Positions 1 through 64,000 of a DNA stretch of 64,000 bases are shown piece after piece. Below the pieces are notes generated by a model that had not been told where the DNA came from, did no database searches, and saw nothing but the letters and a program-made list of their open reading frames with translations. The stretch is from Lampris incognitus (lineage: Eukaryota > Chordata > Actinopteri > Lampriformes > Lampridae), in the NCBI RefSeq assembly GCF_029633865.1, contig NC_079213.1:84044803-84108802 (forward strand), written 5' to 3'. Position numbers and translations under genes: made by a program. Numbering within the stretch: the first letter of the stretch is position 1; each line of letters begins with the position of its first letter.

Positions 1-245
1 GAGTGTGTAAAGGCTAACTGTTAGTTGCTAGTAGTCTTGAGTGGACTCGGGGAAATTAGCCTTGGTTAAATTTAGCTGCTATGAATAGTCGGTGTTACCC
101 CGTCGAAATTGCCACGGGTTTCAATTTGATTGTGTCTTTGAATTTACAGTCAAATCAAATGTATCAACTGTGTTAACAGAGAGGGTTGTAGTGTGAGGCA
201 CTTTGCCTAACCAACATTACAGGGCACTCAGCGCTCCTCCACTAT
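1..245. other. Unassigned flank
   Basis: No convincing coding exon, RNA gene or repeat was recognised. The stretch runs directly into the foldback palindrome beginning near 246. Confidence 0.4.
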
Positions 246-930
246 AGGCGGGGAGCTAAGGGGCCTTACCGTGCACCTTCCTTACAATCGAACGAAACCA
301 ACTTTTTTTAAAAACGTCTGACCATGCTGAACATGTTAACAAATGTTAACATTGAAAATTTTGGGTTGCATTTCATGTTTCAGGTACTCAATGCATTTCA
401 ATGTATTTCCCTCCATTGGAAATGCATTACAATTACAGGAACATGACTCTCCATGAGCAAGGGGAAAGTGTGACATCTGGCTTTGCAAGTTTAATCACAT
501 CTACTGATAAATGTATGGTTTTAGTGGTATTATTGGCTTTCTCTAAATAAAAGGCCAGAATGTAAAGTCTTTCTACTCGATTTACAAGGCAAATCAAGTA
601 GAAAGACTTTAAATGTTGGTCTCTACTATTATGGAAAGCCAATAATACCACTGAAACCATACATTTTCCAAAAGCTTGTGTCCTCTAGATGTGATTAAAC
701 ATGCAGAGACAGATGTCACACCTTCCCCTTGCTCATGGAGAGCCAATGGAGGGAAATACATTGAAATGCATTGAGTACCTGAAACATGACGTGCAACCCA
801 AAATTTTCAATGTTAACATTTGTTAACATGTTCAGCATGGTCAGACCTTTCAAAAAAAGTTGGTTTCGTTCGATTGTAAGGAGGGTGCACGACTGCACGA
901 TAAGGCCTCGTAGCTCCCCGCCTACTAGGC
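246..930. mobile_element. Foldback (palindromic) element, ~340 bp arms
   Basis: The left arm (about 246-580) reappears as its reverse complement in the right arm (about 590-930). Matching pairs include the GGCGGGGAGCTA block near 248 and TAGCTCCCCGCC near 911, the ACCATGCTGAACATG block near 322 and its complement near 828, and the CTTTCTACT/AGTAGAAAG pair around the centre near 583. Arms are similar but not identical, with small indels. Open frames inside are short and overlap on both strands, so I see no gene. It is most likely a non-autonomous foldback or MITE-type DNA element. I could not assign a superfamily. Confidence 0.7.
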
Positions 931-1343
931 AGACCCAGAAAAGATTGTTTTGACTCCTTCATATCGACGACAAGGGATTAGATCACTAGTAGGCGATTGT
1001 TGCTCTGTGTGCATGCAAGCAGCTATGATGATTACACATGCATTGATATGTCTCCTTCCTCTGTATCATAATACTGGTAGGCTATAGAAACACATTGGCT
1101 TTTGATGTTGATTTGAAATCTCAATTTTAGCATTCAAATCCAAATCACTGATTTTGTTGGGAAGGGTGCAGCATTGTAATACCCTCTGGATTGTGGCATA
1201 TTGTGCTTAATACAATGTAATAGACAAAATGTGATGACTAAAGAAATAGAAAACTTTTATTTATCAAAGTTTTAATTTCAGTGTGTTTAATACGCACCAC
1301 ATTGATTCCTCTACTGATAATACCCTTTTCTTTTTTTTCACAG
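931..1343. other. Unassigned, probable 5' part of the hAT element
   Basis: AT-rich sequence with no recognised motif. It ends in a pyrimidine-rich splice acceptor (the TTTTTTTTCACAG tract ending at 1343) that opens the first visible transposase exon of the downstream hAT. A 5' terminal inverted repeat was not found. Confidence 0.35.
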
Positions 1344-3282
1344 AGGAAACATCCATCGAAACAGTTGGCTTTTAGCCGAGCAAAGCCAGGGAAGCGAACC
1401 CACCAAGCAAATCCACCAAGTCCAAGCAAGCAAACAAATATAAAAGATGCCATGACAGTGGGAGGCAACCGCCGTGTGCCACAAGGCAAGATCGACAAGA
1501 TCATCATTAGGCTAATATGTGAGGGCCTTCATACATTTAGTTTGGTTGAACAACCTGCATTCAAAGAACTTTTGACAACGCTAAATCCACAATGCAAGGT
1601 CATTTCCAGGCCCACTGTCCGGACAAGATTAGAGGCATCTGCCATTCAGATGAAGAAGAATGTCATGTCCCATCTCAGTAAAGTGAGCTACGTTGCCACC
1701 ACTACAGATTGTTGGACTGCACACCAGCAAAGTTTTATTGGGGTCCCACACCTTTGATGTCCTTGCAGGGGCACTTGACGACATACACTGTCAGTATAGA
1801 ATTAGGGGCAAAGTGGTGAGAACCACAACAGATAGTGGCTCAAACTTCGTTAAAGCTTTTAGTGTCTTCGGAGAACAGAGCCAGTCTGAGGATGCAGAAT
1901 CAGATGCTGAGTCGGACAGAGATTCAATTGATGATGAGCCCACAGCCAACTACCTGGACACATTCAGCATGCTGGAGCAAGATAATGGCCTGGAGTACCA
2001 ACTTCCTACACACCAAAGGTGTGCATGCCATCTTCTCAACTTAGTTGCCACAACAGATGCTGAGATAGCAGAAAAGAAGATGGACACATACAAGAGACTA
2101 TCACGTGCAGCCTTTGGGAAATGTCAAGCCATGTGGAACAATACGGGTCGTTCATACATGGCAGCAGAAGTTGTGGAAGATCATTGCCGACTCCAGCTCA
2201 TCCGACCAAATCAAACGCGGTGGAATTCAACATTCATGGCTGTGGAGAGAATCATATGGATCATACAAGAGAAAGGGGAGGAGGCAATCAGGAATATTTG
2301 TGAAGAATTCAAATTGAAAACGTAAGTTTTAATTTGCATTTCAACAGTATGAAAGTGTGAATGTGTGTTTACATACTTGAAACTTAACTTTTCCTGCTTG
2401 ATTTCCTAACAATTGTTTGTATTCTATTTATGCCAGGCTGACTCAAGCAGAAATTGCTTTCCTGACTGATAACTGCTCGGTGATGAAACCTCTGGTAAAG
2501 GCCTTGAACATACTTCAGTCAGAGACCAACACACACTTAGGGTGGCTTCTTCCAGTGATATGTCAGCTACAAGCAAAACTCAAAAGGCAGGAGACCTCAT
2601 CCAAGATGTGTCTACCACTCATCAAAGCCATTCAGGATGGTGTCCAAAAGCGTTTTGGTGTGATGATGATGGACCCAGAACTGATTGCGGCAGCAATACT
2701 TCTACCGAAGTTCAAGACCACCTGGACAGAGAGGCCTGATGTCATAGAAACAGGTATGATTGCATCTTATAATAAACTGCTTTTCAACAGTTTATTGGAG
2801 CTCTACTTTGTTTTATACTTAATATAATGTGGTCAGTGCTATAAGGCATTATGCATTATGGTGCACTCTTGGTAAATTAATCAAGTCTTAATTGTCAGAA
2901 ATGTGTTGTTTGTCACTCGACAGGTCTGGCTTATGTCAGACAACACCTTGACCAGATTGCAGAGGTGGAAGTGGAGCAAGTTGGACAACATTCCTCAGAT
3001 GAAGATGATTTCTTCTCCTCAATGAAGTCCAGAAGGTCAGAAGGTACAGGGGAGTTGGAAGGGTACCTAGCCTGTATCCCAAACGATATGGATCTGCTAA
3101 ACTCCTTTCCAAATTTAAAAAAACTCTCTCTGAAACTCAACACTGGCCTGCCTGCTTCAGCTGCCTGCGAGAGGCTTTTCAGTTGTGCTGGATTACTGTT
3201 CACTGCAAAGCGAGCAAGGATGAGCTCAACTAACTTTGAAAATCAGCTGCTGCTTAAACTGAACAAGAAGTTTGTAGACTAG
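1344..3282 (+). pseudogene. hAT (BED/ZBED-like) transposase, four exons, broken
   Basis: Exons are visible at about 1344-1752 and its frame-shifted continuation to 2321 (donor GTAAGT), then 2437-2753 and 2924-3282. The first part carries the hAT phrase TTDCWTAHQQSF, followed in another frame by HTFDVLAGAL. In family members a segment of roughly 25-40 residues normally separates these, so an internal deletion with frame change is likely near 1740-1755. The middle exon has the CHLLNLVAT histidine/cysteine region and TRWNSTF. The last exon ends in the C-terminal dimerisation block LPASAACERLFS followed by FENQLLLKLNKKF. The protein would be a cut-and-paste transposase resembling ZBED-type hATs. 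Without the lost segment it should be inactive. Confidence 0.8.
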
Positions 3283-3771
3283 GTTATAGGTGATTTAGGG
3301 TGTCACAAAACTAGTGGCCTTGATTTGCAATATTCCTCTCTGGAATATTGCTGCTCTTTTATGTTCCTTTAATTTTGTAACACTTGTGAGCGTCATCATG
3401 TGGACATTACTTTGTAGTTTGTACCTCTCTGAGAGAGAGAGACAGAGAGAGAAAGTTGGCGTGCACAAGCCTGTTTAATGTTTTTACCACTAAATGGATG
3501 AGCTCAATTAACTTTGAAAATCAGCTGCTGCTTAAACTGAACAAGAAGTTTGTAGACAAGGTTACAGGTGATTCAGGGTGTCACAAAACTAGCGGCCTTG
3601 ATTTGCAGTATAACAGCTGTTGCTGTTGGTGTTGACATGTATGTTGTTGTAATTACACTTACATTTGTGTAGGTATTCTTTGTTGTTATCGCACTTACTC
3701 ACACATGCCCTCTATAGCGCTCTTGCAGCTGTGGAGATGGCATTACCACATTCTCATTCTCTGACGGTTAA

Positions 3772-3804
<33 letters not shown>

Positions 3805-4075
3805 GCATGTCTCCTCTGGAATATTGCTGCTCCTTTACGTCAGTTTGACTTTGTAGCAACACTTATGAGCGTCATCATGTGGGCATTACTTTGTACTTTT
3901 TACCTGTGTGTGTGAGAGAGAGAGAGGGTGAGAGGGAGAGAGAGGGAGAGTGTGTGCGTGTGAGAGAGAGCGTGAGAGAGAGAAAACGTGAGAGTAAGCA
4001 TGTTTAATGTTGTACCACTAAATGGATGAGCTCAACTAACTTGAAGATGCTACTTAAACTGAACAAGAAGTTCAG
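3215..4075 (+). repeat. Three copies of the hAT 3' coding end
   Basis: The block beginning GGATGAGCTCAACTAACTT in the last hAT exon (about 3218-3330) recurs at about 3496-3610 and again, shorter and more diverged, at about 4024-4075. The copies are separated by GA-rich and CA-rich low-complexity DNA. This looks like tandem duplication of the transposon's 3' end, not new coding sequence. Confidence 0.75.
3775..3803. repeat. (CA)n microsatellite
   Basis: Uninterrupted CA dinucleotides. GA/GT-rich purine tracts follow at about 3908-3990. Confidence 0.95.
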
Positions 4076-4194
4076 TTGTTGTGAAGTTATTGTTATTGCG
4101 CTTACATTTGTTACACTTGTTCTTTAATTTAAAACAAAATAGTTATGGATTTCTGACCCCTTGTCCTATTTTTACTACCCTCACACCCCACACA

Positions 4195-4364
4195 AAGAAA
4201 GTAACTAAGTAACTTTTACTTAAAGTACATTTCAAATGAACTACTTTTTACTTTTACTTGAGTACATTTTCAGATGAGTACTTTTACTTCTACTTGAGTA
4301 ATATTTCATCAAAGTATTGGTACTTTTACTTGAGTACAATATTTTTGTACTTTTTCCACCTCTG
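4195..4364 (+). mobile_element. hAT 3' terminal region with CCACCTCTG end
   Basis: Repeated ACTTTTACTTGAGTA motifs end at CCACCTCTG, the complement of the CAGAGGTGG-type terminus seen in Tol2/Ac-like fish hAT elements. It may be the 3' end of the element whose transposase lies at 1344-3282, or an independent MITE. No matching 5' terminus was found. Confidence 0.6.
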
Positions 4365-4661
4365 GGCGTGCATCAAACATAAACATGTGTAAAAATTCAA
4401 ATCGCAAATACGTTACATTCTTAATGTATTGCTCTTTTGCGCGCTTCCCGGGCTAATTTCCACTAGCTGTAAGCCTACGTACAGTACGTAGCCTATCACA
4501 AGCAACAAACTCTGTTTCCTAATGATTGATTGGTTATTTGTGTCACGTGAGCTTAGCGTCACACGGACGTGATTTCACAGAACAAAATAGCAGCGCTCTA
4601 TGTAAGTAGACTAACTGCTAGTGTGTTCGCTAAACTTTAAGCAATAGTAACGTTAAAATGA

Positions 4662-5286
4662 ATGATGAAGCGTCGAAAAATAACTGATTTCTTCGGATCA
4701 AAGTTAACCAAGGTAGCTGAGACAACCACCGTCACTCCAGCCCACAATGAGCCCTCTGAGGAACCAGAAGTAGAATGTCTAACTGTCGCTGCTCCAACTA
4801 GCCCCTCTGCCGCCGCTACCCTCAACGTTATGAGCCTCGCCCCAGCTGACAATGAGCCCTCTGAGCTTGAGGAACCAGCAGTAGAATTGCTAATTAGCCC
4901 CAGAACTTGACTTTGACAGTTTACGCGCACAGTTGAATATGCTGCCAGATGCGATCCGAACGTCTGGAATTACCGTCACAACGGTAGCATCAGTAACATC
5001 GGCAATGAATGCTGCTCCGGTAGCGAAAACCCTATTGCCAGATGTACACAGGCTGTTGAAATAGTTTTATACAATTCCCGTGTCAACTGCCAGCGCCGAG
5101 AGGTCTTTCTCAACCCTTCGTCATATGAAGACTTATCTAAGGTCAACAATGACTCAAAGGAGACTCAATGACTTGATGTGCAGCCACACACACAGGGATG
5201 CTTTGGCCAGTGTGGATGGTCTCGCCATTGCCAGTGACTTCATCCAGCACACCGAGAGACGGAGGAACTTCTCTGGGAACGTTTAA
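4662..5286 (+). pseudogene. Internally deleted hAT transposase (ZMYM/DUF4371 type)
   Basis: The 5' piece (4662-4910) starts with a basic segment, RRKITDFF, typical of the N-terminus of KITDFF-type hAT transposases, followed by two degenerate copies of an acidic NEPSE-containing stretch. The 3' piece (5080-5286) carries the hAT dimerisation signature with ASAERSFSTLR, followed by KTYLRSTM and RRLNDLM. The DDE catalytic core that should lie between them is absent, so only about 620 bp of a gene normally near 2 kb remains. It is a non-autonomous or dead deletion derivative. Confidence 0.75.
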
Positions 5287-5460
5287 GACGGGGTGGTGAG
5301 CGTTGACATTTTTAATCCTATGCAACTGGACTTGACGTGTCAAATGATTTATGCTTTCTAATCATACTGATTATACTATTTGATTGTGACTCAAGTGTAG
5401 GCTATAATCAGGACAAATAAAAACGGCAATAATAAATAATAATAAATAAAGTTATGCGTT
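5287..5460. other. hAT 3' flank
   Basis: AT-rich sequence with several AATAAA-like runs (5415-5455) ending in a G tract (5466-5485) where gypsy-derived sequence begins. No gene is visible. Confidence 0.4.
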
Positions 5461-5529
5461 ACAAGTGTGGCTTGGGGGGGGGGGGGCGTCACGTCATTCG
5501 TGGCTCTACCCATTCGAAATGCGTTCCGC

Positions 5530-7600
5530 GGCCTATGCTGTCGTCCATCGACTTCCTCGGCCACCGCATCTCCCCGCAAGGAGCCGTTCCGCTTCCTGCC
5601 AGAGAAGACGCCGTCGCCAGTTTTCCACGCCCCCGCACTGTGAAGTCCCTGCAGAAGTTCTTGGGCATGGTAAACCTTTACAACAGGTTCATTCCCCATA
5701 CAGCTCACCGCATGTGGCCCTTGTACGAGGCCGTGCGGGGCAAGGAAGCCAAGGCCGAGGTAGACTGGTCCCCGGGGATGGACGAAGTTTTTCGACGACG
5801 CCAAGGCTGCGCTGGCCAATGCCGCTTTGCTGGCCAATGCCGCTTTGCTGGCGCACCCGTCCCCCACTGCCCCGATTGCCCTCACGACCGACGCCTCTGA
5901 CTATGCGGTCGGGGCGGTGTGCGAACAGTGGGTGGGTGGCGCCTGGCAGCCCCTTGCCTTCTTTAGCAAACAGCTTAAGGACAACGAATGGCAGTACAGC
6001 ACCTTCGACCGGGAGCTCCTGGGTCTCTTCCTTGCCTCCCGACACTTCCGGTTCCTGTTTGAAGGCCGCCGTTTCACTGCCTTAGTCGACCACAAGCCGC
6101 TGACATTTGCCATGGCCAAGACCTCCAAACCATGGTCCGGGCGCCAACAGCATCAGCTCTCTGCCATCTTGGAGTTTACCACGGACATCCGGCGCGTGGC
6201 TGGCAAGGACAACTTGGTCACTGACTGCCTCTCCCGGGCGGTGGCAGGGTCCATTCACCTGGGACTCGATTACGCTGCTATGGCTGCAGACCAAGCCGCT
6301 GACGTGGACATCCAGGCCTATGGATGGCCGCTACGGGGCTGCGGTTGGAGGATGTGGTGTTTGACAGCGCCAACACCACACTCCTATGCAAAGTTTCCAC
6401 AGGCCAGCCCCGCCCCATGGTGCCCACCGGCTGGCGGCGCCATGTTTTTGACGTTATCCATGGCCTTTCCCACCCCGGGTGTGAAGGCGTCCACTAAGCT
6501 GGTGGGGGCAAAGTTCGTCTGGCCCGGCCTCAGGAAGGACGTCAAGGCCTGGGCTGACTCCTGCGTGGCGTGCCAGCATTCCAAAGTACACCGTCATACC
6601 AAAGCCCCCTTGGTGCCATTCCTGGTGTCTGAGTGGCGTTTTGACCATGTGAATGTGGACCTGGTGGGCCCCCTGCCCCCCTCCCATGGGTTCACTCACC
6701 TTCTCACCATGGTGGACAGGACCACCAGGTGGCCGGAAGCTGTTCCCCTGTCATTGACCACGTCTACTGAGGTGGCCGGGCGTTCATCGGGTCCTGGGTG
6801 GCCCGTTTTGGCACGCCGGCTGACCTCACCTCTGACAGGGGCCCGCAGTTCACGTCGGAGCTCTGGACTGCAGTCGCGGAGTGGCTGGGGGTGAAGCTCC
6901 ACCGCACCACAGCATACAACCCGCAGGGCAATGGACTTTGTGAGCGGTTTCATCGGTCTATGAAGGCCGCTCTTTTCGTGCCAGCCTCAAGGACAGCAAC
7001 TGGGTCGATTGCCTCCCGTGGGTCATGCTCGGCCTTCGCTCTGCCCCCAAGGAAGACCTCCAATCCTCGTCTGCCGAGCTGGTTTACGGCCAGCTGCTGC
7101 GTGTCCCGGGTGAGTTTCTCCCGAACGCTGTGGCCCCCTGGTAAGTAGCTTCTCATCGGGCTGTGGCCCAGTACAGTGCCAACGCTTTTGCTCCGATCCC
7201 TACATCTCACCACTGCCTCCCTCAGTCCTACATCCCCAAGAATCTGCTGTTGGCCAGATACGTCTTCATCCGCCATGACAGCCACCGTACCCCCCTGGAG
7301 CCCCCCTACGACGGGCCCTTCCATGCCCTGGAAGCGGGGCCTAAGAACTTTGTGGTGGACATGGGGGGCAAGCCGGAGCAGGTCTCGGTGGACCGTCTCA
7401 AGTCTGCTCATTTGGACCTGGGTGGGCCGGTTGAACTGGCCCTGCCCTCGCGGTGTGGACGCCCCCCTTCTCAGGCCCCTCGCCCAGCCTCGGCCCCTGC
7501 CCGGGCTCCAGTTCTGTCCCCTGCCCCTGCCGCTGCCCCCGCCCTCATACCCATTCAGCGCAGCCGTTTTGGCTGCCTGGTCCGCCCCCCGAGACGGTGA
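5530..7600 (+). pseudogene. gypsy 1 pol remnant (RT end, RNase H, integrase)
   Basis: At 5536-5790 the RT C-terminus shows IDFLGHRI and FLGMVNLYNRFIP. RNase H spans about 5860-6240 with the LTTDASDYAVGAV core, FDREL and DHKPL. The integrase has an HPGV...CVACQ zinc-binding part (about 6440-6580). Its catalytic D lies in DLVGPLP (about 6658), the second D in SDRGPQF (about 6830) and the E in GNGLCERFH (about 6930). A C-terminal part follows (7230-7440). The frame changes at least near 5800, 6340-6400, 6780 and 7150, so it cannot give one polyprotein. A 21 bp tandem duplication lies at about 5813-5855. Confidence 0.85.
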
Positions 7601-7708
7601 CTGTTTCACTGAGGACTGTTCGCCTGTTGTCTGTTTGTGTTTCACTGAGTAGTTTTGTGTTACATTGCTGTTTTGCATTTTTTCATGATAGTGAATTCTG
7701 GGGGGGCC

Positions 7709-7939
7709 TGTGTGGTGATACACACTTGAGGGTAGATTCACCAGGGGCTGCTGCTCCTTTAAGGCAGACGTTCAGAGTGCTGACGTAGGCACTGCTTAGA
7801 GTTTCCGGGGAGCCATGTTGTTAGCAGCCTAGTGGTTAACTGGTTGCCACAAGAGATTGTGCTGTATCGGTGTCGTTTTGTGTGGCGAGTAAACATAATT
7901 GACTCGACCTCTCCGTCTCCTCATTCCTGCACTCCCACA
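7709..7939 (+). repeat. 3' LTR of gypsy 1
   Basis: Begins TGTGTGGTGATACACA just after the polypurine tract and ends CTGCACTCCCACA, giving TG...CA ends and a length of 231 bp. No second LTR is available for comparison because the 5' end is lost, so the ends are inferred from the polypurine tract and TG/CA rule. Confidence 0.65.
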
Positions 7940-8604
7940 ATAGAATAAATAATTATTCAAATAGAAACGAAAGGGATAATACATAACTAAAACATGTATT
8001 ATGACTAAAATGACGATCACTTACTTTCCTTGATATTGTGAGCACGATTATCTCTCACGATTATTCATCCATTTTTGGGGGGGGAGGGGAGGAGTTTTAT
8101 TGAGCATTTTAAATCAATAGAAGGCCTTCACATTCATAATGTCATTTAGACACCTATGAATAAACATCCACATGTACAAATCTTCTAACAAGTTAAACAC
8201 AGTGTGACTCGACCCTGGCCATGACAATTGATGTGGAAGCCAGCATCGAAATCGTGATCAATGTACTATCAATTGTGTGGCCGTATACAAGAGTTATAAA
8301 TTTAAAGTATAATAATAGTGTTTGAAAGACGTTACATTTACTAATTAATCTTATAGATTGCATCAGATATTTTCAGCTTATCAAAAGGATCAACCTTAGT
8401 GCAGCATTGAGGACTTTTGGCTTATGATCAAATGAGTATGAAAGATATTAATCATTAATTCAATCTAATTGTGTTTTGTCATACTGTATCGCAAGCTAGA
8501 CAGCTTGTGCTAGCCACCATCAATTTTGAAGATGCTCAACTCTCTCCAGTGAGTTTTAATACTAACAAAACATATCAGTGAAAGCTATCAACTCGGAGCC
8601 ACCT
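7940..8604. other. Unassigned AT-rich spacer
   Basis: No coding exon or repeat family recognised. It ends at the target site of the L1 insertion. Confidence 0.4.
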
Positions 8605-8764
8605 AACATTCATGTAGTGGGCCGCTGTGGAGCAAGCTATGGAGTAGGACGTGTATCGTTTAGCTCTGCAGAACAAACAATCAAATAATGAATTCAAAGG
8701 CACTTTATTTGCATTTTACCCGGTGACACAGCATTATTAAGGTATCAGATTAACATCCACGCTG

Positions 8765-9715
8765 TATCATGGCGCACAGGACCACTGACGTAAAACCGCC
8801 GCATGTACGCTGAGGCCTATTTCACCCACGTCATCCTCAACCTCGAATGAGAAAGGAGGCCGCGATGCTGAAGACCCCGCTGGGGCTCACGTGGAAGACT
8901 TCAAACATGAGCTGCTTTCCTCCTTGCGTGCGGACTTTGTTGCCATGATGAAAACGGAGGTAAGAGCGGTCTTAGAGAGTGAAATGGCAATAATTAGAGC
9001 AGATGTTCATGCGCTTAGAAAGGGCTTCGAGGACTTTAAAACAGCCATGAACACAGAATTAACCACACTGCGCAACACCATGGGAGACGCAGAACAGAGC
9101 CTGACTGCCTGCTCTGATGACGTTGAGGCTCTGAAACGTGAGGTAAAGCGGCTGGGAACCCTGACTAAGTCAATACAAAATAAATGTGAAGATCTAGAGT
9201 CTAGATCCAGGAGGAACAATATTAGGATTGTGGGGGTACCAGAGGGCCCTAATAGTTGTTCCACAACTTCGGTTGCAGACCTGCTGCAGAAAGCATTCAA
9301 CCTAGGTGACGCCCCATTGATAGACAGGTCCTACAGATCACTACAGCAGGTGCCAAAGCCAGGACAGCGACCCAGGACCATTGTAGCACGCCTGCATTAC
9401 TACAGTGACTGTGCTGATATATTGCGTTTTACCAGGGAGAAGCGGAGGATTAAGGTGAGGGACATGGCAATATCAGTCTTCCCTTCCTACACTGCACAGG
9501 TGGCCAAGGCTTGCGCAGCCTTCAATGGCGTCAGGCAGTAGCTCAGAGGTCTAGAAGGAGTCCGGTTTGGTATCTCTCATCCGGCCCAACTTCGTATCAC
9601 ATATAATGGTGTGGAAAAGATTTTCCTGGACCCAGAAGAGGCCCAATCCTATGTAACGAAGGCCATCATTCCTCATGCTGCTCGAGTGGACAGAGATACC
9701 ATCCAAGCTACTTGA
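8765..9715 (+). pseudogene. L1 ORF1 (coiled-coil RNA-binding protein), truncated by stop
   Basis: The clean frame 8891-9541 encodes 216 residues. A heptad-rich coiled coil (roughly residues 1-100) is followed by the L1 ORF1 RRM-type region with SRRNNIRIVGVPEG and later RPRTIVARLHYY. The stop after VRQ at 9539-9541 interrupts the C-terminal domain: the downstream sequence continues in the same frame for about 55 codons with family-like residues (PAQLRITYNG). ORF1 proteins form trimers that bind LINE RNA in the cytoplasm. The upstream ATG near 8769 may be the original start. Confidence 0.75.
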
Positions 9716-10390
9716 TGAGGTCCAGACCAAAGTGAAGGAGCATAAACTGATAACGATACCTTGATTCCACATCTTTTGACACTTGGAAATATAACTGTGC
9801 TCTCTGACGCCAAAAGCGGGCACAACAGTTATGTGAGTATTTACTCTGGACTGTTTTGTTTCAATATTTCAGAGCTTTGGTGCTTTTTTCAAGGGCTATA
9901 TTTTGATATGAATGTTTCCACCTCAGGTTTGGGCTATTTTTGCCTGATTTCATAATTAATGTTTTTACTGTTGCTGTTACGTATGTTACTAATGATATTG
10001 TTTTTTGTTTGCTGTTATAAGGTTTTATTATTCTGACTACTATTACCTTTTATGCCTTAAAAGGCTGACAAGGCATGTTCTGCAGGCCCTAGTTAGCATA
10101 GCGGTTTCCCGGACAACAAGCACTTTTCATGTGCTTTTACTTCCTTACTTTAAAGGAGGTTGGTGCGATCTTCCATTTGGGGGGAGATCTGCATAGGGAT
10201 TTAGGACTTTTCTTTTTTCTTTCTTTCTAATTGTTTTTTCTTCTATTTTTATAAAAAAATTATCATTTGGAAAAGACTAAACATGGGGACTATAAGCTAT
10301 TCAGACCCGTACCACTTGATCCCATTGCACAGCTTGTAATAAATTATGGCATCACCTAGTTCCAGTACTTTAGGCTCTATTCGACTAACC

Positions 10391-13300
10391 AGCTGAAATA
10401 TTAAAGGAATCCACCATCTGATTAAATGTAGCCGTGTGTTTGCACACCTAAAATTCCTGGGCTCAGAAATTATTTTTCTTCAAGAGACTCACCTTTGCAC
10501 TAATGAATGCACTAAACTTGAGAGAAGCTGGATTGGGCAGGTATTTTGTTCCAAATCCGAAGATAGGTCCAGAGGCACAGCCATACTGATCAAAAAGGGA
10601 ATCCCTTTTGTTCCAACTTCAGTAATTGCTGACAAGAATGGTAAATACATAATTGTTGCTGGTAAACTTTTTGGTTCACAGATTGTTTTAGCTAATGTCT
10701 ACAGTCCGAACTGGGACAACCCACAATTTTTCTCCCGCTTTATAGCTAAAATACCAGATCTCCACACACACCATCTAGTTTTGGGAGGTGACTTCAACTG
10801 CATGCTGCACCCAGGCCTGGACAAGTCCAGACCTAGGCCCGACAGTGGGATTTCCAAATCCGGTAAGGTTCTTCTGTCATTTATGGACTCATACAAACTT
10901 ACAGACCTGTGGAGAAACACAAACCCTACAGCTAAACAATACTAATTTTTCTCGCCAGTTCACCACTCACATTCACGAATCGATTTTTTCTTGCTCAATA
11001 GCAGTTCTCTCCCATTAGTCACAAATTGCCAGTACCACAGCATTGTTATCTCAGACCACAGCTCGGTTCAGTTAGATATGAGTTTCCCCACTAGTGTAGC
11101 ACCGCAGCGTACTTGGCAACTAGAGCCATTGTTGCTGTCAAGTGATAAATTCATCAAGTTTATAAATGAGCAAATTGATACCTATCTAGACATTAACTCG
11201 ACCCCAGGTATGTCATACACTATAATTTGAGAATCCCTCAAAGCCTACCTTTGCGGACAAATTATCTCTTATTTGGCTTTTGAGAGGCAAAAACGCACAA
11301 AATATCTTTCAGAACTGTCTACTCGGATAACAAATATAGACATGAGATTTTCTACTGACCCCAAATCTGAATTATACAAGGAAAGGCTGCTGCTACAGAC
11401 TGAATTTGACAACTTGTCAATCAGACATACTGAACAGCTTTTATTTAAATCAAGACAAACATTTTATGAAAATGGCAACAAAACAGGTAGACTGCTACCC
11501 CATCAACTTAAACAAGCAGAGGCTAACAGAGCTTTCCAGAGCTACGTGTGGCACCTGGCGTGACTTCCATACATCCCAAAACTATTAATGACAGTTTCAA
11601 AGAATTTTATTGTAATCTCTATGCAACAGAGGCCAATGTAGATACTTCTGAGGTTAATGCTTTCCTTAACAAAATAAACATTCCAATGATTGGCCCAGAA
11701 GCCCAAAGCAGCCTTGAAGCTACTATAACGTGTCTAAAATCACTCAAGCTATTAACTCGTTGCAAAGCGGCAAAGCAGCAGGGCCAGATGGGTTCCCCAT
11801 AGAATTTTATACATCTTTTTCTTCAAAATTATCTCCCATCTTATGCTCTCTATACCAAGAAACACTACTGGAACAAAAGCTACCTGAAATGATGACACAG
11901 GCAATCATTTTGGTTCTACCAAAAAAAAGGCAGAGATCCATTAGACTGTGGTGTCTATCGGTCAATAAGCATTCTGTGTTCTGACTATAAAATTCTCACC
12001 AAGATCTTCTCCCAACGTGTTGAAACTGTGATTTCTACCATCATTGCACCAGACCAAACAGGTTTTATACCAGGTAGGCAATGCTTCTACAACATGTGTA
12101 GACTGTTTAATGTGCTCTCTTCTTCTCATTCAACTCAGCAAGCAGAAGTTGTACTCTCTCTAGATGCCGAGAAAGCTTTCGATCGGATCGAATGGAAGTA
12201 CCTTCTGGCTGTTCTGGAAAGATTTGGATTTGGGCCAGTATTCATTACATGGATCAGACTACTTTATGCAACTCCAAAGGCATCAGTGTGAACCAGTTCC
12301 ATATGCTCAGACTATTTTCTCCTCCATCGCGGCGTTAGATAAGGTTGCGGCCTATCTCCATATTTATTTAATATTGCTATTGAGCCCATGGCTATAGCCC
12401 TCAGAGCAGAAGAAAAGATAGCTGGCATCATGAGAGGGGGTTCTACCCATAAAGTTTCACTTTATGCAAACGAACTCCTTCTCTACATACCCGTTGCAGT
12501 ACAATCCCTACCTCGGCTTGTTTCACCACTTCGGAAGACTCTCGGGATATAAATTAAACTTCTCCAAAAGTCTGCTTTTTCTTATTAACCAAATAGCGTT
12601 GGATCTTAACTACAACAACTTTCCATTTAAGCTGGAACACCATTAATTTACCTATCTAGGAATCACTGTTACGCGATCTTATAATGATATATATGGCCAT
12701 AACTTTAAAAACTTACTAGACCGTACAAAACTAGAGCTTGTGAAATGGGCCTCACTACCGGTTTCCTTGGCAGGCAGGGTTAATACAATTAAAATGACAG
12801 TGCTGCCTCATTTCCTGTATCTGTTCCAAATGATTCCTTTCTTCTTACCTAAATCGATATTTTGTGACCTTGACAGTCACATCTCTTCATTTGTTTGGAA
12901 CAGATCCACGCCACGATCAAAAAGATCCATTTTGGAGATGCCTAGGTTAATGAGAGGTCTGGGACTGCCTAATTTTATGTTTTATTACAGGTCAGCCAAC
13001 ATAGTTAAATTAACGTACTGGATTGCAGTGTTTGAAAATAAAAGTGGCCCCACCTGGGCCTTTATGGAGACCCGTTCTAATCCCAAAGTCTCTCCAATAT
13101 CCATTCTGAGTTCTCCACTACCCGGGGGAACTATTAAACATGTCAGTAATCCTGTGATAAAAAAGCTCTCTTAGAATTTGGCGTCAATTCAGAAAACATT
13201 TTAACTTCAATAGTACATGCGGCCATATGCCCTTGACACATAACCATCTTTTTCCTCCTACCCAGACTGATGCAGCATTTCAAATGTGGCATAACAACAG

Positions 13301-14158
13301 TTTGATCTTTTGTAGCAACCTATTTGTAGATGACATTTTTGCTTCATTTGAAATTCTCCAAAAAGGACCACAATATACCGAAGACACTTTTTTAGATACC
13401 TCCAGGCCTGCAGCTTTGCCAAAGAACACTACTCATTTCCTGTCCTGCAGGAAAAGAGCATATTAGACATCATACTGGACTGGGACCCGGATACCAAGGG
13501 AAACGTTTCTAAAATATATAAGATTATCCAAGCTATTGGCTCACCTTCCTTGGACAAAACAAAATCAGCCTGAGAACAGGATTTAAAAATCGAGCTCACT
13601 TAAGAGATCTGGAAACATTCCTTACAGCGCATTCACACCACGTCTCTCTGCCTTAGGCATCGCCTTATTCAACTCAAAGTGTTACATCGTTTACATTACA
13701 CGAGCGAGAAACTGTCCAAATTCTATCCCAATATCGATCCCACTTGTATTAGGTGCCACCTGAACCCAGCCACAGTTGGGCACATGTTTTGGGAATGCCC
13801 ATCTTTGACTACATTTTGGGGTCGTATCTTTGAAGCTTTCTCATTTATTTGTTGTAAAACAATCGAACCCAGCCCAATCACAGCCATTTTTGGAGTTGAC
13901 AGTGAGGGTGTAGACATCACTACACCCCAAGGTAAGTCAATAGCATTTGGCTCACTTCAAGCCCGGAGACTAATTCTTCGCAATTGGAAGTCTGATAAGC
14001 CCCCATCGTTCACAAGTTGGATCAAAGAAGTGCTATCTTTAATTTCATTAGAAAAACTCAGATACAACAGATGTAAGTCCCATCAGAAATTTAAGGATGT
14101 CTGGTCTCCCTTTATAGAATTCGCTCTTGCTCTGTCTTTTTTAGAAATGCCAGAATAG
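10391..14158 (+). pseudogene. L1 ORF2 (endonuclease + reverse transcriptase), degenerate
   Basis: The AP-type endonuclease begins at NIKGIHH (about 10405; the usual Trp just before is a TGA stop). It has QETHL (about 10480) and LGGDFNCML (about 10780). Reverse transcriptase motifs follow: GPDGFPIEFY (about 11782), DQTGFIPGRQ (about 12050), SLDAEKAFDRIEW (about 12160) and, where YADD is expected, YANE (about 12463). A C-terminal CxxC...H...C knuckle lies at about 13746-13797. The frame is broken at least near 10945, 11230, 11560, 11750, 11980, 12290 and 12645. Encoded activity would be target-primed reverse transcription, which the active-site change and stops rule out here. Confidence 0.85.
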
Positions 14159-14675
14159 TTCTCTTTCTCCCCAATTGCAGCAACTACCATTTTATTCTAA
14201 GTATTAGGACTAAGAATGGGGGATGCTTTAATAATTAGGGATAATTTAGCTGGAATAAGTGCCTTATCCATGTGTTATTGTCAATGAGCCTGTCTGCGTA
14301 TACTTAAATAATATGTGTAATGAGATGTGTGGGAATGTATGTATATCTCTTTATTTGTGTTTAAGTAAGTGCATATACTGCATATATCGCTGTGTCTGTC
14401 TATCATGTTTGTGTGCATATAAGTACTTAGCACTAGGTGTCTGACTATTGAGTGGTTCCAATTGTAACAAACAAAGCCCCTTTGTTTTCATGCATGTTTA
14501 GTTGATGATTTTGTTTGTTTGTTTTTATTTTATTTTTTTCTCTGACTTGCTTGTTTGTTTTTTGTTTTTTTTTAGTGTCAAGGGGAGGGGGGGTTGTGTG
14601 TTTTGATTTTTGTGTGTATTTTTGGGTAAAATATAAAAACTATAAATAAAGTTAAAAAAAAACATTCATGTAGTG

Positions 14676-14928
14676 ATGTGTAGTGATGTGGTGAAATGCT
14701 TGGATGGCACAGCAGATACTAGCATCCCAATACCAGAGGTTGATGGTTTGAATCTCGGTGGTGCCTCTGGCTTGGCTTGGCCTCTCAGGGACACCTTCAA
14801 GAAAAGCACCTATCAAATGAGTAAATGTAGTTTTGTATAATGACGTGGTGTCCCCTAATCATGGAGGAGGTTTTAAGTAAGAGGTGGGGGGTGATATAGA
14901 CGCGAGCAGTAGTGACCCCCATACGTTC
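14676..14928. other. Spacer with possible SINE fragment
   Basis: About 14700-14810 contains GGTTTGAATCTC, which resembles a tRNA B-box, followed by GCCTCTGGCTTGGC, which is like the body of the SINE family found at 28028 and elsewhere. It is too short and diverged to be sure. Confidence 0.35.
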
Positions 14929-17480
14929 ATCTAAGACAGGGCTGCCCACTACGTCGATCGCGATCGACCAGTAGATTGCGAAGGCAGTGCTGGTAGATCT
15001 CCATGACATTCCAAAAACCCTTTTTTTTCCCAAGACATTAGCCTATCATCTGTCCTCCATTTGGCATTTGCCTTTTGATTGACGTAAAGGACGGCCAGTC
15101 TTCTGTTGCCTAAAATCAAAGATTCTAGAGCGGAACCTAAAACTTTGTTACATTAGGTTACCATAACAACCAGAGCCCTTCTCTAACGTGCCTTGCAGTT
15201 CACATGCCCACAACGTGAGCTAATGCAGAACTGGATCGAGCTAGCTAGTTCAACTCTCTAAAAAAAAATCTACTAAAAAGTGAAACAAAACAAAAATGAG
15301 TGGGGGAGCCGGACCTAGCAAGAAACAAAAAACGTACCATTTCCATGTGGAATGGGAGGAGGACTTTTTTTTCACCATGTCTTATTCCAAATGCGTTTGT
15401 CTCATCTGTCAGTCTAGCATTGCTATCCCAAAAAAAGGAAATGTGGAGAGGCACTTTCGAACTGTTCATAAAAACTATGACAATGACTGAAAAGCGAGCT
15501 GAGAAAGAGAAAGGTGAGGGAACTAAAATCGCAGTTAATTGCCCAGCAGTCACTTTTCCCGCAGCTGCATTCAAAGGCAAAGGCAGCCACCGAAGCATCT
15601 TTACGGGTGAGTCACTCCATCATTAAGCATAAGAAGGCCTTCCAAGATGGAAAGATGATGAAAGAGGCCTTCCTTGAGGCAGCAGATTCGTTGTTTCGGG
15701 ACTTTAAAAACAAATCAGAAATAATATCTTCAATCAAAGCTCTCCAGTTATCAAGAGATTCCGTCACAAGGCGCTGTGAAGTGATGGGCGATGATTTTTG
15801 ACACAGCAGCTTTGGAGGGACATCGTGGACTGCGAGTGTTTCTCGCTACAATTGGACGAGTCTACGGACATAAGTGATACGGCCCAATTGTGCATTTTCA
15901 TTCGGATGGTGTTTCAAGATATGACCGCAAAAGAGGAGCTGTTAACAATGCTACCCATGAAGGAACACACGCGGGGAGAGGACATTTTTCAGATCTTCAA
16001 AAACTTTGTGGATAAAATCCAGCTCCCAGTGTGTAAACTGGTGTCAATCACCACGGACGGTGCACCTGCTATGGTGGGCCGCTCGAATGGATTTATTGCC
16101 AAGTGCAGGGAGGACGATGCTTTCCTGGACTTCCTTAATTACCATTGCATAATACACCAACAAGCATTATGCGCAAAAATGCTAAACATGAAAGAGATCA
16201 TGGATGTGGCAACCAAACCCGCCTGTTCTACTCGAGCGAGGTCTCTTCAAAGACGGTTGTTTGGTACACATTTGGAAGAGGCCGACTGTAACTACTCTGA
16301 CCTCTTGCTACACACTGACGTGAGATGGCTTAGTAGAGGGAGATTCTTGCAGAGATTTCGAGAGCTCTGTCCGGAGATTAAGGAGTTTCTCCTTATCACT
16401 AAACATGCGGAACACAAGCAACTTAATGACCTTCAGTGGCTGCTAGACTTGGCATTTTTAACTGATTTAACCAACATGTTGAATGAGCTTAATTTAGAGC
16501 TGCAAGGAAAAGACAAAAGCGTGGTAAACATGATCAGCTCAGTTAACGCTTTCAAACGGAAAATGCAACTTCTGTCCTCAAAGTTGCAGCGCTGTGATTT
16601 GGGAAACTTCCAAAACCTCGCAGCAGAGCTGGAGAAGCAAGGGAGGGCGTGTGCACAACTTGACAGTGCACGCTACACAGAGCAGATTCAAAATGTCCAG
16701 TCAGACTTTGACAAACGATTTCAAGACTTTGCTTTGCTCGAGCCAATCGCTACATTTATGTGCTACCCATTTGGGGAAGATACAGAGGTGGATTCTCTCG
16801 CCTTAAAAATGGCAACACTGTTTCAGCTGAACTCGTCTGCAGTGGAGGATGAGATGCTGACAGTACAGGCTGACATTCAGCTTAAGTCCAGGGCGCATGG
16901 AGAGTTTTGGAACTTACTTACAGAGGACAAGTACCCAAACATGAGGAAATGTGCAACCTCCTTGACGGCATTATTCTGCTCTACTTATGTGTGTGTGTCA
17001 GCCTTTTCTCACATGAAGATTATCAAGTCCAAATACCGTTCCACCATGACAGATGATCATTTGGAGGACTGCTTGAGGCTGGCTACCAGCAGCTACTGTC
17101 CGAACAATGCAACCCTGTCTGACTCCCTCCAGTGCAGGTCATCCTCAGAGTAGAGAGGTAGAGATCACAAATCTATTTAACAATTTAACACAGCTGTAAA
17201 GGTTAATGCAGTGATGCAATTTCAACATAGTGTAGTAGCAAATGCTTGGTGTGATTATTGCCTGTGTAAGGTTCAATATAAATGCAAATCCATTGCAATA
17301 CTGTATATGTAACACAACATGTATATAAATACACACACTGCATATAAATGTTCATATATATGTAAAACATGTATTGAGTATTTATATTATTATTATTTTT
17401 AATATGAGTAGATCATTTTGACCTGGTCATTTTAAAAGTAGCTCACGAGTCAAAAAATTGTGGGTACCCCTGATCTAAGA
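14929..17480 (+). mobile_element. Complete hAT transposon with 8 bp target-site duplication
   Basis: ATCTAAGA at 14929-14936 and 17473-17480 flanks an element of 2536 bp (14937-17472). Its ends are CAGGGCTGCCCAC and, on the other strand, CAGGGGTACCCAC. Eight-base duplications and CAGGG-type ends are diagnostic of hAT elements. The element carries a nearly intact transposase with two frameshifts. Confidence 0.92.
15296..17153 (+). pseudogene. hAT transposase, GTF2IRD2/ZBED5-like, two frameshifts
   Basis: Three overlapping frames make up one protein. 15296-15490 holds a BED-type zinc finger (CLICQ...HFRTVH). Then 15514-15801 holds a linker with AFLEAADSLF. Finally 15798-17153 is an open 451-codon frame with the DDE core: LQLDESTDISD carries the first Asp (near 15850), SITTDGAPAMVG the second (near 16050), and LHTDVRWLSRGR lies near 16310. 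The C-terminal dimerisation region includes STYVCVSAFSHMKIIKSKYRS. Frame shifts fall near 15490-15515 and 15795. Such proteins bind the transposon ends and cut them in the nucleus. Similar sequences were domesticated in mammals, but this copy sits inside a transposon with intact ends. Confidence 0.88.
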
Positions 17481-18600
17481 TGACACTGTGCACTGCAGTA
17501 AATATATCGGTAAAAGTATAAATAAGCATGGAAATATGAACTGGAATCAAAAAGCAATTTTTAAAATATATTGATTGATGAATCTGCAGTTTGGAGTGTC
17601 TGAAATATGCATGTGCATCAAAAAACATCTTCAGATGCAGAATCAACAGCTAACGTATAGACTGCCGGGTACAAGTGACCCAATTCCAATTATTTGCTCA
17701 CATGCGGCACAGATCGGAAATGTATCATGACTGAGTAACCACGGGAAAAAAAATTAACACTTGGAATCAGATATTTGGATATTTTCAGATCTGATTTTAA
17801 CCACATTTGTAAGTGGAAATAAATTGAACAGGAATCTGACATCTGTGAATGTGACTCTCATGTAACCACACAGATTGGATTTTTCAGGTCACTGTGAGTA
17901 GCACATCATTCAAAATGCGACAGTCTCACAGTCTTGTCGCATTTTGAAATGGCGTGGCGTTCACGTGCAGTTGTTTATTTCCGCATCGGTGACCAGAGTC
18001 TCATGTAGGCCGACACAATGCAGGTTGTGTCAAATGCAAACCAAAGAGTGTGTGTAAGCACACTGTGTATGGTGTAAGAACAGGACCACCTGATTACATC
18101 TAAAAGTAGCTGTAAACAGGCAGTCTAAAATATCAGATATAGAAAAAAAATCAGACGTGGCTATCAAGACCTGCTGTGTAAACATAGAGATCAAAATACA
18201 TCAGAGAAATAGGATTTGCATTTGAAAATAAATACTCAATTTTACTCCAGCATGGTTAATGTTCTGACTAAACAGTCTTTGACTGTTTGGTTGAAACGTG
18301 TTGGAGCATTTATTTTAGTACATTAATCTTATTTACTTAAAATCATTATTTTTGGTGTCTACTATTGTTCCCCCTTCTGCTTGTACTTGAAAGCACACCT
18401 CCACTAAATGCACTGACATGAAATGCATTCTTGGCTATGATGTGATTACTATGTAGTGATCTATGATGTCAGTTAGTTACACTCAAATTTACCTGCTAAT
18501 TGCTGACTCCCTCATAAGTCACTTCGGATAAAAGCATCTGCCAATAAGTTAATGTAAATGCAATGCATTTTACTTAGTCAACTGCTACTACTAATGCATT
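17481..18600. other. Intergenic; MITE-like hairpin and SINE-tail motif
   Basis: No gene. AAAATGCGACA and TGTCGCATTTT form an 11 bp-arm hairpin at about 17914-17949 within a stretch (about 17655-18190) resembling a common fish MITE. A SINE/LINE-like tail (CACTTCGGATAAAAGCATCTG) occurs at about 18521-18541. Confidence 0.4.
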
Positions 18601-20487
18601 TTATTTAGTAACATTAGGAATTTTGGGTAGGGCTGAATGTAGGCGGGCCCACCACTTGTAGCCCCTCACAAGACTGTCAAGCCACAGAAATGTCTTGCAC
18701 CATGCGGTTAAGATATATACCATACATGCATTATGGGGCGTGTATGGCAACATGGAAGAAATTCTTGTGGTGTTAGATACATACATAAGAGTCTGTGTAC
18801 TATACAGTGGAAGCACTTTACATACTGGCTTAATGTCAAAGATGTGTATTGTGTGAAGATAACATTTGGTCTTTGAAGAACGTCTGCCTTGTGCTATGGG
18901 GTTGGTCCTGTTGATGTCTTTGGTTTGTCTGTCTGGCTCTTATGAAGTCGTCCGAGTAAGTGCTGAAATTGATGGAGCTAGTACCTCGGAGCTTATGGCT
19001 CAGTAAGGGTGGATTGTACTCGCTGTCAAAACACCCTTGATGGGTCACTAGTCCATCACAGGGCCCACACTTGCAATCACAGTCCTGTTCAAATCCCACT
19101 TAACCTAACATATATAAGGAATATGTATTTTCTTCACGTGGTTGCTGTGTGAGGAAACCCCCATCAACACAGGTGGAAGGCACAAATCCCACACAAAGCC
19201 AAGACCCTCTAGTCTGGTGGTGACAGTCAAACACTGTTAAGGTGATATTAGACTGAATCACATGCATCAGGTTGGGGGTCCAGAGTTTCTGATAGTGCCA
19301 AAAAGTGTCTCAACTCAAATTCTGCTGTCATCCAACAACTTTGGTATGAATGTGTTTTTCTCTCCGAGGGTCTGATATGCTAGGATAATAGGCCTACAGA
19401 GTTTAGCAACACATGGACTGAGAGTTGATAAGACTACTACACCCTAATTATATAATGCTGATGGTTGCATTACAAAGTGTAAACAGCTCTAGCTGTGTTT
19501 GGGTGGGGTGTTAAAATGTTTTTAGGGGAGGGTTATGGTGCTGTTTTTTGACCTGACCAAGACAGACAAGCAAAAAAGTAAAATGCAGTCTCACAGAAAA
19601 CATTGAACAAATATTGGCTGATTGATGACTGAAAAGAATCGAAAAAATAGAAGGAATAAAAGACAATTAAACAACTAGATTTGCAGCATTTGAATTACAT
19701 GTAGTGACAAACAGGAAAGATGAATATGGTTGGGCTATAGGCACATAGGTAGTCTTGAACTAATTAAAACAGCTAGTTCTACTTTCTGAACAACCTGTAA
19801 GTCCTGTAAGAAGGAATCTAAAATCACCTTGAGTGAGTGGCTGTCTCCTTTACATTCAAGTCCTTTTTGAAGACTGTTCCATGTGAAAGGAGCTGTACTG
19901 TTCAAAGCATTTTTTGCCCAATTTAATATGGGCATATGGGACTTATAGGAGTAACAAATCCCATGAATGTAGGAATTAAACCAACTTTCTTCAGACAGAT
20001 ATACTTGCACAAATATATATTATATGTATTTAAATTGCAGAAGTACCCGGCGTTGCCTGGGGAAAATGTTCTCACCAAAACAACCAACATGATCTGATCT
20101 TTACGATATAATCGATGATGAAATATAGGATAATTTATGATATGATACATGTGATAAACGAATGTCGAATAAATTAATCTTATTAACGAAAATTATCAAA
20201 TGTCATAATTTTCAATACAGTCATCAACCTTCTTTGCCAGTGTGTGTATTAATCACTCAGTGCTCAAGAGCCTCAGGGTAAATCACGCTGTGTGTCTTGT
20301 GGCAACAAAAAATTGTCACGTGCTTTGTGATAAGTAAGTTAAGAGTGCTCACCACTCTCACTCTTGCAATCTTGAATCCAGGGTGATGATCTGTACTAAT
20401 AACCCTGGCATCGAGGCGGAAAAATGCCTTTGATTGATATGACGTAACAACGTATGGCATTGAATATCAAAAAGATGTCACATTTTG
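18601..20487. other. Intergenic; possible LINE 3' fragment on the minus strand
   Basis: Nothing strongly recognisable. The minus strand at about 19735-20010 translates to a stretch with NSTAPFTWNSLQKGL, reminiscent of the end of jockey/Rex-type LINE proteins (AxxxWNSLP). Evidence is weak. Confidence 0.3.
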
Positions 20488-20656
20488 CCACAAAATAAAC
20501 TAAATTTCGCAAATAAATCAAATTTTTTCACTTGGTTTTTGAAATATTTTTTGAACTGTGCAATCCTTGGAAAGTACCGATTCTAAAGATACCTTTCTTT
20601 TTGTTCTACAATGAGTATTTCTGGAGTTTTAAGTGAACATACAAACATACACTCTT
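20488..20656 (+). repeat. Direct repeat copy 1 (partner at 22337-22505)
   Basis: Shares TTTCGCAAATAAATCA, CTGTGCAATCCTTGGAAAG and ACAATGAGTATTTCTGGAG in the same order with 22337-22505. A shorter tandem copy of its last ~62 bp follows at about 20680-20750. Family not recognised. Confidence 0.8.
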
Positions 20657-21169
20657 GCTTTGTATATATAGAATACCTTTCTTTTTGTTCTACAATGAAT
20701 ATTTCTGGAGTTTTAAGCGAACATACAAACATACACTCTTGGTTAATATATATAGAAAGATAATATATTTAAGAAATATATACATACATACACTACCGTT
20801 CAAAAGTTTGGGATCACCCAAACAATTTCGTGTTTTCCATGAAAAGTCACACTTATTCACCACCATATGTTGTGAAATGAATAGAAAATAGAGTCAAGAC
20901 ATTGACAAGGTTAGAAATAATGATTTGTATTTGAAATAAGATTTTTTTTACATCAAACTTTGCTTTCGTCAAAGAATCCTCCATTTGCAGCAATTACAGC
21001 ATTGCAGACCTTTGGCATTCTAGCTGTTAATTTGTTGAGGTAATCTGGAGAAATTGCACCCCACGCTTCCAGAAGCAGCTCCCACAAGTTGGATTGGTTG
21101 GATGGGCACTTCTTTGAGCAGATTGAGTTTCTGGAGCATCACATTTGTGGGGTCAATTAAACGCTCAAA

Positions 21170-21343
21170 ATGGCCAGAAAAAGAGAACTTTCATCTGAAA
21201 CTCGACAGTCTATTCTTGTTCTTAGAAATGAAGGCTATTCCATGCGAGAAATTGCTAAGAAATTGAAGATTTCCTACACCGGTGTGTACTACTCCCTTCA
21301 GAGGACAGCACAAACAGGCTCTAACAGGTACTATTTAATGAAG
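21170..21343 (+). pseudogene. Tc1 transposase N-terminal fragment (left arm)
   Basis: Starts at ATG with MARKRELSSETRQSILVLRN and continues through SMREIAKKLKIS, a helix-turn-helix (paired-like DNA-binding) unit, then diverges after QTGSN at about 21327. Only the first ~53 residues of a ~340-residue protein remain. Confidence 0.85.
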
Positions 21344-21608
21344 ATGCCAGTTGGGGACCTGTGAGGCGTCTGTTTCTCAAACTAGAGACTCTAATGTACT
21401 TATCTTCTTGCTCAGTTGTGCAACGCGGCCTCCCACTTCTTTTTCTACTCTGGTTAGAGCCTGTTTGTGCTGTCCTCTGAAGGGAGTAGTACACACCGGT
21501 GTAGGAAATCTTCAATTTCTTAGCAATTTCTCGCATGGAATAGCCTTCATTTCTAAGAACAAGAATAGACTGTCGAGTTTCAGATGAAAGTTCTCTTTTT
21601 CTGGCCAT
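21321..21608 (-). pseudogene. Tc1 transposase N-terminal fragment (right arm)
   Basis: The first 53 residues are identical to the left-arm fragment. It then continues with SRKRSGRPRCTTEQEDKYI (GRPR AT-hook-like motif plus start of the second helix-turn-helix) and LRNRRLTGPQLA. It ends at about 95 residues, so the DDE catalytic domain is absent. Confidence 0.85.
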
Positions 21609-22049
21609 TTTGAGCGTTTAATTGACCCCACAAATGTGATGCTCCAGAAACTCAATCTGCTCAAAGAAGTGCCCATCCAACCAATCCAACTTGTGGGAGC
21701 TGCTTCTGGAAGCGTGGGGTGCAATTTCTCCAGATTACCTCAACAAATTAACAGCTAGAATGCCAAAGGTCTGCAATGCTGTAATTGCTGCAAATGGAGG
21801 ATTCTTTGACGAAAGCAAAGTTTGATGTAAAAAAAATCTTATTTCAAATACAAATCATTATTTCTAACCTTGTCAATGTCTTGACTCTATTTTCTATTCA
21901 TTTCACAACATATGGTGGTGAATAAGTGTGACTTTTCATGGAAAACACAAAATTGTTTGGGTGATCCCAAACTTTTGAACGGTAGTGTATACATATATAT
22001 ATACACACACACACAAATATGTATATACACATATATGTATAGAAATACA

Positions 22050-22151
<102 letters not shown>

Positions 22152-22154
22152 CAG

Positions 22155-22245
22155 TCATCCATTATCCAAGCCGCTTATCCCAGTCGGGGTCGCGGAATGC
22201 TTGAGCCTATCCCAGCAGTCATTGGGCGACAGGCAGGGACCTGTA
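22155..22245 (-). mobile_element. Fragment of tRNA-derived SINE family A
   Basis: Contains CATCCATTATCCAAGCCGC and GAGCCTATCCCAGCAGTCAT, the 3' end of the family whose fuller copy lies at 55908-56284. Only the tail portion is present. Confidence 0.7.
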
Positions 22246-22336
22246 GGTGTAGCTGTGGTTTGTGAGTTATAGTACACCTGGGTAATCGAGAGAGAGGAAG
22301 AGAGAGGCTTAGATGACTGGAAAGAAAGAGCAAGCG

Positions 22337-22505
22337 CTTGCCACAAAATATACACAATTTCGCAAATAAATCACATTTTTTACTTGGTTTTCGAAATATT
22401 TTTTCGAACTGTGCAATCCTTGGAAAGTGCTGATTCTAAAGACACCTTTCTTTTTTTTCTACAATGAGTATTTCTGGAGTTTTAAGCAAACATACAGTCT
22501 CACTT
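22337..22505 (+). repeat. Direct repeat copy 2 (partner at 20488-20656)
   Basis: Same ordered blocks as copy 1, with about 10 percent differences. Together they bracket the Tc1 palindrome and microsatellite. Confidence 0.8.
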
Positions 22506-22739
22506 TATATATATTATATTAATAATGGGTCTGCTGGATGTAGGTGTGCCAACTAAGTTGGCTCTGTCTGTCTGTCTGTCAGTGCTGATTATCCAACAGA
22601 TCCATTATTAATGTTATTAACTGTAGCTATATTTTTCCTGCTATGCTAACATCACAGAATACCAAGACTGGCCTGCCATGTTTTATCCTTTACATGGGTT
22701 TTAACCTGTGGATGCCAGCAGAGTCACTAGCATGGTCAA

Positions 22740-23200
22740 GGCTTAAGTTATTCTTTCAGAAGGTAGGGGGAGTTACCTTCGGTAAACACACAGTTAAAAA
22801 GATGTGTTTGGAGTAAATGTTTAAAAGATGCTGTACAAGTGTCCATTCTCAGTTTGAAAGAGAGACTTTCCCACAGTTTTGTACCATATACACAGTATGC
22901 TCCATCACTGTGAGTCTTAGCTTGTCTTCTGATTAGGAGAAGAGTGTCTCAGGAACATACTTATACAGTATATCATATTAATATAGACAGTAATAAGTCC
23001 ATTTAAAAACTTGAGTAAAAACATCTTAAAATATGTTAATTGGCAGCCAGTGAAGTGATTTCACAATAGGAGTGATGTGATATTTTTTATCTGTCCATGT
23101 TAGCGCTCTCGTCACAGTGTTCTGGACCAGTTGTAACTGTTTTTTCTTTTCTCAGGCAATTCTGACAGCAAGGTATTGCAGAGGTCAAGCCTACTAGTAA
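22740..23200. repeat. Old interspersed repeat (LINE-like, unclassified)
   Basis: Contains GGCAGCCAGTGAAGTGATTT, TTCTGGACCAGTTGTAACTG and GTATTGCAGAGGTCAAGCCT, phrases I associate with a high-copy teleost repeat. Class unknown to me. No open frame. Confidence 0.4.
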
Positions 23201-23230
23201 CAAATGCATAAACATGGTAACATAACATTG

Positions 23231-23575
23231 GGGTGGTACGGGGGCCCAGTGGTCAGCACTGTTGCCTCACAGCAAGAAGGTCCTGGGTTCGAACCCCAGG
23301 CCGTCTCAGGTCTTTCTGTGGGGAGTTTTCATGTTCTCCCCTTGTCTGCGTGGGTTTCCTCCTGGTGCTCCAGTTACCTCCCACCATCAAAAAGACACGC
23401 ATGTTAGGGTTCATACTTCCATCTGTGCCCCTGACCAAGGCAATGGAAAAAAGAACTTGAGTTGGTCCCCGGGTGCTGCAGCTTCCTACTGCTCCTATAC
23501 AATAGGATGGGTTAAATACAGAGAACACATTTCATTGTAAGAATACAATGACAAAATAAAGTGGCTTTCATTTCA
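23231..23575 (+). mobile_element. tRNA-derived SINE, family A-like
   Basis: The head has a tRNA A-box-like segment (CCAGTGGTCAGCACTG) and a perfect B-box GGTTCGAACCC at about 23287. The body has GTTTTCATGTTCTCCCC and GTGGGTTTCCTCC, as in V-SINE-like fish families. The tail reads ATAAAGTGGCTTTCATTTCA. The B-box belongs to the SINE's polymerase III promoter, not a tRNA gene. Confidence 0.8.
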
Positions 23576-26500
23576 CATAAACACACTGGCACACATGGTA
23601 CAGGAACAGTTGGGACCCCACATCCATCACAGGCCAGTGGAAGAAGTCACATATTGTTGAGAGTAAAGACTACAAAGTTTATTTACTATGGCAGGGGCAG
23701 TGTAGACCTTAATTTGGAGGCAGGTTGAATTCAGAGTGGCTCATTTGGACCATGAGGAATGCCTGTCTCTTATTAACCACTTTGCATATGTAAGGATGCA
23801 GAGCCAGGGCTTGAATAGTATCTTGTGCACAATATATGTATGTAAAAACTAGAAGAGTAGCCAGCACTCTTCAAAAGATACAGGCTCTGGTTCTTTGTTA
23901 TCAGGAACAGTTTGCCCTGCTTTTTAAACATCTATGCAGGGTCTAGATTTCGTTTCCCATTGGCCTGTCTGCAACAGTTTGTTCCTAATGTCTGGCAGGG
24001 CTAAGTTGTGACAAAATTACAGAAAAAAAAAGGCAGACACAATAAGCCTTAAATCGTTGATCTTGTTAAGAATTCCTTAACTGAAGTATGGTAAAAATGA
24101 GGGGGGATATTTAAGCATTACATGTAATCCCAGTTGAACTGTATTCCACCATGGTAGAGAGTTCGTTTCAGACAGTGGGTGAAAGACGTGTGCTCTGCTT
24201 CATGGTACAAGCAAGGATGTCACAGGGGAGGGAGATGGAGGCTTGTTTTGTCTACAGCGGCGTAACTTTTTTTTTTCCAATTACTTCCACACCACGTCTC
24301 TCATTATCATGATCTGTGAAGTGGAACGCAACGCTGGCAGAGTTTAGGGGTCAGAGGCTCCCTGCCTAGATACATACATTCTAATATTAGAACATTTCCT
24401 TGATTTGTTAGCAGCATCTCTGCTGATTCCAGAGCACATGGCAACAGACTGGCCAATAGGATTTCAGTAGAATGCTAAGCCTCTCTATCTGTGTAGCAAC
24501 AGAGGATCCCTTCCTTCCTTTTTTTATTTATTTATGAGCTTTTTTTTTCTTAACCCCTCGACTCATTTTCATCCTCCTGTACCTTCCCCTTCCACACTGT
24601 TCTCTCAAACTGGGAAAAAGTGTTACGTTGTGAGGAGTGGTCCTTCTGCTTTCAACAGCACATCTTTAAAACCTACAGTTACTTTTCGAAGACCTAAATT
24701 TGATTCCAAAGACTCCATAGATGTGTTGACCAATTCCAAGGCAGTTCTCTTGAAGTAGAAGAAAAGTAGGCGATGTCTTTAAATGGGATCGATTTTCATG
24801 CAGGGGATGTCGCCGACAAGTGGGGATGGAATACCCTGAGGAGTCGGAGTCCTGGGAAAAGGTGCCAATCTGAGGGAATGGACAACGGCGGAGAGGAGGG
24901 GATTTCTAAAGATGGAGGACAGCAGGACGACACTGGGGGGGTGGAGGGAGTTAGGATGGCGTGATGACCGAGGCCTGCGGTTGGTTCAGTCTGTAACACG
25001 TGTCCGTCCAGGCACCTTTTCCGATGCTTCATGGAGGTCAGCTAAATGTGCGAGTTCCCTTACAGCGAGCTGGCGCTGTCTTGGCCCAGGTAGGCAGTTG
25101 TTATCTTGTGTTTCTAAGTGTCCCTAATAACATTTCTTTTCCAGATTGTCCAGGTCTTATCGAGAAGAAATGCTGTGTCAAAGTTCTGTCCACACTAAGC
25201 TGTCATGTCTCTGCGTCATTCCGAGCTTCTGTGCCGGCCGGTGGAAATCTCGAAGGCGTAGGGTAAAATGGCGCATAACCCAGGGTCCCATCTCTGAGAT
25301 TCACCACCATTCAATTAACAAGAGAGACCACGAGACCAAATTGAGGCCGAAGTCGTTTGGTGGTACATATGGCAAATATTTTAGAATTTTAACACATTGT
25401 ATGTAAAAAATGAATAATTGGAGTGTATTCTTCGGACCAATTTAACAGAGTCAAGGGTTATCATTTCTCATTTTGGGATTCTGTCATGAAATTAAAATTT
25501 GTTTTCATAAAGGACAGGGAATACCTTTTCAATTGCAACTGCAATCTTTACAACTCATTGGGTCTAATCATTGCTTGATCCACCAGTGAATGACCGTTTG
25601 TCCTTCTTAAGTTAGAAAATTGATGACTAACATTTGGATATAGCGTACTGAGCAGAAAACTTGCTTTCTTTATCTAGCTCATTATATTTAACAATATTTC
25701 CCCATAGGATGTGTTCGAAAATAATAAAAATCTATACCCTGAAAAGACAGTAGACCTGTCAGATAAGCAACCAAGATCCTATATATCTAGTAACACAGCA
25801 GTTTCAAATCTGTTCGTACACAAATCATAATAAACCAAAGGAAATAGGCTAATCAAACCTATCAGTGCAGACATTTGGGCTCTTACGTAGACCATGCCTA
25901 TTTAGTATAGAATAATTTAGCATATTTCCTAGATTTAGATTTTTAAGTCTTTATCCTCTAATCCAATTTTCTTTCCTTGTATGTGTGCAAACTTACATGG
26001 CCAGTGAAACAGATCTGATTCTGTGTTGGATTTGTCGACATTTTGCCTGTGCCTTGTCTCTTGTAGGTCTGAGCATATGAGGGGGTGAATTAGTCACAGA
26101 GGAGATCTGGCAGCCAAGTCCTCATCTCCCCCTCTCCTAGAACACACCGCCAGTCCCTGGACTAGGTCTGGCCAAGACTGTACATACCTCCCTGCACAAC
26201 TACTGACAGCATGCCCTTGAGTAAGGCACCAAACCTCCAAACTGCACAAGTGGAACCGCTCAGCGGCTGACAGTAATAGACAAAGGTAGTGCTGGGACGC
26301 TCCCAGGTAAGGATTTCTGTAAATTGATGATTATAAAAAAAAAAGAGCATTCATGCTCACTAAATCTTCTCTGAATACAATTAGGTCCACTGCATAATGT
26401 GGATAAACTGGGGCTCCATGCTGAGGGCAGTGCGCTACCTCCATACCACAGACCAGCCCTGTGTTCTGCACCCTGACTGGGGACACCATCACTCCACCTT

Positions 26501-26584
26501 CAGCCATGGATGTGACTTTTAGCTGATAGGATTTAAACATTGTGGCCATCATTGTGGCTTCCCATTCTGCCAGCTTGCCATCTC
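23576..26584. other. Intergenic/5' region of the PI3K subunit gene
   Basis: No coding exon recognised. A possible non-coding exon with a donor CCCAG/GTAGGC ends at about 25089, and a possible acceptor (TGCCATCTCAG) lies at about 26584, just before the first coding exon. Both are guesses. About 26217-26245 resembles a common SINE motif (CTTGAGTAAGGCACCAAACC). Confidence 0.35.
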
Positions 26585-26612
26585 AGTAAAACCTAGCTCG
26601 ACTGTTTTAAAA

Positions 26613-26940
26613 ATGGAGGCTGAGGACCTCAAGCTGCAACCGTTTGATATATGTAACAAGGAATGGGCAGAAGGCAACAAGCTCCATCCAGGGGAGCTCC
26701 TGACAGTCGCCACGTCCTCCATAGTGTCTCTCACTCTCAGGGAGGGGGATAAGAAGCAGCAGGTGCAGCTGGGCTGGCCTGTGGATGTCAATAAGCGCAC
26801 AAGTCAGAGAGCGGAGTGTCCTGGGGCCTGGGTTCATTCTGAGCCTCATGTGATGATGGGGACACTACCTCTTGTCCAATCACAACAACAGAGGGAAATA
26901 CCTGCAGCCATAAAGCCCAAGCCTCCATCATCACAGCAAG
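26613..26940 (+). CDS. pik3r2: Exon 1 (coding): start codon and degenerate SH3 domain
   Basis: ATG at 26613 with [12 protein letters not shown], followed by [20 protein letters not shown] and CPGAWV. These align with the p85 SH3 order (LHLGDIL, IGWLNGYNETT, FPGTYV). The ALYDY tyrosines and the final YVEY are replaced, so the proline-binding groove is probably altered. After the SH3 comes a short proline-containing stretch (KPKPPSS). The exon ends in AAG/GTAAAT, phase 1. I found no other exon in the next 4.7 kb. Confidence 0.7.
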
Positions 26941-29179
26941 GTAAATCTGTACATCTCATTGACAGAACTGAGTTTAAAGGAACAAGTGTCTTGAGGCATG
27001 CTCAAGGAAAGAAATCCCAGAAAGTTGAGTCAGTTCATCTGGACACATTAAACTTTGTGTCCAGATGAACTGATTCAACTTTCTGGGGTTAAAGGAGCAA
27101 GTAATTTAATATTGCATTCATGCAGGTCATTAATCCCATCTATTTCAAGACAAAATGACCAAAATTTTTCATGGAGTGAATTGCTTGAGCTGTAACTGTA
27201 CAATAGTAGTGGTGTTGTATTATGACTGTTCTGCATGCTCAGATATTATGTTTTAATATGTATCCTGATAATACCCCTGATAACCTATTAACTAAAGTAT
27301 GTTTTGAAATGTCATTCAAATTCCGTAATTTTAATCCTTGAAAACATCTTGGATAGCTCCCAGTCCTGACTATTTATTCAGTAACGTCAAGCCAAAAGAA
27401 TAAATTACAGTAGTGCAGACACAGGAATTTTAGACAATAAAATGAAGTACTCTAAATGGTTTTGTTAAGATTCCTATTAAAATTTTCGAGTTGAGATTTT
27501 TTTTCAAGAAATTACATCACTTCTTAGACCTTAGTCAACCACTGTTGGCAGGTGATTTGTTTATTTATTTATCATCTGGCACTTTACAAGTAAAAAAAAA
27601 AATTTCAGAGAAAATACTTTCAGATACTGTATGGCCAGAATCTGACCAGGTTTCTTTTGGCTGTGATAACAAATGTGTTTTCAATGCACTTGTTATCCTC
27701 CAATACATTCAGTGACTAGTCCTGGATGCACAGCAGTAATATTTTGTCCAGATTGCTGCTCATCTGCAGCAAATGAGATATGGGAGCAAGCAAGGCTTGT
27801 GATGGTCCAGGCAAAACTTAATCACAACACACACAGAGATTATCTAACATTACTTAAAAAGCCATCAGAGAAAATGTTGAAATCTGTTCTAATCTCATCA
27901 GTAAATAAATGTTGTGCTGTCTTGCTGAGATGAACCATAAAACAGGATGTAAAGATAGTGTGAAACGGCATTCAGAGCGTATCTTGCTTCTATAATATGA
28001 AGTATTTCCAAGTAAAACAGGATGTTAAGGGCGTCCAGGTAGCGTAGTGGTCTATTTCATTGCCTACCAACACAGGGATCATTGGTTTGAATCCCTGTGT
28101 TGGTACACAGGGACACAATTGGCTGTTTCTGCAGGTGGGGTGCACTAGCGTCTCCTCTGGTCAGTCGGGGCGCCTGTTCGGGGAAGAGGAAGAACTGGGG
28201 GGAATAGCGTGATCTTCCCATGCGCTAGGTCCCCCTGGTGAAAGCCTTCGCTGTCAGGTGAAAAGAAGCAGCTGGTGACTCCACATGTATCGGAGGAGGC
28301 ATGTGGTAGTCTGCAGCCCTCCCCAGATCGGCAGAGGGTGGAGCAGCAACTGGGACGGCTTGGAAGAGTGGGGTAATTGGCCGGATACAATTGGGGAGAA
28401 AAACAGGGGGGGGGGGAAAACCAGGATGTTAGGGCAGGCCAAAATGTAGGCACAGCCTTCAGATATTTGATTGGTTTGTGCGAAACATTTTATGATATTA
28501 ATGGCTGGAATGTTTTTCTCCCGTCCGCCCACACTTGGTGATGCAATCACAAAAACTGTCTGTTTTAGAGGAAGTTAAGATGATTAGTTTTTAATGTTAA
28601 ATGATTAAAATTTTAATTTTTGTGATTTTTTTCCACTTAAGTTATTGAATACTGGTTTACACTTTATTTTAGGGGGTCGGAGATTACCAAGTAATTTCCT
28701 AGTAATGAGGTGGTAATTATCCCGTAATTTCTTAGAAATACGATTGAAATTACCTTGTAATTTGGGTTAGGGTTAGGGTTAGCTGTAAAATTACCTGTAA
28801 AAACTACCACCTTATCACTAGGAAATTACAAGGTAATTCCCGAACCCCTAAAATAAAGTGTTACCGAATACTGTACTATGTACATAATATGGAAATGATG
28901 AAATGAGCTAACAAAGTTAAAAAGTACATGTTCACATTGTCTTTAAGAGTAATTATGTCAGAGGGTTTCTTCGAGGCACACTGTGACAGAGCTTTGCTGG
29001 TTGTTGGCACTCAGTTAACAAGTTCATGCTCAATGTAATTTTATAGCTGCATACGTGTGATTCCTATCTGATATAGCTTATGTCTACACCAGTGATTTAA
29101 TACTTCATGAAGCATGCCAATCTGAGTGCTGAAGGGATGATCTAAATAAACTACTAAAAGCTAAAAACACACCTCTTTC

Positions 29180-29249
<70 letters not shown>

Positions 29250-31346
29250 TGCTTGTAAAATGCCTGACAGACAGATTCTCACCTGTCCCTAGCCCCCTAA
29301 TGCCAAGGCAACACACCCACTCACAATAATTGAAAACACAGTCGCAGTGCAGCCCCATAGGTCTGGTGTACGAGGCCTGGCAGGGCAGGTCTGAGCAGAC
29401 AGCTGTTGTTTGTTGGGCGAGGCGAGGCTGAACGGTCAAGCAGCAGCTAGTCTGGCTGACTGTGCCTGAGCTGGAGTAGAGGAGCGCCGGGTTTGGTATT
29501 TAAGGCACTCAGACAGTGTCACCTGTCACCCAACGAGTCTGGGCAGTGTCTCCCAGATGGTACAAGACCAAGCAACGCAACCATATCTCCCTCTGGACTG
29601 CTCGCCAGAGGCCCAGTAGTGCTTACACAGCCACGTACAGACTGGACGTGGCCGTTTTTTTTCCAGAGTTCTCGGGGCTTGAGATGGGACAGGGTAACAC
29701 CCTCATGGTTTTCCTGCCCAACTCGCCCTGCCCTGCTGTTCCCGAGTGTTGTTTTCTTTCCTTAGAGACAACCTGCCCAAGAACGAAGGTAGGACACAGC
29801 AAACACTATAGCTTTTCTTTGTATAGCTTTGTTGAGAGAGCGAGATTAGGGAGGCATCAAAATAAAAATTCTTGGCCTATCCTGAGTTTTTGATCAAAAT
29901 CAAAACAGTTACCAAAAAAAAGAAAAGAAAAAAAAAGTGCTGTCTACCAGTTTGATAACTAAGAGCGGTTGGTCATCCAAGACAATGAACGTTATGCTTT
30001 TTTTTCTGCTGTGCCCTTTGCTGTTGTATTGCCATGGCAGAAATTAGTTTTTGTTTTCAGACTTTGATCACTGATGGAGTATTTGATGTGTTCAGATGAA
30101 CTGATTCAACTTTCTGGGCTCTCTCTTCCGTCTCTGTTGTCACTCCACAGCAGTGTGTCACTGTACTCAGTGTGCTGATTAGTATGTTGTATTTTCAAGT
30201 GGTAGGTTAGACTTTTAGTGAAGAAGTTCTTTGGCCAGTGGCCCATCTTTATTGTTAAGGAGTAAGTAAACATTGGTTTTTATGGCCTGTTTCTGCCTAC
30301 TCACATTTAGTAAAAAGTGATATAAAAGGTGTAGATGTAGAGGACAGTGATGGTGGTGTCCATGTATAAAGGATATAAAGAGGTGTAGATGTAGAGGACA
30401 GTGATGGTGGTGTCCATGTATAAAGGATATAAAGGGTGAAGATGTAGAGGACAGTGATGGTGGTGTCCATGTATAAAGGATATAAAGGGGTGTAGATGTA
30501 GAGGACAGCGATGGTGGTGTCTGTGTATAAAGGATATAAAGGGTGTAGATGTAGTGTCCATTGAAGGCGGTGTCCATGTATAAAGGATATAAAGGGGTGT
30601 AGATGTAGTGGACAGTGAAGGTGGTGCCCATGTATAAAGAATATAAAGGGGTGTAGATGTAGTGGCCAATGATGTTGGTGTCCATGTATAAAGGATATAA
30701 AGGGGTGTAGCTGTAGAGGACAGTGATGGTGGTGTGGGTTAGGCTGAAGGTGTTCGAGAGTTTAATTGGCTAATGCAGGTGTGTTGTCTTTCGACTTGCT
30801 TCATGTTTTAATAGTCTAACATGCTGGGCCTGCACATGTGTCGTCTACATCACATGGGTCTTGGCATCTCTAACGCCCCCATATTAGCTACATCAGCAAA
30901 ACGGGGGGGGGGGTAATTGTACTGTGTGAATGTGAGAAAAAGCATAGATTTTCTCCCTCAACGGGGCCATGTGATGACTCGGTTATTGTTGAATTTATCA
31001 CCAGGGCAATCAGGTGTACCATCCTAGGCCCATATCAACATGTTTTTCAGCTCAGTATAATAATAATAATTGAAAGGTTTACAATCCCTTCTCAGGAGAC
31101 AAGCCTTTACAAACAACTTCTTTGTTGTCTTTGGGAGAAACTGTGAAAAAGCTCCATTCACTTTACTTTTTCACTGATGTTAGGTCAGCCTGTCATTAAT
31201 TAACTGCACCAAAGACAAATAAGAATTTGTGTGCTATGACCTAAACAGGACATAGAAGGAACTGAGGAGAACAAAAAACACAATTTTAGTATCAACAGTG
31301 GTGTCAAACAGAATAATATGATACACAGATAGATACAGAGATAGAA

Positions 31347-31427
<81 letters not shown>

Positions 31428-34400
31428 GGGGCAGTTGTGGTAGGGAGGGATCGTTCCAGTGTTTGGGGGTTAGGACTTAGTAACAGGCTTTGAATTAGGA
31501 GGTAGCCTGGACTGGGTGAGAGCAAGGACTCTCAAAATGTGATGCTCCTGGAGGTCTAATATCTAATCTGAGGCAGAGCCATTCCAGATCTGAAAAACAG
31601 ACTGGATTTTTTATGTCTTAGAGATAGAGAGTCCTTTTGATGGCCACATATCTTGTCACCTCTCTCGACAGCTTGTTCGCCCAGAGCCAACAAAGCCAAA
31701 GCCAAAGCCATGGCAACATGTGATTCCAGCACTGATGACAACCTGTTATCTGATGCAGAGTGGTACTGGGGAGACATCTCAAGGTATCAGCAACATCAAG
31801 GATTTACAGCTTGTATAGACCACAAATCTTTTTTTTTTTATGCTTGCAAATAATCTCTGACTTGTGTTAAAATCTGGTAGAAAGACCAGGGAGCATCCCT
31901 GAAGACTGACTGAGCTTTGCTCTTCTGTAATCAGGAATCAGGAACAATTTATTGTCATTTCTATCATGTACTTGTGTACACAAAAGAAACGAAATTTCAT
32001 TTCACCCAGCCCACAGCGGTGCAACACAAACGATAAAAACACACATCCAAAATGTCCAAAACTGATACCACCAAAAACACACAAAAACAGAGAGAACAAA
32101 GGAAAAAAAAACAACAAAAAAACAAAAAAGAACTAAAACAGTTAACAACACAGTCCACTCAGTGCAACACAGTCCAAAAATTCCACCGTCCAGAGAACGA
32201 ACTCCAGCCAGGATGACTGTCGGAACTGCCGGTCTGCATGAACTAGCAGTTAGCTTAGCCTGCCCTGCTTCCGCATCTTGTCAGACTGCCCTCGGTGCTT
32301 CCTCTTAGGGTGCAGCTCCAGGCTGGGCCATGGTCCTTGGGCCCACCGAAAGCAGCAGACCAGGCTCCCTCAGCCGATCCAATGCTAGCTCTCCCAGCCA
32401 GACACCTTCGACACGCTTCCCCCGCACTCCACATAACGACACAAACACAGACGCAGACAAAAACACTGCACAGTTGACACCAGGCAAGGCCACCACTAGA
32501 CCGCCTCGGTGTTTCCTCTTGGGCACAGCTCCAAACAGGGCCGTGGTCCCTGGCCCACAGGATTCAGCAGACCAAGCTCTCTCGGCCGATCCAACACTAG
32601 TTCTCCCAGCCATTAAACGGGGGAGAAAAAAAAAAATCGGAGATCGAAATAAAACTTCACACGTTGAGACAAACCTAGACGCAGACGCAGACATGAACAA
32701 AGACACTGCATAGTCGATACTGGGTGAAGCCACTGCAGATATGAGTTCGCGCCACAATCTTCCCACATTCAGCAGTTGCAAGGACGATCTGTCTGCCTTT
32801 ATCTTCATTGGCAGATGAAACAAGCAAATTATAACCCTGAACAAAGTTTAAAAAGTAGTTTATTCGCTTTTTCACTGTCCAGGAGTTCTGTCCTGTTTTG
32901 AATGTTTTTAGCATTTTTCCATCTCTCTTTTTTGTCTAGAGAAGAGGTAAATGAGATGATGAGAGACACTCCTGATGGCACCTTCCTGGTCCGAGACGCC
33001 TCCAGTAAGGTTAAAGGGGAATTTACACTCACTCTTAGGTAAATGAATTGATGTCATTTAGTCTTTTTTATTATTTGTTTGCACTTGTATGCTCCTGTAG
33101 TGATATAAGACACTCCCAACAAAAGCATGCACTAACACAATGTCAACTATGTGGGGGCGTTAAGAGCTGTTTCCAACTGTCATGTATGGCTTTTTGCAGG
33201 AAGGAGGGGAACAACAGACTGATTAGGATTTTTCAGCGGGGAGGGAAGTATGGTTTCGCTGAGCCGCTTGCCTTCCCCTCTTTGGTGGAGCTGATCCAGT
33301 ATTACCACAAAGAGTCCCTGGCCCCTTACAATGCCAAACTGGACACACGACTACTCTACCCAGTCTCCAGACACCAGCAGGTTGGCATCCATGGCCTGCT
33401 GGCCCTACAACTCTCCCTGTATGAAAATTCCCATTTTGCATTTTAGGCATTTTATTTCATCCAGAGTGACCAAAAGCAAGTTGGCAGGAACGCATTCATT
33501 GTTTGTTTAAGAACTTCAGCATAATACGTGCCGCTGTTATGGTGATTCATACGTTTTTATGTACAAATAGCATGCAACAATTTTTTTTCAAGAGAATCCT
33601 GAAATATTTTTTAACATGTCATTCATCATTTCTTTTTTGTGACCCACTAAAGGCAAAAAAAATGTAAAACTTTTTTTCCCCCTCAAAGGCCAATTCCAAG
33701 GCCAACGTGAGTTCATTTTTTTTCAGTAAGCTGTAATGAGAATGAATAATGTAATACAGGTGTTTCCAAAAGGGGGTTTAATACACTATTGTTTTGCACT
33801 TGCATTGCAAATTATTACTGACAGCAGGATGGGGCAAATTTCTCAGAAACAAAACACACACAAATGAAAACCTAAACCACATGAACTTTGGTCTTCACTT
33901 GCACTCAAAATGCTCACCATGTCTTTTGAAAACGAGGCTTACCATCATTTCCAGCTCTCATGTCTGTCCCAGGCAGTCCTCTGTAATACATGATAGCACA
34001 AGAGCACAGCAGTGTGTTCCCTTCGTGTCCGGGATGCTGTGGGTTTGACCTCGGCACTCCTTGCCAGTGGTTAATTGTGATGTATGTTGGTCTTTGAAGA
34101 TCTGTGAAATGGTAGAAAATCATTTCAAAGGCTTATCCATAGGTTTGAGATAAACCTACAAGCTGTGAAATGTCAAAGAAAATAGATTGGCTTCTTTAAA
34201 AAGGAGATCTTTGGGGCGTCCGGGTAGCGTAGCAGTCTATTCCGTTGCCTACCAACATGGGGATCGCCGGTTCGAATCCCCGTGTTACCTCTGGCAGTGT
34301 TTGCGGGTGGGAAGCTGGATGTGGGTATGTCTCCTGATCGCTGCACTAGCGCCGCCTCTGGTCGATAGGGACACCTGTTCAGGGGGAGGGGGAACTGGGA

Positions 34401-35027
34401 GAATAGCGTGATTCTCCCATGCGCTACGTCCCCCTGGCAAAACTCCTCACTGTCAGGTGAAAAGAAGCAGCTGGCGACTCCACATGTATCGGAGGAGACG
34501 TGGTAGTCTGCAGCCCTCCCCAGATTGGCAGAGGGGCTGGAGCAGCGACCAGGATGGCTTGGAAGAGTGGGGTAACTTGCCAAGTACAATTGAGGAGAAC
34601 AGGGGGGAAAAAATCCACAAAAAAAAGGAAATCTTTCATGGAAATGAAGCATCCCTCGCTCCTGTGTTGATGATGTTGTCTGTATCTGTTATGCCCTGAC
34701 CAGCAGCAGCTGCTGAAGGAGCACAATGATAAGACAGAGGGAGAACAGCCGAAGATCTACCAGCAGCAGCGCTGGCAGACCGACAAAGACTCTGATTTGC
34801 TCTTCCAGGAGTTAATACGGACCTTCCAGGTATAGGAGGAGGGACAAAACATGGATGGCCTGGGCTTTGCCAGACCTTCAATACAACTGACTTGAATTCA
34901 GTGAGGTCCAGGACTGTTTCACAACTTAGGTCTTGAGGAAAGAGGGTGTAAGATTTACAGTGTGATTGGAAGATCTCATATGATCCCTGTTTTTTTTTAG
35001 TCCGCAAACTCACTTCATAAATAAACA

Positions 35028-35091
<64 letters not shown>

Positions 35092-38000
35092 GTATGTATA
35101 TAGTGAGAGAGAGAGAGAGAGAGAGAGTTCAAGGGAAGGTTTACAAGATGGTACTGAGACCCGCTATGGTATATGGTTTGTGGAGACAGTGGCACTGATG
35201 AAAAGACAGGAGGCGGAGCTGGAGGTGGCAGAGTTGAACATGCTAAGATTTTCATTGTGAGTGAGGAAGGAGGACAGAATTAGGAATGAGTATATTAGAG
35301 GCACAGCTCAGGTTGGACGGTGTGGAGACAAAGCAAGAGAGGCAAGGTTGAGATGGTTTGGACATGGGTGGAGGAGAGATGCTGGGTATATTGGGAGAAG
35401 GATGGTGAATATGGAGCTGCCAGGGAAGAGGAAAAGAGGAAGGCCAAAGAGGAGATTTATGGATGTGGTGAGAGAAGACATGCATGTGGCTTGCCTAACA
35501 GAGGAGGATGCAGAGGACAGGAAGAAATGGAAACGGAAGATCCGCTGTGGCGACCCCTAACGGGAGCAGCCTAAAGTAGCACTAGTAGTAGTATATACAC
35601 ATATAAGCAGTTATTAACACAACACACAAATAACACTACTACTTGCTGAACTTGCACTTAAAATTCTTTGTCCTTGTCTAAGAAAACATTTTATTCCTTT
35701 TCTCTTACTCGGCGCTCTTCTCTAATATCACACATAAGAACTCAACGGTCTCAAACATTTATTCACTCATTACTCAAGATTTACCTGCTTAATTTGATTC
35801 AGAGTTGCTTGGAGTTTAAAGTGGCCGATGTAGCTAACACACACATGTCCATGGACTATGGAAACATGAGTATATGGCAGAAACGTGCACGAATACCAGC
35901 AGAATGATCAGGACCTTCTTTCTGTGTGGCTAACCGATAAAGCTTCATGCCAACAAGTACATTTGTTAGATCTATTGTATTTCTAAGGTGTTGACCCTTG
36001 AATGTTTTACTACTGGGTGTTTTTAGAGTCATCGGTAGTCAGAGATTGTTGTACTGTTGCTCTCAGTGTAAGTCACTTTAGATGTAAGCTTCAGCTAAAT
36101 GCCTTAAATGTAGATGTAAGTGTTTTGTTTCCCATATTCCTCAGGAGCAGCCAGGCAAGCAGACAGCCACTGAGGTGTTTGCTAAAATCATGCGGATCTT
36201 TGAGGAGCAATGTGAGAGCCAAGAGCATTACAGCAAGGAATACATAGACATGTTCCTCAGACCTGAGAACAGTACGGACACTGAGAGGTATGTGTTCAAT
36301 ACTCGCACACACTTTCACACCTTTTGAATTTAGTGTAATTTATTGTGCAGTGGAAAGATTTCACCTGTTTTCCTTTTGCAAAAACATATAATTCGAGCCT
36401 AAATCAGAGCATAGTCATTTTAATTTAATTTCAGTATGAGGGAGAGCCTTGAGCAATGTCTTTCATACACTGAAGTAGAGTGGCTCAGGGTGGCACAACA
36501 TTGACACTGACGAACCAGAAAAAATAATATTGACAACAACAATAATTCACAACACAGCAGCCTTAAGCCAACACACAATTGTAAAGCAATGAAAAATTGA
36601 CAGCTCAACAACACTAACCTTCAATGCAATAGCATTTAGCCACAACAAAAGAACATTCAGCTACTACACGGTGGCATTAGACCACAGCACAGCGGAAATC
36701 ATTTCACGACAAATGAGAGGTGGACTTGAACACTTTATTTTCCCCTCAACATTGTCTACCATACTCTCCCAACCTCATTAGTTGTCTGTTCCAAAGTAGC
36801 ATGATGGGATTTCAGAGGACAACAGTCATCAGTAGTCATCAGGTCAGAGCCCTGACTCGACAGCAGGGATGCACTTTCTCATTGCTGATACAGACTCAAA
36901 GTACTAAATGTTCCGTGTTGCCTCTGGCTTCGTCGGGCGTCGCTACAGACACAATTGGCCGTGTCTGCGGGTAGGAAGCCGGATGTGGGCATGTGTCCTG
37001 GTCACTGCACTAGCCCCTCCTCTGGTCAGTCAGGGCGTCTGTTCGGGGGGGGGGGGGACTGGAGGGGGAATAGTGTGATCCTCCCACACACTATGTCCCC
37101 CTGGTGAAACTCCTCACCATCAGGCGAAAAGAAGTGGCTGGCAACTCCACATGTATCGGAGGAGCATGTGGTAGTCTGCAGCCCTCCCCAGATCGGCAGA
37201 CAGGATGGAGCAGTCACTGGGATGGCTTGGAAGAGAGGGATAATTGGCCGGATACAATTGGGGAGAAAAAGTAGGGAAAAAAGTACTAAACGTTGAGTAT
37301 TTGTCGATACAGATCAGTTCTTATTGACTGAATGTCAATAAGTGACCTGATCACTTGATCAGTGACCTGATCACTTGCTTTTACTGAAAAGTACATATCG
37401 GACTATGGGCTATAAGCTTTCAGAAGTGGTCTTTCTTTTTCATTAAAGGCATACTCCGTAATGGTGTGAAACAGCAGCCTCCAGGGCAAATGAAAGCCAC
37501 CTGGTTGTTGCACTTTGCCTTTGTTTTTAGTTTTGGTCTGATATCTGGGTATGTGTGTGTGTGTGTGTGTTTGAGTGGAGTTGGAAGAGGGGAGGGGTAG
37601 TGAAAGTATGGGAGGACATTTTTCACAATGACAGATGGAGTTGAGCATCCTCACCTGGGAAGTATACGAGCTTGTGGCAGCTCTCGTCATCATATAAATA
37701 GCCTTTGTTTTAATAACGGGCTGTTGTACCTGTGCCAGAGCCCAGCCATGCCACAGACTTACCACACACATCTTAACAGGGTCTGCCTTTAACAATGATC
37801 TGACAATTGTATCCGGCCAATTATGCCACTCTTCCGAGCTGTCCCGGTTGCTGCTCCACCCCTCTGCTGATCCGGGGAGGGCTGTAGACTACCACATGGC
37901 TCCTCTGATACATGTGGAGTTGCCAGCCGCTTCTTTTCAGCTGACAGTGAGGACTTTCGCCAGGGGGACGTAGCGCGTGGGAGGATCACGCTATTCCCCC

Positions 38001-41000
38001 CAGTTCCCCCTCCACAGGCACCCCGACCGACCAGAGGAGGCGCTAGTGCAGCGACCAGGACACATACCCACATCTGGCTTCCCACCCGCAGACACGGCCA
38101 ATTGTGTCTGTAGGGCCGCCTGACCAAGCTGGAGGTAACATGGGGATTCAAACCGGCGATCACCATGTTGGTAGGCAACGGAATTGACCGCCACACCACC
38201 TGGACACCCTAGGATGTTTTAATTTCTGACATGTTACAGTACATGTAGCTCTTGAAATTTACCAAGGTGTTGTCAAATAGCATAACAGTAATGGGTGCTT
38301 TCGTAAAGGTGAAACAAAGTTCTGATATGGGAGCTTAACACCGAGAATCAATGCAAGCTGATGAAAACCAAATTTCAAAAAGCCTGTAAGTTTTATGAAT
38401 CACCTGTTATTTGAATAATAGTGAAATAGACTACTTTTCAATAAACTAACAACCCCAATATTCCTTCATTTTTATCAACCTGCAGACAAGCGTGTTGGGG
38501 CAGTAAGAAATGAGTTTGATGTTCAGTGTGAAAGAAAACAGCATAAGGCTTGTCTTGAACTATCACTGTTATCAGTGTTATCGCTTCAGGAAAACTCATC
38601 TAATGGGATGAGGGAACGTGCCTGTCACACATGTACAGTACTAGCTAGGGTGTGACTGTTGCAGAAGTCCGTTTGGGGGAAAAGAAACGCGTTTAAATCC
38701 GCCTCTCCATGGTGAAACAACTTCATTTGTGTTGCAGCGAAATGCTGTTCATGTGGTCAATATTTTGTTCTGCTCAGAAAATGTTGTTGGGTTTTGAAGT
38801 GATGCTCCACTTATGTTCATCAACAGGAAGGCATTTAATTCTCATTACCGTGTCTCTGACCAAAAGGTTTCCATTGATGAAAATCTTTTTCACCTCATAG
38901 TCTGGTAAAATACGTTGATGAGGTTTTTGTTCTTCCCTCACCCAGGATCCAAAGTGAACCTGACGAGCTACGAGTGAAAGTGGGGGAGATCCACAGTAGC
39001 CAGCAGAGGCTGGGGGAGGAGCTGAGGAGGGAGGTGCTGGCCAACATGGAGGCTGCCAGCAAGCTGTTAGCCCTGAAACCTGACCTTGCCCAGCTCAGGA
39101 AGATCAGAGACCAGTACCTATCGTAAGTGCAGACCTTCAGAAAATCAAATTCCAGCAGTGTTGATCTGACAGTAAATATCAGTTTTCTTCTCTTAAAGAA
39201 AATGTAAACGCAACAAAAGGCTTTAAAACATTTGAACTTTACTATGAAAACTGGATTTTTCTGCTTCTCTTTTTCCTATTTCTTATTGGGAGTTTTGCTG
39301 TAAGGAAATCAAGAGATGAAACTGACATGCTATACTCATAGCTGTTAACTTTGATTAAGCCTAGTTGTTGCTCTTTTGGAAAACACCAAAGGTTTCTAAA
39401 AAGCTTTTTAATGGTGAGGTTTTACAACAGGACCTCAAATTCATCTCTTTTGTTATGGGAACCAGTAATAAAGCAATCTTCTGGTATGGCTGAATTATAC
39501 TTCAAAAAGCAGTTGTTTCAAATAAACCATTTATTTTTTTAATGCACAATGAGATGTGATTTTTACAGAAAGCAAATAGGGTGCTGGGTGTCCGGGTAGC
39601 ATAGCGGTCTATTCCACTGCCTACCAACATGAGGATGACCGGTTCAAATTCCAATGTTACCTCCGGCTTGGTCGGGGCGCCTGTTTGTGGGGGAGGGGAA
39701 GTGGGGGGAACAGCATGATCCTCCCATGCACTACATCCCCCTGGTGAAACTCCTCACTATCAGGTGAAAAGAAGAGGCTGGCGACTCCACATGTATTGGA
39801 GGGGGCATGTGGTAGTCTGCAGCCCTCCCCGGATCGGCAGAGGGGGTGGAGCAGAGACCAGGACAGCTCGGAAGAGTGAGGTCATTGGCCAAGTACAATT
39901 GGGGAGAAAAATGGGGAACAATCCAAAAAAAAAAAAGGAAAAAAAAGCAAATAGGGTGCTTTTGTAGCAAGGGTTTCAATAAGTATGTAGTTTTTATAAC
40001 TTTTTAACTTAACCATACTCAGTAATAAGGACCACACTCTTTGGACTCCTTTGTTTTATCATTGTCACAGGTGGCTTACCCAACAAGGCACAAAAAAGCA
40101 CCGTATCCATGACTGGCTGGTGTTGGAAAACCAGGATGAAGAGTGAGTGTTATCCCTCCTTTTGCCAGCAACACCTAGTTTACATTTACCCTATTTTATG
40201 TTTACCCAGTTACACGCCTCCACACCAGGGCATTGTCCAACACAACCAAAGGGTTCTGTACAAACAGTTTCTAAATTAGACGCATTACTGAAGGGAACCA
40301 TATCAGTTGTTGAACTAAATGAAATGCCCCCCCTCCTCTACCAAAGCCCGTACACCCTGGTGAACGATGCCCACTGTGACGACAAGAACTGGTACGTGGG
40401 CAGTATGAGCCGAACCCAGGCAGAGGAGCTCCTTCGAGGGAGGAGAGATGGGACCTTCCTGATCAGAGACAGCCAGACTCAGAAGGGCTCCTTCGCCTGC
40501 TCTGTGGTGTGAGTGTAGAGACATTGCATACTATTTCTTAAAATCTTGATTTATTCATCATATTCACTTCAACCTGGGTGTTTCCACTGAGATTGAGAAT
40601 CACCTGCCAGAAAATCAGTTTCAGGGGCGTCCAGGTAGCATGGTGGTCTATTTCGTTGCGTATCAACACAGGGATCACTGGTTCGAATCCCTGTTATACC
40701 TCCAGCTTAGTCGGGCATCCCTACATATACAATTGGCCGTGTCTGCGGTTGAGAAGCTGGATGTGGGTATGTGTACTGGTCGCTGCACTGGCGCCTCCTC
40801 TGGTCGGTCAGGGCAGCTGTTCGGGGGGGGGGGGACTAGGGGGAATAGCGTGATCATCCTGCATGCTACGTGCTCCTGGCAAAACTCTTCACTGTCAGGT
40901 GAAAAGAATCGGCTGGCAACTCCACATATGCAGTGCATTCAGAAAGTATTCACACCCCTTCGCTTTCCCCACATTTTGTTATGTCACAGCCTTATTCCAA

Positions 41001-43121
41001 AATGGATTAAATTCCTTTTTTTCTCATCAATCTACATACAATACCCCATAATGACAAAGTGAAAAAGGTTTTGTAGAAATTTTTGCAAATTTATTAAAAA
41101 TAAAAAACTGAAATATTTCATGTACATAAGTATTCACACCCTTTGCTATGACACTAAAAATTGAGCTCAGGTTCATCCTGTTTCCACTGATCATTCTTGA
41201 GATGTTTCTACATCTTGATTGGAGTCCACCCATAGTAAATTCAATTGATTGGACATGATTTGGAAAGCCACACACCTGTCTATATAAGGTCCCACTGTTG
41301 ACAGTGCATGTCAGAGCAGAAACCAAGCCATGAAGTCAAAGGACCTCTGACACAGGATTGTATCGAGGCACAGATCTGGGGAAGGGTACAAAAAAATTCT
41401 ACAGCTTTGAAGGTCCCGAAGAGCACAGTGGTCTCCACCATTCGTAAATGGAAGAAGTTTGAATCCACCAGGATTCTTCCTAAAACTGGCCACCCAGCCA
41501 AACTGAGCAATCGGGGGAGAAGGGCCTTGGTCAGGGAGGTGACCAAGAACCCGATGGTCACTCTGACAGAGCTCCAGCATCCCTCTGTGGAGACGGGAGA
41601 ACCTTCCAGAAGGACAACCATCTCTGCAGCACTCCACCAATCAGGCCTTTATGGTAGAGTGGCCGGACGGAAGCCTCTGCTCAGTAAAAGGCACATGACA
41701 GCCCGCTTGGAGTTTGCCAGAACGCACCTAAAGGACTCTCAGACCATGAGAAACAAGATTCTCTGGTCTGATGAAACCAAGATTGAATTCTTTGGCCTGA
41801 ATGCCAAACATCACGTCTGGAGGAAACCAGGCACCTCTCATCACCTTGCTAATACCATCCCTACAGTGAAGCATGGTGGTGGCAGCATCATGCTGTGGGG
41901 ATGTTTTTCAGCAGCAGGAACTGGGAGACTAGTCAGGATAGAGGGAAAGATGAATGGAGCAAAGTACAGAGAGATCCTTGATGAAAACCTGCTCAAGAGT
42001 GCTCAGGACCTCAGACTGGGGCGAAGGTTTACCTTTCAACACGACAATGACCTTAAGCACACAGCCAAGACAACGAAGGAGTGGCTTCGGGACAAGTCTG
42101 TGAATGTCCTTGAGTGGCCCAGCCAGAGCCCAGACCTGACCCCCATTGAACATCTCTGGAAAGACCTGAAAATAGCTATGCAGCAACACTCCTCATCTAA
42201 CCTTACAGAGCTAGAGAGGATCTGCAGAGAAGAATGGGAGAAATACCCCAAATATAGGTGTGCCAAGCTTGTAGCTTCATACCAAAGAAGACTTGGGGCT
42301 GTAATCGCTGCCACGGGTGCCTCAACCAAGTACTGAGTAAAGGGTGTGAATACTTATGTACATGCAATATTTCAGTTTATTATTTTTAATACATTTGCAA
42401 AAATTTCTACAAAACCTTTTTCACTTTGTCATTATGGGGTATTGTCTGTAGATTGATGAGAGAAAAAAGGAATTTAATCCATTTAGGAATAAGGCTGTAA
42501 CATAACAAAATGTGGGGAAAGTGAAGGGGTGTGAATACTTTCCGGATGCACTGTATCAGAGGAGGCATGTGGTAGTCTGCAGCCCTCCCTGGATCAGCAG
42601 AGGGGGTGGAGCAGCGACCGGGACGGCTTGGAGAGTGGCGTGATTGGCCAGATTCAATTGGGGAGAAAAAGAAGGGAAAAAAAAGAAAGAAAAAAAATCA
42701 GTTTCAGACAAACTAACAGAAGATTACTTGTTTCCTGGAGAGAAATATGAAACACAATGGAAAAAATAACAGCCAGTCTGAATTGGGACTTATCGTGACC
42801 CTGTTAAACTCACGCTCTATCTGTTGAACCACACAAAATCACATCGTTAATTAAATAAAGTGCGTTGAACATGACCTTGTCTTTAAGTGTTGCAGAAAGT
42901 CTGATGTACTCTCTACTTTTTCCCGCTGTAGTGCAGATGGAGATGTGAAGCACTGTGTGATCTACAGGACATCCACAGGCTACGGCTTTGCAGAGCCCTA
43001 CAATCTCTACCCCTCACTGAGAGAACTGGTCCTGCACTACAGACACACCTCACTGGTCCAACACAACCAGCGACTGAATGTAACATTGGCCTGGCCCGCT
43101 CTCAGCCAACAGCCCATCTGA
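26613..43121 (+). CDS. pik3r2: PI3-kinase class IA regulatory subunit (p85/p55-like), ten coding exons
   Basis: This subunit binds the p110 catalytic chain and recruits it to phosphotyrosines at the membrane. Exons 26613-26940, 31672-31783, 32940-33038, 33200-33380, 34704-34829, 36145-36287, 38946-39122, 40071-40142, 40347-40508 and 42932-43121 keep one frame with GT-AG borders and give 1590 nt (529 codons plus stop). Domains: degenerate SH3 (about 1-85), N-SH2 (about 140-239, FLVRD Arg165), inter-SH2 coiled coil (about 241-410), C-SH2 (about 428-522, FLIRD Arg453). The p85 BH/RhoGAP domain was not found between 26941 and 31671, so the protein is between p85 and p55 in layout. The ifi30 gene downstream matches human PIK3R2-IFI30 order, hence the symbol. 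The sequence is markedly divergent, and a fish-specific paralogue is possible. Confidence 0.8.
26941..28017. other. Intron 1 (first part); hairpin, no exon seen
   Basis: Contains the 32 bp-arm hairpin at 27016-27087, described separately. No BH-domain exon recognised on the + strand. Confidence 0.5.
27016..27087. repeat. Inverted repeat, 32 bp arms, 8 bp loop
   Basis: 27016-27047 and 27056-27087 are reverse complements with one mismatch; the core is CAGTTCATCTGGACACA. One arm recurs at about 30091-30117 in the same intron. Confidence 0.92.
28028..28421 (+). mobile_element. tRNA-derived SINE, family B, copy 1
   Basis: The head reads GGCGTCCAGGTAGCGTAGTGG (A-box region) with B-box-like GGTTTGAATCCC. 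The body includes CTCCACATGTATCGGAGG and CAATTGGGGAGAAAAA. Flanked by CAGGATGTTA at 28018-28027 and 28422-28431. Confidence 0.9.
28658..28868. mobile_element. MITE with TACACTTTATTTTAGGGG-type ends and telomere-like core
   Basis: Left end ACACTTTATTTTAGGGG (about 28660) and right end CCCCTAAAATAAAGTGT (about 28845-28861) are reverse complements. Internal arms (CTAGTAATGAGGTGGTA and TACCACCTTATCACTAG) also pair. GGGTTAGGGTTAGGGTTAG lies in the centre (about 28765-28783). Confidence 0.85.
29182..29245. repeat. (CA)n microsatellite
   Basis: About 31 CA units. Confidence 0.97.
29246..30320. other. Intron 1 (middle); no exon recognised
   Basis: The open stretch 29516-29893 (125 codons) was examined as a possible BH exon or alternative first exon. 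A TATTTAAG box at about 29498 precedes it, but its translation shows no p85 motif. An isolated copy of the hairpin arm lies at about 30091-30117. Confidence 0.4.
30321..30740. repeat. Minisatellite, ~53 bp unit, about 8 copies
   Basis: The unit contains GTGTAGATGTAGAGGACAG, GGTGGTGTCCATGTATAAAG and GATATAAAG. Variation between units is a few bases. The long histidine/threonine-rich frames on the minus strand are artefacts of the repeat. Confidence 0.93.
30741..31671. other. Intron 1 (last part), with (GACA)n at 31347-31429
   Basis: About 20 GACA units. The rest is unassigned intron ending in the acceptor of exon 2. Confidence 0.6.
31672..31783 (+). CDS. pik3r2: Exon 2: linker and start of N-SH2
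   Basis: Acceptor TCTCTCGACAG at 31671, donor AAG/GTATCAG after 31783. Encodes a lysine/alanine linker, then [14 protein letters not shown], the classic start of the p85 N-SH2 (the Arg matches p85alpha R340, which contacts the p110 helical domain). The phase-1 start fits exon 1 directly. Confidence 0.85.
31925..32770 (-). mobile_element. Retroposon (unclassified), copy 1; partner at 45675-46505
   Basis: Lies in intron 2 on the minus strand. Shares with the + strand copy at 45675 the start (GGTGTGGGAAGATGGC-like), an internal partial duplication (GGCAGTCTGACAGGATGCGG-type blocks), a T-rich stretch and an end with AATTCCTGAT. I infer a non-LTR-type retroposon. No conserved protein domain was recognised. 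Confidence 0.7.
32940..33038 (+). CDS. pik3r2: Exon 3: N-SH2 phosphotyrosine pocket
   Basis: Acceptor TTTTGTCTAG, donor TTAG/GTAAAT. Encodes [20 protein letters not shown] through LTLR. The FLVRD arginine that binds phosphate is intact, and 33 codons match the family exon length. Confidence 0.95.
33200..33380 (+). CDS. pik3r2: Exon 4: N-SH2 C-terminal half
   Basis: Acceptor TTTTTGCAG, donor CAG/GTTGGC. Encodes [39 protein letters not shown]. The lysine in NAKLD corresponds to p85alpha K379 at the p110 interface. Confidence 0.95.
33381..34200. other. Intron 4, first part
   Basis: No repeat or exon recognised. Confidence 0.4.
34213..34624 (+). mobile_element. SINE family B, copy 2
   Basis: Complete head (GGCGTCCGGGTAGCGTAGC, B-box GGTTCGAATCC at about 34270) to tail. 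Flanked by AAGGAGATCTTT (34201-34212) and AAGGAAATCTTT (34625-34636), a 12 bp target duplication with one change. Confidence 0.93.
34704..34829 (+). CDS. pik3r2: Exon 5: inter-SH2 coiled coil, first part
   Basis: Acceptor CTGACCAG, donor CAG/GTATAG, 42 codons, as in mammalian p85 genes. Encodes [13 protein letters not shown], then [20 protein letters not shown]. The helical pattern is kept but identity is low (YDxLYEEYTRTSQ is replaced). Confidence 0.88.
35029..35127. repeat. (CA)n, (TA)n and (GA)n microsatellites
   Basis: Three consecutive dinucleotide tracts in intron 5. Confidence 0.95.
35128..35600 (+). pseudogene. 5'-truncated LINE tail (RTE-like), C-terminal ORF piece
   Basis: The open frame 35261-35560 encodes [31 protein letters not shown] and [10 protein letters not shown], ending KIRCGDP. 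This is the C-terminal end of an RTE/CR1-type reverse-transcriptase protein. The 5' part is missing, as is usual for LINE insertions. The tail has TAGTAG repeats. Confidence 0.75.
36145..36287 (+). CDS. pik3r2: Exon 6: inter-SH2 coiled coil, middle
   Basis: Acceptor ATATTCCTCAG, donor GAGAG/GTATGT. Encodes [20 protein letters not shown], closely matching the KIFEEQ...SKEY core of p85 proteins. Confidence 0.95.
36915..37285 (+). mobile_element. SINE family B, copy 3 (head missing)
   Basis: Begins within the body (CTTCGTCGGGCGTCGCTACAG). The A- and B-box region is absent. It carries a G tract at 37045-37059 and the usual CAATTGGGGAGAAAAA end. Confidence 0.85.
37796..38213 (-). mobile_element. 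SINE family B, copy 4 (minus strand)
   Basis: On the minus strand, head at 38213 (GGGTGTCCAGGTGGTGTGGC) and tail at about 37796. The B-box is changed (GGTTTGAATCC). Confidence 0.88.
38946..39122 (+). CDS. pik3r2: Exon 7: inter-SH2 coiled coil, end (altered p110 C2 contact)
   Basis: Acceptor CCTCACCCAG, donor TATC/GTAAGT, 177 nt as in mammals. The [16 protein letters not shown] end is conserved. The preceding turn that in p85alpha reads EIDKRMNS is EAASKLLA here: the positions of p85alpha D560 and N564 are Ala367 and Leu371 of the predicted protein. Confidence 0.93.
39586..39943 (+). mobile_element. SINE family B, copy 5
   Basis: A 17 bp target duplication, AAAGCAAATAGGGTGCT, is at 39569-39585 and 39944-39960. 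The body is shortened relative to copy 1, and the tail is A-rich. Confidence 0.95.
40071..40142 (+). CDS. pik3r2: Exon 8: linker between inter-SH2 and C-SH2
   Basis: Acceptor ATTGTCACAG, donor GA/GTGAGT. Encodes [16 protein letters not shown], matching the WLTQKGxRQKKxNEWL motif of the family. Confidence 0.92.
40347..40508 (+). CDS. pik3r2: Exon 9: C-SH2 first half
   Basis: Acceptor CTCTACCAAAG, donor GTGGT/GTGAGT. Encodes [17 protein letters not shown], then [10 protein letters not shown] and SFACSVV. The phosphate-binding Arg is present; the following residue pair is DS where most p85 proteins have ES. Confidence 0.93.
40931..42553 (+). mobile_element. Full-length Tc1 transposon (1623 bp) inside a SINE
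   Basis: Inverted repeats of about 210 bp (40931-41143 and 42341-42553) start CAGTGCATTCAGAAAGTATT / CAGTGCATCCGGAAAGTATT. An inner copy of the GTATTCACACCC motif gives the IR/DR layout seen in Sleeping Beauty-like fish elements. It sits at a TA within the CACATGTATCGG site of the SINE; the left flank reads CACATATG, a small change. Confidence 0.95.
41308..42336 (+). CDS. Tc1/mariner transposase, uninterrupted 342 codons
   Basis: Would cut and paste its own element at TA sites in the nucleus. The N-terminal paired-type DNA-binding region includes [17 protein letters not shown] and a [18 protein letters not shown] segment with the second helix-turn-helix. The DD34E catalytic triad is present: Asp in [12 protein letters not shown] (about residue 152), Asp in [12 protein letters not shown] (about 245), and Glu in DLTPIEHLW (about 280). 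The length is normal for Tc1 proteins. The first ~30 residues look poorly matched to a helix-turn-helix, so a short early deletion or frame change is possible and activity is uncertain. Confidence 0.9.
   Translation: MSEQKPSHEVKGPLTQDCIEAQIWGRVQKNSTALKVPKSTVVSTIRKWKKFESTRILPKTGHPAKLSNRGRRALVREVTKNPMVTLTELQHPSVETGEPSRRTTISAALHQSGLYGRVAGRKPLLSKRHMTARLEFARTHLKDSQTMRNKILWSDETKIEFFGLNAKHHVWRKPGTSHHLANTIPTVKHGGGSIMLWGCFSAAGTGRLVRIEGKMNGAKYREILDENLLKSAQDLRLGRRFTFQHDNDLKHTAKTTKEWLRDKSVNVLEWPSQSPDLTPIEHLWKDLKIAMQQHSSSNLTELERICREEWEKYPKYRCAKLVASYQRRLGAVIAATGASTKY
42932..43121 (+). CDS. pik3r2: Exon 10: C-SH2 second half and stop
   Basis: Acceptor TTTCCCGCTGTAG. Encodes [53 protein letters not shown] and ends QPI-stop (TGA 43119-43121). 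Confidence 0.95.
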
Positions 43122-45674
43122 GAGACACCAGCACTCCACCCTGACAGAGGGTTTCCCAAAGATAGATTAGCACTAAAGAGGCACTCCACGCACAGCGACT
43201 CTGTTAATGGATTATAATTAAAGAGTAGTACTATGAGGCAGTATCGGCAATGAAGAGGTGAAGTTGAAGGGACCGTCCTTAGCATTGACATTTTCTTAAT
43301 TCGCTCATGGAGCCGAAGGGATTCTGGAGGTGGTTCCAGGAAAAGGGAGCTCAGGATGGGACCTTGCACTGTTCGGCACACAGTGGCATCGTGGGTAATG
43401 CACATGGTGATGACACACCCCAGCACTTTATGTGAACCAGGTAGCTGAAATATGAGACGCACCTCAGGATTTAAGTATATAATCCACCCTAAAACTGCTC
43501 TCACTTTATCTCTGGTGTTGGAAAAAAGCAACACATTTGTAAAAATTAGGTTTTCAGCAAAAGAAAGAACGCTGATTTTGTCAGCGCCCATGCATTTTTG
43601 ATATCGGATCGTATAACTGAGTCTAAACAGGTTTCACTGACCTGAGGGTCAAGGAACATAAATGACCATGTCAACTTTTAATTTAAATAAGATAAGAAAA
43701 TATAAGTTATGTGGTTTTGGTGATGTTTTTTTTTCCAATGTTGTTGGAAAGTTAAGCCTACAGTTGTTTGCATGGACAGTTCTTGCTCAACGCTGGAAAT
43801 AGGACGCGTCAAGTTTCTTTGAGCATCTTCAGGCATTTCAAATACAGTAAGCTGACAAGAGGTTGCACTCTTTAACAAAGATGTGAATGCATTTTCTGGG
43901 CCCTGACACTGATCACCACTACAGAAAGATTACTTGGATGCTCAAACAAACGTGTTATCTCCAACAGAGCAGATGTAGTTTGTGTCTTTTGGTTGTGGCA
44001 TCACAGATTAGCACCTTTGTTCCTAGTTTGAATGAAGTCTCATGTCAGAGGTCACAATGTCAAAAGGGTCAAATATATCAGTTCTGTGTATTAGCATAGC
44101 ACAAATACCTTCTTTACAGGGAATATGGGTATAATGGTAATAGAACAAGAGCAAGAGACTGCAGAGTACTGAATGAAAAAGCCTCTTAAAATGAGTTAAC
44201 ATATGTAAGAAATGTGAAAATAAGCTAGATAACCAACCTATTCCTTGGTTATAATGTGTTTGTGTTGCTAGAACAGTATAACCAGCTTTGATCAGTCAGA
44301 TTGCTGAGATTGAACAACCTGTTGTGAAATATAATTGGATTCTTTTACGAATTCTTCACTGCTGAAAAATTTGGCTGGAGTTGTCAATCTAAAGCAAGTA
44401 TGTGTCTGTAGCCGTGCCGCCAGCAAATGTTCAGCAAATCTTTAAAAAGCTGGTGCCAGACAGGTCCATGTCTTTTAGCTGGTTCTGGGTGAATAAAAAT
44501 AAATCTTGGCATTTCTAGACAAAACATTAATAATCAAAACTATTAAATAGAAAAGGGTTAATGACTTGATGTTGGAGAAGATATCCGGGATGGCAAGAGT
44601 TGCATGTTGTGTATAAACACTCTAGTCCATAAGTTCTGCTGCAGCAGTGACATAGAGTCTAGCTTTTAAAAGTGCCTTTGAATGGTTCTCCAACCCCTCC
44701 TAATGGCCATGTTGCACCATGTTAGCATTGTTATTGGTGTGCAGGGGGATGGAAGGCAGTGCCATCATGTGGACTTTTACAATGGGACAGTAGCTTAGTC
44801 GTAACCATGCAGCTGTTTAGTGCACTGTGAGTGGGTAAAGTTATAGCAATATCTGTTACTGTCTGCATGGTGAAATATTTTCTTTAATAGCTAGCTATCA
44901 AAAAGCAATGTTATTGCTTACCACCTGCATCACCTATGAAATGCACTTCTCTTTGAGTTCATTAGTGAAACAAATTGCACAAAATGCACATTATAAATGT
45001 CCAGTTGAATAGATCTAGTTTGTCAAACTGTAGCATCATAAAAGAAACCCGTTTCTCCACTTGGTTTGGCCCTGAAGCAGTGTACATGTAGCATTTAGGC
45101 GTTTTGTCTTTGTGACATAGACCAGATTGATGTCTCCAGAAATGACTTAAATGTCATTTATGAGGGTTTTTTTGTGTTTTTTGGGGAGTTTTCTTGTGCT
45201 GTCTTGGGTCCTCATAGAGTTTTACACAGCTTCTTAAACAATACTTTATCTGATACCTTTCTTTGATGAATGTAAGCATGTTTCATCATCGGATAGGATC
45301 TTATCTGAGTTCTGATAATAGGAATCACACATTTAAAACATTGGCTAGCAAGAAGCACCATTAAAGACCGTGTTGTGACAGTCAGCACTACTGGATGGAC
45401 CGTTTTACACTCGTGTTTAGGAGACCAGTCTCTGATGGACAAATAATTTAGGCATGGCATTTGCACGCCACTGTCTCCTGTTAAGTGGAGATACTCTGTG
45501 TTTTCAAATACAGCACAGGGGATGTGGATATTTATTGGTAAGAGTGGAGTTTTTAATGACAAAAACTGGTGTGTTGTACTAGCAATGTATGTTATGTATA
45601 TGTAATGTATGTAATGTATGTGTTAGTAGGTTATGTATGTTACATATAATGTATGTTATGTATGTTACATTTTA
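43122..45674. other. 3' UTR and intergenic DNA after the PI3K subunit gene
   Basis: The stop is followed by unique sequence. Possible polyadenylation signals occur around 44491-44501 (AATAAAAATAAA). No gene recognised. TGTATGTTA-type short repeats at 45590-45668 immediately precede a retroposon. Confidence 0.45.
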
Positions 45675-46505
45675 CGCTTCCGGTGTGGGAAGATGGCTGT
45701 GCGAATTCACATTTGCAGCAGCCTCACCCAGTACTGGTGTGGGAAGGTGGCAGCGCGAACTTACGTTTGCGACGACCTCTCCCAGTGTCTTTGTCCATGT
45801 CTGTGTCTAAGTTTGTCTTCGTTTGATGGCTGGAAGAGCTGGCGCTGGATCGGCTGGGAGAGCTTGGTCCGCTGTGTCCTGTGGGCCCAGGGACCATGGC
45901 CCTGCCTGGAGCTGCGCCCAAGGAGGAAACACCGAGGGCAGTCTGACAGGATGCGGAAGCGGGGCAGGCTAAGCTAACTGCTAGCTCATGCAGACCGGCA
46001 GTTCTGATAACATCGAGGGCAGTCTGACCGTGGCCTCGCCTAGCATTAACTGTGTTTTTGGTGCCGTCGTGTAGAGTGTGGGGAGGTGTGTTGAAGGTGC
46101 CTGGCTGGGAGAACTGGCGATGGATCGGCTGGGGAAGCCTGATCTGCTGCATCCGGTGGGCCCAGGGACCACGGCCGTGCCTGGAGCTGTGCCTGAGGAG
46201 GAAACACTGAGGGCGGTCTGACAGGACGCAGAAACAGGGCAGGCTAAGCTAACTGCTAGCCCATGCAGACCGACAGTTCCGACAGTCATCCTGGTGTTCG
46301 CTCTCTTGGACAATGATTTTTTTTTTTTGATACGTTGGCTATATGTGTTTTTGTATAGTTTTTGTAGTTTTTTTTTTTTTTGATATATGTGTTCTTGTAG
46401 TTTGGATGTCTTTTTGTCTTTTTGTTGCACTGCTGTGGGCAAGGGTATTTCATGTGTGCAGGTGCATGGAATGAAATGAAAAATTAATGTTCCCAATTCC
46501 TGATA
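45675..46505 (+). mobile_element. Retroposon (unclassified), copy 2; partner at 31925-32770
   Basis: + strand copy with an internal ~180 bp partial duplication (CGATCGGCTGGG and CTGACAGGA blocks at about 45855-45985 and 46115-46275), T-rich stretches at 46316-46385 and a 3' end AATTCCTGATAT. It is flanked on both sides by TGTAATGTATGTTATGT-like sequence, consistent with a target duplication in a repeat-rich site. Confidence 0.7.
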
Positions 46506-48309
46506 TATATGTAATGTATGTTATGTCCCTCTGCCTTGGTATGGCTGGGGCACAGTGTCTGTTTTGTGTGAAACCTATTTAATATTAATGTTCTGTGAGC
46601 TGAGCTGTTCTCTGAAGACACTTATTCAGTTAATTGTTTTTGTTTTCCTCTTACCTGCACAAATTGATTGATTTGTTTTCTTGTCTGTGTTTCTGACGTT
46701 GAATATTTGTGTTGTTTTTGCACATTTGTGTTTTATCCCTCTGAGAGGCGTCAAGTGGACTGTCCAAAATTGGGAATTAAATAATGGAAGGAGAAAAAAA
46801 AAGGCTAAACATTAATTAAAAAAAAAAACAAACAAAAACCAGCAAACTAAAATATTAAGAAACATCTTTCAAATGAGTTGAAAGGGCAGTGGGTGCCTCC
46901 ATCAGTTCTCTGTGGGGCCACATCTGTTTTCAGTCTGTCACCCATGAGGAAGCATGAGGTCAGCTCTCCATCACACTACAATGAACCGGAAGTTCAAACA
47001 ATCTGAACTTTTTTTTTAAACCACAAAAAACAACTAAACAGTACAACTCCATTTCAGTGTAATTTCCGTCTACTATTTTTGGGATGAGATTGTGTGTCCT
47101 TGTCGTATCATGTTTGTTCAGTGGTTAAACACATCTTAAGGCCTGGCCTGTAAAGCAGCTGAAAGGAGAGGAAAAAAAGAGAAGTGATATAAATAAAGAA
47201 GTGTTGACTGGAGAAGAATGAAATAGAAGGAAACAGTGGGACAAAAGGAGAACGGGCAGGGAACAGAGGAGAGAAATAAAGGGAGAAATGTAAGATTAGC
47301 AGACAGGAGATATGGAGTAAGAGATGATCAGCAAAAGGGAAGAAGAAAGTTTGAGAATGATGGAAGAGAGAACAGATGAGAGGAGGGGAAGAGAAGGAGA
47401 GAGGAAGAGTAAAGATGGAAAAGAAGTGAAAATCACCGATTTACACGTGAAGAAGTGAGTGTCATTTTCAACAAGCACATTAACAGTAATAACTAGCAGA
47501 CATGAAGCTATCTGATGAATGTACAGTACTATAATATGTGGTGGGAGGTTATTCTAACAAAACAGATTTACAGTTGAATTGTGCAATTTTTCTCTCTTGC
47601 AATTCCTAAAACATTGAGTGCATTGTCAAAACTGTAAGTGCATTTCCCACAAGTGTTTAGTGTTTAGCAAAACTCAATACTTCACCTGCAAAAGTCCCTA
47701 AAACATTCAAAATGTGAAACTCGTGTCAAAATCAAATAAATGGATTATGAGAACGGACTGCTAGTCATTTGCATGTGTGAGGTTGCATGTTTTACAGTTT
47801 GCTTTCCAATGTGAGAAAATCAGCCAACATGTATTTCCTCAGTAAACTCTCACACATGAGTGTCAGTGGATTGACTGCTGTTTTTATTATTTGGCATGTA
47901 AGGATTTGTGCAATGATCATTTGTCTACATACATGCATGTGAACGTGATGGCATTCAACTGAGAACATCTTCCATTTTGATTGGCAGGACTTACTTCACT
48001 GATTTTTGCGCTGGTTGTTTGACATTTGTACTTACAGAGTTGCAAAAATATGTTTTACATCTGCGTTTTGTGTGAAAACAACCAGAAATAATTTAGGGCC
48101 GGTTTCCCAGATGCAGGTTAAACCTAGTCCTGGATTAACACTGAATGGAAGAGTGTTCAGTTTAGTCCAGAACTAGGCTTCGACTGCTTCTACTAAACCG
48201 GCCCATTGTGCCTGTTGTGTCTATTGTGTCTGTTGTCTGTTTTGTCTATTGTGTCAGCTGTGTCTATCGTCTATTGTGTCTGTTGTGTCTATTGTGTCTG
48301 TTGTGTATT
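46506..48309. other. Intergenic, no gene recognised
   Basis: Purine-rich (AGAGGAGAGAA-like) stretch at 47160-47440. From about 48205 the sequence becomes a TTGTGTCTA-type short tandem repeat that continues after the MITE, to about 48545. Confidence 0.5.
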
Positions 48310-48317
48310 GTCTATTG

Positions 48318-48497
48318 CAGGGGTGGCGAACCATGTGCCATGGAGAGCCATGTGTATGCAGATTTTAGTTCCAGCCGGACTCCACACCAGGTGATTTCAC
48401 TGATTAGTGACCCTTCAACCAAAGAGGAAGAATGTATCAGTTGGAATGAAAACCTGCATACACATGGCTCTCCATGGCACACGGTTAGCGAACGCTG
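48318..48497. mobile_element. hAT-type MITE, 180 bp, with 8 bp target duplication
   Basis: GTCTATTG is at 48310-48317 and 48498-48505. Ends are CAGGGGTGGCGAACC and, on the other strand, CAGCGTTCGCTAACC. Internal arms GTGCCATGGAGAGCCATGTG and its complement pair, so the element can fold. Confidence 0.92.
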
Positions 48498-48505
48498 GTC
48501 TATTG

Positions 48506-50954
48506 TGTCTGTTGTGTCTATTGTCTATTGTGTCTGTTGTGTCTTGGTCATAAGTGGTGCGAGGTTTTGACATATGTTTTGAGAATGCAGATAGTCGTTT
48601 GAGGACTTTGTTTTAGCAACTGAGAAAAACTAAAATAAATCCCCTCAAATCATTGAATTTCACTGTTAAATTACAGGAAATTATGTTATTATTTTCAAAA
48701 TGTTGCCAGGGGAGAGGGCCCAGATACTCATGTCACCCCCAAATTCGGTCTTTGACTAAATAAACTAAAGGTTTAAAGAAATCATTTCAGAATTCCTCAA
48801 ATCCATTTTGGAAGAAAGAAACCAGTCCATGAGATTCACAATGTTTCTTTTTTTATCATTTTTATTTCATTTTAATTTTGTTTTATTATTTTCATTATTA
48901 ACAGTACACTAGGAGACAGTCATGATGCTGTCAGTAAAGCACATTGGCATGAGGAGCTTTGCTTCAATGTTTCCCTGTTTTCCACTGATGGGTGTTGGGA
49001 ACGAACCCTTCATCTGTTATGTGGCCCAGGAAGTGTTTATATTTGTCTTTAGAACAGCTACAGAAATAAGATAGGGCGGTATTCTGATCAAGATTATGAT
49101 TATTTACGATAATTTATTAAGACTTTTTATATTCCTGTTAGTTACTCCAGTTGTGATGCCACTGTATGGTTAATACATGTTAGCATCCATGAACATCAGG
49201 AGTCTTTGTGTAAAATGTTAGTGCATGTCTTCTCTTAACAAAGACAAAATATTCAATATCCATCCATCCATTATCCAAACCACTTATCCTGCTCTCAGGG
49301 TCGCGGGGATGCTGGAGCCTATCCAAGCAGTCATTTTCAAATGACTAAAAATATTCAAAAATGAAAAAAGAAAAGTCAAAATATTCATTATACAAAACAT
49401 AACACTGAATGAAAGTCATGTTAATGAGGTCTTTGCACACATCTGATGGGTTTGCATTTGGACCGGCCAGCTCATATACGGAGTCCCTTATCCCACATTC
49501 AAAGTTTTATATAGTCATAATACCTTCAGCCTCATGTTGGATGCACTTAAGAAGCATGACACAAAGCTGAAATGTATTAACGATCAATTCTAGAACTTGG
49601 TTTTATTTTTGATGAAGGCCTGTCACTTCCTGATGAGACTTTTCAAATAAGAGTTTGCTTTACTTTGACCTTTGACCTGGGCCAGTCAGCACCTATAGAG
49701 AAGTAACTGATGAACATCTATCCACCTCTGCTTGGCTTTCAAGACGTTTTTTTCTACATCATCCTTCCTTCGGTGTTTGTATTTGTGACTTGAGACTTTT
49801 GTCCTGCTTGTTTCGCTTCGTCTAAATGTGGAGAACTGTTCCTGATCTTTGTTATGGTGCATTGCATTCAGTTCATTGTTTTAATATGAGAAAATCATGT
49901 TTTTAAAAGTGTTATCGACACAATGTATGTTGTGTTATTTTGTAATATTTGGCATTTTGTGTTGAGTTAGAGAAGTATTTAAAAAAAACTATGTCTTTTT
50001 GATGCCATGAATTAAGAGGTATATTTTTGGTTAGTTTTGAATTGTTGTAGAGGTAGTATAGCCTATTCTTGGAGAACTTGAGACAATTATGCACTTTCAG
50101 AGTTGGAGAACGCAAATAAAATGAAAGACTAACCACTGACTGACACTGGTAGTTGATGTCTTTTTCTCCCAAAGAAACAGTCAAAGCCTGGGTAACAGGG
50201 TGTTAAACCAAAATCTGTGACCTGTCAGATTATGTACCCCGGAGCAAACTACGAATGCACTTTGACATAACCAAAACATGCTCACAAGATGTGCTGAGGA
50301 ATTTTTGGCATCAACCCCCCCCCCCCCCCCCCATATTCTCCATTATCACTAGATCAACCATAACAGATGAAATGGCCTATTTGAAGAATGGGTTTGGCAA
50401 CAGAGACACTTGATAGCTCAATGAAAACATCCTGAACATCGCTTCAGCGTGAGGCCTGATTTTAACAGAAAAGATGGTGCAAATCAAGCGCAGGCACATT
50501 TTGTCATTGGTTTACATCTAATGCTTTGATTCTGGTATGCTGTTTTGTCTGTAAAACCACATTGATAAATTGTCTTTATGCATGCTCAATAATCCATGTT
50601 GATAATCCCAAAACAGTAAAACAAGTAGTTAAACAATATACAGCTTGCTATTCCTGTTTCCTTAACTTGAGATGGAAATATAATAATCAGGGTCTGCTTA
50701 ACTTTTAAATGCATGCCTGTTCCCACGACACCGTGGATATATTATTTTGGGGATACAAACTTTTCCACAGCTGGTGGTGATATTGGATGGGTGGGCTAAC
50801 AAATATAGTATGCTCATCTATATAGTTCACACTGCAGCAACATCAACATAACATCTGAGATACCAAGTTAGAGCAACAACACTACATACCTTATTATAGC
50901 AAGTGCTCTACAACAACACTATAGAGAAGTATAAGAATAATGGCCTGATGCCAA

Positions 50955-51000
<46 letters not shown>

Positions 51001-51003
51001 ACA

Positions 51004-51038
<35 letters not shown>

Positions 51039-51456
51039 TTGACTATTTTTCTCTGTGCACATTAGCACATACCATTTTAACAAGAACAACATATGCAAGA
51101 ATAATGATGGAATGATTTGAGTGGCTGTTGCAGCTAGAAAAGCGCTATATAAAATGCAGCTTGATCGATTGATTGATATGCTACATGATAGAACAGAATT
51201 CAGAATCATTTGCCTACAATGTCAGAAAAGGGCTCACCTAAGGATGCACAACAAAACGTGTCCCAACTGAAACCACTGCCAATAAATACTCTCCTGTTTT
51301 TATCACAACTGTTTTGCAACACATTGTTCCAAACATGTCCTGAATAAAACAATTTGGTAAGCACAGCAAACATAACGGTCATTATAGAACAGAGACAAGC
51401 AATATGTAGACAGGAAAGCTAAATGTGTCTGATGGTCTTTTAAGAGGTCTACAGGC
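48506..51456. other. Intergenic with SINE fragment and microsatellites
   Basis: 49258-49335 is a SINE family A tail fragment (CATCCATTATCCAAACC, GAGCCTATCCAAGCAGTCAT). A poly-C run lies at 50315-50332, (CT)n at 50961-50991 and (CA)n at 50992-51038. GCGCTATATAAAATGCAGCTTGATCGATTGATTG at 51142-51175 resembles the 3' end of an L2-type LINE or its SINEs. No gene. Confidence 0.55.
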
Positions 51457-51469
51457 TTGGGCCTACCTT

Positions 51470-52300
51470 ATTTGAAGAGAAGCTCACATCGACGACCTTT
51501 CTGGGATGCAGACAGGTTAATCACCACGTCAGTGAAGTCCGATGATTTTTGGATGAAGTCCCGCTCAGTAGACAGCATAGCCAGGGCCGTCAGCCTATTC
51601 TGTCCCATAGTACTTCGGGGGAATGATTTGATCCTCTTAAGTGTACTGAAACACCTCTGACTCTGCAGATGTCATGGGGATTGTGATGGCTATTTGTGTT
51701 AATTTCAATGTTTCAGAAAAAGTGTTCTGAAGATTTTTCTCGGATTATTCCCTGAGCACAATCACGCACTGGCGTACACATATCACATCGGTGGTCTCAT
51801 CAGCTTGCACAGCCACAAATGGTGCCTGCGATGTGTCATCAGCCAAGTTTTATCCATAAACAGCTAACATACAGTCAAGCAACTCACTGGCTCGTCTTGG
51901 ACGTGTACTTGGCAGCCTGTGTGTTTGACAGGTGATCGGCTATCCAAAAAAAGAGAACTGGTCACCGAGGTCCAGCAACGCGCCCCGCTGGAGTGAAGTC
52001 GGAGATTCGTCGGACCCCCGCAGAGCTAGCTCGTGTGCCCCACAAAATGTAATACAGTCCACAATCCGTGATAATGAATGCCGGTTCTTCTTTACCAGCT
52101 CGTTGTGTCTCTGTATAGAAATGCGGCGGCCCTCATCAGGTTGACAGGCGATGTTAACTTTACCCAGCATTGATAGCTTTACGCTATGTCCAATGTGACT
52201 TGCGCTGCATTCATGTTTCCTAATTTCGTCGGAAAGATTTTTCAGATCCACAATTCCTTGTTGGGTCCAAGCCGTGTCTCCCCCAAAAAGCAAGCACGGG
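51470..52300 (-). pseudogene. hAT transposase remnant (ZMYM/DUF4371 type), minus strand
   Basis: On the minus strand, 52293-51940 encodes an N-terminal DUF4371-like block with HSVKLSMLGKVNIACQPDEG, RHNELVKKNRHSLSRI and CGAHELALRG. The next segment (about 51900-51730) gives FVAVQADETTDV. The 3' end (about 51655-51470) reads FSTLKRIKSFPRSTMGQNRL to a stop after RCELLFK. The intervening core of this normally 600-800 residue protein is missing and the frame changes, so it is dead. Confidence 0.82.
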
Positions 52301-52671
52301 AAACAGAAAAGTGAATTCTTAGCTACACTTGCCGTTAGCCAGCCCTTTCGTTGAAACCAAGTAACACAAAACTTACGATTTTATCGTTTGACCTTTTTTT
52401 GTGTTATTTGAACATCGTTTGGACGATGTGTCCCCAGTCTCTTCACTTCCATTTTTTTCCCCAAAGACATTGAAGAAAATGGATGAGAAAGTAAATAATC
52501 CACCTCGTTCATGCTAACGCCCGCGGCCGCCATTGCCACAGTCGCTCACTTTTCTCCCTTCCCACTCTCACACAAGCAGCACGTCACCGTATGTACTGTC
52601 TGTGCTGTCATTGGTCAAAAGTCAGTGGCGTGTGGGCTGATTGAATTTAGCTCAAATGATCAACAAATCAG

Positions 52672-52825
52672 GGGCGCCCGGGTCGATGGTTCGAATCCCC
52701 GTGTTACCTCCGGCTTGGTCGGGCGTCTCTGCATACACACTTAGCCGTGTCTGCGGGTGGGAAGCCGGATGTAACTGGTTAAGTACGATTGGGGAGAATA
52801 AAGGGGCTAAAAAAATAAATAAATA
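52672..52825 (+). mobile_element. SINE family B, internally deleted copy 7
   Basis: Has GGTTCGAATCCCCGTGTTACC and GTGTCTGCGGGTGGGAAGCC, then jumps to the terminal ACGATTGGGGAGAATAAA. The central ~250 bp is absent. The tail is (AAAT)n-like. Confidence 0.85.
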
Positions 52826-53836
52826 AAAAAGACAAAAAACAGCAAATTAAGGGGGCGTGCCAAGACACCTGTCACGCGTGTAATTAGCCCATTTATATGT
52901 ATTTTGGGTATTTCTTGTGACTATTTAGTGCCGTTGCTGCTCTTAGGTTCCACCAAATTTTAAAATAATCTGTTCTAAGGTTGTTTTAAACAATATTTTC
53001 CTCATCTTAATTGTAAAAGATGGGGAGGGCTTAGCCCCCCTCCTTTTTAAAAAAATAAATACAAGGAAATATACAAAACAAGATAGGGAACAAATATACA
53101 AAAAGAAGAATAAAGTTCGGACAATAGTGGGATGGTGGTAATAATGTCACATTTATACCAGACGTCCCTGTATTTCTTCTCTTATCGCTACTCTCAGACT
53201 TTATTGACAGAGCAGACTATAAGAGAATGAGCGCGTCGACGCGCAGGGGTCAGATTCTGTCGGGGAGTCTAAAAGTGTGCCAACACCAGAGGCGTGTGCT
53301 GTAGCAGGACCACGGTGACTCAGTCACTGGACACGAGTTTTGGATGAAAGACTAAAATCGGGAGGGCCGAGGCACTACAGTGTATATGTTTTTTACTTAT
53401 TCATTTATTCTTGTACTTTTTTTCTCCTTTATCGCAAACACCCGGGACTTGAGAGGGTTCCAAACGGACATTCAGTGGGCATTCTTTCTACTGGCTCAGT
53501 AAGTAACACAACCTGCCTGCCGAATGGTTTACTCTGCCTTTATCGTAGCGCTGAGATCGGGGTTTCTAGTTTAAATTGAGATTCTCACAGTTGTTTCTTA
53601 CTTTGGACAGTAGCCAGGCTGCTAATAAACGGAAAGCGATCCGGTTGTCTTTGCGACAATAATAATACTTGGAAACACTGGGGGGTTGAAAAGTTGTCTG
53701 GAGCCGCTTTAAAATGTCACAAAGCCCAGATAAGAGAGGGCTTGAGAACATCTGCATGGCCAATATTTTGGTTTGCCCGTCTGGTTTTTTTTCCCTTCTT
53801 ATTTTATTATCAACCTATAACGGGTTTTTTTCTTCA

Positions 53837-53910
<74 letters not shown>

Positions 53911-53928
53911 CCATTTAGGGAAAGCATA
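52826..53928. other. Region upstream of ifi30; (GT)n at 53839-53909
   Basis: No coding exon recognised. 53150-53345 is moderately GC-rich and could contain regulatory sequence, but nothing specific is seen. Confidence 0.35.
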
Positions 53929-54060
53929 GCGCTCTACAGAATATAAAGATACTAACTGCTACTCGCATAATGGAACTATCCATCCATTAGCCAAACCACT
54001 TACCCTGCTCTCAAGGTCATGGGGATGCTGGAGCCTATCCCAGCAGTCATGGGGCGGCAG
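53929..54060. repeat. Direct duplication, copy 1 (partner 55862-55993)
   Basis: CTCTACAGAATATAAAGATAC, the CGCATAATGGAAC site and the adjoining SINE family A tail are nearly identical to 55862-55993. Includes unique flank plus SINE junction, so it reflects duplication, not independent insertion. Confidence 0.88.
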
Positions 54061-54160
54061 TTTGCCTGACAGATCGGTGGGCGGTGTCTACGGTCACACC
54101 TGGTTAAAGTCGGAGGTTGGGCAGAAGCGGACTGAGCGATGCCAAGTGCCATAAAAACCA

Positions 54161-54312
54161 AGAAGAAGAAGAAGAAGAAGAAGAAGAAGAAGAAGAAGAA
54201 GAAGAAGAAGAAGAAGAAGAAGAAGAAGAAGAAGAAGAAGAAGAAGAAGAAGAAGAAGAAGAAGAAGAAGGAGAAGAAGGAGAAGGAGAAGGAGAAGGAG
54301 AAGAAGAAGAAA
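54161..54312. repeat. (GAA)n trinucleotide tract, ~150 bp
   Basis: About 45-50 GAA units with some GGA interruptions near the end. (GACG)n follows at about 54332-54352. The tract ends about 70 bp before the ifi30 start codon. Confidence 0.97.
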
Positions 54313-54382
54313 AAACGGCAGCGGCCTGAACGGACGGACGGACGGACGGACGGGTGTTCAGTTTTTATATTCACGGTTCATC

Positions 54383-54529
54383 ATGATGAAGTTAAAGTCG
54401 TGTTTGGTGGTTTCCCTCCTTTGCCTCCTCACGGTTGAACAAAGTTCCGGAAAGTCGCATCCCGAACCGTCCTGTTCGTATCCTCCGTCGCAGTGGTGCC
54501 GCTCCTTGGAAATCGCGATTGAATGCCAG
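54383..54529 (+). CDS. ifi30: ifi30 exon 1 (signal peptide, N-terminus)
   Basis: Two ATGs in tandem (54383, 54386); either can start. The hydrophobic segment ends near EQSSGKS. Donor CCAG/GTAAGA. Confidence 0.92.
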
Positions 54530-57500
54530 GTAAGAAGAAACGCTGCCGACCAGTTCCCGTTATAAACCCATGTTGCCTCCTTCCCCGTGTCCCTCTGTGA
54601 AAGTATCAGTCAAATCTTTATGACGCTTCACCTCCCTTTTGTTGTAATGTCGTCGATCAAAGCCTCTCCTCTGTCTCCCAAACTTCCAGTGAATTGCGTG
54701 CACATATATCCGAAATCAAGAGGAAACGACTAAATAGTAGTGATCTATTGTCATAAAAAGATCGCAGGAGGGGAAAATGAAGCTCCTCATCTCTGAATAG
54801 TCCCATGTGCCGTGTGTAGGTTAGCCTTGTTCTCATCACTTCATACCAATGTGTCGCCTGGCTTCTTCAAAACGTCCAATTTCCCATTTTAAAACAAAAA
54901 TCATTGTCTACGTGAAAGTATACCTGTTGCTCCGCAAGAAATTTTAGCATATTTTTCCTCGGTATATATCTATTTGGGATTTCGCGTGGGTTTAGTCAAA
55001 GATAGGCTTGTCAAAGGATAAACGAGAGTCACGCCTTTCAAATTGAACACCAGAGGTTTTCCATTTCCAAAGAAACGACATGTGACGACTAGGAGGTCAG
55101 GCTGAGCCGCCTCGATGTGCTTAGACGGACGGCTGGATGGACCAAGCTTTTTTTGTTTTTAAACAAACAAAAACATTACTTGACGTTCAGATGTCATCGC
55201 CTGATTTTAATGGATTTTTCCTGAACTCTTTCATGCATGAATTATGACAACCTCAGTCAGGATTTTTTTCGTTAGTGTTTTTGTTCCTCTCTAGGCATGA
55301 AAAAAAAGTAACTTTTTTTGTGACGGCCATTTTTCAAGGAGTTCTTTTTACATGTCCACTTGGGTGGACATCATGCATTTCAGGTTTCAACTGAAGAAAT
55401 ATGTATTTAACAAACCAATGAATAAAATAGGTGAAAACTACAAAATAATATATATCTTTATTACTGTTAAACTAATGTGTTCACATATTTTCAACATTAC
55501 TCAACATTTTACTCATATTACTCAACATTATATTACTCAATATAATGTAATGGATGGAATAATATATAAAATTATATAAAATTACTCAACATTTACTTTT
55601 CACTTCCTAAAAAGGAGGCAAGTCTTCCTCAAACTGGTTGTCTTTGGTTTTCCAGACAATTCTGCTTTTTTCTGTCCTTGAGCTCTATCAGGTGGTACAT
55701 CCTCAGCCCCCTCAGCTTCCTCAGCTCCACTGTCACTACTGCTAGCATTTGTTAATCCTTCTTTTTCTGGCAGCCATTCATCACTAGCGTCATCCTCACT
55801 TGACTCAGATGGTATTTGTGTCGCTATCCCGTAGGCCTTTCTAATCACGCACTGCTCTTGAGCTCTACAGAATATAAAGATACCAACTGCTACTCGCATA
55901 ATGGAACTATCCATCCATCCATTAGCCAAACCACTTACCCTGCTCTCAAGGTCATGGGGATGCTGGAGCCTATCCCAGCAGTCATGGGGCAGCAGACAGG
56001 GAGACACCCTGGACAGGCCACCAGGCCATCACAGGGCCGACATACACACACATTCACACTTAGGGACAATTTAGTACGGCTGATTCACCTGACCTACATG
56101 TCCTTGGACTGTGGGAGGAAACCGGAGCACCCGGAGGAAACCCACGCAGACACGGGGAGAACATGCAAACTCCACACAGAGAACGACCCAGGACAACCCC
56201 CAAGGTTGGGCTACCCCGGGGCTTGAACCCAAGGACCTTCTTGCTGTGAGGCGACCGTGCTAACCACTGTGCTACTGTGCCACCCATAATGGAACCAATC
56301 TGCACAAAATATTGCTTTTGTTACAAAAACTACAAGTTATCTTATAATAACATAAATCAATTGATTTATAGCCAAAAGGTTACTGCAGTTGTAGTAATGA
56401 TATGAATTGTAGTTGAAATATAGCCAGTGATGCATGATGTCCAATTTAGCGGACAGATGATTAATCGTAATTTCATCCAAACATAAAATGAATACCTGGA
56501 CATTTAAAAAAATGTTTTCACTCTTTAGTTGTTACTTGATGTTACCAAATTTTATTTACCAGCAAGGGTCTCCAACTATAGAAGGATTGGCAAGATATTC
56601 CTGAGCTGCTCAGCACTTCTGGCTGTTTGTTGGCCATCTTGGGTTTGAGAAATTTGTATTGCTCTTACAACGGCTGGCCAGTGGGTGACTGTGTATGGGA
56701 TGATGCACTAGCGTCCACTGTGGTGACTGATGTGCAACTATAGCATCAAAACCCACGCATATACAAGAAAACTGCTTTTGAATAGCTGTCTACTGTAGTG
56801 GCCACTATGCGTGTTAATATGAATTGATGATATAGGGTTTCTTTAAAATGTTGTCATATTTGAATGATCTGTTAAGTTTTGTCAGACCTGGCACATTTTA
56901 TAATTTATCTCAAGCATGAAAGTTGATCTAACTAACTTTAACTATCATTGTAAGTCTATGCTCACTGTGAGAAATGACAGTCTCTTTGAAGACTTCTCTT
57001 GGTGTAAGTTATTTTTTTCACTTTAGGTTCAAAAGCAGTGTATGGAGCTGAATGCCATAAGGCCCAACCCATCTGTACCCACAGTGGATGTGACTCTGTA
57101 CTATGGGAGTCTGTGTCCGGGCTGCAGGGCCTTCATCACCCAACAGCTCTTCCCTACCTGGACCATGCTGCAAGACATCATGACCGTCAACCTTGTGCCA
57201 TACGGAAACACAAAGGTATGCTTTGCCCATCCCTTAGCGTTATGTACCACTTGTATACGGTGCATTTACAGTCTGTCACTGGCTGCCGCACATCTTGTCT
57301 GGTCGACCAGGTTGTATTTGTGTGTACCTGTTGCACTTGGTGAGCTAAAGTGATGTGGCTGCTCGCCCAAGTTGACTGTTGCACTGTTGTAATGTAGGAC
57401 AGGTTTCAGAGAGGAAACTTTGTTTTTTGTTTTTGTTTGTTGTTTTTTTTAAATGGAGAACAACTTTTTGAAAAATCGAGACTCATCCTCTAATTTCTTT

Positions 57501-58946
57501 CTTCCAGGAGGTTCCATCAGCAAATTCCCCTTTCACCTGTCAACATGGAGAGCTTGAATGCCACGGGAACATGATTGAGGTTTGTAGAGGCCGTCTGTCT
57601 CCTCACCAGTGTAACAAGTCAGTTTTGAGCCAAACCTTTAAAAAATTGGGATTCCTGATTTGTTTTTCCAAAAGGCCTGTGTCATTCATCTCACGGGTCC
57701 TTCAGCATTTCACGTCATCTACTGTATGGAGTCAGCAGCCCATGTTGTGGACTCTGCCCAGCCTGTGAGTGAGGAAAACGACTGGGTTTTAAACTGCGTG
57801 TGTGTGTGTGTGCGTGTGCGTAGTAGGCTGATCTTGAAAGGGCATTTTCCTTTTTATGAGTTAAAACTCCCACCATGCCCGAGAAGAATTCTAAACCACA
57901 ACTTTTGGTTAAATTTGGCTCTGTGTTAACACTTGAGTGCTTTTATTTTTAAAGCTTTTAATATCTATATCTGAGATTTAATCCTATTTTCAAATTGGTG
58001 TTTTCACATCCATAATGACTTTGTAAAATTCTGGTTATCTTCAATCTGCTTGTTTTCTTGATCCAGTTTTTTGACTGACTGGTTGACTTGCCTTGCCTTT
58101 GTACGTAGAGGTGTTATTGGTAATGGCTGCTCTGTCCTCCTGGTCCAGTGTCTGCAGCTGTACGCTCCCTCTGTGTCGTGGGCTAGCGTGGCCTCCTGTG
58201 TGAATGGAGAACAGGGTTTCAAACTGATGCATAACAATGCCATCATGACCAGAGCGCTGAGTCCTGCCCACACCCACGTGCCCTGGGCCACCATCGATGG
58301 GGTAAATATATATACACATGGATTTGAAATTGTTTGAGTTGCTGGTGAGATGTGGTGTAGGGTTTTTTGTTTTTAAAACAAAATCTCCCGCCACATGCCA
58401 CCATATGCTTTCCCCTCACATGACTCTAGGGGCACTGGTTGATGAACATTTTGATATATAATAGTTTTTATTCTATATATCCATCTCTATACATTGGTTC
58501 TATTATATACATATAGAAAATGGAGCAATGTGCATAATATACAGTACACTAGACCAATTACTCCATTCAGGATATCCAGTGGATGTACACATGATGATTT
58601 TAAATTGATTGATAGACCCAAAGTGACTATAATTATCAGTGAGGAATTATGAGTTGTATGGGTCATGTGTATTCTACAGCAAAAAAATTAAAAAAAATAA
58701 AATAAAAAAAAATTAATAAATTAAAAATAAATTACAAAAAACCCTAAATCTTTATTATTAATGTCAAGGGTCTGGCCCAAGGGTGCAGCACTATATGGTT
58801 GCCCAAAGTATATTAAATCCCCCTCAACAAAAGTCAAGATGACTGCTGCGCTGTAGCTCCTCTGCTGTCTGTTCCAGGAATACACAGACTGGTTGGAGGA
58901 CAAGGCCATGTCTACACTTTTTCATCTGGTGTGCCAGCTCTATAAG
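54383..58946 (+). CDS. ifi30: Gamma-interferon-inducible lysosomal thiol reductase (GILT), last exon not in window
   Basis: GILT reduces disulfides of proteins in lysosomes and MHC class II compartments. Six exons (54383-54529, 57027-57215, 57508-57579, 57675-57764, 58149-58301, 58878-58946), all phase 0, give 240 codons. Residues 1-23 form a signal peptide (LVVSLLCLLTV). CSYPPSQWC follows, then the thioredoxin-like core LYYGSLCPGC with CPGC as the active site (CxxC, about residues 75-78). The GILT signature CQHGELECHGNMIEAC is split over exons 3 and 4. The frame stops in mid-gene at exon 6 (LVCQLYK), where the human protein continues for about 20 residues. A gypsy element begins 420 bp later, so the last exon probably lies beyond 64000 or has been lost. 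Confidence 0.93.
54530..55600. other. ifi30 intron 1, first part
   Basis: No exon or recognised repeat; short TCAACATTACTCA-type repeats near 55490-55590. Confidence 0.45.
55600..55855 (-). pseudogene. Possible piggyBac-like transposase N-terminal fragment
   Basis: On the minus strand the frame reads AYGIATQIPSESSEDDASDE, then WLPEKEGLT and a serine/glutamate-rich stretch, ending in a lysine-rich segment. Acidic N-termini with SED..SD-WLP are seen in piggyBac-derived transposases. No catalytic domain is present, so the identification is tentative. Confidence 0.4.
55862..55993. repeat. Direct duplication, copy 2 (partner 53929-54060)
   Basis: See the partner; the two copies flank ifi30 exon 1 at a spacing of about 1.93 kb. 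Confidence 0.88.
55908..56284 (-). mobile_element. tRNA-derived SINE family A, near-complete, minus strand
   Basis: The head is at 56284 (GGTGGCACAGTAGCACAGTGG on the minus strand, A-box), with B-box GGTTCAAGCCC at about 56220. The body is as in 23231-23575, and the tail of CCATCCATCC type is at 55908. The target duplication CATAATGGAAC lies at 55897-55907 and 56285-56295. Confidence 0.92.
56296..57026. other. ifi30 intron 1, last part
   Basis: No repeat or exon recognised. Confidence 0.45.
57027..57215 (+). CDS. ifi30: ifi30 exon 2 (CxxC active site)
   Basis: Acceptor TTCACTTTAG, donor AAAG/GTATGC. Encodes PTVDVTLYYGSLCPGCRAF and LVPYGNTK, both hallmarks of the GILT family. Confidence 0.97.
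57508..57579 (+). CDS. ifi30: ifi30 exon 3 (GILT signature)
   Basis: Acceptor TTTCTTCCAG, donor TGAG/GTTTGT. Encodes FTCQHGELECHGNMIE. Confidence 0.97.
57675..57764 (+). CDS. ifi30: ifi30 exon 4
   Basis: Acceptor TTCCAAAAG, donor GCCT/GTGAGT. Encodes ACVIHLTGPSAFHVIYCMES. Confidence 0.95.
58149..58301 (+). CDS. ifi30: ifi30 exon 5
   Basis: Acceptor CTGGTCCAG, donor GGG/GTAAAT. Encodes CLQLYAPSVSW, GFKLMHNNA and THVPWATIDG, matching the conserved HVPWVTING-type motif. Confidence 0.96.
58302..58877. other. ifi30 intron 5
   Basis: AT-rich, with an A-rich run at 58680-58740; nothing recognised. Confidence 0.5.
58878..58946 (+). CDS. ifi30: ifi30 exon 6
   Basis: Acceptor TCTGTTCCAG, donor TAAG/GTGAGG. 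Encodes EYTDWLEDKAMSTLFHLVCQ, the penultimate segment of GILT. Confidence 0.93.
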
Positions 58947-58954
58947 GTGAGGAA

Positions 58955-58956
<2 letters not shown>

Positions 58957-59011
<55 letters not shown>
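58957..59011. repeat. (GT)n microsatellite
   Basis: About 27 GT units, 10 bp after the exon 6 donor. Confidence 0.97.
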
Positions 59012-59014
<3 letters not shown>

Positions 59015-59368
59015 ACACGCACACATATACAGGATAGACTTAAAGGACCACTACATGACTTTTTTTTGTTACTAATTAGCGATTTTCTTAGGCTGTGATT
59101 AGTAACTGCATCCATCCAGAATGCAACCAGGTTACTCATATCGTTTGCTGTCACCATGTGACTTCAGGTGGTAAACAGACACGCCAACAAAATTGTTAGA
59201 TCAGCTGAGTATCAAACGGTCAACTTGGACGACGGAAACGTTCTCCTCTGCAAACAAATTAAATTTGAGAAGACCAAAACGTCATAGGGGGGAAAGCATT
59301 GGACAGATGATGTCTAGCTGCTGCCGTGTCAGGATACTGTTCTCAGACAAGTCTGGAAACAGTGATAC
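59012..59368. other. ifi30 intron 6, before the gypsy insertion
   Basis: A possible acceptor (GTGACTTCAG at 59159-59168) is followed by a 39-codon open frame to a stop at about 59287, but the translation does not resemble the GILT C-terminus. Considered not an ifi30 exon. Confidence 0.4.
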
Positions 59369-59542
59369 TGTGGCGGACACTAGGGGCTATGCCTCTCACC
59401 CAGTAGGACTGTGAGCTGGGGGCGTGGTTTACGTTCCCGGGCTCGCCGGTGCAGGGTTGTTCCTGCTGCAGTTGGTTTTTGGAGTTGAGGAATAAACATC
59501 AAACTCGCCTTGGTCTCCTGTGTTTTTCCTCATCCTGCCACA
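59369..59542 (+). repeat. 5' LTR of gypsy 2
   Basis: TGTGGCGGACACTAGG... to ...CATCCTGCCACA, with TG/CA ends. An AATAAA-like signal (GAATAAACATC) lies at about 59490. Confidence 0.75.
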
Positions 59543-59562
59543 TTGGTGACCCCGAATTGAAC

Positions 59563-60321
59563 ATGTTTGGAGCAGAAGAGGACTGTGAATCCACTTCGGC
59601 CACGCCGCCCCAACTCTCACAGCTGGCCATTCTCGCCGCGGCTGTGAAACTCCCAGATTTCTGGCAGAGCGACCCGGCCTCGTGGTTCCAGCATGTCGAG
59701 GCACTGTTCCACCTTCGTGGAATCTCCGCGGACGACTCCAGATACTATTTGTTCGTCGCTGCGCTGGACCAGCAGCCCACACGCCGGGCCATGCAGCTGT
59801 TGCGTGCCCCTCCGCAACACGATAAATACGTCGCCCTCAAACATCTTCTGCTCCAGAGGTACAGCCTATCTGCCGCAGAGAGGGCAGATAGAATCCTTTC
59901 CCTATCCGGTTTGGGCGACGGGACGGCTGTGGATCTCATGGACAATATGCTGTCGCTGCTAGGCTCAGACGAAGGTGGGTTCCTTTTCCCGCACGTTTTC
60001 CTGCGCCAGCTCCCGTCTCCTGTGCGCGCGGCTTTGGCTAACTCCCTGTGTCTGGCCGCTGGTGACTGCCGAGGTTTGGCTGAGGAGGCCGATCGGGTGC
60101 TGCTGGCTACCAGATGGTTCTCTGTGCAGAGTGTGGCATTGGAGCCTCTGCAGCCGACGTCGGAGGACGCGGACCCGGCAGTGGTGGCTGAAGTGACTGC
60201 CCGGAGACGGCGCGGGAGAGGCCTCTGTTTCTTCCACCAGCGGTTCGGCGGCAAAGCAAGGCGCTGCATCCCTCCGTGCACGTTTGAGGCGGCGGGAAAC
60301 TCCAGGGCCAGCGCTCAGTAG
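59563..60321 (+). CDS. gypsy 2 gag-like protein
   Basis: ATG at 59563, 20 bases after the LTR. The 252-codon frame has [20 protein letters not shown] and [10 protein letters not shown], typical of the gag capsid region of this gypsy group (KLPPFWxxxPxxWFxxxE). The frame closes at 60321. No zinc knuckle is visible; [17 protein letters not shown] follows where family members have an FHxRFGxxARxC motif. The protein would coat the element's RNA in virus-like particles. Confidence 0.8.
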
Positions 60322-60326
60322 CAGCT

Positions 60327-61317
60327 GTGGGTGCTGGCGGACGTAGTGAGTTGCTCTTCATTAAGGACACGATGTCAGGAAGACGGTTTCTGGTGGACTC
60401 AGGCTCGCAAAAGAGCCTACTCCCTCCTGCTAAGACAGACAGGTCGGCCAAAGGCGGCGGCCCACAGTTAAGTGCAGCTAACGGTTCGTCCATTGCGACG
60501 TTTGGCACAAGGTTGGTGACTGTTTGCTTCCACGGGCGCCATTTTGAGTGGGACTTTGTAGTGGCTGCCATTACGGTTCCTATTATCGGCGCAGATTTTC
60601 TGTGTGCTAATGATCTGCTGGTTGATGTTGCAAACCGCCGTTTAATTGATGCTGTGTCTTTCGCCACTGTTCCGTGCGAGACAGGGGGAGCCGGGCCGTT
60701 AACACACGCTAACTTTTTAGCATTAGGGGATGTTTTTCAGCGTTTGCTGGCGGATTTTCCATCGGTGACTACACCTGCCTTTTCCACCGCGGTTACTAAA
60801 CACGGGGTAGAACATTTCATTCCTACTCTGGGACCGCCAGTTTTTGCGCGCGCGCGGCCCCTCGACACAGTAAAATTGGCTATAGCTAAGGAGGAGTTCG
60901 CCATCATGGAGCGTCTGGGTATAGTGAGGCGTTCCAACAGCCCGTGGGCCTCGCCGCTTCACATGGTGCCCAAGGCGGATGGGTCGTGGCGGCCTTGCAG
61001 CGATTTTCGCCGCCTGAACAACGTCACCGCCAATGACCGCTATCCCATCCCACACATACAGGACTTTTCCATACGCCTGGAAGGTACCACTATTTTCTCT
61101 AAGGTGGACCTGGTGCGCGGCTATCATCAGGTTCCCATGCGCGCAGAGGACGTGCCCAAGACAGCAGTGATCACCCCGTTTGGGCTTTTTGAGTTCATGC
61201 GCATGCCTTTTGGCTTGAAGGGGGCAGCGCAAACCTTTCAGAGGCTGATGGACTCGGTGTTGCGTGACCTTGCTTTCGTGTTCGTTTATCTCGACGACAT
61301 ATTAGTGGCCAGTCTAT
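60327..61317 (+). pseudogene. gypsy 2 pol, protease and reverse transcriptase, interrupted
   Basis: The open frame starts after gag in a different phase. The aspartic protease has [14 protein letters not shown] (about 60389). The reverse transcriptase includes [14 protein letters not shown] (about 60937), [26 protein letters not shown] and [14 protein letters not shown], and ends with the catalytic YLDDILVAS at about 61288. The coding sequence stops there because gypsy 3 is inserted, so it cannot make RNase H or integrase from this locus. Confidence 0.88.
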
Positions 61318-61514
61318 TGTATTTAGAAGTCACGTCAGGACACAGCGCTGTCGCTCGACACAACCGCTACGTTGCATTCTTTATTTAGACTGACACAGCA
61401 TCACAGGCAGACCCGATCAAACAACCCAGAGCCCGCAGGCATCACCAATCGATCCCAGCACAATAGAACAGCACCAAATCAAATGCAGCACTGTCGATGT
61501 GTGCAGACATAACA
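61318..61514 (-). repeat. 3' LTR of gypsy 3
   Basis: On the minus strand it begins TGTTATGTCTGCACAC after a G tract and ends GACTTCTAAATACA. Length 197 bp with TG/CA ends. Partner LTR not in the window. Confidence 0.78.
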
Positions 61515-61544
61515 TTCCCCCCCCCCCCCCCCCCCGGCAGGATT

Positions 61545-63992
61545 TCAAACATGAAAGGTTGACACAAAGTCCTCTAGGTGGCCAGGGTGTAAATGTGTGC
61601 GAACAGGTCGCGGGGCGGCCTGAGGCTGGGCAGGCCGAGGTGGGGAGGGAGAAGGCAGGGGAAGCTGAGGCCCAGGAATGTCTGGGTCCCGTGTAGGAGC
61701 TGCATGAAGCCCCGGGGTGTCTCGCCATGCCGAGGGAATGGCTAAGGTTGTGTCACCAGCTGTGTGTGGCGGAGCTGACACCTTCCGTAGACGACTGGAG
61801 TGCCACCGAGTGCCATCGCTGAGGAGGTAAGTGGCTGGGCCCAGCTGACGGGTGACTTGGAGAGGAGAGGACCAGTATGAAGCCATTTTATTGTCGCTGT
61901 GGGGCCTGCGGACCCTGACCCAGTCTGACACATTGATGTCTGGCACCCTGGTTCGTTTTGACTGGTCAAACCGTTACTTCATCCGCGTCTGCTGATGAGT
62001 GACTGAGGCTCTGACCCCAGAGGGAGGTGCCTGGGGTGTGGAGGGGCGGAGCCTGTCAAGGGGCATGCACAATTCCCGGCCTAGCATGAGAGAGGCTGGG
62101 GAGACGCCTGTGGTCGAGTGCTGTGTGGCCCGATAGTGCAGCAGAGTGTGACGGATGGCCTCAGAGCACCCGTGGGCCATGTGTGCTCTGAGGCCGTTCT
62201 TCAGTGACTGGTGAAAACGTTCAACGCCGCCATTGGCCTGGGGGTGGTAGTACGCAGTGCGTATATGACGGATGCCCTTGCTTTCGAGATAAGCAGTGAA
62301 CTCAGCAGAGACCAGCTGAGGGCCGTTGTCAGTGGTGATGGTCTTTGGGAGGCCCCAGCGAGCGAAAAGAGAGTCCAGGAAGTCGATGATGATCTGTGAG
62401 GTCACAGTGCCGGAAGTGGTGAGTTCAGGCCATTTTGAGTGTAGATCGTAGGCAACCACCATGAAGCGTTGGTGGTGGGGAATTCCATGGATCTCACCAC
62501 AAATGTCCAACTGCAGGTGTTCCCAGGGCTGAGCGGGCCAGGTGAGAGGTTGCAGGAGTGGGGGAGCCTGGTGGCCAGTCTTGCCACTCACAAGGCAGGC
62601 AGAACAGTCCTTCACCAGAGCCTCAATATCTCTGTCTATCCCCGGCCACCACACCAAGTCTCGGCAGCGCTGTTTCAGTTTCACAATGCCCAGGTGGCCT
62701 TCATGCGCCATATTCAAAACACGTGCACGGAGAGCAGCTGGGACCACTGTGCAAAACCCACGTGCCACGCAGGTGTCGTTCCAGCAGGAGAGCTCCTGTC
62801 TGACTCGGGCGAACGCAGCCAGCTCCTCTGGGACCTTGTGAGGCCAGCCGTTCTGGATGTAGGTGCAGAGCTGGGAGAGGACAGGGTCCTTTTCGGAGGC
62901 TGCCCTCAGCTTCTGCAGAGAGACAGTGGCCTGAAGGGTGTGTGTAGCATTTGGACAATGTCCTTTTCCACACAGTCAGTGTCCGTCTGTGGAGCTGGGG
63001 TGGAGACAGAGCGAGAGAGCAGGTCGGCGACAACATTGTCTCTGCCTGGGGTGAACTGCAAGCTGAAGTTGTACTGGCGGAGGCGGTCAGACCAGCTGTG
63101 CAACCTCAGGGGTTTGTGGCCTGTCCCAGATGTGGACAGCAGCGCTGTCCGGGCCTGGTGATCTGTCCTGAGGGTGAAGGAGCGGCCATAGAGGTAGAGG
63201 TGCCACCTTTCACAAGCCCAGATACAGGCTAACGCCTCACACTCACTCACGGAGTACCGCTGCTCGGTCAGGTTGAGGGCACGGGAGGCGAAGGCGATGG
63301 GCTTCTCCACACCATTCTGGGTTTGAGACAGCACAGCCCCTATCGCTGTGGCTGATGCGTCATAGGTCACAAAGGTGGAGCTGGAGATGTCAAGTGAGCC
63401 AACACTGGTGGTGAAGTCAGTTGAGTCTTGACATCACGCACAGCATCACTGCATGCCTTTGACCACACCCATGGCTCGTCCTTACGCAGCAGCTGGCGCA
63501 GGGCGGCTGTGGTCGCAGAGTACTGGGGAAGAAACCTCAGGTAGTAACTTGTCATACCCAGGAAGGAGGCGGCCGAGCTGGGCTCAGGGATGGCCTGAAT
63601 GGCGTCCACATTGGATTGTAGTGGAGATACACCGCTCGATGACAGCCGGAACCCCACGAACTCGATGGCTGGCACAGAGAGGACACATTTCTCAGCATTG
63701 AGAGTTAGCTTGTGCTTGGACAGGGCTGCGAAGACCATGTTGAGGCGCTTGTCGTGGATTTCACTGGTGGGCCCGTGTACCACTATATCATCCAGATAAA
63801 TGGCCACACCCAGTATGCCAGCCAGCACCAAGACCATGATTTTCTGGAAGCAGCTAGGGGCGGAGCTGACCTCCGAAAGGCATCCTGGTGTAGCGAAACA
63901 CTCCTGCATGTGTCACAAAGGCTGTGAGGTTTCGGCTGCTGGGGTGGAGGCACCTGTAAGTACCCCTGTCTGAGGTCGAGCTTGGAGAACAC
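61545..63992 (-). pseudogene. gypsy 3 pol (RT, RNase H, integrase), frame-shifted
   Basis: On the minus strand, FSKLDLRQGY (63989) and AIYLDDIVVHGP (about 63810) mark the RT, followed by VEFVGFRLS-like and FLGMTSYYLRF. RNase H (about 63365-62960) has TYDASATAIGAVLSQ, ERYS-like QRYSVSECEAL and RTDHQA. The integrase (62768-61974) has the HEGHLGIVK...CSACL zinc part. Catalytic D is in LDICGEIHG, D in TTDNGPQLVS and E in NGGVERFHQSLK. The C-terminus (61946-61545) carries SDWVRVRRP. Frame changes near 63800-63900, 63368, 62770-62900 and 61950-61975 make this copy defective. Confidence 0.88.
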
Positions 63993-64000
63993 CTCAGAGC

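What the first reader, a model, noticed from the sequence alone, without database searches (positions are those of the whole stretch)
26613..43121. PI3K regulatory subunit gene with SH3 exon phase-compatible with N-SH2 and no visible BH (RhoGAP) domain
Class IA p85 proteins have SH3-BH-N-SH2-iSH2-C-SH2, and p55/p50 forms lack both SH3 and BH. Here the SH3-containing exon ends in phase 1, and the N-SH2 exon starts in the matching phase. Direct splicing gives a 529-codon frame with the stop in the right place, and I could not see a BH exon in the 4.7 kb between. An SH3 plus SH2s but BH-less subunit would be an unusual third architecture.
Basis: partly seen in the sequence, partly recalled or inferred. 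Interest (0 to 1): 0.72.

Follow-up and report, generated by a model that had tools for sequence, protein, structure and literature searches.

The report
Fish PI3K subunit lacking RhoGAP domain
A fish carries two copies of the p85-beta PI3-kinase regulatory gene; one is ordinary, and the copy in this window has evolved fast, has no detectable RhoGAP (BH) domain, and still has a worn SH3 exon in front of its SH2 domains.

Summary
Ten exons (26613-43121) with GT-AG introns give one open 529-residue frame: p85-type SH3, nSH2, iSH2, cSH2. No BH domain is detectable in the 4,731 bases between the SH3 and nSH2 exons: spliced alignment with human and same-genome BH queries scored within the range of shuffled or other window sequence, while true BH loci scored 189-254. 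A genome-wide search with the sister gene's BH gave no place at the window locus.

The genome shows six class IA regulatory genes. The window gene is the fast-evolving sister of an intact pik3r2 (SH3-BH-SH2s) on another contig. Both lie downstream of a MAST-type gene, and IFI30 follows the window copy. Best reading: one of two teleost pik3r2 duplicates, which lost its BH exons.

The SH3 has lost typical groove residues, and iSH2, alone among nine sequences, has lost D560 and N564, contacts that restrain p110. Splicing of SH3 to nSH2 is inferred; no RNA data were available.

The parts
26613..26940 (+). coding exon 1: start codon, divergent p85-type SH3, linker ending Q-Q and the first base of an Ala codon; phase-1 donor GTAAAT
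26941..31671 (+). intron 1 (4,731 nt); in the sister gene the matching span is 20,905 nt and holds five BH exons; no BH detected here; holds interspersed and simple repeats
31672..31783 (+). coding exon 2: linker and start of nSH2 ([10 protein letters not shown]); phase-1 acceptor; in-frame ATG at 31710 in a GCCATGG context
32940..33038 (+). coding exon 3: nSH2 (FLVRDAS)
33200..33380 (+). coding exon 4: rest of nSH2
34704..34829 (+). coding exon 5: iSH2
36145..36287 (+). coding exon 6: iSH2
38946..39122 (+). coding exon 7: iSH2, with the D560/N564 positions changed to A and L
40071..40142 (+). coding exon 8: end of iSH2
40347..40508 (+). coding exon 9: first half of cSH2
42932..43121 (+). coding exon 10: second half of cSH2 and stop
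57027..57765 (+). two open frames with IFI30 (GILT) exons downstream, the synteny marker for the PIK3R2 locus
   Evidence: Pfam GILT E 1.8e-13 (57027-57350) and 1.1e-6 (57472-57765)

Best explanation
The gene is one of two teleost pik3r2 (p85-beta) duplicates. After duplication the other copy kept SH3-BH-nSH2-iSH2-cSH2, while this copy evolved about six times faster in the part compared (nSH2 to cSH2) and lost its five BH exons. SH3 and nSH2 exons became neighbours in frame because the BH module lay between phase-1 introns. The predicted protein still binds phosphotyrosine motifs through both SH2 domains and p110 through iSH2 (inferred from family matches and kept FLVR arginines). It cannot contact Rab/Rho GTPases or PTEN through a BH domain, its SH3 is unlikely to bind PxxP ligands or dimerise as in p85-alpha, and its changed iSH2 should restrain p110 less. 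In effect it is a p55-like adaptor with a worn SH3 cap. Shown: gene structure, homology, phylogeny, synteny, absence of a detectable BH. Inferred: splicing of SH3 to nSH2, protein activity, timing at the teleost genome duplication.
For: Intact 10-exon frame, junctions from exon 2 on reproduced by an aligner. p85-type SH3. SH2s and iSH2. No BH signal above background with human and same-genome queries, with working controls, and no BH place at the window locus in two genome-wide searches at E<=10. Tree of 9 sequences: window sister to the C17 pik3r2 copy (SH-aLRT 91.4, UFBoot 88), inside the beta clade (99.9/100); placement with gamma or alpha rejected (AU 0.024, 0.009); branch 0.626 against 0.099. 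MAST-type (PF08926) exons lie upstream of both copies and IFI30 downstream of this one. PMC4632047 (passages read) names pik3r2b as lost in medaka, in a passage on teleost-duplication copies, and reports Ka/Ks>1 for pik3r2 at the base of teleosts. D560 and N564 kept in 8 of 9 sequences, lost only here; their role from PMC6359268 passages.
Against: No transcript data. The SH3 exon is weakly constrained: pN/pS against the sister 0.74, compared with 0.38 for the SH2-iSH2-SH2 part, and it hits no Pfam model. At 0.4 substitutions per site neutral drift would still leave it stop-free in 65 of 2000 simulations, and at 0.1 in 568 of 2000, so recent disuse is possible. With the human alpha BH query the region was high in the shuffled range at two of four intron costs (1 of 150 and 3 of 150 nulls at or above it; 5 of 200). 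The other queries did not repeat this (lowest: sister BH, 18 of 200; human beta, 22 of 150), and 5 of 35 other real stretches did as well or better. A tblastn of human beta ran 34 residues past the SH3 donor into the intron frame, over the start of the BH, at the tail of a 26% alignment; I read it as overrun. A single short relic BH exon would often be missed. The genome-wide searches score only the best candidates, so absence there is not exhaustive.
Confidence: 0.68

Rival explanations
1. The SH3 exon is a relic. The working transcript starts at an internal promoter in intron 1 and uses the ATG at 31710, giving a 407-residue p50-like subunit without SH3.
For: In-frame ATG in GCCATGG context at 31710, and a TATTTAA box at 29497 upstream of a GC-richer stretch ending at a GTAGGA at 29789 (read by eye). 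p55/p50 forms of PIK3R1 lack the N-terminal domains (passages; their internal promoters are recalled). SH3 weakly constrained.
Against: The SH3 exon keeps its start codon, frame, ungapped alignment over 74 residues to human alpha and a strong phase-1 donor (top 0.5% of GT sites in the window by a simple matrix). Neutral drift at 0.4 substitutions per site leaves no stop in only 65 of 2000 simulations, indels ignored. No p55-type first exon was found with human p55-gamma (in one search an alignment ran a little upstream of exon 2, but through a stop and a gap).
Confidence: 0.22
2. BH exons exist but are too diverged or too short to detect, so the gene is an ordinary p85.
For: The gene evolves fast, and single BH exons at 33% identity rose above the 95% null level in only 13 to 30 of 30 simulations, depending on the exon.
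Against: A complete five-exon BH at 20% identity exceeded every null in 45 of 50 simulations and at 25% in 50 of 50, though without indels. Real human beta BH with its indels: 40 of 40. The sister gene's BH query gave 44.9 in the region against 189 and 219 on the two pik3r1 loci.
Confidence: 0.05
3. Assembly or local deletion artefact in one individual: BH exons dropped from this haplotype only.
For: One assembly; intron 1 is rich in repeats. The sister-BH search left two weak unassigned places, on C2 (E 0.148, 40% identity, two stops inside) and C18 (E 2.61).
Against: No N in the window; no strong unassigned p85-beta BH place in the assembly; and the whole gene, not just the BH, is diverged, as expected of an old duplicate.
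Confidence: 0.05

Closest known systems
p85-beta (PIK3R2), including the intact sister copy on contig C17 of the same genome
   Same: phylogenetic sister, MAST-type gene upstream, same junction phases around the BH module, SH3 first exon, SH2-iSH2-SH2
   Different: no BH domain; worn SH3; fast iSH2 with D560/N564 changed; 4.7 kb in place of 20.9 kb between SH3 and nSH2 exons
p55-gamma (PIK3R3) and p55-alpha/p50-alpha (PIK3R1 short forms)
   Same: no BH; nSH2-iSH2-cSH2
   Different: these lack the SH3 as well and begin with their own first exons (recalled; the pik3r3 first exon was found in this genome); the window has an SH3 exon and no p55-type exon detected
p85-alpha (PIK3R1)
   Same: SH3 and SH2-iSH2-SH2 order; best solved-structure matches
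   Different: has BH and a working SH3; tree placement with alpha rejected

Membership tests
Class IA PI3K regulatory subunit | nSH2-iSH2-cSH2 core | tested here: met
   SH2 twice (E 2.6e-42), PI3K_P85_iSH2 E 1.8e-32
Class IA PI3K regulatory subunit | FLVR arginine in both SH2 domains | tested here: met
   R358 and R649 kept
Class IA PI3K regulatory subunit | binds p110 | not testable with these tools
   iSH2 homology only
p85 (long form) | N-terminal SH3 | tested here: met
   divergent, 28 of 76 identical to the sister copy
p85 (long form) | BH/RhoGAP domain between SH3 and nSH2 | tested here: not met
p55/p50 (short form) | no SH3 and no BH in the protein | tested here: inconclusive
   BH absent; SH3 exon present in the gene but its use in mRNA is unknown
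PIK3R2 orthologue | groups with human beta and fish pik3r2 | tested here: met
PIK3R2 orthologue | MAST3 - PIK3R2 - IFI30 neighbourhood | tested here: met
   PF08926 exons (that this domain marks MAST kinases is recalled) upstream at C3:83.98-84.007 Mb; which MAST gene it is was not tested; IFI30 in window; the human order is recalled, with the neighbours listed together in a table row of PMC10875133 (passage)

The most novel reading that the evidence does not exclude
A third stable architecture of class IA regulatory subunit, SH3-nSH2-iSH2-cSH2 without BH, used as a naturally de-repressed adaptor: it has lost the BH-based PTEN/GTPase functions and both iSH2 residues whose mutation in human tumours releases p110, yet keeps phosphotyrosine control, so it would give some fish a built-in high-activity PI3K.
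Probability: 0.2. Interest if true: 0.68.

Novelty: new variant of a known kind. Interest (0 to 1): 0.45.

Why it matters
If expressed, it separates by natural experiment what the SH3 and BH domains of p85 do, and it carries changes at the two iSH2 contacts that are mutated in tumours while the rest of the fold is kept. It also shows how a duplicated p85 gene can move towards the p55 design. If only the short form is made, it is ordinary duplicate decay.

Tried and rejected
Phase compatibility as evidence: rejected, since the sister gene has the same phases. The first version of that aligner had an array too small for the longer queries and gave empty or zero results for three runs; it was mended. 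AlphaFold of the SH3 exon alone gave mean pLDDT 41.4 and was not used. A p55-type first exon was looked for and not found. The BH-like stretch at 29711-29788 scored 30 in an ungapped scan, below the 41 and 40 of a control intergenic stretch, and was dropped. Whether IFI30 also follows the sister copy could not be tested genome-wide (PF03227 search did not complete); a tblastn of three window IFI30 stretches against the fetched loci found nothing convincing, but two of the three stretches were in the wrong frame. Literature: six searches bearing on the question (two others, 38 and 39, were for exon numbering and synteny) listed no paper that by title or abstract start describes a BH-less SH3-bearing regulatory subunit; lists were capped (20 of 22 shown; 10 of 74 shown), and the library lacks most subscription papers, so this is no proof of novelty. 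PMC4617754 (section 11 and passages) reports a rho-gap domain in class IA regulatory subunits except p55-gamma homologues.

Rows dropped or trimmed: I removed a 20-residue read-in from the C1 pik3r1 model, an aligner artefact. The tree used only the part from the nSH2 start onward. In simulations BH copies carried no indels, except the human beta one. The 35 real stretches overlap one another, come from both strands of the window outside the gene (some cover IFI30 and mobile elements) and include the reverse strand of the region itself; one search used 34 of them.

[quoted passage not shown], answered) and the human p85-alpha SH3 letters (not completed). I joined exons of the window gene and of its five relatives in scripts, and concatenated adjacent fetched stretches of the same contigs. 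I made randomly mutated copies of the human BH and of SH3 exons in scripts for power and drift tests (which failed, 35, 47, 77). The report itself was sent back once for checking and once for its format. Unanswered because the machine was busy: 5, 19, 36, 42, 51, 52, 53, 62, 63, 66, 71, 72, 76, 78; the PF16454, human BH, PF08926 and sister-BH requests were repeated unchanged and later answered. The busy message asked for the same request again and not another form; the human SH3 request (52) was not repeated but replaced by the sister's SH3 (67), which departs from that wording. The window nSH2 request was not repeated, and the PF03227 request, repeated unchanged, did not complete. I know of no other departure.

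Full report
Check of the observation. I built a ten-exon model on the + strand from 26613 to 43121, all introns GT-AG, 1590 nt, 529 residues and stop. Pfam finds two SH2 domains and the p85 inter-SH2 domain. The first exon has no Pfam match at E<=10, but phmmer against PDB chains gives nine p85-alpha or p85-beta sequences at E 5.7e-7 to 1.6e-5, and its start aligns with the human start codon without gaps over 74 residues. The exon ends with Q-Q and the first base of an Ala codon, as does the recalled human p85-alpha exon 2.

Is the BH domain absent? I scanned 26941-31671 with ungapped HSPs: the best BH scores (34 with alpha, 38 with beta) were below those in a control intergenic stretch (41, 40), while the SH3 control gave 107 and the best iSH2 exon 133. 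I then wrote a splice-aware aligner. With human alpha BH at an intron cost of 18 the region scored 48.5; 5 of 200 shuffles and 5 of 35 other real stretches did as well or better. Over four intron costs (14, 18, 22, 26) the alpha query was met or exceeded by 1, 3, 18 and 49 of 150 shuffles; human beta by 22 to 41 and an averaged profile by 39 to 139 of 150. Power was good: simulated five-exon BH domains without indels exceeded all nulls in 45 of 50 at 20% identity and 50 of 50 at each level from 25% to 50%, and human beta BH with real indels in 40 of 40. Single exons are less secure (19, 13, 28, 30 and 15 of 30 above the 95% level, exons 3 to 7). With BH domains from the same genome the region scored 44.9 (sister pik3r2; 18 of 200 nulls and 8 of 34 real stretches at or above), 37.0 (125 of 200) and 33.2 (172 of 200) for the two pik3r1 copies, against 189 to 254 for four query-locus controls on true BH loci. 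Genome-wide, the human alpha BH gave 21 places and the sister BH 11 places at E<=10, none at the window locus; two weak places of the latter (C2, C18) were not identified. These searches score only the best candidates.

The genome's other copies. The iSH2 family search gave 16 matches that fall into six genes. Gene models for the five others: two pik3r1 genes with BH (C1:145.08 Mb, C15:35.12 Mb); one pik3r2 with SH3 and BH (C17:25.55-25.58 Mb); a slow pik3r3 with a p55-type first exon (C3:71.26 Mb); and a fast pik3r3 (C17:21.93 Mb). The sister pik3r2 has an SH3 exon of 319 nt (phase 1), BH exons of 93, 75, 153, 211 (196 with the beta query) and 86 nt, and an nSH2 exon of 103 nt. The BH set is a multiple of three in either version, so removing it leaves the frame. 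This is why the window's phases fit, and why that fit alone proves nothing. Four of the five fetched loci contain runs of N, so the models of the relatives may be incomplete.

Placement. A tree of nine sequences puts the window with the C17 pik3r2 copy (91.4/88) inside the beta clade (99.9/100). Constrained trees with gamma or alpha are rejected (AU 0.024, 0.009). The window branch is 0.626, the sister's 0.099. An earlier four-taxon test with human sequences only favoured beta (AU 0.909), rejected alpha (0.038) and did not reject gamma (0.131). MAST-type exons lie upstream of both pik3r2 copies (C3:83.98-84.007 Mb; C17:25.504-25.522 Mb), and a GILT/IFI30 gene lies downstream in the window. Contigs C3 and C17 each carry one slow and one fast member of the pik3r2/pik3r3 pairs, as expected of ohnologous chromosomes. 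A published survey, of which I read passages, names pik3r2b as lost in medaka in its account of teleost duplicates and reports positive selection on pik3r2 at the base of teleosts (PMC4632047).

What it probably does. Both SH2 domains keep their phosphotyrosine arginines, and R340 is kept; K379 is Arg. The iSH2 is only 41 to 45% identical to the human paralogues, which are 73 to 80% identical to each other. D560 and N564, which contact the p110 C2 domain and whose mutation activates PI3K in tumours (PMC6359268 passages), are Ala and Leu here and conserved in the other eight sequences. In the SH3, Trp55 and Pro70 stay, but Tyr12, Tyr14 and Asp21 are lost (that these line the ligand groove is recalled); Asp21 with Trp55 matters for p85-alpha dimers. 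I therefore predict a p110-binding, phosphotyrosine-controlled subunit with less restraint, no BH functions and a non-canonical or useless SH3. None of this is shown by experiment.

Is the SH3 exon still in use? Uncorrected pN/pS against the sister is 0.74 for the SH3 and 0.38 for the rest, with pS of 0.49 to 0.65, near saturation. Random substitution at 0.4 per site leaves the exon stop-free in 65 of 2000 runs, at 0.1 in 568 of 2000. So long neutrality is unlikely but recent disuse is possible. The ATG at 31710 could start a 407-residue short form. I put about 0.68 on the SH3-bearing reading and 0.22 on the short form.

Limits. One genome, no named species, no RNA, no other fish genomes in the tools. 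That the source is a teleost is inferred from the gene set and the duplicates. Human sequences and exon numbering were recalled; the PDB search supports the homology independently.

Noticed in passing
L039 (C3:71526373-71526609, -), L032 (C3:71407134-71407268, -), L044 (C3:71389500-71390700): Upstream of the slow pik3r3 gene, whose p55-type first exon lies near C3:71.27 Mb, there is a p85-type SH3 exon (61% identical to pik3r2 SH3, with a phase-1 GTGAGT at 352 nt) and at least two BH-like exons in order on the same strand. This fish pik3r3 may encode a full p85-gamma, although the family is described as lacking BH.
   Followed up: partly
C17:21.93 Mb (L022-L024, L028): A fast-evolving second pik3r3 (branch 0.436 against 0.016) for which the SH3 search (E<=1) and the two BH searches (E<=10) gave no place nearby; mirror image of the fast pik3r2 in the window.
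   Followed up: partly
41302-42336 +: A 344-codon open Tc1/mariner transposase frame (HTH_Tnp_Tc3_2, DDE_3) sits in the intron between the two cSH2 exons.
   Followed up: partly
31672-31720 +: The nSH2 exon reads KPKPKP in frame 0, like the PPKPPKP linker of the human proteins, but KAKAKA in the frame used; possibly an old frameshift with compensation, or just a short repeat.
   Followed up: no
30300-30735 +: A minisatellite of about 54 bp units in intron 1 has close copies in the pik3r1 locus on C1 (L013), so it occurs elsewhere in the genome.
   Followed up: no
54400-58950 +: IFI30/GILT gene; frames 57027-57350 and 57472-57765 matched by Pfam, further exons read by eye near 54.4, 58.1 and 58.9 kb.
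   Followed up: partly
1-17150 and 59400-63900: Dense mobile elements: pieces with reverse transcriptase, RNase H and integrase domains, and an open hAT-type frame of 452 codons at 15795-17150; LINE-like frames at 8.8-14 kb are judged by eye only.
   Followed up: no
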